Assembly (NCBI GenBank): GCA_022450155.1
Contig: JAKUQR010000012.1
Span: 1-64,000 of the forward strand
DNA: 64,000 nucleotides
Reading direction: 5' to 3'
From: Gammaproteobacteria bacterium
GTDB lineage: Bacteria; Pseudomonadota; Gammaproteobacteria; Arenicellales; UBA868
Both the position numbers and the translations under genes were made by a program. A model generated the notes under the pieces. The model was not told the origin of the DNA, searched no databases, and saw only the letters and a list, made by a program, of their open reading frames with translations. This document shows, piece by piece, positions 1-64,000 of the stretch (the stretch's first letter is position 1; the number at the start of each line of letters is the position of its first letter).

Positions 1-126
1 AAGCCACCCAAAGAACTCTTGGCCAATGAGTTGGCAGTAGCCAGAACCACCTGGGAGAACGAGCAGACCATCGCGACTGCAACGCGCTACATCACGCTGC
101 TGGAGGTTGCCCGGCAGATCCAGTGA
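1..126 (+). CDS. 3' end of an unrecognised protein (partial)
   Basis: The first 126 bases read as an open frame of 41 codons ending in TGA, with no start inside the window, so this is the carboxy-terminal tail of a gene that begins upstream. The tail is rich in Ala, Leu, Glu and Thr and looks helical, ending in LLEVARQIQ. No motif is visible and I do not recognise the family. It converges on the enolase-superfamily gene on the other strand, and an inverted repeat lies between the two stop codons. The same-frame stop and absence of internal stops support coding; function cannot be given. Confidence 0.5.
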   Translation, partial: KPPKELLANELAVARTTWENEQTIATATRYITLLEVARQIQ

Positions 127-161
127 CGCCCAGTTGTGGCATCAGTGTGTCGATGGGCCAG

Positions 162-180
162 TTCAACCTAGCGGGTTGAA
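162..180. terminator. Candidate bidirectional terminator hairpin
   Basis: A 7-bp perfect inverted repeat, TTCAACC and GGTTGAA, is separated by a 5-base loop and lies between two convergent genes, overlapping the stop codon of the minus-strand one. No long T tract follows on either side, so intrinsic termination is only suggested by position and symmetry. Confidence 0.35.
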
Positions 181-1292
181 TTATGGTCGCAGATGATTCG
201 GTGCACGGTGGCAGCTTCCATTGCCGGCCAGTCTACAGCTAGGCCAAGACCTGGACCGGTTGGCGCATAGACATAACCATCACTGGCCGTACGGAGCACA
301 TCGTGCATGCCGTATTCAAAGGTTTTGTAGGGCAGGGGTTGTTCGTAGTAGCTGCAGTGACCACAGCCCAGCATCAGATGGAGGTTCGCAGCTGATGGCA
401 GGGTATATCCCCAGGACATCAGCTCGCACTTCATGCCCGCTTCAGCGGAGAGGGACACTGCTTTTTGTACCGGGGTTATCCCCCCAAGTATGGTGGCATC
501 AGTACGTGTGGTATTCCAGGCACCTGTTTTTAGTGCCTCCTCGAATAGAGACAGATCCTGAATCCAGTTGCCCGACGGTATGACGGGAATGTCGACTGCT
601 CGCGTGAGTTTGCGATAGCCCGTTAGATCCCAGTCGGGTAAAGGTGCTTCAAACCAGGTGAATGCAAGCGCGTCGAGCGCTTTCGCAACTTCAATGGCAC
701 TGTCTAGATCGTAGTTGTTTTCCGCATCCAGCATCAGCGCAAGGTCCGGGAACTGACGGCGGGCCTCACGTGCGAGTGCCAGGTCCCGGTCTGGAATACA
801 CCAGGTATGAAACTTGACGGCCTGGAATCCCTGGTCCACCAGTTCAGCAACCACGGACATGTAGGTGTCAATATCGGCATACATCGGGGTGCTGGCGTAA
901 GCCGGGATACGTTCCATCGCACCGCCAAGTAGTTGATAAATCGGCTTGTCCTGGATTTTGCCCATGATGTCCCACAGTGCGATGTCGATGACCGCCAGCG
1001 CGCCAGGTGGCTGTGGAAAGACTCGGGGTCGCAAGTCGTGGAGAATCGACTCGCGTTCGCACGGGTCCCGGCCGATCAGAATCGGCACCAGGTGGCGTAA
1101 CGACTCGGCGGTGTAGCGATCGTAACCGAAAGAAGTCGCGTTCCAGATACCTGCGATGCCTTCCAGTCCCGCGTCGGTGTAGACACGGAGCAACGTGTTG
1201 CTCTGGTATTGTTCCGGCAGGTCGTCCGACCAGGTGTAGCGCTCGGTTTCAGACCCGATGACCTGAATCTCGACACGCTCAATCTGCATCAC
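168..1292 (-). CDS. Enolase-superfamily (MR/MLE-like) protein with degenerate active site
   Basis: Protein of 374 aa with the two-domain layout of mandelate racemase/muconate-lactonizing enzymes: an N-terminal capping domain (about 1-125, with IDIALWD near 102-108) and a barrel domain. Several barrel-end residues are visible: K160-x-H162 where many members have KxK, D189 in LDAEN, E215 in WFEAPLP and D265 in TDATILGG. The third metal ligand, normally Glu in a GENW-like motif, appears to be G241 in PSGNW, and the catalytic His of the racemase branch is absent (MSW near 292-294). It may be a dehydratase-like acid sugar enzyme that has diverged, or a non-catalytic homologue. Family assignment is solid; substrate is unknown. 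Start is the first of two adjacent ATGs. Confidence 0.85.
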   Translation of the reverse strand: MMQIERVEIQVIGSETERYTWSDDLPEQYQSNTLLRVYTDAGLEGIAGIWNATSFGYDRYTAESLRHLVPILIGRDPCERESILHDLRPRVFPQPPGALAVIDIALWDIMGKIQDKPIYQLLGGAMERIPAYASTPMYADIDTYMSVVAELVDQGFQAVKFHTWCIPDRDLALAREARRQFPDLALMLDAENNYDLDSAIEVAKALDALAFTWFEAPLPDWDLTGYRKLTRAVDIPVIPSGNWIQDLSLFEEALKTGAWNTTRTDATILGGITPVQKAVSLSAEAGMKCELMSWGYTLPSAANLHLMLGCGHCSYYEQPLPYKTFEYGMHDVLRTASDGYVYAPTGPGLGLAVDWPAMEAATVHRIICDHNSTR

Positions 1293-1505
1293 TACGGCCA
1301 GGTTTTTCGATCAGGGATCCAGCGAGGCGTCCATCGCAAGGGCGCAGCTAACCGTGTTCTGGAAGTGGTGGACAGCGTGGTGAAGGGGGTGCTCATCACA
1401 TTTTTCGGTGGGGTTGCAAAGGGCGGGATGTGACCACAGTCTAGTACGGCAACGGTGCGCCGTAAACGCGGGGTGAGCGCCGGATCCTTTCAGTAGGGTG
1501 GGCTG

Positions 1506-2081
1506 TCAGCGTCTGGCTGTGATGAGGTTGTGCAGTTCGTAGACGGCCTGGGGGTGGATGTCACTGAAACCGGCACCTTCAAGGTGTGTCTGAATTTGGC
1601 GGCTGCTCACACGGCGCCCGGTTGAAGGTGGCCCACCGTCGTCTTCATGTTTCCAGTCGATGATCACCAGCGTGCCGCCAGTCTTGAGGACACGGAAACA
1701 CTCTGTCATCAAACCTTCGGCGTCAGTGAGTTCATGATGGACCTGCAGCATGGTGACCAGGTCGATACTCGATTCGGGTAGCGTGGTGTGTGATTCAGTC
1801 ATTTCCACACAGCTGATGTTGTTCAGCGACTGCGCTCTGGCCGCTTCCCGCACCAGCGCCAGCATGCCGGGCAGGATATCGCAGGCATAGACGGTCGCAG
1901 CCGGAAAGTGGGCGGCAAATGGCAGCGCCACGTAACCGGTACCGGTGCCGATATCGGCAATGGTGTGGCCAGAGAACGGTTCAAGTACCTGCCAGATGTG
2001 GTGGGGGTCTACGCGCTCAAGTCGTGCCGGATCATTCAGGCGTCGAATCCGTGCAGGGTCCATACCTGAGGTGTTGGTCAT
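1506..2081 (-). CDS. Class I SAM-dependent methyltransferase
   Basis: A 191-aa protein with a Rossmann methyltransferase core. Motif I is ADIGTGTGY at about residues 42-50, followed by an acidic strand end (YACDIL) that would bind the SAM ribose, and a post-motif VLKTGGTLVIIDWKH strand typical of UbiE/COQ5-like enzymes. It lies 53 bp downstream of tpm on the same strand, so the two may be co-transcribed. The substrate cannot be read from sequence; small-molecule methylation in the cytoplasm is the likely role. The 213 bp between this gene's end and the enolase-superfamily start (1293-1505) hold no recognisable feature. Confidence 0.8.
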   Translation of the reverse strand: MTNTSGMDPARIRRLNDPARLERVDPHHIWQVLEPFSGHTIADIGTGTGYVALPFAAHFPAATVYACDILPGMLALVREAARAQSLNNISCVEMTESHTTLPESSIDLVTMLQVHHELTDAEGLMTECFRVLKTGGTLVIIDWKHEDDGGPPSTGRRVSSRQIQTHLEGAGFSDIHPQAVYELHNLITARR

Positions 2082-2134
2082 TTACGGATCCAAACCACTG
2101 GCTGTGGAAAACCCGAAATCTAGTGTGCGGCCGA

Positions 2135-2794
2135 CTATTTGATGAGCCATATATGTTCTGTGACGGCATCAAGGCCTGCTTCAATAAACATCGGGTTGCG
2201 CGAGGTCACGTTTTTGCTTTGCAGCTTCTCCAGCGACTGACAGGCGGCATACAGGCGGTGTATTTCATCATCGTTGACGCTGAACGGCGGGCCGCTCATT
2301 TTCTGCTGATCGTAAAGCAGGGCACTCAGCAGAACTGGACTGCCTTTGTTGAGGAAGCTTAAAACGTGCGGTGCGTAACGGACCCGGTCGGCAGGATTCA
2401 ACGCAATCAGCGCGGCGCGGTCCCAGACGGCATCGAAGGTGCCGGCAATGTCCGTGGTGAGTTCGAACATATCCCCGACGTACACCGAAAGACCGGGTGA
2501 TTCCCAGATTTCAAACGCACCTGCCGGCGTTCGGGTCGGCTCAAGTTCAAGTTGTTCGAAAAGCTCGGATACTGCCTGTTCGGCGAGTTCAACCCCGACC
2601 ACGTGGCAGCCGTGGTCTTTCAGCCAGCCCAGATCAAGGCTCTTGCCGCACAAGGGAACCAGAATGCGCCCGCTCGACATCAGCTGACCGATGTAACGCA
2701 TCAGAGCCGGGTGGACCTGGTCAAGGTGAAAGCGTGTGCGGCCTTCTCGCCAGCGGGCGAGCCAGGCTTCTCGGTCTTCCAACGACAACGTCAT
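2135..2794 (-). CDS. tpm: Thiopurine S-methyltransferase
   Basis: The 219-aa length and motifs match bacterial TPMT: an N-terminal W-x-x-RW-x-EG-x-T-x-FH segment, LVPLCGKSLDLGWL at about 46-59 (the SAM-binding loop), VVGVELAE, and a WDRAALIAL strand at about 143-151. In gammaproteobacteria the family S-methylates thiopurines and methylates selenium or tellurium compounds. Its start is separated by only 3 bp from the cysS stop on the same strand, suggesting read-through from cysS. The assignment is confident; the physiological substrate is not known from sequence. Confidence 0.93.
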   Translation of the reverse strand: MTLSLEDREAWLARWREGRTRFHLDQVHPALMRYIGQLMSSGRILVPLCGKSLDLGWLKDHGCHVVGVELAEQAVSELFEQLELEPTRTPAGAFEIWESPGLSVYVGDMFELTTDIAGTFDAVWDRAALIALNPADRVRYAPHVLSFLNKGSPVLLSALLYDQQKMSGPPFSVNDDEIHRLYAACQSLEKLQSKNVTSRNPMFIEAGLDAVTEHIWLIK

Positions 2795-2797
2795 AGT

Positions 2798-4207
2798 CTA
2801 AAGTGGGTGCCAGGTTGTGCCGTCGGCACTGTCTTCGATTCGGATACCGGCCGCAGACAGCTCGTCACGAATATGATCCGCCTGCTCGAAATCCTTATTT
2901 ATCCGGGCCAAGCGCCGGTCTTCGATGCGCTGTTCAATCCAGGCAGCATCGATGTCACCACGTTTAAGTGAAGAAGCTGTCAATGCGGCCAGCGCGGTGG
3001 TCGGGTCCTGCTGCAACAGTCCGAGCACATCAGCGGAGGCCACGATGGTGTGTTTGAGCTTTGCTTGTTCGGCCGGATCAGACGATTGTCCCAGCTCACG
3101 GACGAGCTGGTGGATTCGGGCAAAGGCGACGGATGTGTTGAGGTCGTCACACAGTGCAGAGATTACTTCGCTATCGGGTACAGGCTCTTCTGATGAGGAA
3201 CCCGTGGTGCAGGCTTCAAGGGCCCGGTACCACTTAACCAGCGTCCGTTTGGCCTCGTCGAGCCGGACCGTTGTCCAGTCCAGGGCAGCGCGGTAATGGG
3301 TCGACAGCAGCGCAAATCGAATCGCTTCAGCGGGGGCCTGGTCCAGCAGGTCGCGGACCAGCAGTACGTTGCCCAGGGATTTCGACATTTTCTGTCCTTC
3401 AACAGTGACAAACTCGTTGTGTACCCACATCCGGCAGTACGGGGCTCCACCGTGGGCGCAGGTGCTTTGTGCGATTTCATTTTCGTGGTGCGGGAAGATC
3501 AGATCGCGGCCGCCGCCGTGAATGTCGATGGTCTCACCCAGATGGGATTCGCTCATCGCAGAGCATTCGATGTGCCAGCCCGGTCTGCCGCGTCCCCAGG
3601 GGCTTTCCCAGCCGGGCAGTTCAGTCGTTGACGGCTTCCACAGCACAAAATCCATGGGATCGCGTTTGTAGGGTGCGATCTCAACCCGGGCACCGGCTAT
3701 CATGTCGTCGGTACTGCGACCCGACAGTTCACCGTACTCAGGAAATGATTTGATATCGAACAGAACATGCCCTTCAGCCAGGTAAGCATGTTCGCGTTCT
3801 ACAAGGGATTCGATCATGCTAACGATCTGTTCAATATGGTCGGTGACCCGAGGCTCCGCGTCCGGTTGGGCAGTGTTCAGTGCTGCCATATCCTGATGGT
3901 AGGCAGCCGTGAAACGTTCAGTGATCACGCCGATCGTCTCGCCGGTTTCGATCGATGCCGCATTGATCTTGTCGTCAACGTCGGTGATGTTGCGTACATA
4001 GGTCACGTCAGAATAGAACAGATGCAGCAGCCGTGCGAGTACATCAAAAATAACAGCAGGCCGGGCGTTACCAATGTGCGCAAGGTTGTACACCGTTGGC
4101 CCACACACGTACATCCCGACACGGTCCGGGAGCAGTGTTTCCAGTTGCTCCTTGCGGCGAGTCAGACTGTTATACAGAAAGATCGAGTCGGGCGCGGGGT
4201 CAGTCAT
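2798..4207 (-). CDS. cysS: Cysteinyl-tRNA synthetase
   Basis: Class I aminoacyl-tRNA synthetase of 469 aa, the usual CysRS size. Visible signatures are YVCGPTVYN at 33-41 with the zinc ligand C35, the HIGH-type HIGNARP at 44-50, WHIECSAMS with C215, the zinc-binding HHENE segment at 240-244, and KMSKS at 273-277. A C-terminal anticodon-recognition domain follows. The enzyme charges tRNA-Cys in the cytoplasm. The ATG at 4205-4207 gives the conserved N-terminus. The 151 bp upstream, up to the dioxygenase stop, hold no other gene. It appears intact and functional. Confidence 0.98.
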
Positions 4208-4358
4208 AGAGCAGGTGTGATCAAATACAGAGGTCAGTTTTCCGGCTGAGATGCAGGCGTGATCAGAACGCAGGCAGTGCCATCACCGGCGACAGAGTGT
4301 TTGCCGGATGGACATGTGAATTATAAACCAAGCTTTGCTTGTGCCCGGGTGTATCGGG

Positions 4359-5318
4359 TTAAACAGGGATTTCAGCAACCGGGAATGTCTGGCGCCAGAG
4401 ATCACGCTGATAGGTCCCATAGTTGAACGTGGTCGAGTGGTTGCAGTCGAAATCGATCAGCGGGCTGATACTGACGTCTGCGCTGGGATTCACAAACAGC
4501 GGGATGGAGAAACGGTCGCGATTGCTGCGGTTGATTACCCGGTGAGGGGTAGATGAGAACCTTCCGTTCGACCAGATCTGCATGATATTGCCGAGGTTGA
4601 TGACGAAGGTCTCCTCGAGAGGCGGCGCACCCACCCATTCGCCATTTTTATTCTGGATCTCAAGACCTCCGCAGTTATCCTGCCACAGGATGGTGAAGCC
4701 ACCGGAATCGGAATGTGGCACCACACCGATGTCGTTGTCGGCTGTCGGAGTATCCTGTGGGGGGTAATGGTTGACCTTCAAACGGCTAAGAGGCTTCTTA
4801 AAAAAGGTTGCGAAGCGGTGTTCGTCAAGTCCGAGTGCCAGAGCAAATCCCCGCAGCAGTACCCCAGCCAGACCTTCAACGGCATCAAAATACCGCAGCA
4901 TCGCCCGTTTCAGGTCAGGCTGGCCGTCTGGCCACTGGTTCGGACCATCCAACAGAGCGTCGTTACTCAATGGGCGGTCGTGGCCGATCCAGAAGCCTTC
5001 CTGCTGACTGGTGCCTGCCCTGGCCTCACCTTCGTAACTGCGGTAACCCAAAGGCAGGTAGCCCTGAATCCGCGGGTCGATCACGATCTTCATCTTTTCT
5101 GCCATTGGCGCCGCAAAGAACGTTACCGCTGATTCTTTTAGCGCCTCAACGAGTGCCATGGACACGCCATGGTTGCGTACATACAGAAAACCCACATCAG
5201 TACAGGCTTGGTGCAAGCCGTTGATCAGCGTCGGATCGTGATCGCCTGCAATCAACGGGCCGACGTCAACGATCGGGATCTCTGAAAAATCAAGGCGACG
5301 GGACTGGGGCAGGGTCAT
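4359..5318 (-). CDS. 2-oxoglutarate/Fe(II)-dependent dioxygenase, isopenicillin-N-synthase family
   Basis: 319 aa with the DIOX_N domain (IPIVDVGPLI near 14-23; GFLYVRNHGV near 43-52) and the double-stranded beta-helix core. The iron facial triad is H202-x-D204 (PHSDSGG) and H259 (TPHRV); R269-x-S271 should bind the 2-oxoglutarate carboxylate. Bacterial relatives hydroxylate or desaturate small metabolites and are often annotated as ethylene-forming or flavone-synthase-like, names not supported here. It is divergent to the Rieske oxygenase at 5437, with about 118 bp between the starts that should carry both promoters, so the two oxygenases may serve one pathway. Confidence 0.88.
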   Translation of the reverse strand: MTLPQSRRLDFSEIPIVDVGPLIAGDHDPTLINGLHQACTDVGFLYVRNHGVSMALVEALKESAVTFFAAPMAEKMKIVIDPRIQGYLPLGYRSYEGEARAGTSQQEGFWIGHDRPLSNDALLDGPNQWPDGQPDLKRAMLRYFDAVEGLAGVLLRGFALALGLDEHRFATFFKKPLSRLKVNHYPPQDTPTADNDIGVVPHSDSGGFTILWQDNCGGLEIQNKNGEWVGAPPLEETFVINLGNIMQIWSNGRFSSTPHRVINRSNRDRFSIPLFVNPSADVSISPLIDFDCNHSTTFNYGTYQRDLWRQTFPVAEIPV

Positions 5319-5436
5319 GATCAGGGTTCCAGTGGACGCTTGGAGCTGCAGCGATTACTTATACCAGCACCCGGCTGATTTCTCTACAGGACGCAGGAAG
5401 ACCAGTTGCCCAAAGCGCATCTGCTATGCTGTGCCA

Positions 5437-6597
5437 ATGGGACCGGACGATCTTTTTGACCCCGCGCATTATCAGCAGGTCCGTCAACCGCTGCTTGAAG
5501 CCAGCACGCTGCCCGGTTGGTGTTATACGGATCCGGTTTTCTATGAACGTGAGGTTAGGCAGGTGTTCTGGCCAAGCTGGCATTTCGTGGGTCGTGAAGA
5601 GGAACTGCCAGAACCTGGAGACTATCTGATCTATGACGGGGTAGGGGGTCCAGTCATCGTGATCAGGACGCCAGCCGGTGACATTAAAGCCTTTTACAAC
5701 ACCTGCCGGCATCGCGGGACGCGACTGCTCAACGACCAGGGTTCAGCGCCGCGCATTGTCTGTCCGTATCACAGCTGGGTATATGCCTGCGACGGGCGTT
5801 TGATCCGTGCGCCCGGGATGACGTCAGTCGCCGGATTCGATCCAAAGGATCACGGGTTACTGCCAGTACATCTGGAGTCTTGGGCCGGGTTCCTGTTTGT
5901 CCACTATGGTGATGAGCCAGCTGACCTGAAGGACTGGTTGGGCGATATGCCCCAGTTTTTTGCTGATCATTGCCCCGAGGATCTGCAATGTGTACGGCGC
6001 AAGCGGTTTGATGTCGGGTGCAACTGGAAACTGCTGATCGAAAATGCGATGGAGGCCTACCACACGGGGACCGTCCATCCGACAACCCTGGGCCGTCAGC
6101 ACTCTAAACCGATTGCTACCTACGGTGAATGGTCATGTTTGTTTGTGCACATCGATGGAAAAGAGTCGGTGTCGGTACTGCCGGATAGCCGTGTTTCATT
6201 GCCGATGAACCCGAACTTGTATGGCGAGAGCAGCCAGGGTACTTTTTTTACCAACGTTCATCCGTGCACCCAATTTGTATTTGCGCCTGACTGTATGTGG
6301 TGGCTATCGGTAGAACCGAGAGGGCCGGCGCAGTGCAGCCTGGTGCTCGGCTCATGTTTCCCCGGTTCTTCGGTGGCCAGGCCTGACTTCAGTGAACAGG
6401 TAAAAGCCTATTACCAGCGATGGGATACTGCGACGCCGGAAGACAATACGGTCTGTGAAGCTCAGCAGGCAGGACAGGCGGTGCAAATAAGGCCGGCGGG
6501 GCGCTTCTCGAGCGAGGAGGCCCTGGTTCACCACTTGGCGAACTGGGTGTTGGACCGCGTGCTTCAGGGTGACGCTTCAGAGGTTGGTAGCGCCTGA
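5437..6597 (+). CDS. Rieske non-heme iron oxygenase, alpha subunit (1)
   Basis: 386 aa from the chosen ATG; an upstream in-frame ATG at 5317 would add 40 residues unlike family N-termini. The Rieske [2Fe-2S] ligands are C90-x-H92 and C109-xx-H112. The catalytic iron site is H209 and H214 in an E-A-Y-H...H motif. The residue bridging Rieske and mononuclear iron is E206, where classic ring-hydroxylating dioxygenases have Asp; Glu is known from quaternary-amine oxygenases such as carnitine monooxygenase. It probably demethylates or hydroxylates a small substrate. It leads a run of CoA-metabolism genes, after a 218-bp gap. No reductase or beta subunit is adjacent. Confidence 0.9.
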   Translation: MGPDDLFDPAHYQQVRQPLLEASTLPGWCYTDPVFYEREVRQVFWPSWHFVGREEELPEPGDYLIYDGVGGPVIVIRTPAGDIKAFYNTCRHRGTRLLNDQGSAPRIVCPYHSWVYACDGRLIRAPGMTSVAGFDPKDHGLLPVHLESWAGFLFVHYGDEPADLKDWLGDMPQFFADHCPEDLQCVRRKRFDVGCNWKLLIENAMEAYHTGTVHPTTLGRQHSKPIATYGEWSCLFVHIDGKESVSVLPDSRVSLPMNPNLYGESSQGTFFTNVHPCTQFVFAPDCMWWLSVEPRGPAQCSLVLGSCFPGSSVARPDFSEQVKAYYQRWDTATPEDNTVCEAQQAGQAVQIRPAGRFSSEEALVHHLANWVLDRVLQGDASEVGSA

Positions 6598-6815
6598 TCT
6601 TGTACGTGCCAACTGTTTGAGTGAGTCACGGGACATTCCGAGCAAGGCTGACGACCCGCACCATCCATAACGTCTTGCCTAAACGGCCCGGGTCCGGTCG
6701 GCTTCTGGGGCTGACTTAATTCTAGCTCGACGTCGGAGACCTGCGTGGGTGGTAGACTTTGCAGCAGCATCCTGATGCTGTGTTGAGCCGCTGGTCGAAT
6801 AAATTCGAAACGATA
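6598..6815. other. Intergenic region before the acyl-CoA dehydrogenase pair
   Basis: 218 bp with no convincing gene. It contains a short hairpin (CAGCAT, 4-base loop, ATGCTG at 6765-6780). A start at 6759 for the downstream gene would place this hairpin inside the coding sequence and add 19 atypical residues, so it is treated as non-coding. No clear promoter was identified. Confidence 0.4.
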
Positions 6816-7991
6816 ATGACTGACCTAAATACATTCCGGCGCGAGACCCAGGCGTGGCTCGAGAGCAACTGCCCGTCCGCGATGTGCCAGCCACTCCGGG
6901 ACGAAGATGATTCCGTCTGGGGCGGTCGACAACCGACGTTCAAGAATGACGAGCAGAAAGTCTGGCTTGAACGGATGGTCGAAAAACGCTGGACCGCCCC
7001 CGAGTGGCCAGTGGAATACGGCGGTGGTGGATTGTCAAAAGCGCAGGGTAAGATTCTGCGCGAGGAGATGAAAGCGATATCTGCCCGACCGCCCCTGATG
7101 TCCTTCGGGATCTGGATGCTGGGCCCAGCACTGCTGAAATACGGTACTGAAGCACAAAAGAAAACACACCTGCCGCCGATCACACGCGGTGAGATTCGCT
7201 GGGCCCAGGGTTATTCGGAACCCAATTCCGGCTCGGATCTGGCATCGCTGTCGACACGCTGTGAACACAATGGCGATCACTACCTGATCAACGGGCAGAA
7301 AATCTGGACATCTTTCGGCCACAAAGGGGACTGGATCTTTGTCCTGGTACGGACGGACGTTGAGGCTGCGAAACACGATGGTATCAGCCTGGTGCTGGTC
7401 GATATGGCGCAACCCGGTGTGACCACTCGGCCGATCAAGCTGCTTTCAGGCGCGTCACATTTCTGCGAGACCTTTTTTGATGATGCACGCTGCGAGCTTG
7501 ATAACGTTGTCGGGGAACTCAACCAGGGTTGGACCGTGGCCAAGTATCTGTTGACCCATGAGCGTGAGATGATCGGTGGATCGGCGATCGGTCGTGCGGC
7601 GATGCGGCCGCTCAGTGAGTTCGTGGCACAACAGGTCGGGCTAAACGAGTTCGGCGTTCTTTTGGACTCGGTGCTGCGGACTGATGTGGCCAGAACTGAA
7701 ATCGATGCGTTGGCGTTTTTGTGGACAACCGAACGTATCGCAGACGAAGCAAAAGCAGGGCAGGGTATCGGCGCCATGTCGGCGATGCTGAAATATTATG
7801 GCACCGAGTTGAACAAGCGGCGTTATGAGTTGATGATGTACAGCGCGGGACACGATGCACTGGCGCTTGATCGCGAAGATCACCTCGCACGAGACTGGTT
7901 ACGAACCAAGGGAAACTCTATCGAAGGCGGCACTTCCGAAGTGCAACTCAACATCGTTGCGAAACGAATTCTTGGTCTGCCATCGGTCTGA
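6816..7991 (+). CDS. Acyl-CoA dehydrogenase subunit carrying the catalytic Glu
   Basis: 391 aa from the ATG at 6816. The N-terminal helical domain, the middle beta-domain (WAQGYSEPNSGSDLASL; GQKIWTSFGH) and the C-terminal helical domain are all present. The C-terminus has IEGGTSEVQ, whose E370 matches the catalytic base of medium-chain enzymes. The FAD-contacting R-x-QFG...FQ motif expected in the C-terminal domain is not visible. The next gene shows the opposite pattern, so the pair probably forms an alpha2-beta2 dehydrogenase, as described for ChsE1/E2 and ChsE4/E5 in steroid side-chain degradation. It would introduce an alpha,beta double bond into an acyl-CoA. The pairing is inferred; the family is certain. 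Confidence 0.9.
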   Translation: MTDLNTFRRETQAWLESNCPSAMCQPLRDEDDSVWGGRQPTFKNDEQKVWLERMVEKRWTAPEWPVEYGGGGLSKAQGKILREEMKAISARPPLMSFGIWMLGPALLKYGTEAQKKTHLPPITRGEIRWAQGYSEPNSGSDLASLSTRCEHNGDHYLINGQKIWTSFGHKGDWIFVLVRTDVEAAKHDGISLVLVDMAQPGVTTRPIKLLSGASHFCETFFDDARCELDNVVGELNQGWTVAKYLLTHEREMIGGSAIGRAAMRPLSEFVAQQVGLNEFGVLLDSVLRTDVARTEIDALAFLWTTERIADEAKAGQGIGAMSAMLKYYGTELNKRRYELMMYSAGHDALALDREDHLARDWLRTKGNSIEGGTSEVQLNIVAKRILGLPSV

Positions 7992-8014
7992 ACTGAGCAT
8001 CAAGGACGATACTC

Positions 8015-9154
8015 ATGGCGATGCTGCTGACCGACGAACAGAACATGCTGCGCGATGCCGCGCGCGGGTTCCTGCAGGCCTCTGCACCCATTGATCAATT
8101 GCGTCGGTTGCGCGATGAAGCCAGCAGTGACGGATATGATCGCGATACCTGGAAGTCGATGGCCGAAATGGGCTGGTCGGGGGTACTGATACCTGAAGAT
8201 CACGGCGGCGTGGCAATGGGACATGTTGCAGCTGGCGTGATTGCCGAAGAAATGGGTCGAACGCTGACGGCATCACCTTTTCTTTCGACAGCCGTGATGG
8301 GTGCTATCGCGGTCGCCGGCTATGGCTCGGCAAGCCAGCGTGAGCAATGGCTTTCAAAGATAGCAGATGGCACGACGAATGTGGCCGTGGCGGTAGACGA
8401 AGACCGCAGCCACTCACCGGGGTTGGTGACCACCTCAGCACAGGCTAGCGACCGAGGTTTCAGGATTTCCGGCGGCAAGTCCTTTGTTGCAGACGGCCAT
8501 GTGGCTGATCTGATACTGGTGTCCGCCAGAAGTTCAGGTGGTGTGCGAGACGAGAACGGCATCTCGTTGTTTCTTGTGCCCCGAGACTGCGCAGGCCTTA
8601 CGATCGAGCGACAGATGATGGTGGACAGTCGAAATTCCGCCACAGTCCAGTTTGACGGAGTCGAGGTTGATTTCGATGCGCTTGTCGGTGAAGCAGGTGC
8701 CGGCTATGCGGTGCTTGAGCATGTGCTCGATGCCGGTCGCGCCTGCCTTGCTGCCGAGATGTTGGGTTCGGCCCAGGAATGTTTGGCACAAACGATCGAC
8801 TATCTCTCGACCCGTCGCCAGTTTGACCGGACCATCGGCTCGTTTCAGGCGCTGCAGCATCGTGCGGCGCATCTTTTTACAGAAATTGAAATCGGCAGGT
8901 CAGCCGTAATGCGTGCGCTGCAGGCACTCGATGCAGCATCGAATGACAGGCAGCTTATCGTGTCCGTTGCTAAGTCCAAGGTCGGACGAGTTGCACAGCT
9001 GGCGGCCCAGGAAGCGATACAGATGCACGGTGGCATCGGCATGACCGACGAATTCAACATTGGGTTTTTCTTAAAGCGCGTGCGCGTCGCTGAAGCGTTA
9101 TATGGTGATGCGAACTTTCATGCGGATAAGTTTGCCCGTATGCGGAATTATTAG
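8015..9154 (+). CDS. Acyl-CoA dehydrogenase subunit with FAD motif but no catalytic Glu
   Basis: 379 aa, starting 23 bp after the preceding dehydrogenase. It carries STRRQFDRTIGSFQALQH at about 265-282, the FAD-binding Arg and FQ motif, and the HGGIGMTDE segment. At the catalytic position the usual YEG(T/S) is LYGDANF, so G364 stands where Glu should be. Alone it would be inactive; together with the upstream Glu-bearing subunit one complete active site per heterodimer could form. Complementary loss is the signature of heterotetrameric dehydrogenases for bulky acyl-CoAs such as steroid side chains. The start ATG at 8015 has another ATG two codons on. Confidence 0.9.
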   Translation: MAMLLTDEQNMLRDAARGFLQASAPIDQLRRLRDEASSDGYDRDTWKSMAEMGWSGVLIPEDHGGVAMGHVAAGVIAEEMGRTLTASPFLSTAVMGAIAVAGYGSASQREQWLSKIADGTTNVAVAVDEDRSHSPGLVTTSAQASDRGFRISGGKSFVADGHVADLILVSARSSGGVRDENGISLFLVPRDCAGLTIERQMMVDSRNSATVQFDGVEVDFDALVGEAGAGYAVLEHVLDAGRACLAAEMLGSAQECLAQTIDYLSTRRQFDRTIGSFQALQHRAAHLFTEIEIGRSAVMRALQALDAASNDRQLIVSVAKSKVGRVAQLAAQEAIQMHGGIGMTDEFNIGFFLKRVRVAEALYGDANFHADKFARMRNY

Positions 9155-9162
9155 GAGGCTCC

Positions 9163-9954
9163 ATGGATTACGCGAACAAGGTGGTTGCGATTACCGGCGC
9201 TGCACGCGGAATCGGACTGGCAATGGCTCAGGCGTTTCATGCCCGCGGTGCGCGTATCGCACTGGCGGATCTGGATGGGGCAGAGGCTACGGCCGAAACC
9301 TTCGACGGTCTGGGAATGACCGTAGATGTTGCCGTCGACAGTCAGGTCGCTGAGTTCATTCAGAAAACCGAGACTGTGCTAGGCCCTATCGATGTCTACG
9401 TGTCAAACGCCGGTGTGCTGATGACCGATGAGCCCAGCTGGGATGCGGCCGGTGCGACAGATGCCAACTGGCAACTGGCGTTCGAGGTTAACCTGATGGG
9501 TGCGGTCCGGGGAGCACGTCATGTCTGGCCGGGCATGCGTGAACGCGGCGGCGGTATCTTTGTGATCGTTGCCTCGGCCGCCGGATTGCTGGCACAGATT
9601 GGTGCCGCCCCCTATACCGCGACAAAGCACGCAGCGGTTGCGTTTGCTGAGAGTCTTTCAATTGCCCATGGGGATGACGGCCTGCAGGTGGTCTGTGTCT
9701 GTCCACAGGGTGTGCGTACAGCGATGCTGGGTGACAGCGACGACGGTGGCATCGCCGGTGTCGATGGCATTGTTGAACCATCAGCCGTAGCCGACGTCAC
9801 GCTTGCCGCGATCGAGGAAAAAATATTTTTTGCCCTGCCGCATCCCAATGTGGCGGACTACGAGACTATGCGCGCTGGCCAGCGTGATCGCTGGCTGGGT
9901 GGAATGCGCAAGTTCCGGCGCAAGATGATGAGTGAACGTGGACGACCCATCTAA
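9163..9954 (+). CDS. Short-chain dehydrogenase/reductase (SDR)
   Basis: Classical SDR of 263 aa. The cofactor loop TGAARGIG is at 11-18, NAG at 82-84, catalytic Ser about 138, and Y151-x-x-x-K155 (YTATK). D36 or D38 after the second strand (LADLDG) suggests NAD(H) preference. It starts 8 bp after the acyl-CoA dehydrogenase stop with an AGGAGG-type ribosome site (TTAGGAGGCTCC). In the operon it probably oxidises a 3-hydroxyacyl-CoA or a ring hydroxyl. The last residues are basic and overlap the next gene's GTG start. Confidence 0.92.
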   Translation: MDYANKVVAITGAARGIGLAMAQAFHARGARIALADLDGAEATAETFDGLGMTVDVAVDSQVAEFIQKTETVLGPIDVYVSNAGVLMTDEPSWDAAGATDANWQLAFEVNLMGAVRGARHVWPGMRERGGGIFVIVASAAGLLAQIGAAPYTATKHAAVAFAESLSIAHGDDGLQVVCVCPQGVRTAMLGDSDDGGIAGVDGIVEPSAVADVTLAAIEEKIFFALPHPNVADYETMRAGQRDRWLGGMRKFRRKMMSERGRPI

Positions 9955-10834
9955 CACAGCCCGGTCTATCCAGGGCCGCACTGATACAGCTGGCGGAGCT
10001 GAGGCCGAGTCGGCACAGCCGTCGGGCGGTCACCTATTCGATCAGGCACTCGCACTTGCGCAGGTGGAAACCACAGATCGTCGGGCTGCCTATGAAGGGC
10101 AGGTGCACCCGGTGTTCAAAAACATCAATGATCCCTATGGGGGCTGGAGCGCTGCGGTATTGGCCAAGGCGATTCTTGAGACCTGTGATCCGGAACTGGA
10201 ACTGGTTTCGCTGACAACGGATTACCTGTCTGTTCCCTCCGGTGGTCGGCTGCAGATCGATGTGGAGTGCGACCGGTCGGGCCGCAGAACCGAGTTCTGG
10301 CGCGCCGTCCTCACCGGTCGAGCCGACACGAGTCCTGCCAACCGGGCGATCGCCATTCTTTCGCGCCGCCGGGACACCCTCGAGTGGACTGAAGGCAGCC
10401 GCCCTGAAGTTCCGCCGCCGGAAAACTGTCAGACCATCGACCTGCCCATGGCCTGGAGTCAGGCTATCGAAATCAGGCCCACCGTGGATCTTCCAATGTC
10501 TATTAATAGGGACAGCCATTTTTCGGCCTGGGTCCGTTTCACGCCAGCGCGAGATCTCGACAGCGTTGGGCTGATTGCACTGGCGGACACGCCCATGCCG
10601 CGGCTGTTTCAGGTGATCGGGCGACCAGAGCCGGTGGCGACGGTTTCGATGACCGTGTACCTGCATGCGACATCTGCGGACTATGCCGCGGTGGGTGACG
10701 ATTATCTGCTGGTAGATACTTGGGGCGCCCGTGGCGGCAGAGGGTTTTATGATCAGCATGCGACAATATGGGGTCGGGATGGACGGCTGCTGGTTACTAC
10801 CCAGCAGATCGTCTGGTACCGCGCAACCCAATAA
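9932..10834 (+). CDS. Double-hotdog acyl-CoA thioesterase family protein
   Basis: 300 aa starting at GTG 9932, overlapping the SDR end by 23 bp, so translation is probably coupled. After a poorly conserved, Gln/Thr-rich first 35 residues it shows the TesB/4HBT_3 pattern: [16 protein letters not shown] at about 64-79, then the strand LTTDYLSVP. The second hotdog ends with [23 protein letters not shown]. Such proteins hydrolyse acyl-CoA to free acid and CoA, often as a safety valve or product-release step. Substrate unknown. The long N-terminal extension may mean that translation starts later. Confidence 0.8.
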
Positions 10835-10848
10835 CTGGAGGCAGCATC

Positions 10849-12054
10849 ATGCGTGAAGCAGTCATTGTGTCGACCGCGAGGTCCCCGATCGGCAGAGCGT
10901 ACCGCGGGGCATTCAACGACACCTCGGGTCCTGATCTCGGCGGCCATTGCATCAAACATGCTGTCGCTCGTGCGGGTATTGACCCCGCTGAAGTCGACGA
11001 TGTCGTGATGGGAGCTGCGATGCAGCAGGGCACCACGGGCCAGAACATTGCCCGCCAGTCGCTGATGCGTGCTGGACTGCCAGTAACCGTGTCAGGGATG
11101 TCAGTCGATCGGCAGTGTGCCTCCGGCATGATGGCCATCGCGACCGCAGCCAAACAGATTGTTGCCGACGGTATGACGATCACGGTGGGAGGTGGTCTGG
11201 AGAGCATATCGCTGGTTCAGAATGACAACATGAACCGTCATCGAGCCAGTGATGACTGGATCAAAACCAACCAGCCTGCCTTGTATATGTCGATGCTTGA
11301 AACGGCCGAGATCGTCTCTACACGCTACAACATCAGTCGGCAGGTACAGGACGAATACGCCGTGCAGTCGCAGGATCGTACTCACCAGGCACAGACCGAA
11401 GGCCGGTTTGACGACGAGATCGTCCCGCTCACCTCGATCATGAAATCGGTTGACCGGGAAACCGGCACGGTGACCGATGTCGAGGTGACGCTTGAACAGG
11501 ATGAAGGTAACCGGCCCGGTACGACGCTCGAGGCTCTTTCTGCGCTGAAGCCGGTGTTTGCGGATGGAATGAAAGTCGACGAGGGTCGCTTTATTACCGC
11601 GGGCAATGCGTCTCAGCTTTCGGATGGTGCCTCGGCAGCGGTACTGATGGAGGCCAGGCAAGCTGAAAAGCGGGGCCTGACGCCGCTGGGGGTATACCGG
11701 GGTATGGCGGTCGCTGGACTTGAACCCGATGAAATGGGTATCGGGCCTGTTTACGCGGTTCCCAAGCTGCTCAAAGCAAACGGTCTTGGCATGGATGATA
11801 TTGATCTCTGGGAGTTGAACGAAGCCTTTGCCGTTCAGGTCATTTACTGCAGAGATCAGTTGGGTATTCCGAATGAATGCCTCAACGTCAGCGGGGGCTC
11901 GATCTCGATCGGGCACCCCTACGGCATGTCAGGGGCCCGCATGGTCGGCCATGCCCTGATTGAGGGCCGTCGCTGGGGCGCCAAGTATGTGGTCTGCACC
12001 ATGTGTGTCGGCGGTGGTATGGGTGCCGCAGGCTTGTTTGAAGTGGTATCGTGA
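10849..12054 (+). CDS. Thiolase (acetyl-CoA C-acyltransferase)
   Basis: 401 aa from the ATG preceded by a TGGAGG ribosome site; an upstream extension to 10768 is not thiolase-like. Catalytic residues are nucleophile C90 (DRQCASGM), H356 in [13 protein letters not shown], and C386 in CVGGGMGAA; the NEAFA motif is present as well. It would cleave a 3-ketoacyl-CoA to acetyl-CoA and a shortened acyl-CoA, the last step after the adjacent dehydrogenases. No enoyl-CoA hydratase is found in this run. The stop overlaps the next GTG start by 4 bp. Confidence 0.95.
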
Positions 12055-13025
12055 AAGCACTGTACTGCCGGGCCTTCGGACCTGAGACCGACCTTACTGT
12101 TGAAGAGATAGCGGCGCCTGTCCCGGCCGTTGGTGAAGTTCTGGTGTTGGTACAGGCGGCGGGTCTTAATTTTCCCGATCTTCTGTGTGTGCGCGGCGAA
12201 TACCAGTTCAAGCCGCCGCTGCCGTTTGTACCGGGCAGTGAGGGCGCAGGTGTTGTGACGGCACTGGGAGCAGATGTGACAGGTGTGTCGGTCGACGACC
12301 GTGTCTGTTTCAACGCGTCGAGCGGTGCGTTTGCCGAGGTGATCGCGATCCCGGCCTCTGCGGTGACACAAATCCCCGACAGTATGCCTTTTGAGCAGGC
12401 CGCAGGATTGACCGTCGTGTACGGCACCTCCTATTACGCGCTCAAGCAGCGTGCGGGTCTTCAGTCCGGCGAGACACTGCTGGTTCTGGGAGCAGCGGGC
12501 GGTGTGGGATTGTCCGCTGTCGAACTGGGTGCCGCGATGGGTGCCCGGGTGATCGCAGCGGCCAGCAGCGACCAAAAGCTGGCCGTTGCCGCTGAGCACG
12601 GCGCAGAAGTCGGCATTAATTACGCAACCGAAGATCTCAAAAACCGGATCAAGGAGATCACCGAAGGGGCCGGAGCGAACGTGATCTACGATCCGGTCGG
12701 CGGGGAGCTGGCAGAAGCTGCATTCCGGGGTATCGCCTGGGAAGGTCGACACCTGGTGATTGGATTTGCTTCGGGGCCCATTCCCAAGCTGCCGCTGAAT
12801 CTGCCGCTGTTAAAAGGCGCTGCCGTCGTGGGTGTGTTCTGGGGCTCCTGGACCAAGCGTGAGCCCGAAGCACACGAACAGAACATGGCAGAACTGTTTG
12901 AGTTGTTCACTGAAGGTACGATTCAGCCACATGTCTCGAGCACTTATACGCTGGATCAGTTTCTCGATGCTTTTGGCGAGGTATCGGGGCGCCGGGCGAT
13001 CGGCAAGGTTATTCTGACACCTTGA
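12051..13025 (+). CDS. MDR-family NADPH:quinone reductase-like oxidoreductase
   Basis: 324 aa starting at GTG, overlapping the thiolase stop as GTGA. It has a GroES-like N-terminal domain ([18 protein letters not shown]) and a Rossmann domain with [17 protein letters not shown] near 142-158. The Cys/His zinc ligands of alcohol dehydrogenases are missing, which places it in the quinone-reductase branch of the medium-chain family. Such enzymes also reduce enoyl-CoA or alpha,beta-unsaturated ketones. Tight coupling with thiolase suggests a shared pathway. It is the last of the CoA genes before the second Rieske oxygenase. Confidence 0.9.
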
Positions 13026-13066
13026 CGGTATATGCTGGCTAAGACAGCCACCAGCCGCGATCGCTA

Positions 13067-14197
13067 ATGAGTCACGAGGTCAAACAGGGTCTACCCAACC
13101 GGTACTATGACAACCGGGACGACTTTCTGGTTGAGCGGGCGAAAATTTTCTCACCCATGTGGGTGTGTATCGGGTTCGCCAGTGATGTGTCCGGCCCCGG
13201 CGATGTATTTCCGCTTGAATTCATGGAACTGCCGCTGCTGCTGGTGCGCGATCACGATCACCGAGTACGGGTTTTTCATAACGTCTGCCGCCACCGGGGC
13301 CATCTACTGGTTGCCGAACCTGGGCAGCTGGGCCGTTCTCTACGCTGCCCGTATCACTCGTGGACTTACGCATTGGACGGTTCACTGATCCGAACGCCGA
13401 ATATTGGTGGCGCGGGCGTACACCAAGTTGAAGGTTTTGATCGTGCGGGTTTGGGGCTGGTACAGATCCGCTGTGCGTTATGGCATGACCTCATATTTAT
13501 CAACCTGGACGGGTCGGCCGGTCCGTTTGATGAATTTATCGAGCCACTGGAAAATCGTTGGTCAAAACTCTGGGGCAAAACCGGCGCGGACCATCTGCGG
13601 GTCCCTGAAGACTACGGTTCGATCGCATTTGATCTGGCGACCAACTGGAAGCTTGCGGTGGAAAACTATCTTGACGCCTATCACCTGCCCACCGTACACC
13701 CGGAATTAAACCGCGTATCGCCGCTGCAGGATCACGAGATCCATATCTCGGAGCAATTTGCCGGTCAGGTATCCCACTGCTATCAACTTGGTGCTGGCAG
13801 CCAAGATCACCTTCCGATTTTCCCGAATTGGTCATCTAAACTTCTCCAAGAGGCGGATTACCCCGCTCTATTTCCAAACACACTGCTCGGCCTGCAGGCA
13901 GACCACCTGTTTGTGATGGTGGTCATCCCGCTGGAATATGGTCGTACCCGCGAGGAGACCCGTCTGTACTGTGTGGGGGATGAATCGTTGACGGAACGAT
14001 TCCGGACCCTGCGACACGACCAGCATGCATTCTGGACGCGCGTGTTTCAGGAGGATGTCAGTGCGGTGATGGGCATGCAAAAAGGCAGGGCATCGCCTGG
14101 ATTTGATGGGGGTGTGCTGTCGCCTTTAATGGATCGTGCCACGGTTGCTTTTCATGAATGGGCCGGTGTCCGCTTGGGTGTCTGGCCTACCGGCTGA
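13067..14197 (+). CDS. Rieske non-heme iron oxygenase, alpha subunit (2)
   Basis: 376 aa. Rieske ligands are C74-x-H76 and C94-xx-H97. The mononuclear iron site is H206 and H211 in YLDAYHLPTVH, with the canonical bridging D203, so this is a more typical ring-hydroxylating-type alpha subunit than the other two in the window. It follows the MDR gene by 41 bp on the same strand and may hydroxylate the same compound that the upstream CoA genes degrade. No ferredoxin or reductase gene is nearby. The substrate cannot be read from sequence. Confidence 0.9.
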   Translation: MSHEVKQGLPNRYYDNRDDFLVERAKIFSPMWVCIGFASDVSGPGDVFPLEFMELPLLLVRDHDHRVRVFHNVCRHRGHLLVAEPGQLGRSLRCPYHSWTYALDGSLIRTPNIGGAGVHQVEGFDRAGLGLVQIRCALWHDLIFINLDGSAGPFDEFIEPLENRWSKLWGKTGADHLRVPEDYGSIAFDLATNWKLAVENYLDAYHLPTVHPELNRVSPLQDHEIHISEQFAGQVSHCYQLGAGSQDHLPIFPNWSSKLLQEADYPALFPNTLLGLQADHLFVMVVIPLEYGRTREETRLYCVGDESLTERFRTLRHDQHAFWTRVFQEDVSAVMGMQKGRASPGFDGGVLSPLMDRATVAFHEWAGVRLGVWPTG

Positions 14198-14258
14198 ATC
14201 GCCGCAAAAGATAGTTCTGATGATCCGTACTGAACAGTCAGTGATCTGGCTGGCAACA

Positions 14259-14270
14259 CAACAGCTGTTG
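14259..14270. repeat. 12-bp perfect palindrome CAACAGCTGTTG
   Basis: A perfect palindrome inside the 134-bp space between the second Rieske gene and a small membrane-protein gene. It could be an operator half-site pair or part of an RNA stem; no T tract follows, so a classical terminator is unlikely. A 12-bp palindrome can arise by chance in 64 kb. Confidence 0.25.
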
Positions 14271-14331
14271 ATGTGTTCACGGCTTTGTTGTTCAATAGGT
14301 TGATTCTGGAGCCAACACGGGGAGCATCAGT

Positions 14332-14532
14332 GTGACAGTGTGGACGTTTCTCTGGTACATCCTGTGGTTGCCGTTCTGGCTTTACTTCAGCACGTTGTTT
14401 CTGCCGACTGATATTGTGGGAGAGCAGGTCTCGTTTGGCAGCGGAATTCAACAATACCTGCACTGGCACTGGCTGGGGCTGCCTATTCTGTTTGCTGGAC
14501 CACTGATACTGTCGAGCAGAGGGCACAAATAA
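14332..14532 (+). CDS. Small two-helix membrane protein
   Basis: 66 codons from GTG 14332, with GGGGAGC about 8 bases upstream as a possible ribosome site. Residues about 4-24 are very rich in Trp, Leu and Phe and would cross the membrane; about 46-60 form a second hydrophobic segment; the C-terminus is basic (SSRGHK). I do not recognise the family. It lies between a Rieske oxygenase and a convergent NTF2-like gene. The composition is unlike a random frame, but the lack of recognised homologues leaves it uncertain. Confidence 0.45.
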   Translation: MTVWTFLWYILWLPFWLYFSTLFLPTDIVGEQVSFGSGIQQYLHWHWLGLPILFAGPLILSSRGHK

Positions 14533-14922
14533 TCAAGCAGTGATGATCTTCCAGTAGGTATCTTTGGAACATACCTTGTCGCCGCGAAACGAGTAGATAT
14601 CGATGGCCCGGACGTCGAAGGGGCCGGTGTCGATAAATTCTCCGCTGACCCTATAAGTCGCAAATATTTTGTCGCTGCTGGAGTATTCGTTCGATTCGCT
14701 AAAGACGATGGGGGTTTTAAGGCGGCTGGCGCGCTCGACCACTGCCTCGCAGGCCGCCTTGAAGCCACGAATGATCCGACCTTCCGGGTGATCGGGGCCC
14801 TCATAGTAGATCCAGACAAAGTCGTCGGTCACAAAGGCGCTGCCCGTCGCGACATCGTTAGTGTTCAGCGCCTTCCCGAACCGGTGCAGAAGCGCTTGTT
14901 TCTCTGAATCGACATCAGCCAT
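14533..14922 (-). CDS. NTF2-like (SnoaL-type) protein
   Basis: 129 aa with the cone-shaped NTF2 fold pattern: an N-terminal helix (KQALLHRFGKAL), FVTDDFVWIYYEGP, a long helix (FKAACEAVVERA) and C-terminal strands ending in DTYWKIITA. Members include ketosteroid-isomerase-like enzymes, polyketide cyclases and the beta subunits of Rieske dioxygenases. At 129 aa it is shorter than a true beta subunit. The stop abuts the stop of the convergent small membrane-protein gene. No catalytic pair can be assigned with confidence. Confidence 0.7.
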   Translation of the reverse strand: MADVDSEKQALLHRFGKALNTNDVATGSAFVTDDFVWIYYEGPDHPEGRIIRGFKAACEAVVERASRLKTPIVFSESNEYSSSDKIFATYRVSGEFIDTGPFDVRAIDIYSFRGDKVCSKDTYWKIITA

Positions 14923-14953
14923 GAGACGTTCTACCAGACTAAAATTTAGGGTG

Positions 14954-15382
14954 TCAGGTATTCGTTTTTCTGGGTGTCGGTGGCGTCACGGTCACCGTGA
15001 TACCACCGTTTGTCGGACGGCGGGACAGGCCGGCCTGGTTCAGTCGGGCTAAATATGCCTGCCAGGATGTGTCGTAGTTCTGCCCCAGTTCGTACAGAGT
15101 TTCCCATGAGTAGATACCGGTGTTGTGGCCGTCATCAAAATACAATCTGACGGCATACGAGCCTTGGGGTTCGATTTGGTCGATGCCCACATGTTCCTTG
15201 CCGTGTTGGAGTACCTCCTGGCCCGGGCCATGGCCCCGGACTTCTGCAGAAGGCGAAAATACCCGTAGATATTCACACGAGAGGTCGAAGTGACTGCCGT
15301 CATCAAAATCCACCGCCAGTACACGGGATTGCTTGTGCAGAAGAATGTTTGTTGGACGCGGATGTTTACCCATGCTACGCAA
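14954..15382 (-). CDS. DUF971 protein (gamma-butyrobetaine-hydroxylase-like N-terminal domain)
   Basis: 142 aa; the more family-like start is the second Met (15373), giving MGKHPRPTNILLHK. The body matches DUF971: LHKQSRVLAVDFDDG, LSCEYLRVFSPSAEVRGHGPGQ, YAVRLYFDDGHNTGIYSWETLYELG. In eukaryotes this domain precedes the catalytic part of gamma-butyrobetaine hydroxylase and can bind zinc; stand-alone bacterial versions have no settled function. It heads away from the small alpha/beta-barrel gene at 15512, sharing a 129-bp intergenic region. A short Thr/Pro-rich basic tail follows the domain. Confidence 0.85.
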   Translation of the reverse strand: MRSMGKHPRPTNILLHKQSRVLAVDFDDGSHFDLSCEYLRVFSPSAEVRGHGPGQEVLQHGKEHVGIDQIEPQGSYAVRLYFDDGHNTGIYSWETLYELGQNYDTSWQAYLARLNQAGLSRRPTNGGITVTVTPPTPRKTNT

Positions 15383-15511
15383 CCTATAGTATCGATTCAG
15401 GCCACCTTACCTGATTCGACCGTGAATGTTAAACGTGAACTAAGGTTTCTGTGGAAGCCGGACCGCTCGTTGCGTTAAGGTTGGAGTTTACCCCTGAACT
15501 GGAGTGTGACA

Positions 15512-15823
15512 ATGGCAGCTTACCTGATTGTTCGTGCAGTGGTACCGGAAGCGGAGCGCGAAAAATTCGACCAGTGGTATCAGGATGTTCACCTGCCGGA
15601 CGCCCTGGCTGCGTTTCATGCCGTAAGCGCATGGCGCGGCTGGAGTGATGATGATCCGGCGGTTCATTTCGCTTTTTATGAGTTTCCAACCTTGGATGAG
15701 GCAAAGTCTGTTGGAGATTCCGATGCCATGAAGACCATGCGGGCTGATTTCGATCAAAACTGGCAGGATCGGGTTGCCAGAACCCGTGAATACGTCGAGG
15801 TTGCCCAGTCGATTTCAAGATGA
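15512..15823 (+). CDS. Small dimeric alpha/beta-barrel protein (EthD/DUF-like)
   Basis: 103 aa from the ATG at 15512, which has GGAG at the right distance (7 bases); a GTG two codons earlier overlaps that site. The protein opens AAYLIVRAVVPEAEREKFDQWYQDVHLPDAL, a pattern of ferredoxin-like proteins that dimerise into a barrel, with a conserved Trp-Tyr and His-Leu-Pro after strand 1. Such proteins include EthD and small isomerases or monooxygenases. It precedes a 3-hydroxyacyl-CoA dehydrogenase by 99 bp, as the DUF1330 protein does near 63 kb. Biochemical role unknown. Confidence 0.75.
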   Translation: MAAYLIVRAVVPEAEREKFDQWYQDVHLPDALAAFHAVSAWRGWSDDDPAVHFAFYEFPTLDEAKSVGDSDAMKTMRADFDQNWQDRVARTREYVEVAQSISR

Positions 15824-15922
15824 AGTGGCCTCCAAGACGCGGGCTGTGAACCGACACCCGACCGGGTGATGTTGCGTTCGAGTTCACGCAGTCGTTAAAC
15901 CCAATTCGAGGAGTGAGTGTCG

Positions 15923-16837
15923 ATGAATACGATCAAGCCACAAGATGTCCGGCAAGTTGCCTGTGTGGGTGCCGGAACAATCGGTTCCGGGTGGGCAGCT
16001 TATTTTTTGTCACGAGGGATGGAAGTTATCGCGTCCGACCCTGCGCCAGATGCTGAAACACGGTTACGGACCAACATCGACGATGCCTGGCCAAAACTCG
16101 AACGGCTTGGACTTTCACCAGGCGCCAGTCGCGACCGACTGCGTTTTGTCGAAGATATTGAGCGAGCGGTTGCAGATGCTGACTTCATTCAGGAAAGCGC
16201 ACCTGATGATGAGGCGCTGAAAATCGAACTGATCGGGCAGATTGATGCGGCCTGTCGTTCCGATGTGGTGATCGCCAGTTCATCATCCAAGTTTCTGCCC
16301 AGTAGAGTGGCTTCCGGTTGCAACCGCCCGGAACGCGTCATTGTCGGGCATCCATTCGTTCCCGCCTACCTGGTGCCACTGGTCGAGGTCGTGGGCAGCG
16401 CCTCTACGCCTGCAGAGATTCTCGATTGGGCGGTGGACTTTTATCGGTTGGTGGGTAAGCGGCCGCTGAAACTCAAAAAAGAAATCGAGGCCTATATTGC
16501 AAATCGACTGCAGCATGCCATTTATCTCGAGGCACTGAGTCTGGTGGAACAGGGCATATGCGACTATGCCGATATCGATGATGCGGTGACCTGGGGTCCG
16601 GGGCTGCGCTGGGCGGTGCAGGGGCCTGTTCTGCACCGTCACCTGGGCGGCGGCAAGGGCGGGGTGAGACATATGATCGACCACTTTGGGTGGAACGGCG
16701 TACCCGGGGGCGAAGTGGCATTTATCGATGCGGTCGAGCGTCGATGGGGACACGTATCCATCGCCGAACTGGAAAGCTGGCGCGATGACAATCTACTGGC
16801 CATTCTAGAGGGGGTGACACCCCCGCCCCGACAATGA
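15923..16837 (+). CDS. 3-hydroxyacyl-CoA dehydrogenase family (L-carnitine-dehydrogenase-like)
   Basis: 304 aa from the ATG at 15923, 9 bases after a GAGGAG ribosome site. The NAD loop is GAGTIGSG at 16-23. The catalytic dyad His-Glu is visible as H143 in GHPFVPAYLVPLVEVV and E155. The usual Asn of HxFNP is replaced by Val. The GHPF...LVPLVEV pattern and overall layout resemble L-carnitine dehydrogenases more than FadB-type enzymes. It would oxidise a 3-hydroxy acid or its CoA ester with NAD+. The 27-bp gap to the deacetylase-like gene supports one transcript. Confidence 0.88.
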   Translation: MNTIKPQDVRQVACVGAGTIGSGWAAYFLSRGMEVIASDPAPDAETRLRTNIDDAWPKLERLGLSPGASRDRLRFVEDIERAVADADFIQESAPDDEALKIELIGQIDAACRSDVVIASSSSKFLPSRVASGCNRPERVIVGHPFVPAYLVPLVEVVGSASTPAEILDWAVDFYRLVGKRPLKLKKEIEAYIANRLQHAIYLEALSLVEQGICDYADIDDAVTWGPGLRWAVQGPVLHRHLGGGKGGVRHMIDHFGWNGVPGGEVAFIDAVERRWGHVSIAELESWRDDNLLAILEGVTPPPRQ

Positions 16838-16864
16838 CCGCCCGGGTTCTGCAGCAACACAGTT

Positions 16865-17749
16865 GTGTCTGATCTGATGAGTGACGGCACAATCCAAGCG
16901 TTCAGCTGGCCGGAAGGCGCCCGGCTTGCGCTTTCCATTGTGGTCAACGTTGAGGAGGGTGCAGAGCGTTCGGTTGCTGATGGTGATTCAGGTCCGGAGC
17001 CGGTCGATGAACTGGGTATCGCGCTGAAAGGTGAGGTCCGAAATTTTTCCAACGAAAGCAACTACCGCTATGGCATCCAGCGCGGCGCGCCGCGGGTACT
17101 GGATATGCTCCGGCTATACGGGGTGCCAGCGACGTTCACCTGTGCTGCCCTGAGCCTGGAGCGGGCGCCGCAGCTTGCCCGGCAGATCGTTGACGAGGGT
17201 CATGAGATCTGCGCGCACGGCTGGCGCTGGACCTATCAGCACCGGATGTCTGAGGAAGACGAACGCGTCTTTATCGAAAAAGCCAGTGACTCCATTCTCG
17301 ACAGTTGCGGCCAGCGACCGGCTGGCTGGCTGTCCCGTTACCTGACATCAGCGAATACCGCCCGCCTGCTTGCCGAGGCTGGCTTTTTCTATCACATGGA
17401 CGACTACTCCGACGACCAGCCTTTCTGGCAACGTCAGGGTGACACATCGATCCTCGTTCTACCCTACGCTGTGGACACCAACGACATGAAGTTATGGACC
17501 ACGCCGGCGTACAGCCCGTCGGACTGGTTGCAGTATGCCGTCGATACCTTTGACTGTTTGTATGAAGAGGGCCGGACCCAGCCTCGGATGATGTCACTGG
17601 GACTTCACCTGCGTGTGATCGGACGGCCGGGCCGCATCGGTGCGCTTAAAGAGTTTCTTGAACACGTCAGGTCGCAACAGGCGGTCTGGTTCGCCCGGCG
17701 GATCGATATTGCCAAATGGTGGTCAGAACATCACCCGTTGAGCAACTAG
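16865..17749 (+). CDS. PuuE/allantoinase-type polysaccharide-deacetylase family protein
   Basis: 294 aa from GTG 16865 (an ATG four codons on is an alternative; neither has a clear ribosome site). Features of the PuuE-like branch of the NodB superfamily: NVEEG at 28-32 in place of TFDDG, YRYGIQRGAPRVLDML near 67-82, EICAHGWRW at 114-122 with metal-binding H118, and LGLHLRVIGRPGR near the C-terminus. This branch hydrolyses small ring amides or N-acyl compounds (allantoin, for example) rather than polysaccharides. Sitting in a run with an amidase and a CoA ligase, it may open or deacylate a nitrogen compound. Substrate unknown. There is no signal peptide, so it acts in the cytoplasm. Confidence 0.85.
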   Translation: MSDLMSDGTIQAFSWPEGARLALSIVVNVEEGAERSVADGDSGPEPVDELGIALKGEVRNFSNESNYRYGIQRGAPRVLDMLRLYGVPATFTCAALSLERAPQLARQIVDEGHEICAHGWRWTYQHRMSEEDERVFIEKASDSILDSCGQRPAGWLSRYLTSANTARLLAEAGFFYHMDDYSDDQPFWQRQGDTSILVLPYAVDTNDMKLWTTPAYSPSDWLQYAVDTFDCLYEEGRTQPRMMSLGLHLRVIGRPGRIGALKEFLEHVRSQQAVWFARRIDIAKWWSEHHPLSN

Positions 17750-17751
17750 CT

Positions 17752-19125
17752 ATGGACAGTATCGATACGATCGCACGACACGTGACCCAGACCAGGTTTG
17801 TGGATCTTCCTGACGATGCTGTTGAAGCGACCTGCAAATTCATCCTGGATACGCTGGGGGTAGGTATCTTCGGCAGCAGCGGTCCTTGGGTCGAGGAGTT
17901 GATCTCGGCACAGGGTGGTCCACCGACCAGTGGGGTGGCCCGTGTGTTTGCCAGACCAGTGACGCTCGGCGCTGCGTCGGCTGCGCTGTGTAATGCCTAC
18001 CAGATGCACAACTCCGAGTTCGACTGTGTGCACGAAGGTGCAGTGGTGCATGCCGTGACGTGCCCCCTGGCGGTAGCTCTGGCCGAGGTCGATCGCCAGA
18101 ACATTGATGCGGGCAGACCCGTGACCGGCCAGCAACTTATCCGCGCTATTGCGCTGGGTGTGGATGTCGCCTGTCATTTAGGTGTCGCCAGTACCAGTGC
18201 CCTTAAGTTTTTCCGACCCGGGACCTGCGGCGCATTTGGTGCGACGGCGGCACTCGCGGTATTGCGCGGCTTTGATACGGCCTGCCTGGTCAGTGCGTTC
18301 GGCATCGTACACGCCCAGTTGTGCGGCACCATGCAGGCACATACGGAGGGCTCTCCTTTGCTCGGTATGCAGATGGGATTTAATGCGCGTAATGCCGTGT
18401 TGGCCTGTGATCTGGCTGAGCGAGGTGTGCCTGGGCCGCGCGATGTTCTGGAAGGCCCTTTCGGTTATTTTGCTCTGTTTGAATCGAGCCACGATTTGGC
18501 GAGCGTTCTGCCCCAATTGGGTCAGCAGTGGCGAATCACGGAGATGGCCCACAAACCGTTTCCCAGTGGCCGTGCGACACACGGAATTGTCGACGGCTGC
18601 ATGACACTGCGCCGCACACACGATATCCTCCCTGAGGCCATCACCCGGGTCAGCGCTCGAGTACCCCCGCTGATTCATCACCTGGTGGGCCGGCCGTGTC
18701 TAGCGGACATGGACATCAACTACGCCCAGCTTTGTGCTCAGTTCGCGGCCGCCCGGATTCTGATTGCCGGAGACCTGGTGACTGAGGATTTCACAGCCAC
18801 TGGCCGCAGTGATCCCGATACGCTTACGCTGGCCGATAAAGTCCAGATTATTGTCGATGACAACCCCGATCCCAACGCGTTAACGCCGGTGACAGTCGAT
18901 ATTGAAACGCACGGCGGGGCTCATCATGAGATAGCTGTCGACACGGTGTACGGTCATCCCGATAATCCGATGACGCGGCAAGACTGGTTGAAGAAATTCC
19001 GGAGTAACTGGCAACACGCAGCCGTTGCGCTGGGTGAGGATGCCCGTGAACGCGTCATTGAACAGGTGGACAATCTACCGGCTGTTGTCGATACGGCGCG
19101 GATCATCGATGACCTGCTACCGTGA
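17752..19125 (+). CDS. MmgE/PrpD family protein
   Basis: 457 aa from the ATG at 17752, 2 bp after the preceding stop; an upstream start would overlap that gene and give a non-family N-terminus. It has the PrpD all-helical first domain (ATCKFILDTLGVGIFGSSG; YQMHNSEFDCVHEGAVVHA) and the smaller alpha/beta second domain (KPFPSGRATHGIVDG near 273-287). Family members dehydrate 2-methylcitrate, isomerise or decarboxylate related acids (itaconate), or have unknown roles. The end overlaps the next gene's GTG by 4 bp (GTGA), implying translational coupling. Confidence 0.9.
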   Translation: MDSIDTIARHVTQTRFVDLPDDAVEATCKFILDTLGVGIFGSSGPWVEELISAQGGPPTSGVARVFARPVTLGAASAALCNAYQMHNSEFDCVHEGAVVHAVTCPLAVALAEVDRQNIDAGRPVTGQQLIRAIALGVDVACHLGVASTSALKFFRPGTCGAFGATAALAVLRGFDTACLVSAFGIVHAQLCGTMQAHTEGSPLLGMQMGFNARNAVLACDLAERGVPGPRDVLEGPFGYFALFESSHDLASVLPQLGQQWRITEMAHKPFPSGRATHGIVDGCMTLRRTHDILPEAITRVSARVPPLIHHLVGRPCLADMDINYAQLCAQFAAARILIAGDLVTEDFTATGRSDPDTLTLADKVQIIVDDNPDPNALTPVTVDIETHGGAHHEIAVDTVYGHPDNPMTRQDWLKKFRSNWQHAAVALGEDARERVIEQVDNLPAVVDTARIIDDLLP

Positions 19126-20495
19126 GCCGTTATTTCACACAGGCTGATTTTCCCGAACTGAACAGGGCGTTTCCCATCGGCGACGCTTTCCTGTCGGGTC
19201 CTGCACAATTCGATCCTGAACGATTGCGGGCTTTGCAGGAGGATCGCTTTTCCCGTGTCGTTGCGCGCGCCTGGCAAATCCCTTTCTATCGTCGGCACTG
19301 GGGCGGGGCAGGCGCGGAACCGGGTGATATTACAAGCCTGGATGATCTCGAGCGATTACCGGTCGTGACCAAAGACCACCTGATGGCCAGTGTTGAAGCA
19401 GTGCCGCCCTATGGGGATTATCACGGCATGACCCGTGCCGACGGCGGGCGCTATCGCACGGTTCTGCAGACCACCAGTGGAACCACTGGCGTGCCTCAAC
19501 CGCTTTTCTTCGGTGCCCGCGACCGGGAAATCCAGAATATTCTTCTCGCCCGTGCCTACCTGCTGCAGGGTCTGAAACCGAACGATGTGGTGCACTCCAT
19601 TTATGGTTTTGGCATGGTCAACGGCGGTCACTATATTCGCGAAGCGATTCTTCACCATACCGATGCCCTGCTGCTGTCAGCCGGTACGGGCACCGAAACA
19701 CGCAGCCGTCAGCAGGTTGAATTGATGCATCGATTCGGCGCGACTGTGCTGGTGGGATTTGCTGATTACATGCTGAGGCTGGCCCAGGCAGCGCGCGACA
19801 CCGGGCTGGCGCCCGGCACGGATATTCCACTGCGGATGATTTCCGGGCACCTGGATCATGATGCCCGCGAGACATTGTCGGGTGCCTGGGGCGGTGCGTC
19901 GGTTTACGACTGGTATGGTGTGGGCGATACGGGGATCATCGCTGCAGAAGGACCTTGTCAGGAGGGTCTTTACGTCTGGGAAGATGCGCACTTTCTTGAG
20001 ATCGTGGCGCCCGAGTCGGGCAAGCCGGTCGCCCCTGGCGAACCCGGCAACATCTGCGTGACGGTGCTTTTTAAGGACACGGTCTACCCCATCATACGTT
20101 TCGACACCCAGGACGTGTCCAGCCTTTTGCCGCCCGATCCGACCAGTGGCATCAACTTTCAGCGCATCACCGGTTTTTCCGGCCGCAGTGACAATATGGT
20201 CAAGCTGCGCGGTGTCAACGTTTATCCAACCGCCATTGGCAAATTGCTGCATGAAATTGAAGGCACCACCGGTGAATACATCTGTCGATTGCATACCTCG
20301 AATGATCAGGACGAACTCACCGTGATCGTTGAATATGTCGGTAGCGATCCCGGATTTAAGGATACATTGGCGCAGTCGCTAAGAGAACAACTGGGTGTCA
20401 GGTTGGGCATAGAACTTGCAGGCAAGGGTGAGACGGCTGCCTTAACCGGGCTGGAAGATCGGCAGAAACCCCGACGGCTGATTGATGACCGCTGA
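19122..20495 (+). CDS. PaaK-type phenylacetate-CoA ligase family enzyme
   Basis: 457 aa from GTG, the length of PaaK. The adenylate-forming P-loop is TTSGTTGVP at about 117-125; YDWYGVGDTGIIAAEG holds the A5-like motif; RFDTQDVSSLLP and GRSDNMVKLRGVNVYP are the A7/A8 region; the C-terminal domain ends QKPRRLIDDR. PaaK enzymes activate aryl or arylacetic acids with ATP and CoA; several relatives activate anthranilate or other heteroaromatic acids. It should make the CoA thioester for this operon. Overlaps: 4 bp with the MmgE gene and 11 bp with the amidase ATG. Confidence 0.9.
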   Translation: MSRYFTQADFPELNRAFPIGDAFLSGPAQFDPERLRALQEDRFSRVVARAWQIPFYRRHWGGAGAEPGDITSLDDLERLPVVTKDHLMASVEAVPPYGDYHGMTRADGGRYRTVLQTTSGTTGVPQPLFFGARDREIQNILLARAYLLQGLKPNDVVHSIYGFGMVNGGHYIREAILHHTDALLLSAGTGTETRSRQQVELMHRFGATVLVGFADYMLRLAQAARDTGLAPGTDIPLRMISGHLDHDARETLSGAWGGASVYDWYGVGDTGIIAAEGPCQEGLYVWEDAHFLEIVAPESGKPVAPGEPGNICVTVLFKDTVYPIIRFDTQDVSSLLPPDPTSGINFQRITGFSGRSDNMVKLRGVNVYPTAIGKLLHEIEGTTGEYICRLHTSNDQDELTVIVEYVGSDPGFKDTLAQSLREQLGVRLGIELAGKGETAALTGLEDRQKPRRLIDDR

Positions 20496-21792
20496 CGTTC
20501 TGCCGACTCTGCCACTGACTGAAGTATCTGAACTTCTGATTCAGCGTAAGGCCAGTCCGGTTGAACTGACCCAGGCCTGTCTGGACCGGATCGAGTCAGC
20601 TAACGGTCAAGTGAACGCGCTGGTGTTTGTCGATCCGGAAACTGCGATTGCGCAAGCGGCTGAAGCGCAACAACGCTATGCTCTTCGGCAACCACTGGGT
20701 CTGCTCGATGGCCTGCCAATCGTGGTTAAAGACAACATTGCTGTCAGCGGCTGGCCTATGACCAATGGCCTGGCGGTCCAGCATACCTCCAGTGCAGATG
20801 CCGATATCGTGAGTCGCCTGCGTCGGCAGGGCGTGGTGATGCTCGGCAGCGCCAATATGGACGAAGGTGCGTTGGCTGCCGCTGGCGTTAATCCCCATCA
20901 TGGCCGCATCATGAACCCGGATTTTCCAGGCTATGCAAGCGGCGGCTCCAGTAGTGGGTCGGCGGCTGCGGTCGCCGCCGGTTTCTGCTGTGCAGCGCTC
21001 GGTACGGATACCCTGGGTTCGGTCCGGTTGCCGGCAGCGTACTGCGGCCTGGTCGGATTCAAGCCAAGTCATGGGCGTCTGTCGACCACCGGCATCATTT
21101 CTCTGCTGCCCGAGCTGGATGCAGTCGGACCCATCACCCGGTCGGTCGCCGATGTTGTCTACCTGATGACTCAGCTTGAGGGGTGGACCGTGTCGGTCGA
21201 GCAGCTTCCACTGGGTCATTTGCGCTGGGGCGTGCCCGATAGTTTCAGTGGGGAAGAACTTGATGTGGATGTCCAGGTGCCGTTTGAGTCGGCGCTTGCG
21301 GGTCTGTCTGCTGTCGTGCGCCCGCAGCCAGTCGCACTTCGCCATTGGGACCCCGGGACACTGCGGCGTTCGGGACTGTTACTGGCAGAACATCATGCGG
21401 CCTGCCACTGGACCGATCCGGCCAGCGCTTATTCGGCACGACTGAGATCGATGCTGCAGTATGGGCGTGAAGCGAGCGCCGATCGGTTGGCCAGGGCGCA
21501 AAGCTGCGTCCGTGAAAGTAAATCGGACCTGCTCGCGTCCTTCACCGAAGTCGATGTGATCCTGATGCCGACGACCCCCCAGACGGCGTTTGACAGTGAT
21601 ACGGCGGTGCCCGTCAATCAGGCCGATTACACAGCACTGGCCAACGCCGCTGGTTGCCCGTCGATTTCTATCCCCTGCCTGACGCCGGCGGCGGGCCGCC
21701 CGGCTGGACTGCAGCTGATGAGCGCGCCGGGCAGTGACGAGAAATTGTTGGCATGGGCTTTACAGGTCGAGCGCTTGTTGGCAGATTGTTAA
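20485..21792 (+). CDS. Amidase (amidase signature family)
   Basis: 435 aa from the ATG at 20485, which overlaps the ligase end by 11 bp. The Ser-cisSer-Lys triad is visible: K82 in VVKDN, the Gly/Ser loop GGSSSGSA at 153-160 with the cis-Ser, and nucleophile S179 in DTLGSVRLPAAYCG. A short linker and a C-terminal half with TPQTAF and GLQLM follow. The enzyme hydrolyses an amide to acid and ammonia. Being in frame-coupled order after the ligase, it probably releases nitrogen from the same substrate. Substrate specificity cannot be inferred. Confidence 0.92.
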   Translation: MTADVLPTLPLTEVSELLIQRKASPVELTQACLDRIESANGQVNALVFVDPETAIAQAAEAQQRYALRQPLGLLDGLPIVVKDNIAVSGWPMTNGLAVQHTSSADADIVSRLRRQGVVMLGSANMDEGALAAAGVNPHHGRIMNPDFPGYASGGSSSGSAAAVAAGFCCAALGTDTLGSVRLPAAYCGLVGFKPSHGRLSTTGIISLLPELDAVGPITRSVADVVYLMTQLEGWTVSVEQLPLGHLRWGVPDSFSGEELDVDVQVPFESALAGLSAVVRPQPVALRHWDPGTLRRSGLLLAEHHAACHWTDPASAYSARLRSMLQYGREASADRLARAQSCVRESKSDLLASFTEVDVILMPTTPQTAFDSDTAVPVNQADYTALANAAGCPSISIPCLTPAAGRPAGLQLMSAPGSDEKLLAWALQVERLLADC

Positions 21793-21859
21793 GTGACTGG
21801 CAGGGTCGGATAGGTCTTTCTGCTAAACTGCCACCGACCTCATCCCCGGGGAATTACCC

Positions 21860-22774
21860 ATGGCAGCAGACCCGAACGAACAACGGCATTCGCAGACGCT
21901 GTTCAGTCAACGTGCCCGTTACCACAGCAGTGAGAACAATTTCGAATTTTCCTGGCCGGCAGTACCGGCACACCAGTTCGTTGAAGAACGCGACCGCGCG
22001 CTGGCTGAGCACACTCCGACGGGGCTGATACCGCTGGATCTGGGGGATGTACTGGGTCTTGATTATCCCGCCACCACGCCAACCCTGCTCACGCGTTACG
22101 CCAAGATCTGTGCCGGGGAGGCGTTATCGGTTTCGTTCAAGGCGGCAGGTGCCGTGTATTACGTTATTCGGGGTCAGGGCTGTTCAACGCAGGATAACGA
22201 CACGATTGAGTGGGGCGAAGGAGATCTCTTTTGTTTTCCCGGTGCCGGCAAGACCGTTCACCGGGCAGGCGGTCGTGACAGTCTTCTGTTCCTGGCGACC
22301 AACGAACCTCTGCTCAGTATTGACCGCCTGAGTCCGCCGCCACCGGCCGAGGCTGTGGTCGAGGCTGTGCACTGGCCGGCAGACGAGATCACACGGCAGT
22401 TTGAGCCGGTACTGAGGCGGCCGATTACCGAAACTACCTCCGGTCACGCGGTACTGTTTTCGAGCACTGCCCAAGGCGGGAGTACCAATATCCTGCCCAC
22501 AGTGAACTGTGCGGTGAACACGTTGGAGAGCGGTAAGGACCAGCGTCCTCATCGCCACAACGGTGTCGCGGTCACCTTGTGCATCCGCGGTCAGGGTGTT
22601 TACTCGCAGATCGATGATCAGCGGGTCGACTGGATCGATTGTGGTGTACAGATCACACCGCCCGCAGCGCTTCATTCCCATCACAATCGTGGTCCGGAGC
22701 GGATGGAATGCCTGATCTTCCAGGACGAAGCGCTCCACTATTACACCCGTACACCGGGCTTCAGCTGGACCTGA
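21860..22774 (+). CDS. Gentisate-dioxygenase-like bicupin
   Basis: 304 aa with two cupin domains. The first is at about 85-155 (VYYVIRGQGCSTQDNDTIEWGEGDLFCFPG), where the metal-binding His residues look lost. The second is at about 225-290, PHRHNGVAVTLCIRGQGVYSQI, keeping H-x-H and a later HSHHN. This layout resembles gentisate and 1-hydroxy-2-naphthoate 1,2-dioxygenases, which cleave hydroxylated rings with Fe(II). Ring cleavage of a compound handled by the adjacent ligase and amidase is plausible. It starts 67 bp after the amidase. Confidence 0.82.
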   Translation: MAADPNEQRHSQTLFSQRARYHSSENNFEFSWPAVPAHQFVEERDRALAEHTPTGLIPLDLGDVLGLDYPATTPTLLTRYAKICAGEALSVSFKAAGAVYYVIRGQGCSTQDNDTIEWGEGDLFCFPGAGKTVHRAGGRDSLLFLATNEPLLSIDRLSPPPPAEAVVEAVHWPADEITRQFEPVLRRPITETTSGHAVLFSSTAQGGSTNILPTVNCAVNTLESGKDQRPHRHNGVAVTLCIRGQGVYSQIDDQRVDWIDCGVQITPPAALHSHHNRGPERMECLIFQDEALHYYTRTPGFSWT

Positions 22775-22787
22775 TCTGCAGTCTGCC

Positions 22788-24008
22788 GTGAGTGTGCTGG
22801 CACCTTCCCTGCGGCGGGATGCCCAAGTCATGGGCCTGGTCGGTCTGGCCCATGCTTCCAGCCATTTTTTCCATCTGGTTCTGCCGCCACTGTTCCCGAT
22901 ACTCAAGCAGGAGTTCGATGTCAGTTATGCGCAGCTCGGCCTTTTGCCGGGACTGTTTTTCGCAGCATCGGGTGTGATGCAGATTATCAGTGGCTTTCTG
23001 GTGGATCAGTTTGGGGCGCGTCGCGTGCTGTTGGCTGGGTTGGCGTTGCTGTCGATCAGCATGCTGCTGTGCGGGCTGGTGTCAGAGTTCTGGATGTTGA
23101 TTCCCCTCGCTGTGGTTGGCGGCGTCGGCAACAGTGTTTTCCATCCGGCCGATCTCGCCATCCTGACCGATAAGGTCAGCCGGCCCCGTCTCGGCCGAGC
23201 CTATGGTATCCATGCGCTGTCGGGCAATATAGGCTGGGCAGCTGCGCCGGTGTTCATCATGACGGCGGTACAGTTCAGCGACTGGCGAACCGCACTGGTG
23301 CTGGCCGGTTGCGTCGGTTTTGCCGTGTTGCTGGTGCTGCTCTTGTCCGGTAGAGAGCTGGTCGAGTCAGCACGGCATGCTGTCAGTACGAGGCGTCCAG
23401 AAGGCACTGCGGGTGACAACGTCCGGATGCTGCTGTCACCCACAGTGGTGTCCTGTTTTCTTTACTTTACTTTTCTTTCTACCGCCCTGATCGGGATTCA
23501 GACGTTCGGCGTCACAGCGATGGTTCAGATCTATTCGGTGCCATTAACACTGGCGACCGCTGGGTTGACTTTGTTTCTTGTGGCGTCAGGTGTCGGTGTG
23601 GTTTGCGGCGGTTTTGCCGCTGACTGGACTGATCGGCATGATGTCATCGCCATGTCGGGTATGACGATCGGTGCGATGGTCTTTTTTGTGATCGGTTCTG
23701 GTTCGATTTCACCCTCAGTGTTGATTCCTGCGCTCATCATCGCCGGGTTTGTTGCCGGGACTACCACGCCGTCGCGCGATATGCTGGTGCGCAAGGTGAC
23801 GCCGGAGGGCGCATCCGGCCGGGTTTTTGGATTTGTTTACTCCGGGCTCGATCTCGGGTCCTGCGTTATTCCGCTGGTTCTGGGCTGGGTGCTTGACCAT
23901 GGATCAGCGCCCGTGGTTTTCTATATCATCGCGAGTATGCTGCTGGTGACCGTGCTGACCGTGGTCAATGTGCGCCGTTACGTACCGGTCCGGCGTCAGC
24001 CTGTCTGA
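22788..24008 (+). CDS. Major facilitator superfamily transporter (1)
   Basis: 406 aa starting at GTG 13 bp after the bicupin. About twelve hydrophobic segments can be traced. After segment 2 a G-x-x-x-D-(R/K)-x-G-R-like loop appears as LVDQFGARRVLLAG; ADWTDRHDVI is the matching loop of the second half. The start HASSHFFHLVLPPLFPILKQEFDVSY is typical of small-molecule MFS carriers annotated as oxalate/formate or fosmidomycin-type. It is probably the uptake system of this operon, or an exporter of an intermediate. Confidence 0.9.
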   Translation: MSVLAPSLRRDAQVMGLVGLAHASSHFFHLVLPPLFPILKQEFDVSYAQLGLLPGLFFAASGVMQIISGFLVDQFGARRVLLAGLALLSISMLLCGLVSEFWMLIPLAVVGGVGNSVFHPADLAILTDKVSRPRLGRAYGIHALSGNIGWAAAPVFIMTAVQFSDWRTALVLAGCVGFAVLLVLLLSGRELVESARHAVSTRRPEGTAGDNVRMLLSPTVVSCFLYFTFLSTALIGIQTFGVTAMVQIYSVPLTLATAGLTLFLVASGVGVVCGGFAADWTDRHDVIAMSGMTIGAMVFFVIGSGSISPSVLIPALIIAGFVAGTTTPSRDMLVRKVTPEGASGRVFGFVYSGLDLGSCVIPLVLGWVLDHGSAPVVFYIIASMLLVTVLTVVNVRRYVPVRRQPV

Positions 24009-24051
24009 TACAGTGATCGCTGTCAGACGGCACCGATACCAGGGGTAAGCT

Positions 24052-25155
24052 ATGGTGCAATACCGACTTACAGAGCTCACAAAGTCACTGCCGGCAACGG
24101 TACCGTTTGTGGGGCCGGAAACGCAGGAACGGGCCCGCGGTGGACCATTTGACGCCCGGATCGGTGCAAACGAAAGTGTCTTCGGACCGTCTCCGGGGGT
24201 GGTAGCTGCTATTGCCGAAGCGGCCAGCAGTGCCTGGATGTATGGTGACCCGGAAAATCACGTGCTTTGCCAGGCGATCGCAGCTCAGCACGGGGTGGAG
24301 CCTGGCAACATCATGGTGGGAGAAGGGATCGATGCTCTGCTGGGTTACGTTGTGCGCATGTTTGTAGAACCAGGTGATTCGGTGGTGACCTCGCAGGGTG
24401 CTTACCCGACCTTCAACTACCATGTCGTCGGTTACGACGGTCAACTGGTAACCGTACCTTACCGTGATGATCGGGAGGATGTGGATGCCTTGCTGGCAGC
24501 GGCCGCTGAGTGTCAGGCCAAGCTGATCTATCTGGCAAATCCGGACAATCCGATGGGTACCTGGTCGTGCGCCGAGAAGATAGACGACATGATTTCGAGG
24601 GTGCCCGCGGGTGCGTTGCTGGTACTGGACGAAGCCTATGGCGAATTTGCCGAACCGGGGACGCTGCCGGAGATCGATGTGTCCAGTGACCGGGTGCTAC
24701 GCTTCCGAACTTTCTCAAAAGCCTACGGGCTGGCGGGGATCCGTTTGGGCTATGTTGTCGGGAACTCGGAGCTGGTGGCCGAGTTCAACAAGGTCCGAAA
24801 TCATTTCGGTGTCGGCCGGGTTGTTCAGGCGGCTGGCCTTGCTGCACTGGCGGACCAGTCTCATCTCGATCGGGTGATTGATCAGGTCAAGGCAGCGCGA
24901 CGTCGAATCGTTGAGATCGCGTCAGACAACGGGCTGGCGACTGTCGACTCGGCCACAAACTTTGTGGCTGTGGATTGTGGCCGCGATGGAGAATTCGCGA
25001 CCCGCGTATTGAACAGTCTGGTTGAACGCGGTATTTTTGTCCGGATGCCAGGTGTGCCACCGCTAAACCGCTGTATTCGCATCACGGCCGGGCTCGATCA
25101 CGAATTGGATGCGTTTGCGGCGGCACTGCCGCTGTCACTTGTCGACGCTAACTGA
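24052..25155 (+). CDS. PLP-dependent aminotransferase, histidinol-phosphate-aminotransferase-like
   Basis: 367 aa, fold type I class II. It has MVGEGIDALLGY for phosphate binding (88-99), NPDNPMGT at 163-170, DEAY at 193-196, and the PLP lysine K223 in FSKAYGLAGIRLGY. The sequence is HisC-like, but the gene is not in a his operon; such stand-alone copies act on aromatic or other amino acids or in biosynthesis. A ribosome site AGGGG lies 6 bases upstream. The 43-bp gap after the MFS gene suggests, but does not prove, membership in the upstream operon. Confidence 0.88.
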   Translation: MVQYRLTELTKSLPATVPFVGPETQERARGGPFDARIGANESVFGPSPGVVAAIAEAASSAWMYGDPENHVLCQAIAAQHGVEPGNIMVGEGIDALLGYVVRMFVEPGDSVVTSQGAYPTFNYHVVGYDGQLVTVPYRDDREDVDALLAAAAECQAKLIYLANPDNPMGTWSCAEKIDDMISRVPAGALLVLDEAYGEFAEPGTLPEIDVSSDRVLRFRTFSKAYGLAGIRLGYVVGNSELVAEFNKVRNHFGVGRVVQAAGLAALADQSHLDRVIDQVKAARRRIVEIASDNGLATVDSATNFVAVDCGRDGEFATRVLNSLVERGIFVRMPGVPPLNRCIRITAGLDHELDAFAAALPLSLVDAN

Positions 25156-25182
25156 CCGCATCGTGTTGCGGACAGGCCAACG

Positions 25183-25923
25183 CTAGAGCAATGACCGAAG
25201 GACCAGTCCCGCACCGAGTAGCACGAGCAGGCCCAGCACTGCCCGGCGGAAACTGCTCTGAGACAGCCTGCGGCGGATCGGTATCCCAAGTTTCAGTCCC
25301 ACCAACATTGCCACTAGCCCGACAAACGATATCTGTGTGGTGTCGACGGTGAAAAGACCCAGCCAGGCCAGACCGATGGCAAACACAACGCTTGAAATCG
25401 TAAACGAGATGTTGATTGCCTGAATGAAAACGTTCCGCTCGAGCGGCAGCGACAACAGGTACGGCAATACCGGCATCACCTGCGAACCGGTGACACCGTT
25501 AACCAGCCCCGTTGTGAAACCGACCGGTATTTCAAGACGCCTGGCGAGCGCTGTGGGCAGTCTGAATGCTGGTTGAGTGATGGTAATCACACCGTAAATG
25601 ATCAGCACCAGGCCGAGTATTGCCGAAGAGATGGTCGGGTCGAGCCACATCAGCAGGGCCAGTCCTATGAAGATTCCTACCGGTGCCGCTGCATACATCA
25701 GTCGAAACTGTATCAGCGTCGCTCGAAAATGCCCGGCATCACGCATCACAATCAGGTTACTGACGACCGAAGGCACAATCAGCAGCGGCAGTGCCTCTTT
25801 CAAGCCGATGGCATAGACGAGAAACGACAGTGCGGTCGTGGCAAATCCAAGACCGGTGGTGCCTTTGACCAGCCCGGCGAACAAAAATGCACCACATACA
25901 ACCAGAATGTCTCCGTTCTCCAA
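25183..25923 (-). CDS. TauE/SafE-family membrane permease
   Basis: 246 aa with eight or so hydrophobic helices and the family signatures AGLVKGTTGLGFATTALSFLVYAIG near 17-41 and VGFTTGLVNGVTGSQVMPVLPYL in the second half. Members export sulfite, sulfoacetate or other small anions, a role mostly inferred from genome context. It converges on the aminotransferase and is divergent from the DUF885 gene. No sulfonate-degrading gene is seen in the window, so the transported anion is open. Confidence 0.88.
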   Translation of the reverse strand: MENGDILVVCGAFLFAGLVKGTTGLGFATTALSFLVYAIGLKEALPLLIVPSVVSNLIVMRDAGHFRATLIQFRLMYAAAPVGIFIGLALLMWLDPTISSAILGLVLIIYGVITITQPAFRLPTALARRLEIPVGFTTGLVNGVTGSQVMPVLPYLLSLPLERNVFIQAINISFTISSVVFAIGLAWLGLFTVDTTQISFVGLVAMLVGLKLGIPIRRRLSQSSFRRAVLGLLVLLGAGLVLRSLL

Positions 25924-26099
25924 TTTTTTGTTTTTCCGGATGTGGCGGTGATCAGACAGGATCTACCCCCAGGGAAGAGGATTTGAGTGTAGGCAATAAC
26001 CGTTGGGATGCCCAGCGTGTCAGACTGTCACTCAATGGCGGTGCGTATTGTCTTGAAGGATCGAATCGCGATGTTCCAGTACACGATAGAAGATCATCG

Positions 26100-27776
26100 G
26101 TGCCGGTGACCAATAATATTTTTTTACTTGCTGATCGTTATGTTGATCAGCTCGCAGCACTCCAGCCAATGCTCGCCACTCAAATGGGGGTACCCGGATT
26201 TGATGGACAATGGGGCGTACAGGATCCGTCGGGGTGGCAGGACATCGGGGCACTGTTCAAGCGTACCCTGTCGGCGATCGAGGCGCTGCCACCATCGGAT
26301 CGACATCGGGAGCAACTCGGCCGCCGGGTACTGAAAGACCATCTCAGTGGTCGGGTGGAACGCATTGAGCACGGTCACCCGCTGCAGGATCTGAACAACA
26401 TCGCCTCGCCGGTGCAGGGGTTCAGGGAGACTTTTGACCTGATGCCGAAGGTCAGCGCCGATGACTGGGAATTGATTGCCAGCCGACTCAGTAGCCTGCA
26501 CGGGGCAGTAGACGGCTATATAGAGAGTCTCTCTGAAGGTCGTAGACGCGGACTTGCCGCAGCTCGGCGTCAGGTCGAGGCTTGTATCGAGCAGTGCCGG
26601 GTCAATTCAGGCTCGGGTTCTTTCTTTTATCAGCTCTCGGCGGGGGCCCATGATGCGCAGGTGCCCGACGCCCTGCAGGCTGAGGTCGACACGGGAGCCG
26701 CGGCTGCCCGCTTGGCATATGCGCACCTAGCGAATTACCTTGAGGATGAGTATCTACCCGACAGTGTCGAGGCTGATGGGGTAGGTCTTGAACGTTACCG
26801 CAGAGCCAGTCGTCACTTTCTGCTTACTGAGATCGACCATGAAGCGGTCTACCACTGGGCGTGGCAGGAAGTCGCTGCCTTACGGGCGCAGATGGTGGAA
26901 GTTGGTCGGCAAATCGATCCGGCGCTTGGCTTTCAGGAGATCGTGCAACTGCTGAAGACAGGCGCTGACTATGTCGTGAGCTCAGAAGCTGAATTTCTCA
27001 GCCAAATGCGGCAATGTCAGATGGATGCCCTGGATCAGCTGGACGGTACGGTGTTCGACGTTCCTGTACCGATCAAGCAGATTGATGTGCAGATCGCACC
27101 GCCCGGCACTACGCTTGGGGCCTACTACATTCAGCCGTCGGAGGATTTTTCCCGTGCCGGCAGCGTCTGGTATGCAAAGCTCACCGATACCAGCGTCTAC
27201 CCGTTGTTTGACGAGGTGACCACCGCGTATCACGAAGGTTTCCCCGGACACCATCTGCAGATCGGTGTGCAGATGTGCTTGGGCGATGAATTGACCCGCG
27301 CTCATCGGCTCGCCATATGGTACGACGGCTATGGTGAAGGCTGGGCACTGTACGCCGAAAGACTGATGGACGAACTGGGATTTATCAATCGTCCGGAATA
27401 CCGCTTTGGGCTGTTGTGCAGCCAACTGATGCGCGCTTGCCGGGTGGTGATTGACATTGGCATGCACCTAGGAATGATCATACCCAAAGATGCGGTTTTC
27501 CATTCGGGTGACATCTGGACGTTTGATCTGGCCGTCGAGATGCTGCGGGACTATGGTCTGATGTCGCCAGTGGGTGCTCGCTCCGAAGTAACACGTTATC
27601 TGGGATGGCCGGCCCAGGCAATCTCCTACAAAGTAGGCGAACAGTTTATCTTGGACCTGCGTGCTCAAGCCGAACATGAGGCATGGTTTACGCTCAAGGA
27701 GTTTCATCGACGTATACTTGTTTCCGGTCCGGTTGGACTCGATCATCTCAAAGAACTGATCCTTGGCCAGGAATAG
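26100..27776 (+). CDS. DUF885 putative zinc peptidase-like protein
   Basis: About 558 aa from GTG 26100 (GTG 26106 equally possible); the frame stays open upstream to 25887, but residues encoded there look non-family. The domain begins at NNIFLLADRYVDQLAAL. The metallopeptidase-like motif HEGFPGHH (H378, E379, H383, H384) and a downstream GYGEGWALYAE (E413, E420) match the zinc site of DUF885 proteins. The lack of a signal peptide with this start suggests a cytoplasmic enzyme; many relatives are secreted lipoproteins. Peptidase activity is inferred from the motif. It may share a transcript with the downstream HlyU gene. Confidence 0.85.
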   Translation: MPVTNNIFLLADRYVDQLAALQPMLATQMGVPGFDGQWGVQDPSGWQDIGALFKRTLSAIEALPPSDRHREQLGRRVLKDHLSGRVERIEHGHPLQDLNNIASPVQGFRETFDLMPKVSADDWELIASRLSSLHGAVDGYIESLSEGRRRGLAAARRQVEACIEQCRVNSGSGSFFYQLSAGAHDAQVPDALQAEVDTGAAAARLAYAHLANYLEDEYLPDSVEADGVGLERYRRASRHFLLTEIDHEAVYHWAWQEVAALRAQMVEVGRQIDPALGFQEIVQLLKTGADYVVSSEAEFLSQMRQCQMDALDQLDGTVFDVPVPIKQIDVQIAPPGTTLGAYYIQPSEDFSRAGSVWYAKLTDTSVYPLFDEVTTAYHEGFPGHHLQIGVQMCLGDELTRAHRLAIWYDGYGEGWALYAERLMDELGFINRPEYRFGLLCSQLMRACRVVIDIGMHLGMIIPKDAVFHSGDIWTFDLAVEMLRDYGLMSPVGARSEVTRYLGWPAQAISYKVGEQFILDLRAQAEHEAWFTLKEFHRRILVSGPVGLDHLKELILGQE

Positions 27777-27900
27777 GCCTGCGGCTTGAGATGGATAAGT
27801 ACGGTGATTACGATGAGATGTGCGTTGTGATGCAGTATGCCGCAGACCCTGTAGCAGGGTGGCAGAAGGTACAACTCGGAGTAGCAGGAGGTACGTGAAT

Positions 27901-28200
27901 ATGGTTTTTGATTTTCTGAAGAAGCACTTTTCTGGCAGAGCAGATAACGGCGACAGTGATAGCCGGAAAGACGCGGTAGAACATGAGGGTTTCACAATTG
28001 TACCGACGCCCCGACAGGGTGAGAACGGCTGGACCACGGAAGGCCTTATTGAGCGGGAAGTCGATGGCGAAGTCGAATCACGCCACTTTATCCGGGCCGA
28101 GACCCACATGGACCGGGACCAGGCTATCAGTCACACGATTCTCAAGGGCCGGCGGATCATCGACGAAGAGAGTCGGATGCGCCCTGCCGCTGGAGACTGA
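27901..28200 (+). CDS. HlyU-family protein
   Basis: 99 aa from the ATG placed 9 bases after a perfect AGGAGG. It matches the short HlyU family: FLKKHFSG at the N-terminus, then YEGFTIVPTP-type EHEGFTIVPTPRQGENGWTTEG, ESRHFIRAETH and DQAISHTILKGRRIIDE. This is the PF10115-type HlyU, a small beta-rich protein, distinct from the ArsR-type winged-helix HlyU of Vibrio. Its role in this organism is unknown. It follows the DUF885 gene by 124 bp. Confidence 0.85.
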   Translation: MVFDFLKKHFSGRADNGDSDSRKDAVEHEGFTIVPTPRQGENGWTTEGLIEREVDGEVESRHFIRAETHMDRDQAISHTILKGRRIIDEESRMRPAAGD

Positions 28201-28287
28201 CGGCGCGTCGAGTTATGCCATCGGGTTTTGCGGGATGTGGTGGCGCAGTGAACCGCATCATGGAGCTGTTCAGGTTTAGGACTGATC

Positions 28288-28689
28288 CTACGGCGACGGT
28301 TTGTCGTTTGGCACATTGAGCGTTTTCGCCATCCACTGGTGGAGTTTCTGCATGCCTTTGAGCGGACGTACCCAGACCTTGAATTCGATGATCTGATTGT
28401 TGTCGTTCCAGCAGATATGATCCACACCGTTGATCACGATGTCGTCGATGGTCACCTCAAACTCCAGCATGGCCTGGCGCTCATCGACCATTTCCCTGAC
28501 GTAGTGAAAACTCCCATTCAGCAGCACCTTGGCTGCTGCTGTTAAGTATTTCACCACGATGGCCTTGCCCACCTGTGGCGTATGAACCACTGGTGAATGG
28601 AAGACCGCGTCATCGGCAATCAGGGTGTCCAGTGCCGACGCGTCACCGCTGCGGATGATGTCGTGCCAGGAATCCAGGGCAGCTGCCAT
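28288..28689 (-). CDS. NTF2-like (SnoaL-type) protein downstream of a Rieske oxygenase
   Basis: 133 aa from the ATG at 28689, which has a GAGGAG site upstream on the minus strand; a longer start (28731) would overlap the Rieske gene. The NTF2-fold pattern is ALDSWHDIIRSGDASALDTLIADDAVFHSPV, then KYLTAAAKVL and strands up to WVRPLKGMQKLHQWM. It follows Rieske oxygenase 3 by 38 bp on the same strand, so the two are probably co-transcribed. Rieske beta subunits share this fold but are longer; an isomerase or substrate-binding helper is equally possible. Confidence 0.75.
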   Translation of the reverse strand: MAAALDSWHDIIRSGDASALDTLIADDAVFHSPVVHTPQVGKAIVVKYLTAAAKVLLNGSFHYVREMVDERQAMLEFEVTIDDIVINGVDHICWNDNNQIIEFKVWVRPLKGMQKLHQWMAKTLNVPNDKPSP

Positions 28690-28727
28690 GTTTAGATCTC
28701 TCCTCTTAGCCCTGATCAGGTATTCCT

Positions 28728-29864
28728 TCAACCGGTCGGTTCCAACGCGGCCAGTACTAGCCTATGGAACTGGTGAACCGCATGTTCGGCGATACCGCTT
28801 AAGTCGGGATCGACGATAAATCGTCCCTGATCGTACGACTGGGACTTGAGTCCTTTTTGAACGGATTCACACAGAGCGGCATCCTCCGGGCCGAGCACGG
28901 TGTTCATGTAATGGTCCTGTGCATCAACTTGACTGTTATCAGACAGGCCATAGCGGTGACCGAAGAAACTGGTGCGTTCATGATCCAAGGGAAGAAACGA
29001 CAGTACGAGTAAGTAAGGTTCACCGGGCAACAGATTGATGGTTGTGGTGGGCCACAGATACCAGAATGCACCTGAACGGTTTGGACTGTCCGGGGCCAGC
29101 GCATAGGCAGTGTTTTTTGCACGGGTATCAGGGCCCAGTTGTCGCGACCAGTTGCTGAAGGTCTCCATCTGGTAGCTGGACATGTCGAACAGGGTCGCAA
29201 AATCCGGGTGCGCAGGAGCACAGTGATAGCATTCCAGAAAGTTGTCGACCACCACTTTCCAGTTTGCCGCCATAGCAGCGGGTCCGTAGGTAAACGTATC
29301 AAGCGGCTTCATTTGATCCAAGTTCGGTAGGCGTTCCTGGAGATCTTGTTCCAGCCCAGGCGCCTGGTTATTGAGTGAGTCCGCTTCAAGGTCAAGATTG
29401 AAAAAAACAAAATCACACAAAGTATCGACCTGTACCGGTTGCAGACAGAATTCGGATTTATCGAAGCCGGGGACTTTCTCGGAATTACGGGCATGACGCA
29501 GCTCCCCGGTAAGTGCATAAGACCAGGCGTGGTAGGGGCAGACGATGTTGTGGGTGTTACCGCTGCCTTCAAGCAACTGATGGGCGCGGTGCCTGCAGAC
29601 GTTATAGAACCCGCGCAATGTTTCGTCTTGGCAGCGAACGATGAAAACACTCTCGTCGGCAACGCTGGCAGTCAGGTAGTCACCGGTTTTGCTTAACTGT
29701 GAGGCATGGCCCGCGTAATGCCAGTTGCAGTAGAAGATGTTCTGTTTTTCCTGTTCGTATATTTTTTCGTCCAGGTAAAGAGATGAGGGTATCGTGTATG
29801 AATGCTGTGGTTGTTCATGCACAGGTCGCTGTGTTTTCAGTTCGACAACTGTTTCACTCGGCAT
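28728..29864 (-). CDS. Rieske non-heme iron oxygenase, alpha subunit (3)
   Basis: 378 aa from the ATG at 29864; an upstream in-frame Met would add 11 residues. Rieske ligands are C90-x-H92 and C109-xx-H112. The mononuclear iron site is H214 and H219 in FLECYHCAPAHP, and the bridging position is E211 rather than Asp. The E-C-Y-H-C pattern is the one seen in oxygenases of quaternary amines (glycine betaine, choline, carnitine, stachydrine), so N-demethylation or C-N cleavage is a fair guess. The divergent SDR/O-methyltransferase genes lie upstream. No reductase is adjacent. Confidence 0.9.
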   Translation of the reverse strand: MPSETVVELKTQRPVHEQPQHSYTIPSSLYLDEKIYEQEKQNIFYCNWHYAGHASQLSKTGDYLTASVADESVFIVRCQDETLRGFYNVCRHRAHQLLEGSGNTHNIVCPYHAWSYALTGELRHARNSEKVPGFDKSEFCLQPVQVDTLCDFVFFNLDLEADSLNNQAPGLEQDLQERLPNLDQMKPLDTFTYGPAAMAANWKVVVDNFLECYHCAPAHPDFATLFDMSSYQMETFSNWSRQLGPDTRAKNTAYALAPDSPNRSGAFWYLWPTTTINLLPGEPYLLVLSFLPLDHERTSFFGHRYGLSDNSQVDAQDHYMNTVLGPEDAALCESVQKGLKSQSYDQGRFIVDPDLSGIAEHAVHQFHRLVLAALEPTG

Positions 29865-30050
29865 GTTCTTGTATCCTGCGGATTTTCTGCCTGGCATCTA
29901 CGGCGGATGGTGCTGATTGTAACGTGATTGGGTATCGGGAAAGGGTGTAGCGGCGGGGCATACGAGTACCAGAGAATCGACTGACAGAGATGAAGTCTCA
30001 ACCGGGTTCGGTCAGAATAAGGGCAGGAGTACCTTTGAGGAGGAACAGAG

Positions 30051-30749
30051 ATGTCCAAAGTTTGTGTGGTTGCCGGCGTTGGCCCGGGAAACGGTGCCTC
30101 GTGTTGCCGTCGATTTGCCGCCGAAGGTTACTCGATCGTGATGCTGGCTCGAAATGCTGATTATCTCGCATCGCTCTCGGCTCAGCTGCCTGGGTCTTTG
30201 CCCATCGCCTGCGATGTGAGGGACCCCGAAGCCATAGAGACCGCCTTTGATCGTATTCGTGGTGAGGCGGGGGAAGTAGATGTGCTGATCTATAACGCAG
30301 GATCTGGCGAATGGAACAGCGTGGAAGAGACCACAATCGAAGGGATGGAGTCGTCGTGGCGGACCAACACGTTGGGTCTGCTTGTTGCCAGCCAGCAGGT
30401 GATTCCCCCCATGAAGGCCCGCGCGAGTGGCTCGATTGTCGTGATTGGTGCGACCGCATCATTGCGTGGAGGTGCCAATTCGACAGCATTTGCTTCAGCG
30501 AAGTCGGCGCAGCGCAGTCTGGCCCAGTCGATGGCCCGACGCTTAGGTCCCACGGGTATACATGTCAGCTATGTGATTATCGACGGCATCATTGATCTTG
30601 AAAGGACCCGGGCTGCCCGGCCAGATATTCCGGATGAATATTATCTGCAGCCAGACGATATCGCCCAGAGTGTTTACGATCTAACCTGCCAGCATCGTTC
30701 TGCCTGGACTTTTGAATTGGATCTGCGTCCATTCGGAGAGAAATGGTAG
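30051..30749 (+). CDS. SDR-family protein with Tyr-to-Phe change in the active site
   Basis: 232 aa with a strong GAGGAGG ribosome site 7 bases before the ATG. The cofactor loop is GVGPGNGA at 9-16, and YNAG at 81-84. The catalytic YxxxK motif reads F147-A-S-A-K151, so the general acid Tyr is Phe. This FxxxK variant occurs in a recognisable SDR subgroup whose activity is uncertain. It is followed by an O-methyltransferase (85 bp) and a TauD-like dioxygenase on the same strand. Confidence 0.85.
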   Translation: MSKVCVVAGVGPGNGASCCRRFAAEGYSIVMLARNADYLASLSAQLPGSLPIACDVRDPEAIETAFDRIRGEAGEVDVLIYNAGSGEWNSVEETTIEGMESSWRTNTLGLLVASQQVIPPMKARASGSIVVIGATASLRGGANSTAFASAKSAQRSLAQSMARRLGPTGIHVSYVIIDGIIDLERTRAARPDIPDEYYLQPDDIAQSVYDLTCQHRSAWTFELDLRPFGEKW

Positions 30750-30833
30750 ACCGTATTCGGGGCCTATTGAGTCTGGATGTCAGACACGGCAGATATTAGA
30801 ACAAGCAATAATCAGACTTAACCAGGATCCAAC

Positions 30834-31496
30834 ATGTCGAGGTCAACATTTCAACTCAGTGAAAAGGTTCACGACTATCTGTTAGGGCATTCGCTGCGCG
30901 AGAGCACTTTCTGTCAGCAGTTGCGTGAAGAGACCAGACCCATGAAGATGGGCATGATGCAGGTCTCCCCGGAACAGGGACAGTTCATGGCATTTCTGGT
31001 CGAACTGACCGACGCCCGCAAAGCGGTCGAGGTCGGAACCTTTACCGGCTACAGTGCGCTGTGCGTCGCGCAGGCACTGCCTGCAGATGGCGCACTTATC
31101 TGTTGTGATGTGAGCGAGGAGTGGACGGCTGTGGGCAAAAAATACTGGGAACAGGCCGGGGTCAGCGATCGGATCAGTCTCAGGATCGGACCGGCAGTCG
31201 ATACCCTTAAGGCCATCCGTGATGCCGGAGAAGAAAGCACGTTCGACTTCGGTTTTATCGATGCGGACAAAACGAACTACCGATCCTATTACGAGCACGT
31301 ACTGGCGTTGCTGAAGACTGGGGGGTTGCTGCTGATTGACAATGTGCTGTGGGGCGGTAGTGTGGCCAACCCGGATAAGACCGATGAGGATACCGAAGCA
31401 ATTCGTGCCTTGAATACTTTTCTGCATCACGATGATCGGGTGTCCTTGAGTATGCTTCCGGTCGGTGATGGCCTGACACTCGCGCTGAAACGGTAG
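30834..31496 (+). CDS. SAM-dependent O-methyltransferase (catechol/caffeoyl-CoA type)
   Basis: 220 aa, the usual size of this family. Motif I is AVEVGTFTGYSALCVAQALP near 63-82; CCDVSEEW carries the ribose-binding acidic residue; FIDADKTNY contains the metal-binding Asp pair; LLLIDNVLWGG follows with D and N metal ligands. Such enzymes methylate catechol-like hydroxyls with Mg2+. The neighbouring dioxygenase and Rieske enzyme suggest work on an aromatic or vicinal diol, but no direct evidence exists. Confidence 0.92.
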   Translation: MSRSTFQLSEKVHDYLLGHSLRESTFCQQLREETRPMKMGMMQVSPEQGQFMAFLVELTDARKAVEVGTFTGYSALCVAQALPADGALICCDVSEEWTAVGKKYWEQAGVSDRISLRIGPAVDTLKAIRDAGEESTFDFGFIDADKTNYRSYYEHVLALLKTGGLLLIDNVLWGGSVANPDKTDEDTEAIRALNTFLHHDDRVSLSMLPVGDGLTLALKR

Positions 31497-31529
31497 CTGA
31501 GGCAGCAACCTGCGATTTATATTCACACT

Positions 31530-32594
31530 ATGAGCGCGCCTAGAATCAAACCGCTTTGCGGCCCCTTTGCCTGGACCGCAGCAGAGCTGGATCAGAACAG
31601 TGGCTGGTCAGTCGTTCTGCACGCGGATGAATTAGCCTGCCTGGACAGTGCCCTTGATGTGGTGATGTCCCGGCAGATTGCCTGGTCGTCACTGACAAAG
31701 TCTCAGTTCCCGTTGCCGGAGCTGTCGCAAAAACTCGAGGCGATTTCGAACGAACTTGAAGACGGTTGCGGGATGGTCTGTTTGCGTGGCATTTCGCCGG
31801 AGCGCTACACAGCTGACGAGTTGCGCACACTGTGGTATGGCTTGTGCCTGCATCTAGGGATACCGGTCTACCAGAACTCACAGGGCCAGCTGCTCCGGGA
31901 AATCTGTAACGAAGGGGAAGGGGTTGGGAAACGCTATGGTCAGATGACAAGCGGAGACGGTGTCTTTCTTTCTTCCCGGGCACGAACCGCGTCGACTGCA
32001 GAACTGCGGTTTCATACTGATCGAGCCGATATCGTGGGGTTGCTGTGTGTCGGTCGCGCAAAGAGCGGTGGTGAGACACGAATCGCCAGTTCGGTGACTG
32101 TGCACAACGAGATGATTCGTAGGCGGCCTGCGCTTGCCACGCTGTTGTATGCACCGATTTTCCGCTCGCGTTTGGGCGAGGAGCAAGGGGGTGGCCAGAT
32201 GTTTTACCCATTGCCTGTGTTTGGTTGTCGCGAGGGGAAATTCACCAGTCATTACTCTCGCACTTATGTGGAGGCGGCCCAGTTGTTGCCCGAAGTACCG
32301 ACAATGATGGATGAACAATGGGTTGCACTGGATCTTCTGGCAGAGCTTGCGGATGAACACTGTGTGGAAAGTGTGTTTGAGCCAGGCGATATTCAATTTC
32401 TGAATAACCACGTGATTTATCATGCGCGTCGACCGTTCATCGATGACGAGGAGTCCGGGTATAAACGAAACTTGATGCGGATCTGGCTGTGCCCGCCGGG
32501 AAACCGGGTATTACCGGAAGATCATGCGCCGCTCTGGCGCACAGTCGAAGCTGACAGTCTGCGCGGCGGTGTTGCCCTGGAGCCCGCGTCCTAA
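31530..32594 (+). CDS. TauD/TfdA-family 2-oxoglutarate dioxygenase
   Basis: 354 aa. Iron ligands are H162-x-D164 (LRFHTDRADIVGLLC) and distal H298 in NNHVIYHARRPF; R317 in NLMRIWL should hold 2-oxoglutarate. The layout resembles the gamma-butyrobetaine/TfdA-like group that hydroxylates carboxylates or quaternary amines. It follows the O-methyltransferase by 33 bp, with no obvious ribosome site, so translation may be coupled or weak. Converges on the AhpD-like gene. Confidence 0.87.
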   Translation: MSAPRIKPLCGPFAWTAAELDQNSGWSVVLHADELACLDSALDVVMSRQIAWSSLTKSQFPLPELSQKLEAISNELEDGCGMVCLRGISPERYTADELRTLWYGLCLHLGIPVYQNSQGQLLREICNEGEGVGKRYGQMTSGDGVFLSSRARTASTAELRFHTDRADIVGLLCVGRAKSGGETRIASSVTVHNEMIRRRPALATLLYAPIFRSRLGEEQGGGQMFYPLPVFGCREGKFTSHYSRTYVEAAQLLPEVPTMMDEQWVALDLLAELADEHCVESVFEPGDIQFLNNHVIYHARRPFIDDEESGYKRNLMRIWLCPPGNRVLPEDHAPLWRTVEADSLRGGVALEPAS

Positions 32595-32637
32595 AATAAC
32601 GCTATCTGATCCGGCGCCAACTGCACTGGCTGCCAGG

Positions 32638-33246
32638 CTAACCGTGGCGCCAGTCGTCCGGGTCCTGGGAGTTGCCCGGGGAGAGCCCGAGGATATCTCC
32701 GTCAGTCGATACACCCAGTCCAAGTACGGTCCGGTTGGCATAATTGAAATAAGCGACGACCTGATTGATCTCCAAGATCTCACCGTCCTCAAATCCGCTA
32801 TCACGCAGTGCCTCAATCAGTGAAGCATCCATCTCGGCCGGCCTTAGCGTCAGTTGCCTGGCATAAGACAGCGCCAACTTCTCGCGAGGGGTGAGATCCA
32901 GACTTTCGATATCTGCCGCTTCCAATCGTTGTCTTAAGCGGTCAGAACGGTCATCGTCATTCAGTAGCCGCTTAAGACCGGCAAAATGATGCACCACACA
33001 ATAGTCGCACTGGTTCAGCAGACTGACCCAGACGCCGATCGTCTCCAGAAACCACTTGGGCAGTGAATTCGAGTAATGGTGCAGAACATTCTTGTAGATC
33101 ACCATGTGGCCATCCATGGTATGGGGGCGCAGGCTGTGGGCCATCATGATGTTGTCGACGTTATTGTCTGGGCCTTTGACCCGGTCATACAGCGTGCGCA
33201 GGTAACCGGACGAACTGTCGTAGGCAATTGTCTTGATCCAGGACAT
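32638..33246 (-). CDS. AhpD/carboxymuconolactone-decarboxylase-like peroxidase-related protein
   Basis: 202 aa. The CxxC-xxx-H motif of AhpD-like proteins is C80-D-Y-C83-x-x-x-H87, within LLNQCDYCVVHHFAGLKRLL. The whole-length pattern (PKWFLETIGVWVSLLN; RQLTLRPAEMDASLIEALRDSGFEDGEILEINQVVAYFNYANR) fits the uncharacterised peroxidase-related family. It may be a redox helper protecting iron enzymes nearby, but substrate is unknown. It is divergent to the MFS gene at 33340 with about 93 bp between. Confidence 0.88.
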   Translation of the reverse strand: MSWIKTIAYDSSSGYLRTLYDRVKGPDNNVDNIMMAHSLRPHTMDGHMVIYKNVLHHYSNSLPKWFLETIGVWVSLLNQCDYCVVHHFAGLKRLLNDDDRSDRLRQRLEAADIESLDLTPREKLALSYARQLTLRPAEMDASLIEALRDSGFEDGEILEINQVVAYFNYANRTVLGLGVSTDGDILGLSPGNSQDPDDWRHG

Positions 33247-33339
33247 GTCTGCTCTCGATGCTTCAGTATCGTGAGGGCTGATTGTGTGTCAAACTGCCGG
33301 CTTATTCCAACGTCGGGTTGGCACTGACCAAGATTTTGA

Positions 33340-34590
33340 TTGGTTCCGGCACCCAGAAGAAGAACCACAAAAAGGATTCGGCAGTTGAAGCGGCGGCAAT
33401 TGGAATTCCTGTTTCTCAATGCAGGTCATTTTTTTGATCACCTGATTATCCTGATTTTTGCGGCGGTCGCGGCTCTTGCACTCGCCCGGGAGTGGGGCAT
33501 GGGCTATGCGCAACTGATTCCCTATGCAACCCCTGGATTCGTGGCTTTTGGTTTGTTTGCTGTACCGGCCGGCTGGCTGGCCGACAAGTGGAGTCGGGAG
33601 GGTATGATGCTGTTGTTTTTCCTGGGCATTGGTATTGCGGCTGTGCTCACGGCCCTGGCAGATACACCCCTGCAGATCGGGTTAGGGTTGTTCGTCATCG
33701 GCATGTTCGGTGCTATCTATCATCCTGTTGGATTAGCGATGGTTGTGCAGGGCCGAACGAAAACCGGTATGCCGTTGGCGGTCAACGGCGTATTCGGAAA
33801 TCTAGGCGTCGGCTGCGCGGCCTTGATTACAGGATTCCTGATCGATCAGACCGGGTGGCGTTCAGCATTTGTCTGGCCGGGCGTGGTCTGTATCGTGCTC
33901 GGGCTCGCCTACGCATTGTTTCTGTTTGCGATCCGTCAGTCAGGTAACGATGCAGACAGGGCAAGTGGCGCGAAAGCAAATTCTGGCCAGACGTTACAGG
34001 TTACAGGTACCATTCTGATAAAAATCTTTGCCGTCATTTTCTTTTCAACCGCAGTCGGTGGACTGATTTTTCAAAGCACCACATTTTCGTTGCCCAAAAT
34101 TTTTGATGAACGGTTGGGGGAACTCGCCGTCACAGCTACTTCGGTGGGTGGATTCGCGTTTGCCGTGTTTGCACTGGCCTCAATCGGACAGCTCATTGTC
34201 GGCTACCTGCTGGACCGGATATCACTTAAGCTGGTTTTTCTGGTGGTTGCCGGAATCCAGGTTGTGTTTTTTACACTGATGGTCGGGGCTACGGGCTCAG
34301 TTGCGCTGGCAGTCAGCGCGGTGTTCATGCTGGCGGTATTTGGGCAGATACCCATCAACGACGTACTCATCGGCCGGATTACGCGCAGTGAATGGCGCAG
34401 CAGGGTGTTTGGTCTTCGCTATATCGTCACCTTTTCGGTCAGTGCGAGTTCGATCCCTTTGATCGCCTGGATTTACGGGTTCTGGGGTTTTGACGCATTG
34501 TTCTGGGTGCTGACGGCAGCCGCGTTGGCAATCTTGATCGTTGTGGTATTCCTCCCCGCTGCAGCTGCCCGATCGGAGATCGCGAGGTAA
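33340..34590 (+). CDS. Major facilitator superfamily transporter (2)
   Basis: 416 codons from TTG 33340; the true start may be TTG 33385, just before the first helix, because the first residues are basic and not family-like. Around twelve hydrophobic helices are visible, with the loop AGWLADKWSREGMMLLFFLG after helix 2 and LIVGYLLDRISLKLVFL in the second half. GHFFDHLIILIFAAVAALALAREW resembles the first helix of sugar-phosphate or organic-anion MFS carriers. It may export or import substrates for the preceding oxygenase genes. Confidence 0.88.
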   Translation: MVPAPRRRTTKRIRQLKRRQLEFLFLNAGHFFDHLIILIFAAVAALALAREWGMGYAQLIPYATPGFVAFGLFAVPAGWLADKWSREGMMLLFFLGIGIAAVLTALADTPLQIGLGLFVIGMFGAIYHPVGLAMVVQGRTKTGMPLAVNGVFGNLGVGCAALITGFLIDQTGWRSAFVWPGVVCIVLGLAYALFLFAIRQSGNDADRASGAKANSGQTLQVTGTILIKIFAVIFFSTAVGGLIFQSTTFSLPKIFDERLGELAVTATSVGGFAFAVFALASIGQLIVGYLLDRISLKLVFLVVAGIQVVFFTLMVGATGSVALAVSAVFMLAVFGQIPINDVLIGRITRSEWRSRVFGLRYIVTFSVSASSIPLIAWIYGFWGFDALFWVLTAAALAILIVVVFLPAAAARSEIAR

Positions 34591-34650
34591 GTCTCGGCGT
34601 TTCTTTCGACCGGCACCTGATTGAGTTGGCGCCGGTCTGTCATCACAGTA

Positions 34651-34679
34651 TTGACAGTGCTCGGTAGTTTATATTTAAT
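34651..34679 (+). promoter_or_regulatory. Sigma-70-type promoter of the iron-importer operon
   Basis: A perfect -35 box TTGACA (34651-34656), a 17-base spacer and a -10 box TTTAAT (34674-34679) lie about 60 bases before the GTG of the iron-binding protein gene. The region is AT-rich compared with its surroundings. The Fur-like site directly follows and would cover the start of transcription. Confidence 0.7.
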
Positions 34680-34700
34680 ACGAATCATTCGCATTCGTTT
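34679..34700. promoter_or_regulatory. Candidate Fur-binding site
   Basis: Centred on the perfect palindrome CGAAT-C-ATTCG (34681-34691) and extended by a further CATTCG. Read on the minus strand it gives GCGAATGATTCGTATT, which matches the Fur consensus of GATAAT-like hexamers at about 11 of 19 positions. It overlaps the -10/+1 zone of the promoter for an iron importer, as expected for repression by Fur when iron is plentiful. Fur itself is not in the window. Confidence 0.6.
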
Positions 34701-34740
34701 CTAAAGATAATTCGTTATATTAATTGTCAGTGGAGAAAAA

Positions 34741-35763
34741 GTGGCTAAGAAGTGTGTCGTTGTCTGGCTGAGTGTAGTCATTGCTCTGGCAAGTTCAGTG
34801 TCGGCGGGCCAGGTCGGTGAGGTGAACGTCTATAGTTATCGTAAACCGAAATTGATCGATCCGATGTTCGCAGCATTCACTGAACAGACCGGCATCAAGG
34901 TTAACTCGGTGTATGCCAAGCAAGGCATGCTTGCGAAACTACAAAGCGAAGGTCGAAACAGTCCAGCTGATCTTGTGTTTACCGTGGATATTGGCCGTTT
35001 GTCTGATATCCATAAAGCCGGACTCACTCAATCAGTGGATCGGTCTATGTTTGCTGCAGACATACCCGACAATTACATGGAGCCTAATGGTCACTGGTTC
35101 GGTTTAACAACGAGAGCGAGAATCATTGTGGCCTCGAAAGAACGCATTGCCCCGATGGCTATTTCGACATATGAAGATCTCGCCGATCCAAAGTGGAAAG
35201 GACGCATCTGTACCCGTTCGGTTAAACATCCCTATATGGTGGCTTTGACAGCCAGTATGATCGCCCATCACGGCTTAGCGGGAGCACGGACCTGGCTTTC
35301 TGGATTAAGAGATAACCTCGCGAGAAAGCCGCAGGGTAATGACCGCGCACAAGTCAAAGCAATCAAACAAGGGGTTTGTGATATTGCGGTCATCAATCAC
35401 TACTACATAGCCAAGATGCTCAAGGACCCGGAGCAGGTGCCGTGGGCCGAGGCCGTCAATGTTATTTTTCCCAACCAGGCGGGACGGGGCACACACATGA
35501 ATGTGAGCGGCGTTGCGTTGACCAAGCACGCGCCCAACAAGGACAACGCCATAAAATTGATGGCTTTCCTTGCCAGTGAAACCAGTCAGGAAATGTACGC
35601 TCAGAAAAATGCAGAATATCCGGTTAAACCGGGTATTGCCTGGAGTGACCTGCAAAACTCCTGGGGTAGTTTTAAGGAAGACTCGCTCAGTATGGCTGTT
35701 GTCGCCGACAACAGAGCTGCCGCGATCAAATTGGCGGATGAAGTGAATTTTAACGGTGGATAA
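34741..35763 (+). CDS. Periplasmic ferric-iron-binding protein (FbpA/FutA type)
   Basis: 340 aa from GTG with GGAG 5 bases upstream. Residues 1-22 are a signal peptide (KK, hydrophobic core, SVSA before GQV). The mature part starts with EVNVYSYRKPKLIDPMF, usual for class-1 solute-binding proteins of the FbpA family. The paired tyrosines Y221-Y222 (HYYIAKM) are expected iron ligands, and Y36 or Y58 may contribute. It captures Fe3+ and delivers it to the permease encoded 68 bp downstream. Expression is likely Fur-controlled through the site upstream. Confidence 0.92.
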   Translation: MAKKCVVVWLSVVIALASSVSAGQVGEVNVYSYRKPKLIDPMFAAFTEQTGIKVNSVYAKQGMLAKLQSEGRNSPADLVFTVDIGRLSDIHKAGLTQSVDRSMFAADIPDNYMEPNGHWFGLTTRARIIVASKERIAPMAISTYEDLADPKWKGRICTRSVKHPYMVALTASMIAHHGLAGARTWLSGLRDNLARKPQGNDRAQVKAIKQGVCDIAVINHYYIAKMLKDPEQVPWAEAVNVIFPNQAGRGTHMNVSGVALTKHAPNKDNAIKLMAFLASETSQEMYAQKNAEYPVKPGIAWSDLQNSWGSFKEDSLSMAVVADNRAAAIKLADEVNFNGG

Positions 35764-35831
35764 GCGAGCAGCCTGTCAGCGGTTGAAGCGCCAACTTCTC
35801 GGCACTCTTTCTCCAGGGTGATCACGATTTC

Positions 35832-37541
35832 ATGGCGAATGCCTCCACGCTGGCTGGATTTAAAGGATTTCGTTTCGGCTTTGACTTACCGCAGAAAAGC
35901 TGGACGTTAGCATCTGTATTTGTTGCCATATTGGTCGCACTGCCAGTTGCTGCTGTCATCTGGACAGCACTGAGACCCAGCGGCGATATCTGGTCTCACC
36001 TAATCTCCACATCATTGCCGGGCTACGTCAGTACGACACTCTGGCTCATGCTGGGTGTCGGGACGAGTGTCCTTCTGACTGGTGTAACGACTGCGTGGCT
36101 GATGACGATGTGTCGTTTTCCGGGCCGGCGGGTTTTTGAATGGTTACTGCTGCTGCCGCTGGCATTTCCAGCCTACGTTATCGCCTATGCGTACACTGAT
36201 TTACTTGAATATTCCGGTGCAGTTCAGATTTTTCTTCGCATGGCGTTTGACTGGCAGGCGCCACAGGACTACTGGTTTCCTGAGATCCGAAGCCTTGGCG
36301 GTGCTGTCACACTGATGGGCGTCGTCCTTTATCCCTACGTTTATCTGCTCGCCCGTGCCGCGTTTCTCGAACAATCGGTGAATGTTCTGGAGGTGACCCG
36401 GGTATTGGGGCATGGCCCGTGGCGAACTTTCTTTCGTGTGTCTTTGCCTGCAGCCCGCCCGGCAATTGTAATCGGTGTGGCTTTGGCATTGATGGAAACA
36501 CTCAACGACTTTGGGACGGTTGATTTCTTTGCCGTGCAGACCATGACTGCCGCACTGTTTGATGTGTGGCAGGGTATGGGCAGTCTGGTTGGCGGCGCGC
36601 AGATCGCAACCGCTATGCTGGCCTTTGTTGTTTTATTGATCTCTGTAGAACGCTTTAGTCGCCGTCAGCAGAAGGTGTACCAGAACGTCAGCAGTCGTTT
36701 TCGTGAGTTACCCAGCTACCACCTCGAAGGTTTGCCCAAGCTGTTGGCTTTCATGGCCTGCCTGCTGCCCATACTCATCGGTTTTGTCATTCCGTTGATT
36801 GTTCTGATCAGGCTGGCGGTAATCTATTTTGATGAATCGTGGACAGTAGACTTCAGGACCTATGTACTGAACAGTCTTATGCTCTCTGCAATCGCGGCTG
36901 CGGGGGCGCTGCTGGTTGCTTTGCTGATTGCTTACGGACAGCGCTTGCGTGGCGGGCGAGTTATCAGCTTTGCGGCGCGCATTGCATCTTTAGGGTATGC
37001 CGTGCCGGGTGCCGTGCTGGGGGTGGGTGTGCTGATACCGTTCGCCTATTTTGACAACTCCCTGGACGCACTGATGCGGGAGATGTTCGGGATATCCACT
37101 GGATTATTGCTCAGCGGCACGCTGGTGGCGGTTGTATTTGCTTACGTGGTCCGCTTTCTTGCTGTTGCCCTGGGCCAGGTCGAATCCAGCCTGGCCAAGG
37201 TATCGCCATCGTTAGACATGGCCGCTCGAACACTGGGTTACGGGGCAGGCGAAACGCTTCTGCGCTATCACATGCCACTGATTCGAGGCGGTATGCTGAC
37301 AGCTGTCATGATTGTTTTTGTGGACTGTATGAAAGAACTGCCGGCCACATTAATTCTGAGACCTTTTAATTTTGAGACCCTGGCGACGCATGTTTACTGG
37401 TTTGCATCTGACGAGATGCTCGGCGAAGCGGCACTGGGATCATTGACCATAGTACTGGTTGGACTGATTCCAGTTTTATTCCTGAGCACCATGACCGCAC
37501 GGGCACGTTCAACCCGACTCAGCAGTGGTACAGTGACTTAG
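35832..37541 (+). CDS. Ferric iron ABC transporter, fused permease (FbpB type)
   Basis: 569 aa containing two permease halves in one chain, the usual form in FbpB. Each half carries the EAA-like cytoplasmic loop that docks to the ATPase: EVTRVLGHGPWRTFFRVSLP in the first and DMAARTLGYGAGETLLRYHMP in the second. About twelve membrane helices are predicted by hydrophobicity. It forms the inner-membrane channel of the importer, between the binding protein and the ATPase, and is separated from the ATPase gene by 3 bp. Confidence 0.93.
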   Translation: MANASTLAGFKGFRFGFDLPQKSWTLASVFVAILVALPVAAVIWTALRPSGDIWSHLISTSLPGYVSTTLWLMLGVGTSVLLTGVTTAWLMTMCRFPGRRVFEWLLLLPLAFPAYVIAYAYTDLLEYSGAVQIFLRMAFDWQAPQDYWFPEIRSLGGAVTLMGVVLYPYVYLLARAAFLEQSVNVLEVTRVLGHGPWRTFFRVSLPAARPAIVIGVALALMETLNDFGTVDFFAVQTMTAALFDVWQGMGSLVGGAQIATAMLAFVVLLISVERFSRRQQKVYQNVSSRFRELPSYHLEGLPKLLAFMACLLPILIGFVIPLIVLIRLAVIYFDESWTVDFRTYVLNSLMLSAIAAAGALLVALLIAYGQRLRGGRVISFAARIASLGYAVPGAVLGVGVLIPFAYFDNSLDALMREMFGISTGLLLSGTLVAVVFAYVVRFLAVALGQVESSLAKVSPSLDMAARTLGYGAGETLLRYHMPLIRGGMLTAVMIVFVDCMKELPATLILRPFNFETLATHVYWFASDEMLGEAALGSLTIVLVGLIPVLFLSTMTARARSTRLSSGTVT

Positions 37542-37544
37542 GTT

Positions 37545-38657
37545 ATGAGCAGGACGCCTTCAAAGACCTTTCTGGACGGTTCTCCTGATGTGCCGTTACT
37601 CGAAATTCAGGGTATTTCTTGCAATTATGGTCTGGAACGGGCGGTCTATGATCTCAGTCTGACTGTTAACAAAGGCGAACAGGTTTGCCTGTTGGGTCCC
37701 AGTGGTTGCGGCAAGACCACGGTGCTGCGGGCAGTTGCCGGGTTTCAGGCGCTGCTTTCCGGCAGTATCTCGATCAATGGTCAATGTATCTCACGACCGG
37801 GCGAGATCCTGTCACCGGAAAAGCGCCGGGTCGGGATGGTGTTTCAGGACCATGCGCTGTTTCCTCATCTTTCTGTTGAGCAAAATGTCGGGTCGGGCCT
37901 GCGTACTTTGTCTGCGCCAGAACGGCGCACGACGGTGTCGGAATTACTGGAACGTGTCGGCTTGACGAGCGTGGCACAGCGGTTTCCACATGAGCTTTCT
38001 GGTGGCCAGCAGCAACGGGTTGCGCTTGCACGAGCACTGGCACCCCGGCCACTGTTACTGCTGATGGATGAGCCGTTTTCCAGTTTGGATCTGGATCTAC
38101 GCGAACGGATGGGACAGGAGGTGGCCGATATGCTCAAAGCAAACGGGATCACCTGCATCCTGGTGACCCACGACCAAAATGATGCGTTTGCAATGGGTGA
38201 CAAGGTCGGAGTGATGGCGGACGGGCGCCTTCTGCAGTGGGACACGGCTTACAACTTGTATCACGAACCCGGAAACCGTTTCGTTGCCGATTTTATCGGC
38301 AACGGAATTTTTCTACCCGCCGAAGTCAAAACTTCCCGCACGGTGGATTCTGAATTTGGAGAACTCACCGGAGATCAGAGTATTGTGACGCCGCCTGGCA
38401 GTCAGGTCGAAGTGCTGATTCGGCCCGACGATGTAGTGCTCGATTTAGACAGCCCGATCAGAGGCCGTGTCGTACGCAAAGCCTTCAAGGGAGCTGAAAT
38501 CCTCTATACGATTCGTTTTGAAACAGGCACGACCGTGTTAACCCTGTTTCCCAGCCACGCCAATTTCGAAGTCGGTGATGACATCGGGATAAGGTTCGAA
38601 GTCGACCATCTGGTAACCTTCGCGATCGATACTGCCACGGTAGATCCGGTTGAGTAA
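37545..38657 (+). CDS. Ferric iron ABC transporter, ATP-binding subunit (FbpC type)
   Basis: 370 aa. Walker A is GPSGCGKTT at 51-59, the Q-loop FQDHALFPHLS near 100-110, the signature LSGGQQQR at 151-158, Walker B LLLMDEPF at 171-178, and the switch His in VTHDQ. A C-terminal TOBE-like domain (about 285-365) fits the CUT1/Fbp ATPases. It powers iron uptake with the two preceding gene products. It converges on the acyl-CoA dehydrogenase gene, with 33 bp between the stops. Confidence 0.93.
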   Translation: MSRTPSKTFLDGSPDVPLLEIQGISCNYGLERAVYDLSLTVNKGEQVCLLGPSGCGKTTVLRAVAGFQALLSGSISINGQCISRPGEILSPEKRRVGMVFQDHALFPHLSVEQNVGSGLRTLSAPERRTTVSELLERVGLTSVAQRFPHELSGGQQQRVALARALAPRPLLLLMDEPFSSLDLDLRERMGQEVADMLKANGITCILVTHDQNDAFAMGDKVGVMADGRLLQWDTAYNLYHEPGNRFVADFIGNGIFLPAEVKTSRTVDSEFGELTGDQSIVTPPGSQVEVLIRPDDVVLDLDSPIRGRVVRKAFKGAEILYTIRFETGTTVLTLFPSHANFEVGDDIGIRFEVDHLVTFAIDTATVDPVE

Positions 38658-38690
38658 ACCGGGTACGTTCCAGCAGTGCCGATGTAGCGG

Positions 38691-39941
38691 TTAGGGTGCC
38701 TCTGAGGGCCTGAGGTAGGCGGCGGTGGTTCCATCGTCGTCATCATGCTCCATTAATTCCGCACGCGCGACTGACCGCAGGTGGACCTCATCCGGTCCAT
38801 CGGCATAGCGCAGTGCCCGGCCCCAGGTCCAGTGATCGGCCAGGGGTGTGTCCGGGCTGATACCCATTGCCCCGAACAACTGCATGGCCCGATCAATCAC
38901 GGTGACATGAAGATTGGGCACCAGAGCCTTGATCATGGCAATTTCCTTGCGGGCGCTCTGGGCGCCACGCTCATCGATCAGCCAGGCAGTTTTCAGAACC
39001 AGTAAGCGGGCTTGTTCGATCTCGATTCGCGAACGGGCAATCCAGTCGGTTACGGCACCGTGTTCATAAAGGTTTTTGCCAAAGGTCTGTCGTTGTTTCG
39101 ACCGTTTGATCATCAGTTCCATTGCAAGTTCTGCTGCTCCGATTGAACGCATACAATGGTGAATCCGACCCGGTCCAAGGCGGGCCTGGGCCAGCGTGAA
39201 GCCACTGCCTTCCTGGCCGAGCAGGTTGCTTACAGGCACACGGACGCTATCGAAGATCATCTCGCAGTGACCTTCCGGGGCGTGGTGATTCATGATCCGG
39301 ATGTTGCGTACGATGTTCACGCCGGGTGTGTCTATGGGAATAAGCACCATGCTTTGTTGGCTGTGTCGCGCGGCTTCAGGATCGGTTTTCCCCATCAGGA
39401 TAATCAGCCGGCAGTGGGGATGAGCCGCATTGGTGATAAACCATTTTCGGCCGTTGATTACGTATTCATCCCCGACGTGTTCAATACGGGTCTGGATGTT
39501 GGTGGCATCCGATGACGCCACATCCGGTTCTGTCATCGCAAACGCGGATCGTATTTCACCCTGCAGCAGCGGACGCAGCCATTGCTCATACTGTTCAGGT
39601 GTCGCGAACATGTGCAGGAGTTCCATGTTACCGGTGTCGGGTGCATTGCAGTTGAACACCTCAGATGCCCAGGCCACACGGCCCATGATTTCAGCGAGCG
39701 GAGCGTATTCCAGGTTGCTGAGACGAGTCCCGGGCTCTTGTTCCCGAAGGTCCGGTAGAAAAAGGTTCCAGAGCTCTTGATCACGCGCTCGGGCCTTCAA
39801 GGGTTCCATAAAGGAGACCGGAAACTGCCCTTGCTCTATCTCTTCGTGCCACAGCCAGATCCGAGGCACGATGTGTTCAGTCAAAAACGTATTGACTCTG
39901 GCACGCAGTGCCTCGACCTTAGGTGTGTAGGCGAAATCCAT
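38691..39941 (-). CDS. Acyl-CoA dehydrogenase of the ACAD10/11-like group
   Basis: 416 aa. It has the full dehydrogenase fold: AMTEPDVASSDATNIQTR, GRKWFITNAAHPHCRLIILMG, the FAD motif RQTFGKNLYEHGAVTDW, and FGAMGISPDTPLAD. At the usual catalytic Glu position the sequence is LRYADGPDEVH, placing D381 there, a change characteristic of the ACAD10/11 group. The kinase-like gene 18 bp upstream is the partner domain that is fused to it in mammalian ACAD10/11. Together they may process 4-hydroxyacyl-CoAs. Family assignment is firm, and the pathway is inferred. Confidence 0.9.
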   Translation of the reverse strand: MDFAYTPKVEALRARVNTFLTEHIVPRIWLWHEEIEQGQFPVSFMEPLKARARDQELWNLFLPDLREQEPGTRLSNLEYAPLAEIMGRVAWASEVFNCNAPDTGNMELLHMFATPEQYEQWLRPLLQGEIRSAFAMTEPDVASSDATNIQTRIEHVGDEYVINGRKWFITNAAHPHCRLIILMGKTDPEAARHSQQSMVLIPIDTPGVNIVRNIRIMNHHAPEGHCEMIFDSVRVPVSNLLGQEGSGFTLAQARLGPGRIHHCMRSIGAAELAMELMIKRSKQRQTFGKNLYEHGAVTDWIARSRIEIEQARLLVLKTAWLIDERGAQSARKEIAMIKALVPNLHVTVIDRAMQLFGAMGISPDTPLADHWTWGRALRYADGPDEVHLRSVARAELMEHDDDDGTTAAYLRPSEAP

Positions 39942-39959
39942 CAGTCAACTGTACTGCAA

Positions 39960-40991
39960 TCAGGTGCGTTCATCGTTGAGGATGCGTTCGGCCAACTCAG
40001 CCAGAGGGCGCACCATGCTGCCCATTTTTGCTGCCCGTTCGTTTGATGCATTCCCGTCAAGCGAACGTTTGTAGACACCCTGCAGTATTGCGGCCAGCCG
40101 GAACAGAGAGAAAGCGATGTAGTAGTGCCAGTTATCGATACCGGAAATGCCGCGCAGCTGGCAGTATCGGTCAAGCATCTGCGCTTCTTCGGGTATACCC
40201 AGAGCGCGACGATCCTTGCCGCCTAGCCCCTGAATGTGCTGGCCCGGAGTTATGCGCAGGCCCATACAGAAATAAGCCAGGTCTGCCAGGGGATGGCCGA
40301 CTGTCGAGATTTCCCAGTCGATCACCGCCAGGATCCGGTATTCGTGGTCGTGAAAAATCATGTTGTCCAGTCGGTAATCGCCGTGTATCAAACCATTCTG
40401 ACCATCGTCCGGCGGCGAATGTTCGGGCAGCCAGTCCATAAGGTGTTCCATCGCTTCGATTCTTTCGGTCTCACTGGCACGATACTGCTTACTCCAGCGG
40501 CCAGTCTGGCGATCAAAGTAGCTCCCGGGGCGTCCGAAATCCTCGAGGCCAACAGCAACATGATTTACGCTGTGCAGTTCCGCAAGGACCCGGATAATTT
40601 CATCGTAAAGCTGGCCGCGATCGGATGCGGCCAGTTCTGATAGAGATGGATCCCAGAATATTCGACCTTCAACGCAGCTCATGATGTAGAACATCGTATC
40701 GAATACGTTGTCATCTTCACACAGTGTGTACATCCGCGGCACGGGCACAGCTGTATCGGCCAGCGCTCGCATGATTCGATACTCTCGATCCACAGCGTGG
40801 GCCGACTTAAGCAGCTGGCCTAAAGGTTTTCGCCGCAGTACATAACGGCCGCTGCGCGCACGCACGCGGTAGGTCGGGTTGGACTGACCGGTGGGGAATT
40901 TCTCGATGGTTTCAAACCCAGAAAACCCTGGTACGTTCGACTCCAACCAGGGCACAAGGCGAGTGGTATCGGGCGAAGGGGCAGAAGTCAT
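39960..40991 (-). CDS. APH-family phosphotransferase, ACAD10/11-type kinase partner
   Basis: 343 aa from the ATG at 40991; a longer frame to 41147 would run into the ABC exporter gene. The kinase fold shows TGQSNPTYRV and YVLRRKPLG (ATP loop and Lys), LIHGDYRLDN with the catalytic Asp, and VIDWEISTVGHPLADL with the metal-binding Asp. Bacterial LvaA and the kinase domain of ACAD10/11 are relatives: they phosphorylate 4-hydroxyacyl-CoAs. It precedes the acyl-CoA dehydrogenase gene in one transcription unit. Confidence 0.9.
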   Translation of the reverse strand: MTSAPSPDTTRLVPWLESNVPGFSGFETIEKFPTGQSNPTYRVRARSGRYVLRRKPLGQLLKSAHAVDREYRIMRALADTAVPVPRMYTLCEDDNVFDTMFYIMSCVEGRIFWDPSLSELAASDRGQLYDEIIRVLAELHSVNHVAVGLEDFGRPGSYFDRQTGRWSKQYRASETERIEAMEHLMDWLPEHSPPDDGQNGLIHGDYRLDNMIFHDHEYRILAVIDWEISTVGHPLADLAYFCMGLRITPGQHIQGLGGKDRRALGIPEEAQMLDRYCQLRGISGIDNWHYYIAFSLFRLAAILQGVYKRSLDGNASNERAAKMGSMVRPLAELAERILNDERT

Positions 40992-41101
40992 GAGCTGTGT
41001 TCGAGTGTACCCAATCCGGGCCATCCGGTCTGAAGCCGCAGCTTTAGCTATCGGGTCAGGTAGAAACATCATATTAAACAGTTTTTCGCTGGCGGCAAAA
41101 T

Positions 41102-42937
41102 TCAGGCATGCTGACTGCGTTTGCGTTCTTTTTCCTGTTCTTGCCAAAGAGCCGCGTAAAGCCCGTCCTTAGCCAACAGTTGCTGGTGGGTACCGTGTTC
41201 GATGATTCGGCCATCGTCCAGCACCAGGATTCGATCGGCCGAGACCACCGTGGATAGCCGATGGGCAATGATCAGGGTGCTCCGCCCGCTGGAGATTTCA
41301 TCCAGGTTCGTCTGTATATCGGTTTCTGTTGCGCTGTCCAGGGAAGAGGTGGCCTCGTCAAAGAAAAATACTGTCGGGTTCTTGAGTACGGCCCGGGCAA
41401 TTGCGACACGTTGTTTTTCGCCACCGGAGAGCTTCAAACCTCGCTCACCGACACGGGTCTGGTAGCCGGCGGGCAGTTGCACAATAAAATCGTGAATCCT
41501 GGCTGTACGGGCGGCTTCGTAGATATGCTGTTCGTCGGCACTCGGGTCTCCATAGGCGATGTTGTAATAGATCGTGTCGTTGAACAGAACGGTATCCTGC
41601 GGAACCACACCGATGGCATCGCGGAGTGACGTCTGAGTAATTTCCTGTAAATCGAGACCATCGACTGAGATCCGGCCTGAACTGGGCTCGTAAAATCGCA
41701 GCAGCAGACGGCTGATCGTTGACTTGCCGGCACCTGTGGGACCGACAATGGCCACTTTTTCTCCGGCTTTCACCTGAAAGCTGATGCCATGCAGAATCTT
41801 CCTTTGCACGTCGTAGCCAAAGTGAACGTCGGTGAATCTGATGTCACCCCGGGTAGAGCCCAGAGGCTGCGCGCCAGGCAGGTCTTTGATCTCCGGCACC
41901 TCTTCCAGCAGGGAAAACATGTTCTCCATATCGACTAGAGCCTGCCGGATTTCTCGGTACACCGTGCCAAGAAAATTCAGTGGGATGGACAGCTGCATCA
42001 GATAGGTGTTTACCACCACAAATCCCCCGATAGTCATCGTGCCGTCACGGATATTCAGGGCGGCCATGATCAGCATGATGGTGATACCACTGAGCACGAC
42101 GATCGCCTGGCTGACATTCAGGAGAGACAAGCTTTCGCGGCTTTTGACTGCGGCTTGCTCATAGGTCTTGAGTGCCTGGTCAACACGGGTCAGTTCATGC
42201 GATTCGTTGTTGAAATATCGTACTGTCTCAAAGTTGAGCAGACTGTCGACCTGGCGTGTGCTGACTTCATTTTCCGCATCGTTCATTTTGCGGCGGATAC
42301 GCATGCGCCAGGCCGTGATGCCAAAGGTCAGCCACACATAGATGCCTATAGTGACTGCTGTGACCAGTGCATAAGAGATACCGAACAGGTACCAGAGAAT
42401 GCCGCAGACCAGAACCACTTCGAACAGGGTCGGCAGGATGTTAAAGGCAACGAAAGTCAGCAGAAACTGAATTCCGTTGGTGCCCCGGTCGATAAACCGG
42501 TTCAGTGCGCCGGTCTTTCTCTCAAGGTGAAAGCGTATCGATAGCGAGTGCAGATGATTGAAGACCTTGATGGCGACCTGCCGGACGGCATGTTGGGAGA
42601 CCCTGGAAAAGACCGCATCTCTGATCTCGTTAAAGACAACGTAAGAAAACCGTGCCAGTCCGTAGGCCGCGAGCGCGGCAATGGGAATGCCAAACAGCAG
42701 GCCCATCTGATCTTCCAGACTCGACAGTGTGTCCACGGCCCTGCCGAGAATCAAGGGCACGGTGAGATTTGCGAGTTTGGCCATAACCAGGCTGACCACG
42801 GCCACCACGACCCGGGCCTTGAGGTCTTTGCGCCCTGCCGGCCAGAAAAAAGGCAACACCAGCGCGCAGGTCTTCCATAGGTTTCCGTTTTCCCCGTCAG
42901 ACGGAGTTGCCGGCGTTGTGTCGGGTTCGGTTTTCAT
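41102..42937 (-). CDS. Atm1/HMT1-type ABC exporter (fused membrane and ATPase)
   Basis: 611 aa half-transporter. The N-terminal six-helix domain covers about 25-330 and contains the Atm1-type segment RKTGALNRFIDRGTNGIQFLL. The nucleotide domain has Walker A GPTGAGKST, signature LSGGEKQR, Walker B VFFFDEATSSLD and switch IAHRLSTV. Atm1-type exporters carry glutathione-linked sulfur or metal conjugates from the cytoplasm or mitochondrial matrix. It should homodimerise in the inner membrane. The first 20 residues are hydrophilic. It is divergent to glpE, with 119 bp between the starts. Confidence 0.93.
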   Translation of the reverse strand: MKTEPDTTPATPSDGENGNLWKTCALVLPFFWPAGRKDLKARVVVAVVSLVMAKLANLTVPLILGRAVDTLSSLEDQMGLLFGIPIAALAAYGLARFSYVVFNEIRDAVFSRVSQHAVRQVAIKVFNHLHSLSIRFHLERKTGALNRFIDRGTNGIQFLLTFVAFNILPTLFEVVLVCGILWYLFGISYALVTAVTIGIYVWLTFGITAWRMRIRRKMNDAENEVSTRQVDSLLNFETVRYFNNESHELTRVDQALKTYEQAAVKSRESLSLLNVSQAIVVLSGITIMLIMAALNIRDGTMTIGGFVVVNTYLMQLSIPLNFLGTVYREIRQALVDMENMFSLLEEVPEIKDLPGAQPLGSTRGDIRFTDVHFGYDVQRKILHGISFQVKAGEKVAIVGPTGAGKSTISRLLLRFYEPSSGRISVDGLDLQEITQTSLRDAIGVVPQDTVLFNDTIYYNIAYGDPSADEQHIYEAARTARIHDFIVQLPAGYQTRVGERGLKLSGGEKQRVAIARAVLKNPTVFFFDEATSSLDSATETDIQTNLDEISSGRSTLIIAHRLSTVVSADRILVLDDGRIIEHGTHQQLLAKDGLYAALWQEQEKERKRSQHA

Positions 42938-43056
42938 CAGTGTTGACGGTTCGTAAGTCCGGTTATGCAGACAGAGCCCGTATTACCGTAATGGTTCTCG
43001 GTTTATCTGATCTGAATTTTGCATTATGGTCTGTTTTGAGCAACTTGGAGGATTCT

Positions 43057-43371
43057 ATGTATCTTGAACTTGCGCCCGCAAAAGCCCACGAGGCGATATC
43101 TGACGGAGATGTCACGCTCGTTGACATACGAGATCCTGAGTCGTTTCAAGCGGCCCGCCTGGCTGATGCCGTGCATATCAATGATACTAATATCCAGGAG
43201 TTTCTTGAGTCTGCCGACAGACAGCAGCCACTGATTGTCTACTGTTACCATGGCATTTCCAGTGCCGGCGCTGCGTCGTTCTTCTCGGAGCAGGGGTTCG
43301 AGAAGGTCTCCCATATCGAGGGCGGTTTCGAAGCTTGGCAACACAGTGGTTTACCGACCAGCAGTGGTTAA
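43057..43371 (+). CDS. glpE: Single-domain rhodanese, thiosulfate sulfurtransferase GlpE
   Basis: 104 aa from the ATG preceded by GGAGG; the longer open frame upstream overlaps the ABC exporter promoter region. It has VTLVDIRDPESF and the active-site loop C-Y-H-G-I-S-S with the catalytic Cys, matching GlpE, then HIEGGFEAW. It transfers sulfur from thiosulfate to thiol acceptors in the cytoplasm. Length and loop agree with GlpE, so the symbol is used by similarity. It converges with srkA, 54 bp apart. Confidence 0.92.
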   Translation: MYLELAPAKAHEAISDGDVTLVDIRDPESFQAARLADAVHINDTNIQEFLESADRQQPLIVYCYHGISSAGAASFFSEQGFEKVSHIEGGFEAWQHSGLPTSSG

Positions 43372-43425
43372 GACCTGTCAAAAGGGTAGGACCTGACTCG
43401 GCCGACGTGGTGCCCATTCAAGCGC

Positions 43426-44424
43426 TCAAGGGATGTTCAACGGAGGTTCCGACATCAGTGCCGCCTGTTCGCGGAGATCGAGTATGTGTTGCTCCCAGCA
43501 GCGTTGTGAGTTGAACCACGGAAATGCTCTGGGGAACGCCGGGTCAGTCCATCGCCGGGCCAGCCAGGCATAGTGATGGATCAGCCGCAGTGTTCGCAGT
43601 GCTTCGACAAGGTGTAGCTGGCGTGCATCGAATTCATAGAACCGGGTGTATCCTTCAAGCAGTCGAGCAAGGGTAACCTCCTGTTCGGTTCGGTCTCCGG
43701 ACAAGAACATCCACAGGTCCTGAATAGCCGGTGTCATACGGGAATCGTCTAGGTCGACAAGATGAGGACCATCATCGGTCCACAGAATATTGCCGATGTG
43801 ACAGTCGCCGTGTGTGCGGATCAGATCGACCGAACCAGCACGCTCATAACACCAGCCAATCTGCTGAATCAGATCTTCGGTGAGTGACTGATAAGCCGCT
43901 TCCAGATCTTTTGGTATGAAGTCATGTGCCAGAATGAACTGGCACGACTCAACGCCGAATGTGGTTACATCAAGCGTGGGCCGATGTTCGTAGGCGCGCA
44001 TACATCCTCGCGCATGCAATCGTCCTATAAAGCGTCCAAGCTGACGCTGATGTTCAGGGTTTTCAAGATCAGGGGCGCGCCCGCCGCGGCGTGGAAACAG
44101 TGCGAAGCGGTAGGAGCCATACTGGAACAGGGTTTCTCCACGTGTGTCTGCGATGGGTGCAATTAAAGCGATGTCGTCAGCTGCCAGTTCCAGAGCGAAT
44201 GTATGCTCTTCACCGATCATGGCGTCATTCCATCGATGTGGCCGGTAGAATTTTGCGATTAATGCTTTGTTATCTTCTACGCCAACCTGGTAAACCCGGT
44301 TCTCGAAGCTGTTCAGTACCAGCAGGTGGCCATCACAGATGTAACCACGGCTTTCAACCGCTGCCAGCACTTCATCCGGGCCCAGGTTCTGATAATCAAG
44401 AACGGTGTCAGTGTGCATGCTCAA
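43426..44424 (-). CDS. srkA: Stress response kinase A (YihE-type Ser/Thr protein kinase)
   Basis: 332 aa, the length of SrkA/YihE. The start LGPDEVLAAVESRGYICDGHLLVLNSFENRVYQV is the family hallmark, followed by RTHGDCHIGNILW with the catalytic Asp and HLVDLDDSRM with the metal-binding Asp of the choline-kinase-like fold. In E. coli SrkA opposes MazEF-driven cell death under stress. Here it overlaps the MFS gene stop by 4 bp (ATGA), so it is translated after that transporter in one operon. Confidence 0.94.
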   Translation of the reverse strand: MSMHTDTVLDYQNLGPDEVLAAVESRGYICDGHLLVLNSFENRVYQVGVEDNKALIAKFYRPHRWNDAMIGEEHTFALELAADDIALIAPIADTRGETLFQYGSYRFALFPRRGGRAPDLENPEHQRQLGRFIGRLHARGCMRAYEHRPTLDVTTFGVESCQFILAHDFIPKDLEAAYQSLTEDLIQQIGWCYERAGSVDLIRTHGDCHIGNILWTDDGPHLVDLDDSRMTPAIQDLWMFLSGDRTEQEVTLARLLEGYTRFYEFDARQLHLVEALRTLRLIHHYAWLARRWTDPAFPRAFPWFNSQRCWEQHILDLREQAALMSEPPLNIP

Positions 44425-45692
44425 GCTCTGGTCTTAGATGGCCTTGGAACATCTACTGGCTGACTCTTCCGGATTCGTAGTGCCAGGACAACCAACACAG
44501 CGGCGGCAGCAGTATAGGCTGCGAAATAAAGGCACACAGTGCTGAGCGGAACCCCCAGGTCTGCCAGCGATCCCATGAGGACCGGGCCGATTGCAGACGA
44601 CAGGACCATCGCGGACGCGTAAAGACTTTTGATCGCACCGATGTGAGTCACGCCGTAGAGTTCGGCCCACAACGCTGAGACCACCGTGAAATAAAGACCG
44701 GACTGTATACCCAGTAGCAGCATATAGGGTACGACACCCCACGCACTGTCGACAAGGCCGATCGTCAACATCGCCAGTACGAGCGGGGTCAATAGGTAAG
44801 GCATGATGCGAATGGCACTCAACCGGTCAATCAAGGTGCCCGAATAGATCAGAGTTGCGCAGGTCGTGGCGGCATAAACTGAGTAGTTACTGGTGATCCA
44901 CGTGTGCGACCAACTTTTTTCATCGGCCAGATTGAGGTGGTGGAAAAACAGCGCAGTACTGATCATCGAAACTGCCAGAAGACCCGGCATGAGTAAGTAA
45001 AAAAAATAGTCTCTGATAACCTCCCTGCGGGTCCAGGATCGGACGGCAAGTTGTGAGGTTTGGGTTACAGTTCTGCTTAGTTTGCTGCTCCTGCTGTGTA
45101 CAGTGTCGTGGTGTTTTAAAAGCCAGGTCACCGTCGGAATTACGGTCAGACCGATCAGAACAGCCGCTGCGCCATAGGTCCAGCGCCAGCCTATCAGTGC
45201 AAGTGTGAAAACTGCGATGACCGGCAGTATCGCTTCACCGGCAGTAAAGCCCAGAGAGGCAAAGGCAATGGCTCGGCCGCGCTCACGATCAAAATACCGC
45301 ACCATGCTGGTGATTGAGATGTGTGAGATCAAGCCTTGGCCAGCGTGTCGCAGCAGAAAGATGGCGAGCACAAGCGTCACCGGGCCGGTCGTGGTCGCAA
45401 TATAGGCACAGGCGAAGACCAGAAGAAGGCAGGCCGCGAGGGTGTACCGGCGCAATTCAAAACGGTCGATCAGTCCACCCGTCCAGGGCAGCAGGGCTGC
45501 ACTGCCGATCGTGCCGATCATGTAGACCATACCCCACAGGGTGTGGCTGAGCTCAAATTCGAGCTGAATATGCGGGCCGATAATGCCGATAAAGTAGGTC
45601 TGACCGAAACTCGAATACAGTGCTGTCACGAAACCGAAGCCCAGCAGTCTTCGGTTGGTACTGAGCAGTTCTCGGTAGGCGTTTAACGGCAT
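44421..45692 (-). CDS. Major facilitator superfamily transporter (3)
   Basis: 423 aa from the ATG at 45692; the frame extends to a TTG at 45743, but those 17 residues look less like a transporter N-terminus. Twelve helices can be traced; LPWTGGLIDRFELRRYTLAACL is the helix 2-3 loop, and GTLIDRLSAIRIMPYLLTPL the matching loop in the second half. FYLLMPGLLAVSMISTALFFHH is typical of the monocarboxylate/oxalate-like MFS group. Its stop overlaps the srkA start. The cargo is unknown. It is divergent from typA. Confidence 0.9.
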   Translation of the reverse strand: MPLNAYRELLSTNRRLLGFGFVTALYSSFGQTYFIGIIGPHIQLEFELSHTLWGMVYMIGTIGSAALLPWTGGLIDRFELRRYTLAACLLLVFACAYIATTTGPVTLVLAIFLLRHAGQGLISHISITSMVRYFDRERGRAIAFASLGFTAGEAILPVIAVFTLALIGWRWTYGAAAVLIGLTVIPTVTWLLKHHDTVHSRSSKLSRTVTQTSQLAVRSWTRREVIRDYFFYLLMPGLLAVSMISTALFFHHLNLADEKSWSHTWITSNYSVYAATTCATLIYSGTLIDRLSAIRIMPYLLTPLVLAMLTIGLVDSAWGVVPYMLLLGIQSGLYFTVVSALWAELYGVTHIGAIKSLYASAMVLSSAIGPVLMGSLADLGVPLSTVCLYFAAYTAAAAVLVVLALRIRKSQPVDVPRPSKTRA

Positions 45693-45796
45693 GAAGCAAG
45701 CGAATTGGGTGGGAACCAGTGGCGAGACTATACAGATGTTCAAGTCGTGAGTGCCGGCCGCTGTTGCCTGGTTCTCAAGAACGGATCAGCGCCGGC

Positions 45797-45825
45797 GCGA
45801 CAAACCACAGTGCCGCCACTATAAT
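45797..45825 (+). promoter_or_regulatory. Candidate sigma-70 promoter of typA
   Basis: A perfect -10 box TATAAT (45820-45825) with a -35 box GCGACA (45797-45802, four of six matches) and a 17-base spacer, about 54 bases before the typA ATG in a 186-bp divergent intergenic region. A GC-rich stretch, CCCGGCCGTTGGCGGGC, between the -10 box and the start codon could fold in the leader mRNA. Confidence 0.6.
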
Positions 45826-45878
45826 CCGCACCCGCCCGGCCGTTGGCGGGCTGACACCCACCGTATTCCTCCAATCAG

Positions 45879-47702
45879 ATGAAAGACTTGATCAGTTCGT
45901 TGCGTAACATTGCGATCGTCGCACATGTTGACCACGGTAAAACGACATTAGTCGATCAACTGTTACGCCAATCTGGCGCGCTCAAGGGTCACGGGGCAGT
46001 TCAGGAAAGGGTCATGGACTCGAATGAACTCGAGCGGGAACGGGGTATCACGATTCTGTCGAAGAATACGTCCATTCGCTGGCAGGACTGGCGAATCAAT
46101 ATTGTCGATACACCGGGACACGCTGACTTTGGGGGCGAGGTGGAACGGGTGTTATCGATGGTGGATTCGGTGCTGCTTTTAGTCGATGCGGTAGAGGGCC
46201 CGATGCCGCAGACGCGGTTCGTGACGCAGAAAGCCCTGGAACACGATTTGGCGCCGATCGTTGTTGTGAACAAAGTCGACCGACCCGGCAGTCGTCCAGA
46301 CTGGGTCGTCGACCAGACGTTCGAGCTTTTTGACCGACTTGGTGCATCAGACAGTCAACTCGACTTCCCGGTTGTTTATGCGTCGGCGTTGCAGGGGTGG
46401 TCAGCACTGGACTCTGATGCTATCGGCAGCGACATGCAGTCGTTGTTTCAGACGATCGTGGACAATGTCGCCCCACCGGCGGTTGATCCAGAAGGATCTT
46501 TACAGCTGCAGGTCAGTGCATTGGACTATTCGACTTATGTCGGTGTCATCGGCATAGGCCGGATACAGCGGGGCAGATTTTCCCGAAATGATGTTGTTTG
46601 TGTTGCCGCTACGGATGGATCGGTGCGCGAAGCACGGATTTTGCAGATTCTGGGTTTCCACGGCCTCAATAGAGTTGAACTCGATGGTGCCAGTGCCGGT
46701 GATATCGTCGCCTTTACCGGCGTTGATGGCCTGCGCATTTCCGACACATTGTGTGATCCATCGTGTATTGATCCGCTTCCAGCGCTTAAGATCGATGAAC
46801 CCACGCTGAGTATGACGTTTCAGGTCAATGATTCGCCGTTTGCCGGCCAGGACGGCAGGTTCGTGACCAGTCGGAACCTGGGGCAGCGACTTGCCCAGGA
46901 GCTGATTCACAATGTCGCGTTGCGGGTGGAGCCGCTGTCCGACCCGGATAAATTCAAGGTGTCCGGTCGGGGTGAACTGCACCTGTCTATTCTCGTGGAA
47001 AACATGCGGCGTGAAGGTTACGAACTCGCGATTTCACGACCCGAAGTCATCCTGCGGGAAATCGACGGGGTAGTCCATGAACCATGGGAAACGCTGACAG
47101 TCGACGTTGAGTCTGTTGACCAGGGCCGGGTGATGGAAAGACTCGGTGAACGTCGTGCCGAACTTCGGGATATCCTGCCGGACAGTAACGGGCGTGTGCG
47201 CCTGGACTACACTGTGCCCAGTCGCGGCCTGATCGGATTCCAGTCTGAATTTATGACGATAACCCGTGGGAAGGGTCTGATGTACCATACGTTCGATCGT
47301 TATGCAGAACGTGCACAGTCGAAGATTGGTGAAAGAGTCAATGGTGTGCTGGTTTCTATCAGTGTCGGCAAGTCGCTGGCTTATGCATTGTTCAATCTGC
47401 AGGAAAGAGGGCGGTTATTCATCGGGCCCGGTGAGCAGGTATATGAAGGGATGGTGATTGGCCTCCACTCCCGCAGTGGCGACCTTGTGGTCAACCCGCT
47501 CAAGGCCAAGCAGTTGACCAACATTCGGGCAGCCGGCAGCGACGAGAATATACTTCTGACACCGCCGCTCCAACTGACACTGGAAGCTGCCATAGCATTC
47601 ATCAACGATGATGAACTGGTTGAGGTCACACCGGTTGCTATTCGCGTGCGGAAAAAATTGTTGCGCGGGCATGAGCGAAAACGTGCCGCTCGAGCCGCCT
47701 GA
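45879..47702 (+). CDS. typA: Translational GTPase TypA/BipA
   Basis: 607 aa, full length for the family. G motifs: G1 [15 protein letters not shown] near 15-29, G2 RGITI, G3 [13 protein letters not shown]4 NKVDRPG. EF-G-like domains III and V follow, and the C-terminal TypA-specific region has [12 protein letters not shown]. It assists ribosome assembly and translation under stress and cold. No strong ribosome site precedes the ATG. It appears intact and monocistronic, with a separate export operon starting 143 bp downstream. Confidence 0.97.
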
Positions 47703-47845
47703 GACAGCGCGACCTGACCCGGTATTTCTAAGACTTTTGGCGTAAGAACCCTGGCGTTCAGGTTGACACCGGGTGATGTGGTAGATTTTGCCTGCGCTCG
47801 CGTCGCGGTTTAGCTCGAACCAAAAGCGCAATGAGGACACAAAAT

Positions 47846-49342
47846 ATGCGGCGGTTAAGTCTACTGCTGGGAGGGGTTATCGTGCTTGTCGCGATTGCCT
47901 ACGGCTACTCTCGCCTGAACACAGGCCAGAGTGCTGCGTCCTATCGTCTGGAGACAGTTGAACGGGGCACCATCGAAAAGACCATCTCTTCGACTGGTCG
48001 AGTGAAGCCTGTCATGACCGTCGACATCGGCTCCCAGGTTTCTGGTCAGATCTCAGAAGTGCTGGTGGACTTCAATTCGAAAGTCATGGCCGGTGAAGTC
48101 ATTGCCAAGATAGACGCTGCACCCTTTGAAGCCAGAGTTCAGGTGGCTCGAGCCGATCTTGCTTTTGCTGAGGCAAATATTGACATGCAGACCGCAGCGT
48201 TGGAGGAACTGCAGGCCGAGCTCTTGGGATCACAAGCGATTCTGGCCGAGCTTGCCGAAGACCTCGAAAGGCAGCAGTCGCTTTTTGAACGTAAGGTCAT
48301 CCCCGAGAGTACAGTGGATCATGCGGTGGCACGTCACGTTCAGGCGATGGCAAAGGTAGCCAGCATACAGGCCCGGATGAAGAAGCAGCAGGCACAGATA
48401 CGAACAGCCCACGCCAACGTCGCGTCGCACGGCGGCAAGCTGCTCCAGGCGGAACTGGAACTGGAACACACGCTGATCAGATCACCGGTTGATGGCATTG
48501 TGATCAACCGGGCAGCGGATACGGGTCAGACGGTGGCTGCCAGTCTACAGGCACCAGTCCTGTTTACCCTGGCCCAGGACCTGCGCCAGATTCATCTGGA
48601 AGTCAGTGTCGATGAGGCAGACATCGGCGGTATCACCGAAGGGCAGCAGGCACGGTTTTCAGTCGATGCCTATCCAGACCGGGTCTCCAAAGGAGAGGTC
48701 GTGCAGATCCGCAAGCAGCCGATAGAGGTCTCAGGTGTTGTGACCTACGTGGTCATTGTCGGTACCCAGAACCTTGATCAGAGTCTGATGCCGGGTATGA
48801 CAGCCAGTGTAGAGATTGTGCTGGGTGAACGACAAGATGCGCTTAAGGTGTCGTCACAGGCACTTCGATTTAAACCGCCTGGTTTCAAGCGCTTAGATTC
48901 CGGGGCGTCTGCTCGAGGCGGCGGCCGCGAGCGCATGCGGGCAATGATCAAAAACCTTTCGCAGAAACTTCAATTGAGTGAGGCCCAGCTGTCATCGGTT
49001 CAATCGATCTACGCCGAGATGGGCCAGTCGATTAGGGGACTGCGGGAAGCCGGTATGGGTGGCGATGAATTCCGGGAAGCAATTCGCCAGCTCCGGGCCC
49101 AGGCCGCACAGCGGGTGGAGAAGCTGCTGGAAAGTGATCAGAAGAAACGCTACCGCTTGATGCGTGCCGAAGAAAAAAGTTCGAGTTACCGGCGGGCAAA
49201 CGTCTGGGTACTCGATGGGGGTGAGCCTGTCGCGGTGGGTATTACGGTTGGCATTTCTGACAGTACCCATACGGAGATTGTCCGCGGTGATATTGCTCAA
49301 GGTGCACAGGTCATCGTTGGCCTATCATCGGATGGTTCCTGA
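47846..49342 (+). CDS. MacA-type membrane-fusion (periplasmic adaptor) protein with inserted helical segment
   Basis: 498 aa from the ATG with GAGG 9 bases upstream. Residues about 1-22 are an N-terminal membrane anchor. The biotinyl-lipoyl halves flank a long alpha hairpin (about 98-205), followed by a beta-barrel domain (about 245-330). Between the barrel and the C-terminal strand domain (ANVWVLDGGEPVAVGITVG at 451-469) lies an extra 90-100 residue helical stretch, about 352-448, with a Spy/CpxP-like LQLSEAQLSSVQSIYAEM. It should bridge the ABC transporter encoded by the next two genes to an outer-membrane channel. No TolC-like gene is in the window. Confidence 0.9.
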   Translation: MRRLSLLLGGVIVLVAIAYGYSRLNTGQSAASYRLETVERGTIEKTISSTGRVKPVMTVDIGSQVSGQISEVLVDFNSKVMAGEVIAKIDAAPFEARVQVARADLAFAEANIDMQTAALEELQAELLGSQAILAELAEDLERQQSLFERKVIPESTVDHAVARHVQAMAKVASIQARMKKQQAQIRTAHANVASHGGKLLQAELELEHTLIRSPVDGIVINRAADTGQTVAASLQAPVLFTLAQDLRQIHLEVSVDEADIGGITEGQQARFSVDAYPDRVSKGEVVQIRKQPIEVSGVVTYVVIVGTQNLDQSLMPGMTASVEIVLGERQDALKVSSQALRFKPPGFKRLDSGASARGGGRERMRAMIKNLSQKLQLSEAQLSSVQSIYAEMGQSIRGLREAGMGGDEFREAIRQLRAQAAQRVEKLLESDQKKRYRLMRAEEKSSSYRRANVWVLDGGEPVAVGITVGISDSTHTEIVRGDIAQGAQVIVGLSSDGS

Positions 49343-49345
49343 GTA

Positions 49346-50101
49346 ATGGATCCTGCTATGCAACCCGTTGTCATCCAGACCCAGGGTTTGTGTCGGGATT
49401 TTTCAGTGGGGGCTCACGTCGTACATGCCTTGCGCGATGTAGACCTGCGCATCCATCGAGGCGAATTTATCGCGATCATGGGACCGTCGGGATCAGGCAA
49501 GTCCACCTGTATGCACGTGCTGGGGTGCCTGGATACGCCAACAGCGGGCAAATACCTGCTCGACGGCGAGGCTGTTTCGGAATTCCAGCCTGACGACCTG
49601 GCCCGCATACGTCGAAACAAGATCGGGTTTGTTTTCCAGTCATTCAATCTCATGGCCGATGCCAGTGCCCAGGCCAATGTCGAATTGCCGCTGTTATATA
49701 GGGGAGACCCACGCGCTGTGCGTTCAGAAAAGGCTAAAAGCGCACTGGGAAGAGTTGGACTTTCCGATCGCATGCACCATCGGCCGACGCAGCTTTCAGG
49801 TGGTCAGATGCAGCGGGTGGCGATCGCACGGGCAATCGTCAATCAACCGGATATCGTGCTGGCCGACGAACCTACCGGGGCGCTGGATTCGGTGACCGGT
49901 CGCGAGATCCTGGACTTGCTCAAGGAGCTGAATGGTCAGGGTATGACCGTAATTGTGGTTACGCACGAGACGGAGGTGGCCGGGTACGCAGAGCGGGTGC
50001 TGAAGTTTCGGGATGGTCGGCTGTTGGGTGAAAACCAAGTGGTAGAAAAGGTCAGTAGCCCTTCGACCCCGACAGCGGATACAAGAGCATCGACGCAATG
50101 A
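49346..50101 (+). CDS. MacB/LolD-type ABC transporter ATPase
   Basis: 251 aa. Walker A GPSGSGKST at 46-54, Q-loop FQSFNLM near 98-104, signature LSGGQMQR at 150-157, Walker B IVLADEPTGALD near 170-181, and switch VTHE. The LADEPTGALDS block is typical of the MacB/LolD/FtsE group. It starts 3 bp after the adaptor and overlaps the permease gene by 4 bp, so all three form one operon. The C-terminal 30 residues are Ser/Thr/Pro-rich and unlike family cores. Confidence 0.94.
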   Translation: MDPAMQPVVIQTQGLCRDFSVGAHVVHALRDVDLRIHRGEFIAIMGPSGSGKSTCMHVLGCLDTPTAGKYLLDGEAVSEFQPDDLARIRRNKIGFVFQSFNLMADASAQANVELPLLYRGDPRAVRSEKAKSALGRVGLSDRMHHRPTQLSGGQMQRVAIARAIVNQPDIVLADEPTGALDSVTGREILDLLKELNGQGMTVIVVTHETEVAGYAERVLKFRDGRLLGENQVVEKVSSPSTPTADTRASTQ

Positions 50102-51330
50102 CGCTTTGGAATTGCCTTCAGGCTGCGCTGGCTTCGTTACGCGCCAACAAGCTCAGAACCGGGCTGACAACGCTGGGCATTATCATTGGCGTGGCGGCGG
50201 TCATTGCGATGGTCGGCGTCGGCAAGGGTGCTGAGAAACGGATCCAGGAAGCGATTCAGGGCCTGGGTGAAAACGTTCTGTTCGTGCGCAACGGGACCAG
50301 TGTGTCCGGCGGGGTGCGAGGGGGTGCCAACAGCAAAGTGTCCCTGACAGAGGCTGATGCCGCTGCCATCGAGGATCAGGCCCCTTCGGTGGCGATAGCT
50401 GCGCCTACGGTCCGGTCTACCGGTCAGGTGATTTCCGGAAATCTAAACTGGTTTACGACGATATTCGGTGTTGGAGACGATTACCTTCGGGCCCGCGACT
50501 GGGTCATAGACCGAGGGCGTACGTTTAATCCTCAGGAAGAGCGAGCGTCAGCGAAAGTGGCGATTATCGGAGAGACCATCGTTGAACAGTTGTTCGGCGG
50601 ACAGGATCCCACGGGTGAAATTGTCCGTATCCAGAGAATCCCGTTTCGCGTAATCGGGGTCACCCGAGCCAAGGGTCAGTCTTCATGGGGTCGCGACCAC
50701 GACGATGTGGTATTTGTGCCCCTGTCAACCGCCAAGTCACGCATGAATGTCGGTGAGCGGTACCGCAGTCGGTACGTGCGTGACATTACTGTCAAAGCGC
50801 GCTCGAGCGATGTACTGGAGGCGGCTGAGCAGGAGATCAATGATCTTCTACGACAGCGTCACCGGATTCGCCCGGGTCAGCCGGACGATTTTTATGTACG
50901 GAATATCGCCCAGTTCCTCGAAGCCAGAGCCAAGTCGGAGCGGACAATGTCGCTGCTGCTTGCGGCGGTCGCAGGAATCTCCCTGCTGGTGGGAGGGATT
51001 GGAATCATGAATATTATGCTGGTCTCGGTGACCGAGCGCACCCGCGAGGTGGGTTTGAGAATGGCCGTCGGGGCCCGCAGTCGTGACATCCTGCTTCAAT
51101 TTGTGACCGAGGCCGTTGTGGTGTCCTTGATCGGGGGAGTTGTTGGTGTGGTGCTGGGATTTGGGGGTTCCCTGGCCGCGGCTAGAATTGCCGGCTGGCC
51201 GGTGATCACCTCACCTTTGTCTGCGGTGATTGCCATGGGATTTGCGGCCGTGGTCGGCATATTTTTTGGCTATTATCCTGCACTCAAAGCGTCCCGGCTC
51301 GATCCTATCGCAGCACTTCGCCACGAGTAA
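50098..51330 (+). CDS. MacB-type ABC transporter permease (FtsX fold)
   Basis: 410 aa with the MacB plan: one helix at about 20-42 (LRTGLTTLGIIIGVAAVIAMVGVG), a large periplasmic domain (about 45-275), and three C-terminal helices (SLLLAAVAGISLLVGGIGIMNIMLVSVTERTREVGLRMAVGA, then VVVSLIGGVVGVVLG and a final helix). In E. coli MacB the ATPase and permease are one chain; here they are separate genes. Such systems drive export of macrolides, peptides or toxins from the periplasm using ATP. Cargo unknown. Confidence 0.94.
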   Translation: MTLWNCLQAALASLRANKLRTGLTTLGIIIGVAAVIAMVGVGKGAEKRIQEAIQGLGENVLFVRNGTSVSGGVRGGANSKVSLTEADAAAIEDQAPSVAIAAPTVRSTGQVISGNLNWFTTIFGVGDDYLRARDWVIDRGRTFNPQEERASAKVAIIGETIVEQLFGGQDPTGEIVRIQRIPFRVIGVTRAKGQSSWGRDHDDVVFVPLSTAKSRMNVGERYRSRYVRDITVKARSSDVLEAAEQEINDLLRQRHRIRPGQPDDFYVRNIAQFLEARAKSERTMSLLLAAVAGISLLVGGIGIMNIMLVSVTERTREVGLRMAVGARSRDILLQFVTEAVVVSLIGGVVGVVLGFGGSLAAARIAGWPVITSPLSAVIAMGFAAVVGIFFGYYPALKASRLDPIAALRHE

Positions 51331-51452
51331 ACTCGGTTCAGAACATCCCGTCTAATGCTATGCGTTGACCTGAAGCGTGTCGTGGGCTGCAATAGACAAT
51401 CAGGTCGGGTGAGTCAGATCCTGACTTGAGCTTAAACTGATCTGGAGTACAG

Positions 51453-52448
51453 ATGATGAACCAGGAAAATCCTAGTTTTGGTGCCTATACGGATTACGGC
51501 GCATTGCGCGGCGCGATAGTCGGCAGTGCCGATGGTCTGAGCTTGCCACCGTTCAATCCGACCCTGTACCACTACAACGAGGAAGTTCAGACCGCACTGA
51601 AAGCCTGTGGTGATCAACCCCTGGATATCCGAAAGGCGATGCCGGAGCGCTGGGAAAAAACAGCAGAACAACTCGATAACCTTGCGGCCCTGTATGAGGC
51701 CAATGGCGTCAAGGTCTACCGGCCCAGACCCTATACAGCCGAGGAAAGGGGCTACCTTGCAGATCTGCAGCCAGGTGCGTCGCTGTTATACCCGGCTGAT
51801 CCGGTGTATACCGTGGGCACACACTATATTGAAGTGAATATCCGGCGGGCCTATCGCCGAAAAGAAGTGTTTCCGTTGCGTGATACGGTGGCGCCGCTGA
51901 TCGACGACGGTGCAGACACTCATTATGCCGTGATGCCTCCAGCGCAACCTTTTGCACCGTCCAGCGGTGGTCCCGGGCCCTATCTGGAAGGCGGCGACAT
52001 CATCTGCTACAACAACCATCTTTTCGTTGGCGAATCCGATATCGCGACAAATCGAGCCGGTACGCGCTGGCTTGAGCACTACATCGGTCCTTTTGGCTAC
52101 CAGGTGCATCCGATGCCGATGAAAGGTGACTTCCTTCACTTGCTGGGCATCATGGTGTTAGTTCGGGAAGGATTACTGCTTCTGCATCGCGACGATCTTG
52201 ACTGTGAGCTGCCTGAGATTCTTGCCGACTGGGAAGTTATTGAAGTGAACGAATCGGAAGCACGGGCCTACGCGACGGTCGGTGTGAGTCTGGATGATTC
52301 ACGATACATCATGCCTTCCGGGCTGAGTCGGATAGCCAACGAGCTGTCCCGGCGCGGGGTGGAACCGATCGAGATCGACTATGACCACGTCAGTTACTGG
52401 GGCGGTTGCGTGTCCTGTTCCACTCATGCTGTGTCTCGCGACCCTTGA
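51453..52448 (+). CDS. Amidinotransferase/dimethylarginase-fold enzyme
   Basis: 331 aa of the guanidino-modifying superfamily. The LYPADPVYTVG strand (112-122), EGGDI with D182, catalytic H229 in DFLHLLGIM, and C322 in the C-terminal GGCVSCSTHAVSR form the expected Asp-His-Cys set. The layout resembles glycine and inosamine-phosphate amidinotransferases, which move the amidino group of arginine to an amine; a hydrolase acting on a guanidino compound is also possible. GGAG lies 7 bases before the first ATG. The M20 deacylase gene follows after 9 bp. Confidence 0.87.
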   Translation: MMNQENPSFGAYTDYGALRGAIVGSADGLSLPPFNPTLYHYNEEVQTALKACGDQPLDIRKAMPERWEKTAEQLDNLAALYEANGVKVYRPRPYTAEERGYLADLQPGASLLYPADPVYTVGTHYIEVNIRRAYRRKEVFPLRDTVAPLIDDGADTHYAVMPPAQPFAPSSGGPGPYLEGGDIICYNNHLFVGESDIATNRAGTRWLEHYIGPFGYQVHPMPMKGDFLHLLGIMVLVREGLLLLHRDDLDCELPEILADWEVIEVNESEARAYATVGVSLDDSRYIMPSGLSRIANELSRRGVEPIEIDYDHVSYWGGCVSCSTHAVSRDP

Positions 52449-52457
52449 AGATCGTCA

Positions 52458-53762
52458 GTGAGCGGTAGTCTGCCAGGTCAGCTGGACAGCGAGCTGTCCA
52501 GCCGGATTCTTGACGCGGTAGCCGCGGGATTTGAATCCCAACTCGGTTTTACGATGGATCTTATGCGGCAGCCTTCTGTGCGGGGCCAGGAGGAAAGCGC
52601 CCAGGCGCTGGTGTACACGGCGCTTGAAACCCGCGGCTATCAGACGGATCGCTGGGCCATCGATATCGGTGAAATCGAAGCGCACCCGGGTTTTTCCCCG
52701 GTCAAGGTCGATTACAGCAACGCAGTCAATGTCGTGGGTACACACACTCCCGCACAGAATCTCGGCCGGTCGTTGATTCTCAATGGTCATATCGACGTGG
52801 TACCGACCGGGCCGCTGGACATGTGGACACGTCCCCCATTCGACCCGTCGATAGATGGTGACTGGCTCTACGGGCGGGGCGGCGCCGACATGAAAGCCGG
52901 ATTGTGCGCAAATATCTTTGCCCTGGACGCACTGCGCAACCTCGACCTGCAACCTTCGGCTGATGTGTTCCTGCAGTCTGTGACCGAAGAGGAATGTACC
53001 GGTAACGGTGCCTTGTCCGCGCTGGTCCGTGGCTACCGCGCCGATGCGGCACTGATTCCTGAACCGGAAGAGGATATGCTGGTGCGGGCAAATGTGGGTG
53101 TTATCTGGTTTCAGGTGCACGTCCGTGGGCGTCCTGTGCATGTTCGCGAAGCAGGTCAGGGCGCGAACGCTATCGAGGCTGCTTACCGATTGATCGGTTC
53201 GCTGAAAAAGCTCGAGGCAAAATGGAATGCCCGTCGAGCAGATATTAAGTACTTCGAAGACCTGGATCACCCGATCAATTTCAATGTCGGAAAGATTGCA
53301 GGCGGCGACTGGGCATCCTCCGTTCCGGCCTGGTGCACGTTGGATATCCGTGCGGCCATCTATCCGGGCGTCAACCCGCGGGACGCGGCCCGTGAAATTG
53401 AAGCATGCCTGCAGTCCAGCAGCCGCGAGGACCCGTTTTTGTCTGACAACCCACCGACGGTCGAATACAACGGTTTTTTCAGCCGCGGTTACGTACTGGA
53501 GGAAGGCAGCGACGCGGAGAAAGTACTGTCCCAAGCGCATGCCGTGAGTTTTGGCAGTTCACTGGAATCGTTTGTCACACCGGGCTATCTGGACGGACGG
53601 GTTTTCGTTCTGTACGACGACTGTCCCTGCCTGGTTTACGGGCCGGTATCAAAAGACATCCACGCGTTCGACGAGCGCGTCAGCCTCGCTTCGGTACAGC
53701 GTATCACCGGCACCATCGCGTTGTTCATTGCCAACTGGTGCGGGCTGGAAAAGCTGCGCTGA
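52458..53762 (+). CDS. M20-family ArgE/DapE-type deacylase
   Basis: 434 aa from GTG. Zinc-site residues are H111 and D113 (NGHIDVVPTGP), D144 (GRGGADMKAG) and the E177-E178 pair in TEEEC; a dimerisation domain lies at about 215-330. These enzymes release an acyl group from amino acids or related amines. The tight spacing to the amidinotransferase and the neighbouring hydantoinase genes suggest work on N-acyl or N-carbamoyl guanidino compounds, but the substrate is not defined by motifs. Confidence 0.9.
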   Translation: MSGSLPGQLDSELSSRILDAVAAGFESQLGFTMDLMRQPSVRGQEESAQALVYTALETRGYQTDRWAIDIGEIEAHPGFSPVKVDYSNAVNVVGTHTPAQNLGRSLILNGHIDVVPTGPLDMWTRPPFDPSIDGDWLYGRGGADMKAGLCANIFALDALRNLDLQPSADVFLQSVTEEECTGNGALSALVRGYRADAALIPEPEEDMLVRANVGVIWFQVHVRGRPVHVREAGQGANAIEAAYRLIGSLKKLEAKWNARRADIKYFEDLDHPINFNVGKIAGGDWASSVPAWCTLDIRAAIYPGVNPRDAAREIEACLQSSSREDPFLSDNPPTVEYNGFFSRGYVLEEGSDAEKVLSQAHAVSFGSSLESFVTPGYLDGRVFVLYDDCPCLVYGPVSKDIHAFDERVSLASVQRITGTIALFIANWCGLEKLR

Positions 53763-53814
53763 AGATTCGGTTGCGGTCGACAGCTGCAAACTATGCTCGA
53801 TCGATGCCGAATCT
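53763..53814. terminator. Inverted repeat between convergent genes
   Basis: An 8-bp perfect inverted repeat, AGATTCGG (53763-53770) and CCGAATCT (53807-53814), exactly fills the space between the M20 stop and the hyuB stop. The 36-base loop is long, and no T run follows, so factor-independent termination is doubtful; its placement still suggests a transcript-end structure. Confidence 0.3.
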
Positions 53815-53815
53815 G

Positions 53816-55492
53816 CTATGAACGATCTTCGGTTCCGTAGTGCCGCGCCAGGTAATCGTCGCTGAACTTGCCTGTTTCACGATCAGCGCGCAGAGAGTCG
53901 GCAGTCCTTTCAGAAGGAGGCCCATAACCACCGGCCCCGGGTGTTTCGATCACGATGGCAGAGTCGCGTGGCACCTTGACGGCGTTTGGTTTGTTGTCCA
54001 GCCGTGTGGTTTTGTCTGGTGAGCGCAAAAGAAACCGTCCGGCGCCACCGGCGCCACCGCCAAACAGCCCCCAGGGCTGGTGACGAAAGCGTTCGCCGGC
54101 ACCGTTAAAAATACAGTTGTCATGGCGCGGTGTGATGACCCGCCGCAGTCCCATTCCGCCACGGTATTTGCCGGCCCCGGCTGAGTCTTCAACGAGGCTG
54201 TACTCATCGACCACAAGCGGATATTCCATTTCGATGGCTTCAATCGGCAGGTTGGATGTGTTGGTGATGTGCACCTGAACACCGTCTTTTCCGTCTTTGG
54301 TCGGTCTTGCCCCCATACCTCCGCCGAGGGTTTCCAAATACAGGTACGACTGACCCGTCCTGGGGTCTGTCCCGGAGAACACTGCCGTTGTATTGGCACC
54401 GTTCGCTGCAGCAATGACCCGTTCCGGGAAGGCGACGGACAGTGCGCCGAGAACCACGTCAATGATTCTCTGGCAGGTGTTGGCGCGGGCCGCAACCGGT
54501 GCCGGAAAGGTGCAGTTGACCAGAGTGCTGCGCGGGGCCAGGATCTTTACTGAATCGAGCACACCCTGATTGTTGGGCACGTCAGGATCCAGCAGAGCCT
54601 TGAGCGAGTAGCAGACCGCGGCCTGTGTCGCGTTCAGGGTCACGTTGATATTGCCGGCGACCTGTGCACAGGTGCCTTCAAAGTCAAACGTGATCTCACG
54701 ACCGCTTACCGTGATCATCAGTTCTATAGGCAGGTCCAGGGCATCGATGCCATCGCCATCCATCATGTCGGCAAAATGATAGTCTCCGTCCGGAATGGTC
54801 TCGATGCTGTCGCCCATTCGTTTTCGGGTCCGGTCGATAATATCGCTGAACGCAGTGTTGATCTGTTCCGTGCCGTGGTCGGCAACGACTTCCTGCAGAC
54901 GGCGTTCACCCAGGCGACAGGCCGAGATCTGGGCGAAGTAGTCTCCCCGCCGTTCTTTGGGGACCCGCACGTTGAGCAGCATCAAATCAAACAGATCCTG
55001 CTGCAGTTCGCCGTTGCGAAACAGGCGAACAACGGGTATTCGAAGTCCTTCTTGATAGATTTCAGACATACCGCCGGCCATGCTGCCAGGGGCCATCCCA
55101 CCGATATCTGCGTGGTGTGCGATGTTACAGATAAAACCGAAGATTTCGTCGTCAATGTAAACCGGCATCGCGAGATTGACATCGGGCAGATGTGTGCCGC
55201 CTGCTGCATGCGGATCGTTGGCCACAAACAGGTCACCGGGTTGAATGTCATTGCCGAATTTATCGAGCAGTGCTTGCATCAGGCCATGCATGGACGCGAT
55301 ATGAATCGGCAGGGATTCGACCGCCTGCACCACCAGTCGACCGGAACGGTCCATGATTGCAGTCGAGTGATCGTGGCGCTCCTTAATGTTGGTTGAATAC
55401 GCCGACTTCATCAGCGCGACATAGGTCTCGTCTGTAATCGAACGCAGGGCGTTCGATATGATCTCCAGACTGATGGGGTCGAGTCGGATCAA
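53816..55492 (-). CDS. hyuB: Hydantoinase/oxoprolinase subunit B (HyuB)
   Basis: 558 aa, the normal length of the B subunit. The TTG start overlaps the hyuA stop by 4 bp and gives the family opening LDPISLEIISNALRSITDETYVALMKSAYS. ERHDHSTAIMDRSGRLVVQ and FVANDPHAAGGTHLPDVNL are strongly conserved blocks. With HyuA it opens a five-membered lactam or imide ring such as hydantoin, N-methylhydantoin or 5-oxoproline with ATP. It converges on the M20 deacylase, so product hand-over between the two is plausible. Confidence 0.93.
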   Translation of the reverse strand: MIRLDPISLEIISNALRSITDETYVALMKSAYSTNIKERHDHSTAIMDRSGRLVVQAVESLPIHIASMHGLMQALLDKFGNDIQPGDLFVANDPHAAGGTHLPDVNLAMPVYIDDEIFGFICNIAHHADIGGMAPGSMAGGMSEIYQEGLRIPVVRLFRNGELQQDLFDLMLLNVRVPKERRGDYFAQISACRLGERRLQEVVADHGTEQINTAFSDIIDRTRKRMGDSIETIPDGDYHFADMMDGDGIDALDLPIELMITVSGREITFDFEGTCAQVAGNINVTLNATQAAVCYSLKALLDPDVPNNQGVLDSVKILAPRSTLVNCTFPAPVAARANTCQRIIDVVLGALSVAFPERVIAAANGANTTAVFSGTDPRTGQSYLYLETLGGGMGARPTKDGKDGVQVHITNTSNLPIEAIEMEYPLVVDEYSLVEDSAGAGKYRGGMGLRRVITPRHDNCIFNGAGERFRHQPWGLFGGGAGGAGRFLLRSPDKTTRLDNKPNAVKVPRDSAIVIETPGAGGYGPPSERTADSLRADRETGKFSDDYLARHYGTEDRS

Positions 55493-57552
55493 TTGAGATC
55501 CTCCGTAAGGGTAATAAGGAGTGTCCCGGATTCATCGACTGTACCGACATCGCCTGGATACAGCAGAGTAGTCGCATCCAGTTGGGCAATCACGGCTGGG
55601 CCTGTCAGGATGTGACCGGCTCTAAGCTCGCTGCGCTCAAACACGGGGCAGTTCACGGGTTTATCGGAATGAAACACGACCTGACGTTCTCCAGCCATAA
55701 CCGGTGCGGTATCTGATGGGTCCAGTTTGCGGTAATCTGCAAGCGGGGAGAGCCGACCGCGGGCAGTCAGCCGGATATTGATGATCTCGATTGGATCGTC
55801 CGGGTTGAAATAGCCATAGCTTCCTTCATGTGTCCTGAAGAACCGTTGCTGAAGATCGTCGACCACCAGCTCAGGCACCTGATTACCCGTTGTCTCAAGG
55901 GGTACCGCAAGTTCGAAATTCTGTCCCACATAGCGCATATCGAGCCGGAGTTGGATGGACCGGGTGTGATCCAGAATGCTTTCCTGTTCGAACCATTTTC
56001 GAGCCTGTAGGCTGAGCGAGTCGAGGATTTGCCTGATATGTTCGACGTTTCCCGCATTGACCTCGATTCGGCCGCTGTCAACAAAGTCCTCCAGCAGATC
56101 AGACACCACCAGGCCGTGCGCACAGATGATGCCCGGGGCCGGTGGAACCAGAATCTCTTGAATGCCCAGGTTGCGCGCAACATCCCTGGCGTGTAGTGGA
56201 CCGGCCCCGCCAAACGGCATCAGACAGTATTCCCGGGGATCATGGCCGCGTTCTACCGATATGGTACGGATCGCTCGCACCATGTTGGCAACAACGATGT
56301 CGATCACGCCTTGAGCGGCGCGCAGACGGCTCACGTCAAGCGACTGTGCCAAGGTATCGAATGCCGAGTCCGCTGCTGCCTTGTCGAGTTTCATCGTCCC
56401 GCCCAGAAGACCATCTTCGCCGAGTCGACCCAGAAGCAGGTTGGCGTCAGTGACGGTCGACTGTGTGCCGCCGAGTCCGTAACAAGCCGGACCGGGATCT
56501 GCTCCCATGCTTTTCGGGCCAACCTTGAGCAGACCGTCACGGTCGATCCAGGCAACCGACCCACCGCCAGCACCCACGGTTTCGACATCAACCATCGGCA
56601 TGCGAATGGGAAAGCCGCCAACTTCCCGGGAAAACACCGTGGGTACGCGCGCCTGGCGGATCAGCGCAACATCGGCACTGGTTCCACCCATATCCAGCGT
56701 AATAGCGTCCGATCGCTGTGCCGCAGTGGCGACATGTGCGGCGCCAACCACGCCTGCGGCCGGACCAGACAAAGCAGTGCGAACGGGAAGCCGCTGAGCC
56801 CGACCCACAGACATCAGGCCGCCACTGGACTGGTTGAGGCCAAAGCTGGCATTGGGAGCGGCGCTTTTGAGACCGCTGTCGAGATCAGTCATGTATTGCG
56901 CCATAACCGGCTGTAGGTAAGCGTTGAGAACGGTTGTTGAGAAACGTTCGAATTCGCGAAATTCAGGCTGAACTTCAGATGACGCACTGACCTCGATGTC
57001 TGGCAAAGACTGACGCAGTGCATCGGTAATTGCCCGTTCGTGTTCGGGGTTCTGAAACGCAAACAGAAAACACACGGCACAGGACTGAGGGTCGGCAGCG
57101 CGGACACAGTCGACTGCGCGCTCGATTTCATGCTGACTAAGCGGAGTCAGGACTTCTCCGCCAGCGGTGATTCTTTCGGATACTTCGATCCGTCGCGACC
57201 TTGGGACCAGGGCTGCAGGGTAATCCTGATAAAGGTCGAACATGTGCGGCCGGGTCTGGCGCCCGATATCGAGCAGGTCGGCAAAACCAGCGGTCGTCAG
57301 CAGCATGACATCACCGCCGCGCCGCTGCAGCAGGGCGTTGGTTGCCACGGTAGTACCATGCGAGAACTGGCGGAGTTCGGAGAGATCCAGGCTGTGTTCC
57401 CGGGCCAGTGTCTCAAGGCCATTGAGCACTGCATGGGCCGGATTCCCCGGTGTCGATGGAAACTTGCCCACATGAACTGCCCCGCTAGACTCGTCAACGG
57501 CAAAGAAATCTGTGAAAGTCCCACCTACATCTACACCTACAGTCCACACCAT
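55489..57552 (-). CDS. hyuA: Hydantoinase/oxoprolinase subunit A (HyuA)
   Basis: 687 aa. The actin-like ATPase fold begins with VGVDVGGTFTDFFAVD at about 5-20; SHGTTVATNALLQRRGG, TALSGPAAGVVGAAH and TLDMGGTSADVALI are the other phosphate and switch motifs. GAGGGSVAWID and MPFGGAGPLHA complete the family pattern. It binds and uses ATP for ring opening with HyuB. The ATG at 57550-57552 matches the family N-terminus. Regulatory sequence should lie in the 316-bp divergent region towards the cupin gene. Confidence 0.94.
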   Translation of the reverse strand: MVWTVGVDVGGTFTDFFAVDESSGAVHVGKFPSTPGNPAHAVLNGLETLAREHSLDLSELRQFSHGTTVATNALLQRRGGDVMLLTTAGFADLLDIGRQTRPHMFDLYQDYPAALVPRSRRIEVSERITAGGEVLTPLSQHEIERAVDCVRAADPQSCAVCFLFAFQNPEHERAITDALRQSLPDIEVSASSEVQPEFREFERFSTTVLNAYLQPVMAQYMTDLDSGLKSAAPNASFGLNQSSGGLMSVGRAQRLPVRTALSGPAAGVVGAAHVATAAQRSDAITLDMGGTSADVALIRQARVPTVFSREVGGFPIRMPMVDVETVGAGGGSVAWIDRDGLLKVGPKSMGADPGPACYGLGGTQSTVTDANLLLGRLGEDGLLGGTMKLDKAAADSAFDTLAQSLDVSRLRAAQGVIDIVVANMVRAIRTISVERGHDPREYCLMPFGGAGPLHARDVARNLGIQEILVPPAPGIICAHGLVVSDLLEDFVDSGRIEVNAGNVEHIRQILDSLSLQARKWFEQESILDHTRSIQLRLDMRYVGQNFELAVPLETTGNQVPELVVDDLQQRFFRTHEGSYGYFNPDDPIEIINIRLTARGRLSPLADYRKLDPSDTAPVMAGERQVVFHSDKPVNCPVFERSELRAGHILTGPAVIAQLDATTLLYPGDVGTVDESGTLLITLTEDLN

Positions 57553-57868
57553 GCTTTGTCGCTCCGGAAAACCCTAACTCTCGCCGGAAGTATAATTGCA
57601 GTTATCTGCCACGTGCGTCTTAATACGAATGACCGACACGGATTCATCCAATATTCCTGAAGTCCGGGAACGCACGGCTTCTTCACTGCCCGTTGGCGGC
57701 CCTACAGAAGAAATCTGCACTTCGGAGTTGTTCGGTTTTAACAGCGCACTTCGTGTGCCTGCATTTGCCGTGTGTTCCGAACAGGTACCGGAGATCGATT
57801 CAACTTATTGTTTCACAGGGAACCACGATCTCTATACTGTCCGGTTTTATGCATAACTGGAGGGTAAT
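57553..57868. other. Divergent regulatory region between hyuA and a cupin gene
   Basis: 316 bp without a convincing gene. A frame from ATG 57629 to a stop at 57856 gives 75 residues of mixed composition with no motif or ribosome site. TATACT (57833-57838) with TTGTTTCA about 18 bases upstream could be the promoter of the cupin gene, which would argue against that frame. Promoter and operator elements for hyuAB should also lie here. Confidence 0.4.
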
Positions 57869-58246
57869 ATGATCAGCATCAACAAAACACATAGAGAGTT
57901 CTATTCACTTGATCTCGAAAATGGCTGGGAAGTACCGCAGGGTTACCCAGTCGGGATCGAGCAGAAAATACTTTCGGGTAGCTTGGATGAAGTCAATCGA
58001 ACTGGCAGCCGGACTCGCCTACTGCGCTTCAAACCGGGTATCTATACCACCGCACCTTTCAATCACGAGTATTGGGAGGAGGTGTACCTAGTGTCGGGCG
58101 ATCTGATTGTGGGTAATGACGAGGACGGTCAGGGCGGTGAGACTTTTGCAGCTAACACCTATGCCTGCAGACCGCCGGGTACTGATCATGGTCCGTTTAA
58201 ATCCTGCAACGGTTGTTTGTTACTTGAGATTCACTACTTCGACTGA
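57869..58246 (+). CDS. Small cupin-domain protein
   Basis: 125 aa with a GGAGGG site 4 bases before the ATG. One cupin fold: FKPGIYTTAPFNHEYWEEVYLVSGDLIVGN with H-x-x-x-x-E spacing for metal binding near residues 66-71, and a second motif PPGTDHGPF near 103-111 with a His. It resembles ChrR-type or dihydroxyacetophenone-dioxygenase-like cupins. Catalysis or ligand sensing are both possible. Downstream lies a convergent alpha/beta hydrolase gene, 93 bp away. Confidence 0.82.
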   Translation: MISINKTHREFYSLDLENGWEVPQGYPVGIEQKILSGSLDEVNRTGSRTRLLRFKPGIYTTAPFNHEYWEEVYLVSGDLIVGNDEDGQGGETFAANTYACRPPGTDHGPFKSCNGCLLLEIHYFD

Positions 58247-58339
58247 CTGCGTTAGAAACTGCTGCGCACTTGCGGCCATTGCGTTTTCGGTCCCAAATCG
58301 AGTTTGTGCGTAGTGTGAAGAATGGGCAGCGTTCTTAGA

Positions 58340-59242
58340 TCACGCAATGCCGGTATTGTGCAAGAAGGATAGAAACTCTTTCGCGACTGTTTGTGGTCGT
58401 TCGATCTGCATCATATGCGTCGTTGCAGTTATACATGAGTAGGGAAGACCCAACTCGACGTGCATTGCCCGATTGACAAAAGCGGGTGGCCAGGCACCTT
58501 CGATTTCCGGGTCAGCACCCAGAAACCTGACCGGACCCGTCAGTTCTGTCAGCTGGGCCCAGATATTCAGCTTAGCATTGTCGTCGTAGATTTGGGATTC
58601 GTAGGTGCTGGGACAGGTCAGTTCCCAACCAGTTGTATTCTGCGTTAGTGTTGCCGCGGCCATAAGTTGGTGGCTGCCGTTCTGCCAGCGATTCAGGCGT
58701 TTTGTTTCAATCAGAGTTTGTGTTAGTTCATTAGGACTGGAAAATCTGTGTGGTCGACTGACTGCCCAGTCCCTCAGCTTCAGTTCGAATGAATGGGCCA
58801 GTTGATACAACGCGTGTCCTGGTTCTGGTATCACAGGTGGATCAACTACTAGCAGCGCGTCCCAGCGCTGACCATGTTCAAGGTTCTGTAACAGGCCGGT
58901 AATCGCTGAAATCGAATGAAAAACCGCTACCGTCGGTTTAGCACCAAAGATCTGGGGAATATGGGTGTAAATAGTTTCGAAATCGAGTACAAAACGATTG
59001 ATGTGGTGTGCCGCGAAGTTGTGGCGGGGATTTTGACCGTGGTTGCGAACATCAAAAACGACCACCTCAAAGCTGTCCAGAAACAGTTGCCAGAATGGAT
59101 AGTACGCATCGACAGCGAATCCGTTTCCATGGCTGAGAAGCAGCCGCTGTTTCCCTTTGCTGTGACGGCGGAGACGGATGATGGCACCGTCATCCATGCT
59201 GATATCCACCGTTTGTGCAGGTGTCAAAATGTTGAAGGTCAT
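58340..59242 (-). CDS. Alpha/beta hydrolase with atypical nucleophile elbow
   Basis: 300 aa with the fold landmarks LLLSHGNGFAVDAYYPFW (oxyanion strand, 34-51), VVVFDVRNHGQN near 60-71, and a C-terminal THMMQIERP with the likely catalytic His near 272. The nucleophile elbow, normally G-x-S-x-G, reads F-H-S110-I-S, so the tight turn glycines are missing although the Ser remains. It could be an esterase with a relaxed elbow, or a non-hydrolytic member. It is the last clear gene before a decayed region. Confidence 0.82.
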   Translation of the reverse strand: MTFNILTPAQTVDISMDDGAIIRLRRHSKGKQRLLLSHGNGFAVDAYYPFWQLFLDSFEVVVFDVRNHGQNPRHNFAAHHINRFVLDFETIYTHIPQIFGAKPTVAVFHSISAITGLLQNLEHGQRWDALLVVDPPVIPEPGHALYQLAHSFELKLRDWAVSRPHRFSSPNELTQTLIETKRLNRWQNGSHQLMAAATLTQNTTGWELTCPSTYESQIYDDNAKLNIWAQLTELTGPVRFLGADPEIEGAWPPAFVNRAMHVELGLPYSCITATTHMMQIERPQTVAKEFLSFLHNTGIA

Positions 59243-59933
59243 CGTCTGCTATCTCAGGTCATGTTGGCCACGATCTTGCCTTTGGTCTGTCGGGCTAGCA
59301 AGCGGACCAGCAATCCATACGACCACTCGGTGATGAAACGATGGGCACGAGTCCGTTTTTTATGGGCAGCATAATTTGTTTTGTTCTGAGAAATATGTGT
59401 TGAATTACTCACTCTCTCCCTTGTACGAGGTTAGAACCATATTCTCCGGTACTTAATTTAGGTCATACAGCGCGGCATAAGTATTGATGATCTGGTCAAA
59501 AGTTGGATAGGAGGGGTGTCTCTCATTGTTTCATCCCCGACATAGATTACTTGGCCGTCTTTGAGATTGTCGCGATATTTTTTCCATGTTTGATCATGGC
59601 TGATTCCTAGATGTGGTGGCGTTGCCTTGGAGATCTATCGCTGCTTTGGCCCAGATTTGTCGAAAGTCTGATTAGAACCTGAATAAATTGTGAGTGGTGC
59701 TGTCCGTTGTTTGTCTCTAGATTGTCACGAAACCATAGCATTTTTCGCAGGTTGGGCCATTGGTTGGTCTGTAATGTACTGAAGGGTTTTTATTTTAGTT
59801 GAGTGGACTATTGTGTCGCTAACTTCGACGGCGCCTGCGTTGTGGTTGGCCATCGAACCCGAATTAGGCCATCCATGATAATTGTGAATCACCTTATAAT
59901 TTGTTAATTGCTTACTGCTAACTGAATGCCGCG
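59243..59933. other. Decayed intergenic stretch with gene remnants
   Basis: About 690 bp with lower GC than the rest of the window and no intact gene. On the minus strand, 59254-59412 stays open for about 52 codons and ends KGKIVANMT before TGA; this might be the tail of a medium-chain dehydrogenase, but the match is weak. A clearer remnant lies at 59453-59610 (separate entry). TATAAT at 59895-59900 sits 34 bases before the HpaB-family start and could be its -10 box, without a good -35 box. Confidence 0.5.
59453..59610 (-). pseudogene. N-terminal remnant of an HpaB-family flavin hydroxylase
   Basis: Reading the minus strand gives KKYRDNLKDGQVIYVGDE, then, after a frame change near the bases CCAAC/TTTTG, TFDQIINTYAALYDLN before TAA. 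Together these match the N-terminal pattern of 4-hydroxyphenylacetate 3-hydroxylases, where an intact neighbour (59934) has EHLQSLVDGRAVYLDGQ and SVRTAAGLYDFQ at the same spacing. Only about 45 residues remain, with one frameshift and no downstream domain, so this is a relic of a second copy on the other strand. The match is by eye. Confidence 0.55.
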
Positions 59934-61415
59934 ATGACTGGTCAACCCATCAAGAACGCCACAGAACACCTTCAGAGTCTGGTGGATGGCCGTGCCGTCT
60001 ACCTTGATGGCCAAATGGTAGCCGATGTAACCCGCCACATCGCTTTTTGCCAGTCGGTGCGCACCGCAGCCGGTCTTTACGATTTCCAGGCGGATCCAAA
60101 AAATTCTGATCTGATGACTTTCGAATCGCCCACAAGCGGTCGTCGAGTGAACCGGGCCTGGCAGATGCCGACAACCTATGAAGAACTGGTCGCCCGGCGT
60201 CGGGCATTGGTGAGCTGGGCGGAACAGCATGCGGGTTTCATCGGACGCTCACCGGATCATCTGGCTTCGGCTATAACCGGCCAGTTGATGGGTCTGGACC
60301 TGTTCGAGGAATACGATCATCACAGGGCAAAAGCGTACTGGGATTACTATGTCTACGCCCGCGATAATGATCTGTATCTCACCTACGTGATCATCAATCC
60401 TCAGGTCGATCAGTCCAAATCGGCGATCGAACTCGAGAACAATAATCCAATGATGAAGATCGTGGACGAAGACAGTGAAGGGGTTACGGTTCGCGGGGCA
60501 AAAATGCTGGGTACCAGTGCCGTCATGGCGAACGAGGTGTTTGTCGCTCATCTGCAGCCGTTGCGTCCTGAAGACGTGGATTACGCCATATCGTTTGCAG
60601 TACCAATGAATATCCCGGGCTTGAAAGTTTTGTCACGCAAATCATATGAACAACATGCTGTATCGGAATTCGATAACCCGCTCGCTTTTCGCTACGACGA
60701 GAACGATGCCTTGATGTACTTTGACGATGTGAAGGTGCCGTGGGAGCGGATCTTCGTATATCGCGATCCCGAGATGTGCCGGCGGCAGTTCCATGACACC
60801 CCGGGACATATCTACCAGAACTATCAGGCCCAGATCCGACTCAGCGTCAAACTCAAGTTTCTAGTTGGACTGGCCCGTGATATCTGCGAGACCATCGGCA
60901 CAGTCAAGATCCCTTCTGTAGCAGACTCGTTAGGTAGGATGGCAGCGCAGGCGGCAGCTGTGGAGAACATGATGCTTGGGATGGAGGTGAAGGGCCGACC
61001 GTGGGGTGAGTACTTCGTGCCCGACCGCCATGCCGTTTATGCTGCACTAACGTTGACACAGGAGCTTTATCCGCAGATGATCAACACGCTGCGCGAGTTG
61101 GCTGGAGGCGCCCTGATTATGTTGCCTTCTTCGTCGGCCGACTACGAAAACCCTGAGCTTGCGTCCATTTTTCAAAGTGTGCAGGTCTCGGCCGATGGAC
61201 GCAGCGATAGAGACCGCGTCAAACTCCTAAAGCTGGCGTGGGATGCCGTCGGTTCAGAATTTGCCGGTCGCCACACGCAATATGAAATGTTCTATGCCGG
61301 TGCCCAGTTTGTGACTCGGGCGCACAGTATGCGCACCTATGACTGGGAAGGTGCAGCGTCTCTGGTATCAAACATTACCGGTCGTTACGACCTTGAAACC
61401 GGAGGTTCGAGTTGA
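59934..61415 (+). CDS. 4-hydroxyphenylacetate 3-hydroxylase (HpaB)-family flavin monooxygenase
   Basis: 493 aa, the normal length of the family. The N-terminal domain starts KNATEHLQSLVDGRAVYLDGQ, and the middle has YVIINPQVDQSKS, VRGAKMLGTSAVMANE (substrate/FAD loop) and the VPWERIFVYRDPEMC strand. The C-terminal acyl-CoA-dehydrogenase-like helices follow. Such enzymes use FADH2 from a separate reductase to hydroxylate phenols or, in related groups, dehydrate 4-hydroxybutyryl-CoA; the Cys/His cluster ligands of the latter are not evident. No HpaC-type reductase is nearby. Substrate unknown. Confidence 0.9.
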   Translation: MTGQPIKNATEHLQSLVDGRAVYLDGQMVADVTRHIAFCQSVRTAAGLYDFQADPKNSDLMTFESPTSGRRVNRAWQMPTTYEELVARRRALVSWAEQHAGFIGRSPDHLASAITGQLMGLDLFEEYDHHRAKAYWDYYVYARDNDLYLTYVIINPQVDQSKSAIELENNNPMMKIVDEDSEGVTVRGAKMLGTSAVMANEVFVAHLQPLRPEDVDYAISFAVPMNIPGLKVLSRKSYEQHAVSEFDNPLAFRYDENDALMYFDDVKVPWERIFVYRDPEMCRRQFHDTPGHIYQNYQAQIRLSVKLKFLVGLARDICETIGTVKIPSVADSLGRMAAQAAAVENMMLGMEVKGRPWGEYFVPDRHAVYAALTLTQELYPQMINTLRELAGGALIMLPSSSADYENPELASIFQSVQVSADGRSDRDRVKLLKLAWDAVGSEFAGRHTQYEMFYAGAQFVTRAHSMRTYDWEGAASLVSNITGRYDLETGGSS

Positions 61416-61614
61416 GGTTTCTACGTGATACCTAGTCGAAATCAAGAACCATGGTGCAATAAACGCATCGAGTACCAATCCGAGTCGATTTCTGCTTCGG
61501 AGGTGCATGTGCCGGGAAGACCGTCGGATTCCGAGGGTGTTAAGGCACTGGCCGTGGCGGCGCACAAGAGATTTTTTTGACCTACCGGGGCTAGTTGCAG
61601 AGGGATCCCAACGC

Positions 61615-62112
61615 TCAGTCAGCGGATCCAAATACCGTGCGTTTTTCAATGGACTTCACGTCCGCTGGGCGTTCAAAGGGTTCCGGCGCGTTTTCACCGG
61701 GCATTCTGGGCCGCCCGACGGCTGAGAAAAAGTCCTTCAGCCCGCCAGGTGTGAGGACAAAGCAGAACCGCAGAGGGATATTGCCCTGGTTTATGAATTG
61801 ATGCCGGCTACCGGGTGCCAAATACAAGATGGTACCGGTGTGCATTGGATGTACCTCGCCGTCGATCGTTGCGGTGCCATCACCTTCTAGTACGATGATC
61901 ACTTCTTCGTGGTGGTCGTGGACGTGCTCTCGCACTGAGCATTCGGGGGCCACCTCCTGTATGCCGACATCGAATCCCGGGCCGTTGCTATTCACGGCTT
62001 GTGCTACTGCAAGTTCTACAAACCCGTTGGTCGGAACGGGTTGCCAGTAGCTTTCGCCTTCGTCGGGTTGTACGGCCCGACTTCTTTTTTCGGTCATCGT
62101 AGCAGAGGTCAT
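61615..62112 (-). CDS. Cupin-domain protein
   Basis: 165 aa with a single cupin at about 50-120. Motif 1 is REHVHDHHEEVIIVLEGDGTATIDGE, keeping the H-x-H...E metal set, and motif 2 is LYLAPGSRHQFIN with the last His. The N-terminal 35 residues and a C-terminal tail are hydrophilic. It may bind a metal and act on a small molecule, or serve as a regulator. It lies 2 bp after the enoyl-CoA hydratase pseudogene's end on the same strand, so it might be the surviving gene of that unit. The 199 bp between this gene and the HpaB-family stop (61416-61614) hold nothing recognisable. Confidence 0.8.
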   Translation of the reverse strand: MTSATMTEKRSRAVQPDEGESYWQPVPTNGFVELAVAQAVNSNGPGFDVGIQEVAPECSVREHVHDHHEEVIIVLEGDGTATIDGEVHPMHTGTILYLAPGSRHQFINQGNIPLRFCFVLTPGGLKDFFSAVGRPRMPGENAPEPFERPADVKSIEKRTVFGSAD

Positions 62113-62114
62113 AG

Positions 62115-62838
62115 TCAGGTGCGTCCCCAGCGCAGTACTCTGGAATCTTTGAATTCCGGTTTTCGCTTGGCGTGAAAGGATTCGACACCTTCCCTAAAAT
62201 CATTGGAAGAACGGAGCCGGCCGTATGCGTTACCGTCGATGTCAATTCCAGCTTCTAGCGTCGTGTTTTGAGAAGCATTCAATACACGATTGATCGTGCG
62301 CTGGGACAACGGGGAGAATGTACGGAGTTCATCTACCAGTTTATCCAAGGTTGTTTCTAGCTGGCTGTCGTCGACACAATTGAGAACCATACCCCAGTCT
62401 TTGGCTTCGCTACCACTGACGCGTCGGGAACGAAACGTCATGTCCTTGGTCCTCTGAATTCCAATCATGTGCAGCAGACGTATTGAGCCAGCAGATCCGG
62501 GTATCTGAGCGATCCGTTGTTCAGGCAGCGTGCCGGTGCAGCAATATTAGTCGCGAGGTCCGATACCTCTTCAGGAGTGGATTCCAGGAAGCCCTGGATG
62601 TTGCCATGCGACGAAAAGTGTTCTCCTTCGGCAGGGGAGTGCGGTGACACGAATGCGTTCATCGCAGCTTAGCGCTTCAAAAGTCTGCCGCAGCTGTTCG
62701 CTGCGGCATGATGACAACACTCAACGGTGGGCGCTGTAGGACGATGTCGGCGTGCTCGCCGGAGGTATCGAGTGCAATCCTGAAGCCATCTGGGTTTTCG
62801 GGCAGACTCGTGGAAAGCGCTTGTTCGCCTTTGGACAT
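62115..62838 (-). pseudogene. Enoyl-CoA hydratase/isomerase pseudogene
   Basis: Pieces of one crotonase-family protein occur in order in different frames of the minus strand: an N-terminal part from ATG 62836-62838 (EHADIVLQRPPLSVVIM), then EQLRQTFEALSCDERIRVT after a frameshift near 62700, then EGEHFSSHGNIQGFLE after a second shift near 62640, and finally PEQRIAQIPGSAGSIRLLH leading into an intact C-terminus that ends at 62115. Between NIAAPARC and PEQRI roughly 35 residues are missing (junction near 62525), including the usual second active-site loop. At least two frameshifts and one deletion make it non-functional. Confidence 0.85.
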
Positions 62839-63020
62839 AATCTATAGTTCTCTGGGTCACTGTCTCGGGCTAAGCTGTCTATGATACTGCGCCTAGGGTT
62901 TATCGGGTGAGTACAGGCATCGACCCAAAACTGGCACAATATCGAATCACTGTAATGAAGTGGACCAGGCTATCTGTCCTGGACGTATCTTGAAGATTAT
63001 CGGCTTAAGGAGAAGATCGT

Positions 63021-63329
63021 ATGGCCAAGGGGTACTGGATTGCGCGGGTCGATGTTTCTGACATGGAAGCCTATCAGCAATATGTTCAGGCCAATGCGGC
63101 ACCATTTGCTCAATTCAATGCCCGTTTTCTCGTGCGTGGCGGTGAACAGGAAGTGCCTGAGGGGACAGCACGTTCACGAAATGTAGTCATCGAATTCGAC
63201 AGCTACCAGGCGGCGCTTGATTGCTATCACTCATCCGAATACCAATCCGCAAAAGCCCTGCGAGCCGATGCTGCGGAGTCGGATCTGGTGATTATCCAAG
63301 GTTACGCTGGCAACCAGCCGGGTGACTGA
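63021..63329 (+). CDS. DUF1330-family small dimeric barrel protein
   Basis: 102 aa with AAGGAG 8 bases before the ATG. It has the DUF1330 pattern: KGYWIARVDVSDMEAYQQYVQAN, then FLVRGGEQEVPEG, VIEFDSYQAALDCYHSSEYQSAKALR and a closing strand VIIQGYAG. These ferredoxin-like proteins form small dimers of unknown biochemical role. It precedes a 3-hydroxyacyl-CoA dehydrogenase gene by 105 bp. The 182 bp upstream, after the pseudogene, hold no recognised feature. Confidence 0.9.
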   Translation: MAKGYWIARVDVSDMEAYQQYVQANAAPFAQFNARFLVRGGEQEVPEGTARSRNVVIEFDSYQAALDCYHSSEYQSAKALRADAAESDLVIIQGYAGNQPGD

Positions 63330-63434
63330 AGCCTGTATCTCAGGATCGATCGGGAGCGTGGTCGTCGCGGGCAGGTGTATGGACAAGTCGGTATTCCGCT
63401 GGTCTAAATAAATTTTCACTGACAGGTGACAGTG

Positions 63435-64000
63435 ATGGAGTGTCGAAACGTAGTGGTTGTTGGAGCAGGCACCATGGGTCGGGGAATTGCTCACGTTGCC
63501 GCACTGGCCGGTTACCAGACCTGGCTGACCGACGTGGATGAAAGCACGCTGCAGAAAAGTCTTACCGAAGTCGAACACGATCTTGCAGCTGCCGTAGCGC
63601 GTGGCAAGATCTCCGAGGTACAGCGATCAGCAGCGCTATCGCGGCTTGAGCTGGCGACCGATCTGGATTCTGTTGTCCACACGTGTGATCTCGTCATTGA
63701 AGCTGTGCCGGAACGTATGGACCTCAAGCAGGAGGTCTTCAGCCGCATCAGTCATCAGGCGGCGGACCACAGCATTCTGGCGACCAATACATCGTCGCTC
63801 AGTGTTTCTGAGATTGCCAGCAGCAGTCGCTTGCCGGAACGGGTTGTCGGCATGCATTTCTTCAATCCGCCGCACAAGGTCAGGTTACTGGAGATCATCC
63901 GTGCAGATCAGACGTCAGAACAGGTGGTCGAAGCTGTCCGGGAAATTGGTCTGCGCATGAATCGTGAACTGGTGGTTGTGAACGATTCTCCCGGCTTTGC
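63435..64000 (+). CDS. 3-hydroxyacyl-CoA dehydrogenase, 5' part (runs off the window)
   Basis: Open from ATG 63435 to the end of the window (188 complete codons, no stop), so the 3' end lies beyond. The NAD-binding GAGTMGRGIAH is at 10-20, VIEAVPERMDLKQEVF follows, then NTSSLSVSEIA and the catalytic HFFNPPHKVRLLEII, which includes the His-Glu dyad region. The canonical HFFNP motif makes it a FadB/PaaH/3-hydroxybutyryl-CoA dehydrogenase relative. It would oxidise 3-hydroxyacyl-CoA with NAD+. Confidence 0.93.
   Translation, partial: MECRNVVVVGAGTMGRGIAHVAALAGYQTWLTDVDESTLQKSLTEVEHDLAAAVARGKISEVQRSAALSRLELATDLDSVVHTCDLVIEAVPERMDLKQEVFSRISHQAADHSILATNTSSLSVSEIASSSRLPERVVGMHFFNPPHKVRLLEIIRADQTSEQVVEAVREIGLRMNRELVVVNDSPGF

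Follow-up and report, generated by a model that had tools for sequence, protein, structure and literature searches.

A recurrent proteobacterial four-gene core that may open and degrade cyclic imides

In Aspergillus nidulans, HxnM, a cyclic imide hydrolase of the deacetylase fold, and then the amidase HxnN convert a glutarimide to a dicarboxylate, according to the available part of PMC9304392. The available part of PMC12290011 describes an MmgE/PrpD protein that interconverts (S)- and (R)-methylsuccinate and is encoded beside CoA enzymes of the kinds discussed below; docking indicated that six residues of the P. aeruginosa isomerase (His88, Glu91, His102, His152, Lys202, and Lys266) coordinate the carboxyl groups, these residues are said to be conserved across MmgE/PrpD, and a homologue was found in 19.2% of GTDB species. 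In the partial texts returned by a literature search, there was neither a set of bacterial genes that links the opening of imides with CoA metabolism nor a pathway with the set of genes reported here, the latter in agreement with a sequence-only reading of this DNA. We describe a locus from a gammaproteobacterium, probably marine, that we tentatively read, with confidence a little short of even, as a catabolic operon whose core, four widespread enzymes, acts on cyclic imides (dicarboximides such as substituted succinimides, maleimides, or glutarimides). Cyclic imides arise from oxidized pyrroles, drugs, and agrochemicals.

The window, meaning the whole stretch of 64,000 nucleotides that was analysed, carries on its + strand the eight densely packed genes that the sequence-only reading had listed, all present as real genes, and their names agree at family level with Pfam and NCBIfam, the barrel protein matching no family (Table 1). 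The list was one gene short, as an aminotransferase gene follows in the same run 43 nt 3' of the MFS gene. The stop/start overlaps reported earlier are found at 4 nt between MmgE and ligase and 14 nt between ligase and amidase; the PuuE-type and MmgE genes overlap by 34 nt if the earliest MmgE start is used, and the remaining gaps are 13 to 93 nt. The barrel gene starts with a GTG at 15506; the start listed earlier, 15512, is the ATG found two codons further on in the same frame. Because promoter-like sites (6, against a shuffle mean of 3.6, sd 2.1) and terminator-like sites (10, against 8.9, sd 2.8) hardly exceed the shuffles, we infer co-transcription of the run from its spacing and conservation.

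Table 1. Genes of the run and its borders, with positions in the window
Feature	Position	Strand	Family match	Place in the locus
Rieske-type oxygenase alpha subunit	13067..14197	+	PF00355/PF00848	upstream, conserved neighbourhood, outside tight run
GBBH-like N-terminal (DUF971) protein	14954..15382	-	PF06155 3e-30	divergent, bounds run
Small alpha/beta-barrel-like protein, 105 aa	15506..15823	+		local add-on
3-Hydroxyacyl-CoA-dehydrogenase-superfamily enzyme, L-carnitine-dehydrogenase-like	15917..16837	+	PF02737/PF00725	local add-on
PuuE-type cyclic amidohydrolase, proposed cyclic imide hydrolase	16865..17749	+		core
MmgE/PrpD, subfamily MmgA, proposed half-amide epimerase	17716..19125	+	PF03972 5.8e-47; PF19305 2.9e-28	core
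PaaK-type AMP-forming acyl-CoA ligase	19122..20495	+	PF00501; PF14535	core
Amidase-signature amidase, proposed half-amidase	20482..21792	+	PF01425 2.1e-88	core
Bicupin, His set in C-terminal cupin	21860..22774	+	PF07883	local add-on
MFS transporter, proposed importer	22788..24008	+	PF07690 2.6e-46	local add-on
PLP aminotransferase (PRK08153), ninth gene	24052..25155	+	NF006014	local add-on
TauE/SafE permease	25183..25923	-	PF01925	convergent, ends run

The same gene order was found elsewhere, in another genus of the family, where everything from the Rieske-type oxygenase gene to a DUF885 gene (25887-27776 in the window) is retained at 51-80% protein identity, with one or two additional genes (one crotonase-like by clustering, one of 134 aa) between barrel and dehydrogenase; beyond close relatives, the part of the run that recurs is the core. 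The position of the oxygenase gene is kept in loci L043/L026 (71%). Ligase loci were taken from the best 80 of 170 ligase relatives, so the locus counts lean towards close relatives; the four closest, the window's own group (L040-L043), are inside the 80 and were excluded for counts over the 76 other loci. The ORF clustering contains antisense artefacts, and counts were limited to clusters linked either to a window gene or to a representative examined by family search, GntR being read from sequence. We call the window's MmgE/PrpD subfamily MmgA and the other MmgE subfamily MmgB.

Across the best 80 of 170 ligase loci, an amidase is present in 66, a PuuE-type gene in 47, MmgA in 46, MmgB in 42, CaiB in 38, acyl-CoA dehydrogenase in 29, MaoC in 20, and CitE in 11; in the same set, the amidase lies directly 3' of the ligase in 56 of the 76 loci with room for it, and MmgA or MmgB lies directly 5' in 45 of 75. 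Many contigs among these best 80 of 170 are short, and a PuuE-type gene, ligase, amidase, and any MmgE stand together in only 25 of the 80 loci, the PuuE-type gene adjoining MmgA in 12 of the 22 that have both. Hydrolase, MmgE, ligase, and amidase co-occur in records whose titles name Alpha-, Beta-, and Gammaproteobacteria, and their recurrence together supports the earlier suggestion that a ring compound containing nitrogen undergoes C-N hydrolysis and activation with CoA. Outside the four closest relatives, the bicupin, the carnitine-dehydrogenase-like gene, the window-type MFS gene, and the barrel gene occur in 0 of 76 loci (best 80 of 170), and the aminotransferase in 1 of 76, as a distant match. 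The recurring core is amidase, PuuE-type hydrolase, MmgA, and ligase, and the add-ons are lineage-specific; the view that all eight genes form one conserved pathway is not supported. Plasmid neighbourhoods indicated no substrate.

Of 8 loci selected by MmgA, 5 contain the ligase (51-55% identity) and 4 the amidase, whereas none of 32 control MmgE loci contains either (Fisher 8.5e-5 and 7.7e-4, respectively); the controls, chosen by match strength and not by catalytic residues, are 32 of 38 genomes with weaker MmgE matches (six weakest dropped), and 8 of the 32 match some MmgA relative at E 1e-40. In the other three selected loci, the ligase is missing from the fetched stretch, and the class and phylum samples behind the selection overlap, both containing the window's genome. 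With PuuE-type proteins of relatives as queries (E 1e-40), 4 of 8 selected loci matched against 0 of 32 controls; a match at 56-57% to the window's own protein occurs in only 2 of 8 (Fisher 0.036), and two further loci give 27%, comparable to the 26-29% seen in 7 of 32 controls.

The confinement of the add-ons to the window's close relatives among the best 80 of 170, bar one distant aminotransferase match, together with the occurrence of bicupin homologues in other neighbourhoods within the same bacterial family, would fit a locus in which the four-gene core is one pathway while dehydrogenase, cupin, aminotransferase, and barrel serve another and are merely co-transcribed. We find this distinctly doubtful, since retention of the full order between two genera, at 51-80% identity, suggests joint selection of core and add-ons. 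If the core acts on cyclic imides, the dehydrogenase, bicupin, aminotransferase, barrel, and MFS would perhaps make or import the imide.

From the genes present, the conservation of the core, and the residue changes described below, we infer a substrate class, a set of reactions, and their order. The PuuE-type enzyme would hydrolyse the imide ring at one C-N bond to give a half-amide with one carboxylate and one carboxamide, MmgA would epimerize the carbon beside the half-amide's carboxyl group, the amidase would hydrolyse the amide to ammonia and a branched dicarboxylate, and the PaaK-type ligase would form a CoA thioester, a step that could precede or follow the amidase. Acyl-CoA dehydrogenase, MaoC hydratase, and a CitE-type lyase may then perform dehydrogenation, hydration, and C-C cleavage, as in methylsuccinate/itaconate breakdown; nitrogen would thus be freed, and the carbon skeleton would probably enter central metabolism. 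Likely genes for these last steps stand inside the cluster itself in some relatives and, in the host, on contigs other than that of the window: contig 1 has, in order, an M20 amidohydrolase gene, one for an MmgE that keeps the usual residues, and genes for MaoC, acyl-CoA dehydrogenase, and CaiB (67%, 71%, and 57% identical to their counterparts in the relatives' clusters), and a CitE-like lyase (50%) is encoded on contig 6. The window run lacks a CoA transferase, a RipB-like hydratase, a RipC-like lyase, and an acyl-CoA dehydrogenase beside MmgE; RipB-like and RipC-like genes score below NCBIfam cut-offs. A dicarboximide appears to suit the PuuE type, amidase, and MmgE better than an aromatic acid would.

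In the window's MmgE, the equivalents of the six isomerase residues are H98, E101, H112, F166, L216, and K280, two of the six being replaced; this equivalence depends on our alignment and on the residue spacing (3, 11, 54, 50, 64 in the window; 3, 11, 50, 50, 64 in the P. aeruginosa isomerase). Residues were counted over sequences longer than 380 aa (46 MmgA, 41 MmgB), a second alignment taking those longer than 330 aa. H98, E101, and K280 are found in 46 of 46 MmgA sequences and H112 in 44; Phe takes the place of His152 in 45 of 46 (the remaining one an X) and Leu that of Lys202 in all 46, whereas His and Lys are both kept in 41 of 41 MmgB sequences. The loss of two carboxyl-coordinating residues fits a substrate in which one carboxylate is replaced by a neutral amide. 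Alternatively, MmgA could have no catalytic activity and serve as a partner to MmgB. The best PDB relative of the window protein is cis-aconitate decarboxylase (5.7e-26), an activity that we reject: no lysine stands at what we take to be Lys207 of ACOD1, where the window has Pro214, or Leu216 in our own alignment. Leu323 stands opposite Tyr318, a tyrosine that varies among PDB entries, and Phe166 opposite the histidine named His159 in the available part of PMC7347537.

The ligase has the SGTTG loop (S119-G123) in 81 of 81 aligned sequences and, in 80 of 81, K449, which we take to fill the role of the C-terminal lysine of the AMP-forming ligase superfamily; against TIGR02155 (PaaK), it scores 166.7 bits, below the cut-off of 646.3. 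The amidase qualifies as an amidase-signature enzyme by its PF01425 match and its Ser-Ser-Lys set, presumably catalytic, with Ser156, Ser157, and Ser180 in 70 of 70 aligned sequences and Lys83 in the window protein.

The hydrolase is closest in the PDB to PuuE (3cl6, E 2.8e-71; 3qbu, 3.4e-18), and, in alignment to 3cl6, it has the PuuE motifs NxEEG, HGxRW, PYxxDxNDM, and GxHxRxxGRP, at positions that 45-46 of 46 relatives conserve and that the host's true PuuE shares. We reject allantoinase because the enzyme scores 268.3 bits (267.7 when the whole genome is searched) against TIGR03212 (PuuE allantoinase), under the cut-off of 424.6, and another gene of the host passes it (530); at 100 positions conserved in the 46 relatives, the window enzyme equals that true PuuE at 70 and differs at 30. 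A sugar deacetylase seems improbable, since the PuuE motifs are retained and the neighbours are predicted amide and acyl-CoA enzymes. PuuE itself opens a hydantoin, so a cyclic ureide is possible as the substrate: the PuuE-type enzyme would open the hydantoin-like ring of a hydantoin or dihydropyrimidine, yielding an N-carbamoyl acid that an M20 enzyme would decarbamoylate, and the aminotransferase would deaminate the product. The M20 protein of the host's contig 1 operon scores 661.8 against a cut-off of 452 for the 'allantoate amidohydrolase' subfamily, and an M20 gene lies within Tistrella's ligase cluster, both of which could point to N-carbamoyl products; in Neorhizobium, M20 in pieces adjoins a bicupin homologue. 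We nevertheless regard the ureide route as unlikely, as relatives of the host M20 occur in only 2 of 80 ligase loci (L052 and L064; best 80 of 170) and the window cluster contains none, a true PuuE is already encoded elsewhere in the host, and such a route would seem to need neither the amidase-signature enzyme nor the CoA ligase.

Among the add-ons, the barrel protein matches neither Pfam nor NCBIfam at E 0.001, its model is of low confidence (pLDDT 61.5), and no PDB match is significant, the best being a putative antibiotic biosynthesis monooxygenase (E 0.028). The dehydrogenase scores 306.4 bits against NF005471 (L-carnitine dehydrogenase), below the cut-off of 414, and the aminotransferase 583.7 against NF006014, above the cut-off of 510. 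The bicupin has H231, H233, H272, and H274 invariant in 11 aligned sequences; it scores 38.4 bits against gentisate 1,2-dioxygenase (TIGR02272, cut-off 442.1) and 71.6 against 5-aminosalicylate dioxygenase (cut-off 650), and its structure model, from 4 sequences, had a pLDDT of 40.4, insufficient for searching by fold. Conversion of an N-heteroaromatic acid to an aryl-CoA that is hydroxylated and then cleaved by a gentisate-type cupin would employ the PaaK-type ligase, the bicupin with its distant likeness to these dioxygenases, and the adjoining Rieske oxygenase, but ligase and bicupin fall far under their family cut-offs and the bicupin is in 0 of 76 other ligase loci (best 80 of 170), which makes this decidedly unlikely. 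On the same family scores and distribution, aromatic ring cleavage is set aside as the core reaction, and with it the earlier view of the bicupin as the key ring-cleaving enzyme. Citrazinate/isonicotinate-type breakdown, which runs via 2,6-dioxopiperidine-carboxyl-CoA, would be a special imide case with the ligase first, its glutarimide intermediate requiring imide hydrolase, amidase, and CoA ligase, but it is very improbable, as methylsuccinate-type enzymes would be unexpected, no gene of the window run was seen to encode a molybdenum hydroxylase, and a molybdenum-hydroxylase-like gene (cluster c206, by sequence reading) lies near the ligase in only 3 of 80 loci (best 80 of 170).

The imide reading can be taken further, to a general, undescribed bacterial dicarboximide route in which MmgA would be a new half-amide epimerase, enabled by loss of the two carboxylate ligands, that links ring opening to the methylsuccinate/itaconate pathway; as a whole, we hold this to be doubtful. 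Oxidation of chlorophyll or heme leaves methyl-substituted maleimides and hematinic acid, which could be the natural substrate, and the ring-opened triacid of hematinic acid is a one-carbon homologue of 2-methyl-cis-aconitate, the product of PrpD. Tetrapyrrole or hematinic acid degradation was dropped as the main reading and kept only as the boldest; the partial texts returned by a literature search covered its chemistry and taphonomy and included no bacterial gene set. For homarine degradation, the search yielded nothing usable in such texts. If the imide reading is true, a recurrent four-gene module in Proteobacteria acquires a function open to testing, a subfamily whose new type of substrate can be predicted is added to the MmgE/PrpD family, and nitrogen recovery from refractory organic matter gains a testable route.

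Among known systems, gentisate and 5-aminosalicylate 1,2-dioxygenases share with the window protein a bicupin architecture with a His-x-His...His set, but its matches to them are short, local, and well under the cut-offs. The ligase shares superfamily, SGTTG loop, and C-terminal lysine with phenylacetate-CoA ligase PaaK and 2-hydroxyisobutyryl-CoA synthetase, although it reaches only about a quarter of the PaaK cut-off. The hydrolase belongs to the family of PuuE allantoinase (3cl6; TIGR03212), with 70 of 100 subfamily-conserved positions in common, but stays under the family cut-off in a host with a separate true PuuE. In the pseudomonad itaconate/methylsuccinate cluster, the isomerase of the MmgE/PrpD family is accompanied by acyl-CoA dehydrogenase, CoA transferase, hydratase, and lyase, genes similar to those found beside the core in some relatives and on other contigs in the host, whereas the genes named in the available part of PMC12290011 include no PuuE-type enzyme, PaaK-type ligase, or amidase, the terms 'amidase' and 'CoA ligase' are absent from its main text, and the window's MmgE lacks two of the six residues of that cluster's isomerase. 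The nicotinate pathway of Aspergillus nidulans is fungal, the available part of PMC9304392 mentions no CoA ligase or MmgE, and HpPgdA (3qbu) is named there as the closest known structural homologue of HxnM, PuuE being the nearest for the window enzyme; yet HxnM and HxnN present the same succession that we propose here, an imide hydrolase and then an amidase yielding a dicarboxylate and ammonia.

The conserved unit in this region appears to be a core of four genes, encoding the PuuE-type hydrolase, the PaaK-type ligase, the amidase, and an MmgE/PrpD protein of the subfamily labelled here MmgA, for which we propose a role in the breakdown of a cyclic imide (dicarboximide), with the other genes of the run being local additions. 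The sequence-only reading had described a single eight-gene operon degrading a nitrogen-containing aromatic or heterocyclic acid through a CoA thioester and a ring-cleaving cupin. Its outline of a nitrogen-ring compound, C-N hydrolysis, and a CoA thioester holds, but the boundary of the pathway and the key enzyme were wrong. The gene map places all eight genes on the + strand in the order described, with overlaps of 34, 4, and 14 nt for PuuE type/MmgE, MmgE/ligase, and ligase/amidase, respectively, although a ninth gene was missed, an aminotransferase above its NCBIfam cut-off and 43 nt beyond the eighth. A DUF971 gene transcribed divergently bounds the run on one side and a convergent TauE gene on the other, and the host genome comprises 3.2 Mb in 77 contigs. 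Judged by the ligase, the nearest named relatives, at 94-95% identity, are metagenome-assembled genomes with the titles Arenicellales, Acidiferrobacteraceae, and Gammaproteobacteria, and record names such as REDSEA among the closest relatives suggest an origin in the sea. A second run, lying upstream, is perhaps a separate acyl-CoA pathway.

Locations of features in the window, the host genome, and the compared loci
Feature	Location	Content
Upstream run	window 5317-13025	Rieske oxygenase, two acyl-CoA dehydrogenases, SDR, thioesterase, thiolase, quinone-oxidoreductase-like genes
DUF885 protein	window 25887-27776	retained beside the cluster in relatives
Host operon (L126)	G000 (host) contig 1, 147000-166999; locus 6589-12346	M20 amidohydrolase, MmgE, RipB-like MaoC, acyl-CoA dehydrogenase, CaiB
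Ligase loci with GAF protein		L061, L063, L069, L070, L071, L075, L085, L087, L096, L099, L103, L105, L108, L110, L117
Control loci with nearby PuuE-like match		L142, L160, L165, L166, L167

Gene order from the Rieske oxygenase to DUF885 is retained, at 51-80% protein identity, in G007 (locus L026/L043), which belongs to a different genus of the same family and carries one or two additional genes between the barrel and dehydrogenase genes; the amidase, at 51%, is the least conserved member of the run in this comparison. Beyond close relatives, the core genes recur without the additions, apart from one aminotransferase match. In loci L042 and L043, both among the four closest relatives, a gene that is crotonase-like by clustering lies between barrel and dehydrogenase, where the window has a gap of just 93 nt, and this gene may have been lost from the window's lineage. 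The cluster on G010 contig 71 (JASMBC010000050.1; L023, identical with L040) is 87-97% identical to that of the window, far closer than the cluster of G007, though the listing puts its genome in a different genus of the family, and transfer or misbinning is possible.

A scan with the ligase, using one genome per species, gave 170 relatives, and the following counts refer to the best 80 of these. Kaistia adipata and Vineibacter terrae, both culturable environmental bacteria, are among the carriers. The amidase was present in 66 loci, the PuuE type in 47, MmgA in 46, and MmgB, a second MmgE subfamily, in 42; 25 loci combine the ligase and the PuuE type with both the amidase and an MmgE. The amidase directly follows the ligase in 56 of the 76 loci with room for it, and MmgA or MmgB directly precedes the ligase in 45 of 75. 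CoA-type genes were also frequent (CaiB 38, acyl-CoA dehydrogenase 29, crotonase 28, MaoC 20, CitE 11), as were GntR (31), an acetyl-CoA hydrolase C-terminal family (25), and GAF (15), and the additions were found in few loci (cupin 3, aminotransferase 3, carnitine-dehydrogenase-like 2). The GAF protein has a single domain and ~200 aa, and adjoins the PuuE-type gene in 14 of its 15 loci, the exception being L105. An aconitase/isopropylmalate-isomerase-like large subunit is encoded in 5 of the 80 loci (L065, L083, L111, L118, and L119), accompanied by a small subunit (Pfam-checked for L118 only), and such a pair would suit hydration of a substituted maleate. As a yardstick, matches to window genes over at least half of their length were counted in 76 ligase loci, with the four closest relatives excluded. 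The amidase was matched in 63, MmgE in 52, PuuE in 48, the two window acyl-CoA dehydrogenases in 26 each, the SDR in 12, an enolase-superfamily gene in 6, and the aminotransferase and TauE in 1 each; the cupin, MFS, barrel, and dehydrogenase genes, along with the remaining window genes queried, were matched in none of the 76, which does not support the eight genes as one conserved unit.

Loci were also selected by MmgE instead of the ligase. In two overlapping samples, one of 274 genomes from the class and one of 398 from the phylum, a gap separated the matches: 8 genomes besides the host had strong ones (39-44% identity, E 2.0e-87 or better), and all others were at 33% identity or less. Comparing the 8 MmgA loci with 32 controls carrying weaker MmgE matches, the ligase was near MmgE in 5/8 versus 0/32 (Fisher, 8.5e-5), the amidase in 4/8 versus 0/32 (Fisher, 7.7e-4), and a close PuuE relative (56-57%) in 2/8 versus 0/32 (Fisher, 0.036). 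Weak PuuE matches were found in two more MmgA loci (27%) and in 7 of the 32 controls (26-29%); when the queries were all PuuE-type proteins of the relatives (E 1e-40), the counts were 4/8 and 0/32. The acetyl-CoA hydrolase family was seen in 4/8 versus 0/32 and CaiB (cluster 6) in 5/8 versus 6/32, and the ligase was absent from the fetched stretch in 3 of the 8 MmgA loci. In 5 of the 32 controls, a PuuE-like deacetylase-family match (26-29% to that of the window) starts within ~2.3 kb of the MmgE/PrpD match, so the pairing may extend beyond this core.

The cupin gene is outside the conserved core. Its C-terminal cupin carries histidines of metal-binding type at positions 231, 233, 272, and 274, invariant in 11 aligned sequences, and aligns to either half of gentisate dioxygenases in local PDB matches. 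The protein may have a role in ring cleavage in the window's lineage. Homologues at 37-72% identity occur in different gene neighbourhoods, and those of L027 (G008; 67%) and L032 (G016; 52-72%, two frames) lie, from ORF reading only, near class III aminotransferase-like and nitrile hydratase subunit-like genes.

For the MmgE proteins, the MmgE/PrpD protein of a pseudomonad itaconate cluster was shown in 2025 to be an (S)-(R)-methylsuccinate isomerase, with six carboxyl-coordinating residues named from docking and stated to be conserved across the family (PMC12290011). MmgA has four of the six, His152 being replaced by Phe in 45 of 46 sequences (the other reads X) and Lys202 by Leu in all 46. 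In MmgB both are present in 41 of 41, and Asn replaces His88 in 32; the contig-1 MmgE of the host has the residue set with Asp instead of Glu91. Loss of His152 and Lys202 is shared by the MmgE proteins of Tistrella (L033), near a PuuE-type gene, Variovorax (L035), adjoining a distant PuuE-type gene and with Val at the Lys site and Phe for His88, and Roseomonas (L038). From the loss of two carboxyl-coordinating residues, we infer that MmgA acts on a substrate in which one carboxyl group is masked, an amide being the simplest case. Alternatively, MmgA might be a pseudo-enzyme beside MmgB.

As for possible downstream steps, CitE, MaoC, acyl-CoA dehydrogenase, and CaiB occur jointly in 8 of the 80 best ligase loci of 170, and the best NCBIfam relatives of their representatives include RipB and RipC of the itaconate pathway and dicarboxylate CoA transferases, all under the cut-offs. 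The nine-gene run is without the genes of this set; in the host, contig 1 carries the operon listed above, in which MaoC, acyl-CoA dehydrogenase, and CaiB stand next to another MmgE, and contig 6 a gene for a CitE-like lyase, and we infer that these serve the same pathway as the window core.

The best PDB relative of the window PuuE-type protein is the PuuE allantoinase (2.8e-71), but the protein falls far under the cut-off of the allantoinase model (424.6), which a gene on host contig 15 exceeds (530). It is 45% identical to this true PuuE of the host, which agrees at 70 of the 100 positions that 43 or more of the 46 relatives conserve and departs from them at the other 30. One paper presents PuuE as a non-metal-dependent allantoinase similar to NodB-fold deacetylases (PMC10967932). 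In A. nidulans, an enzyme of the NodB-deacetylase fold is reported to open the cyclic imide 3-hydroxypiperidine-2,6-dione, after which an amidase yields the dicarboxylate (PMC9304392).
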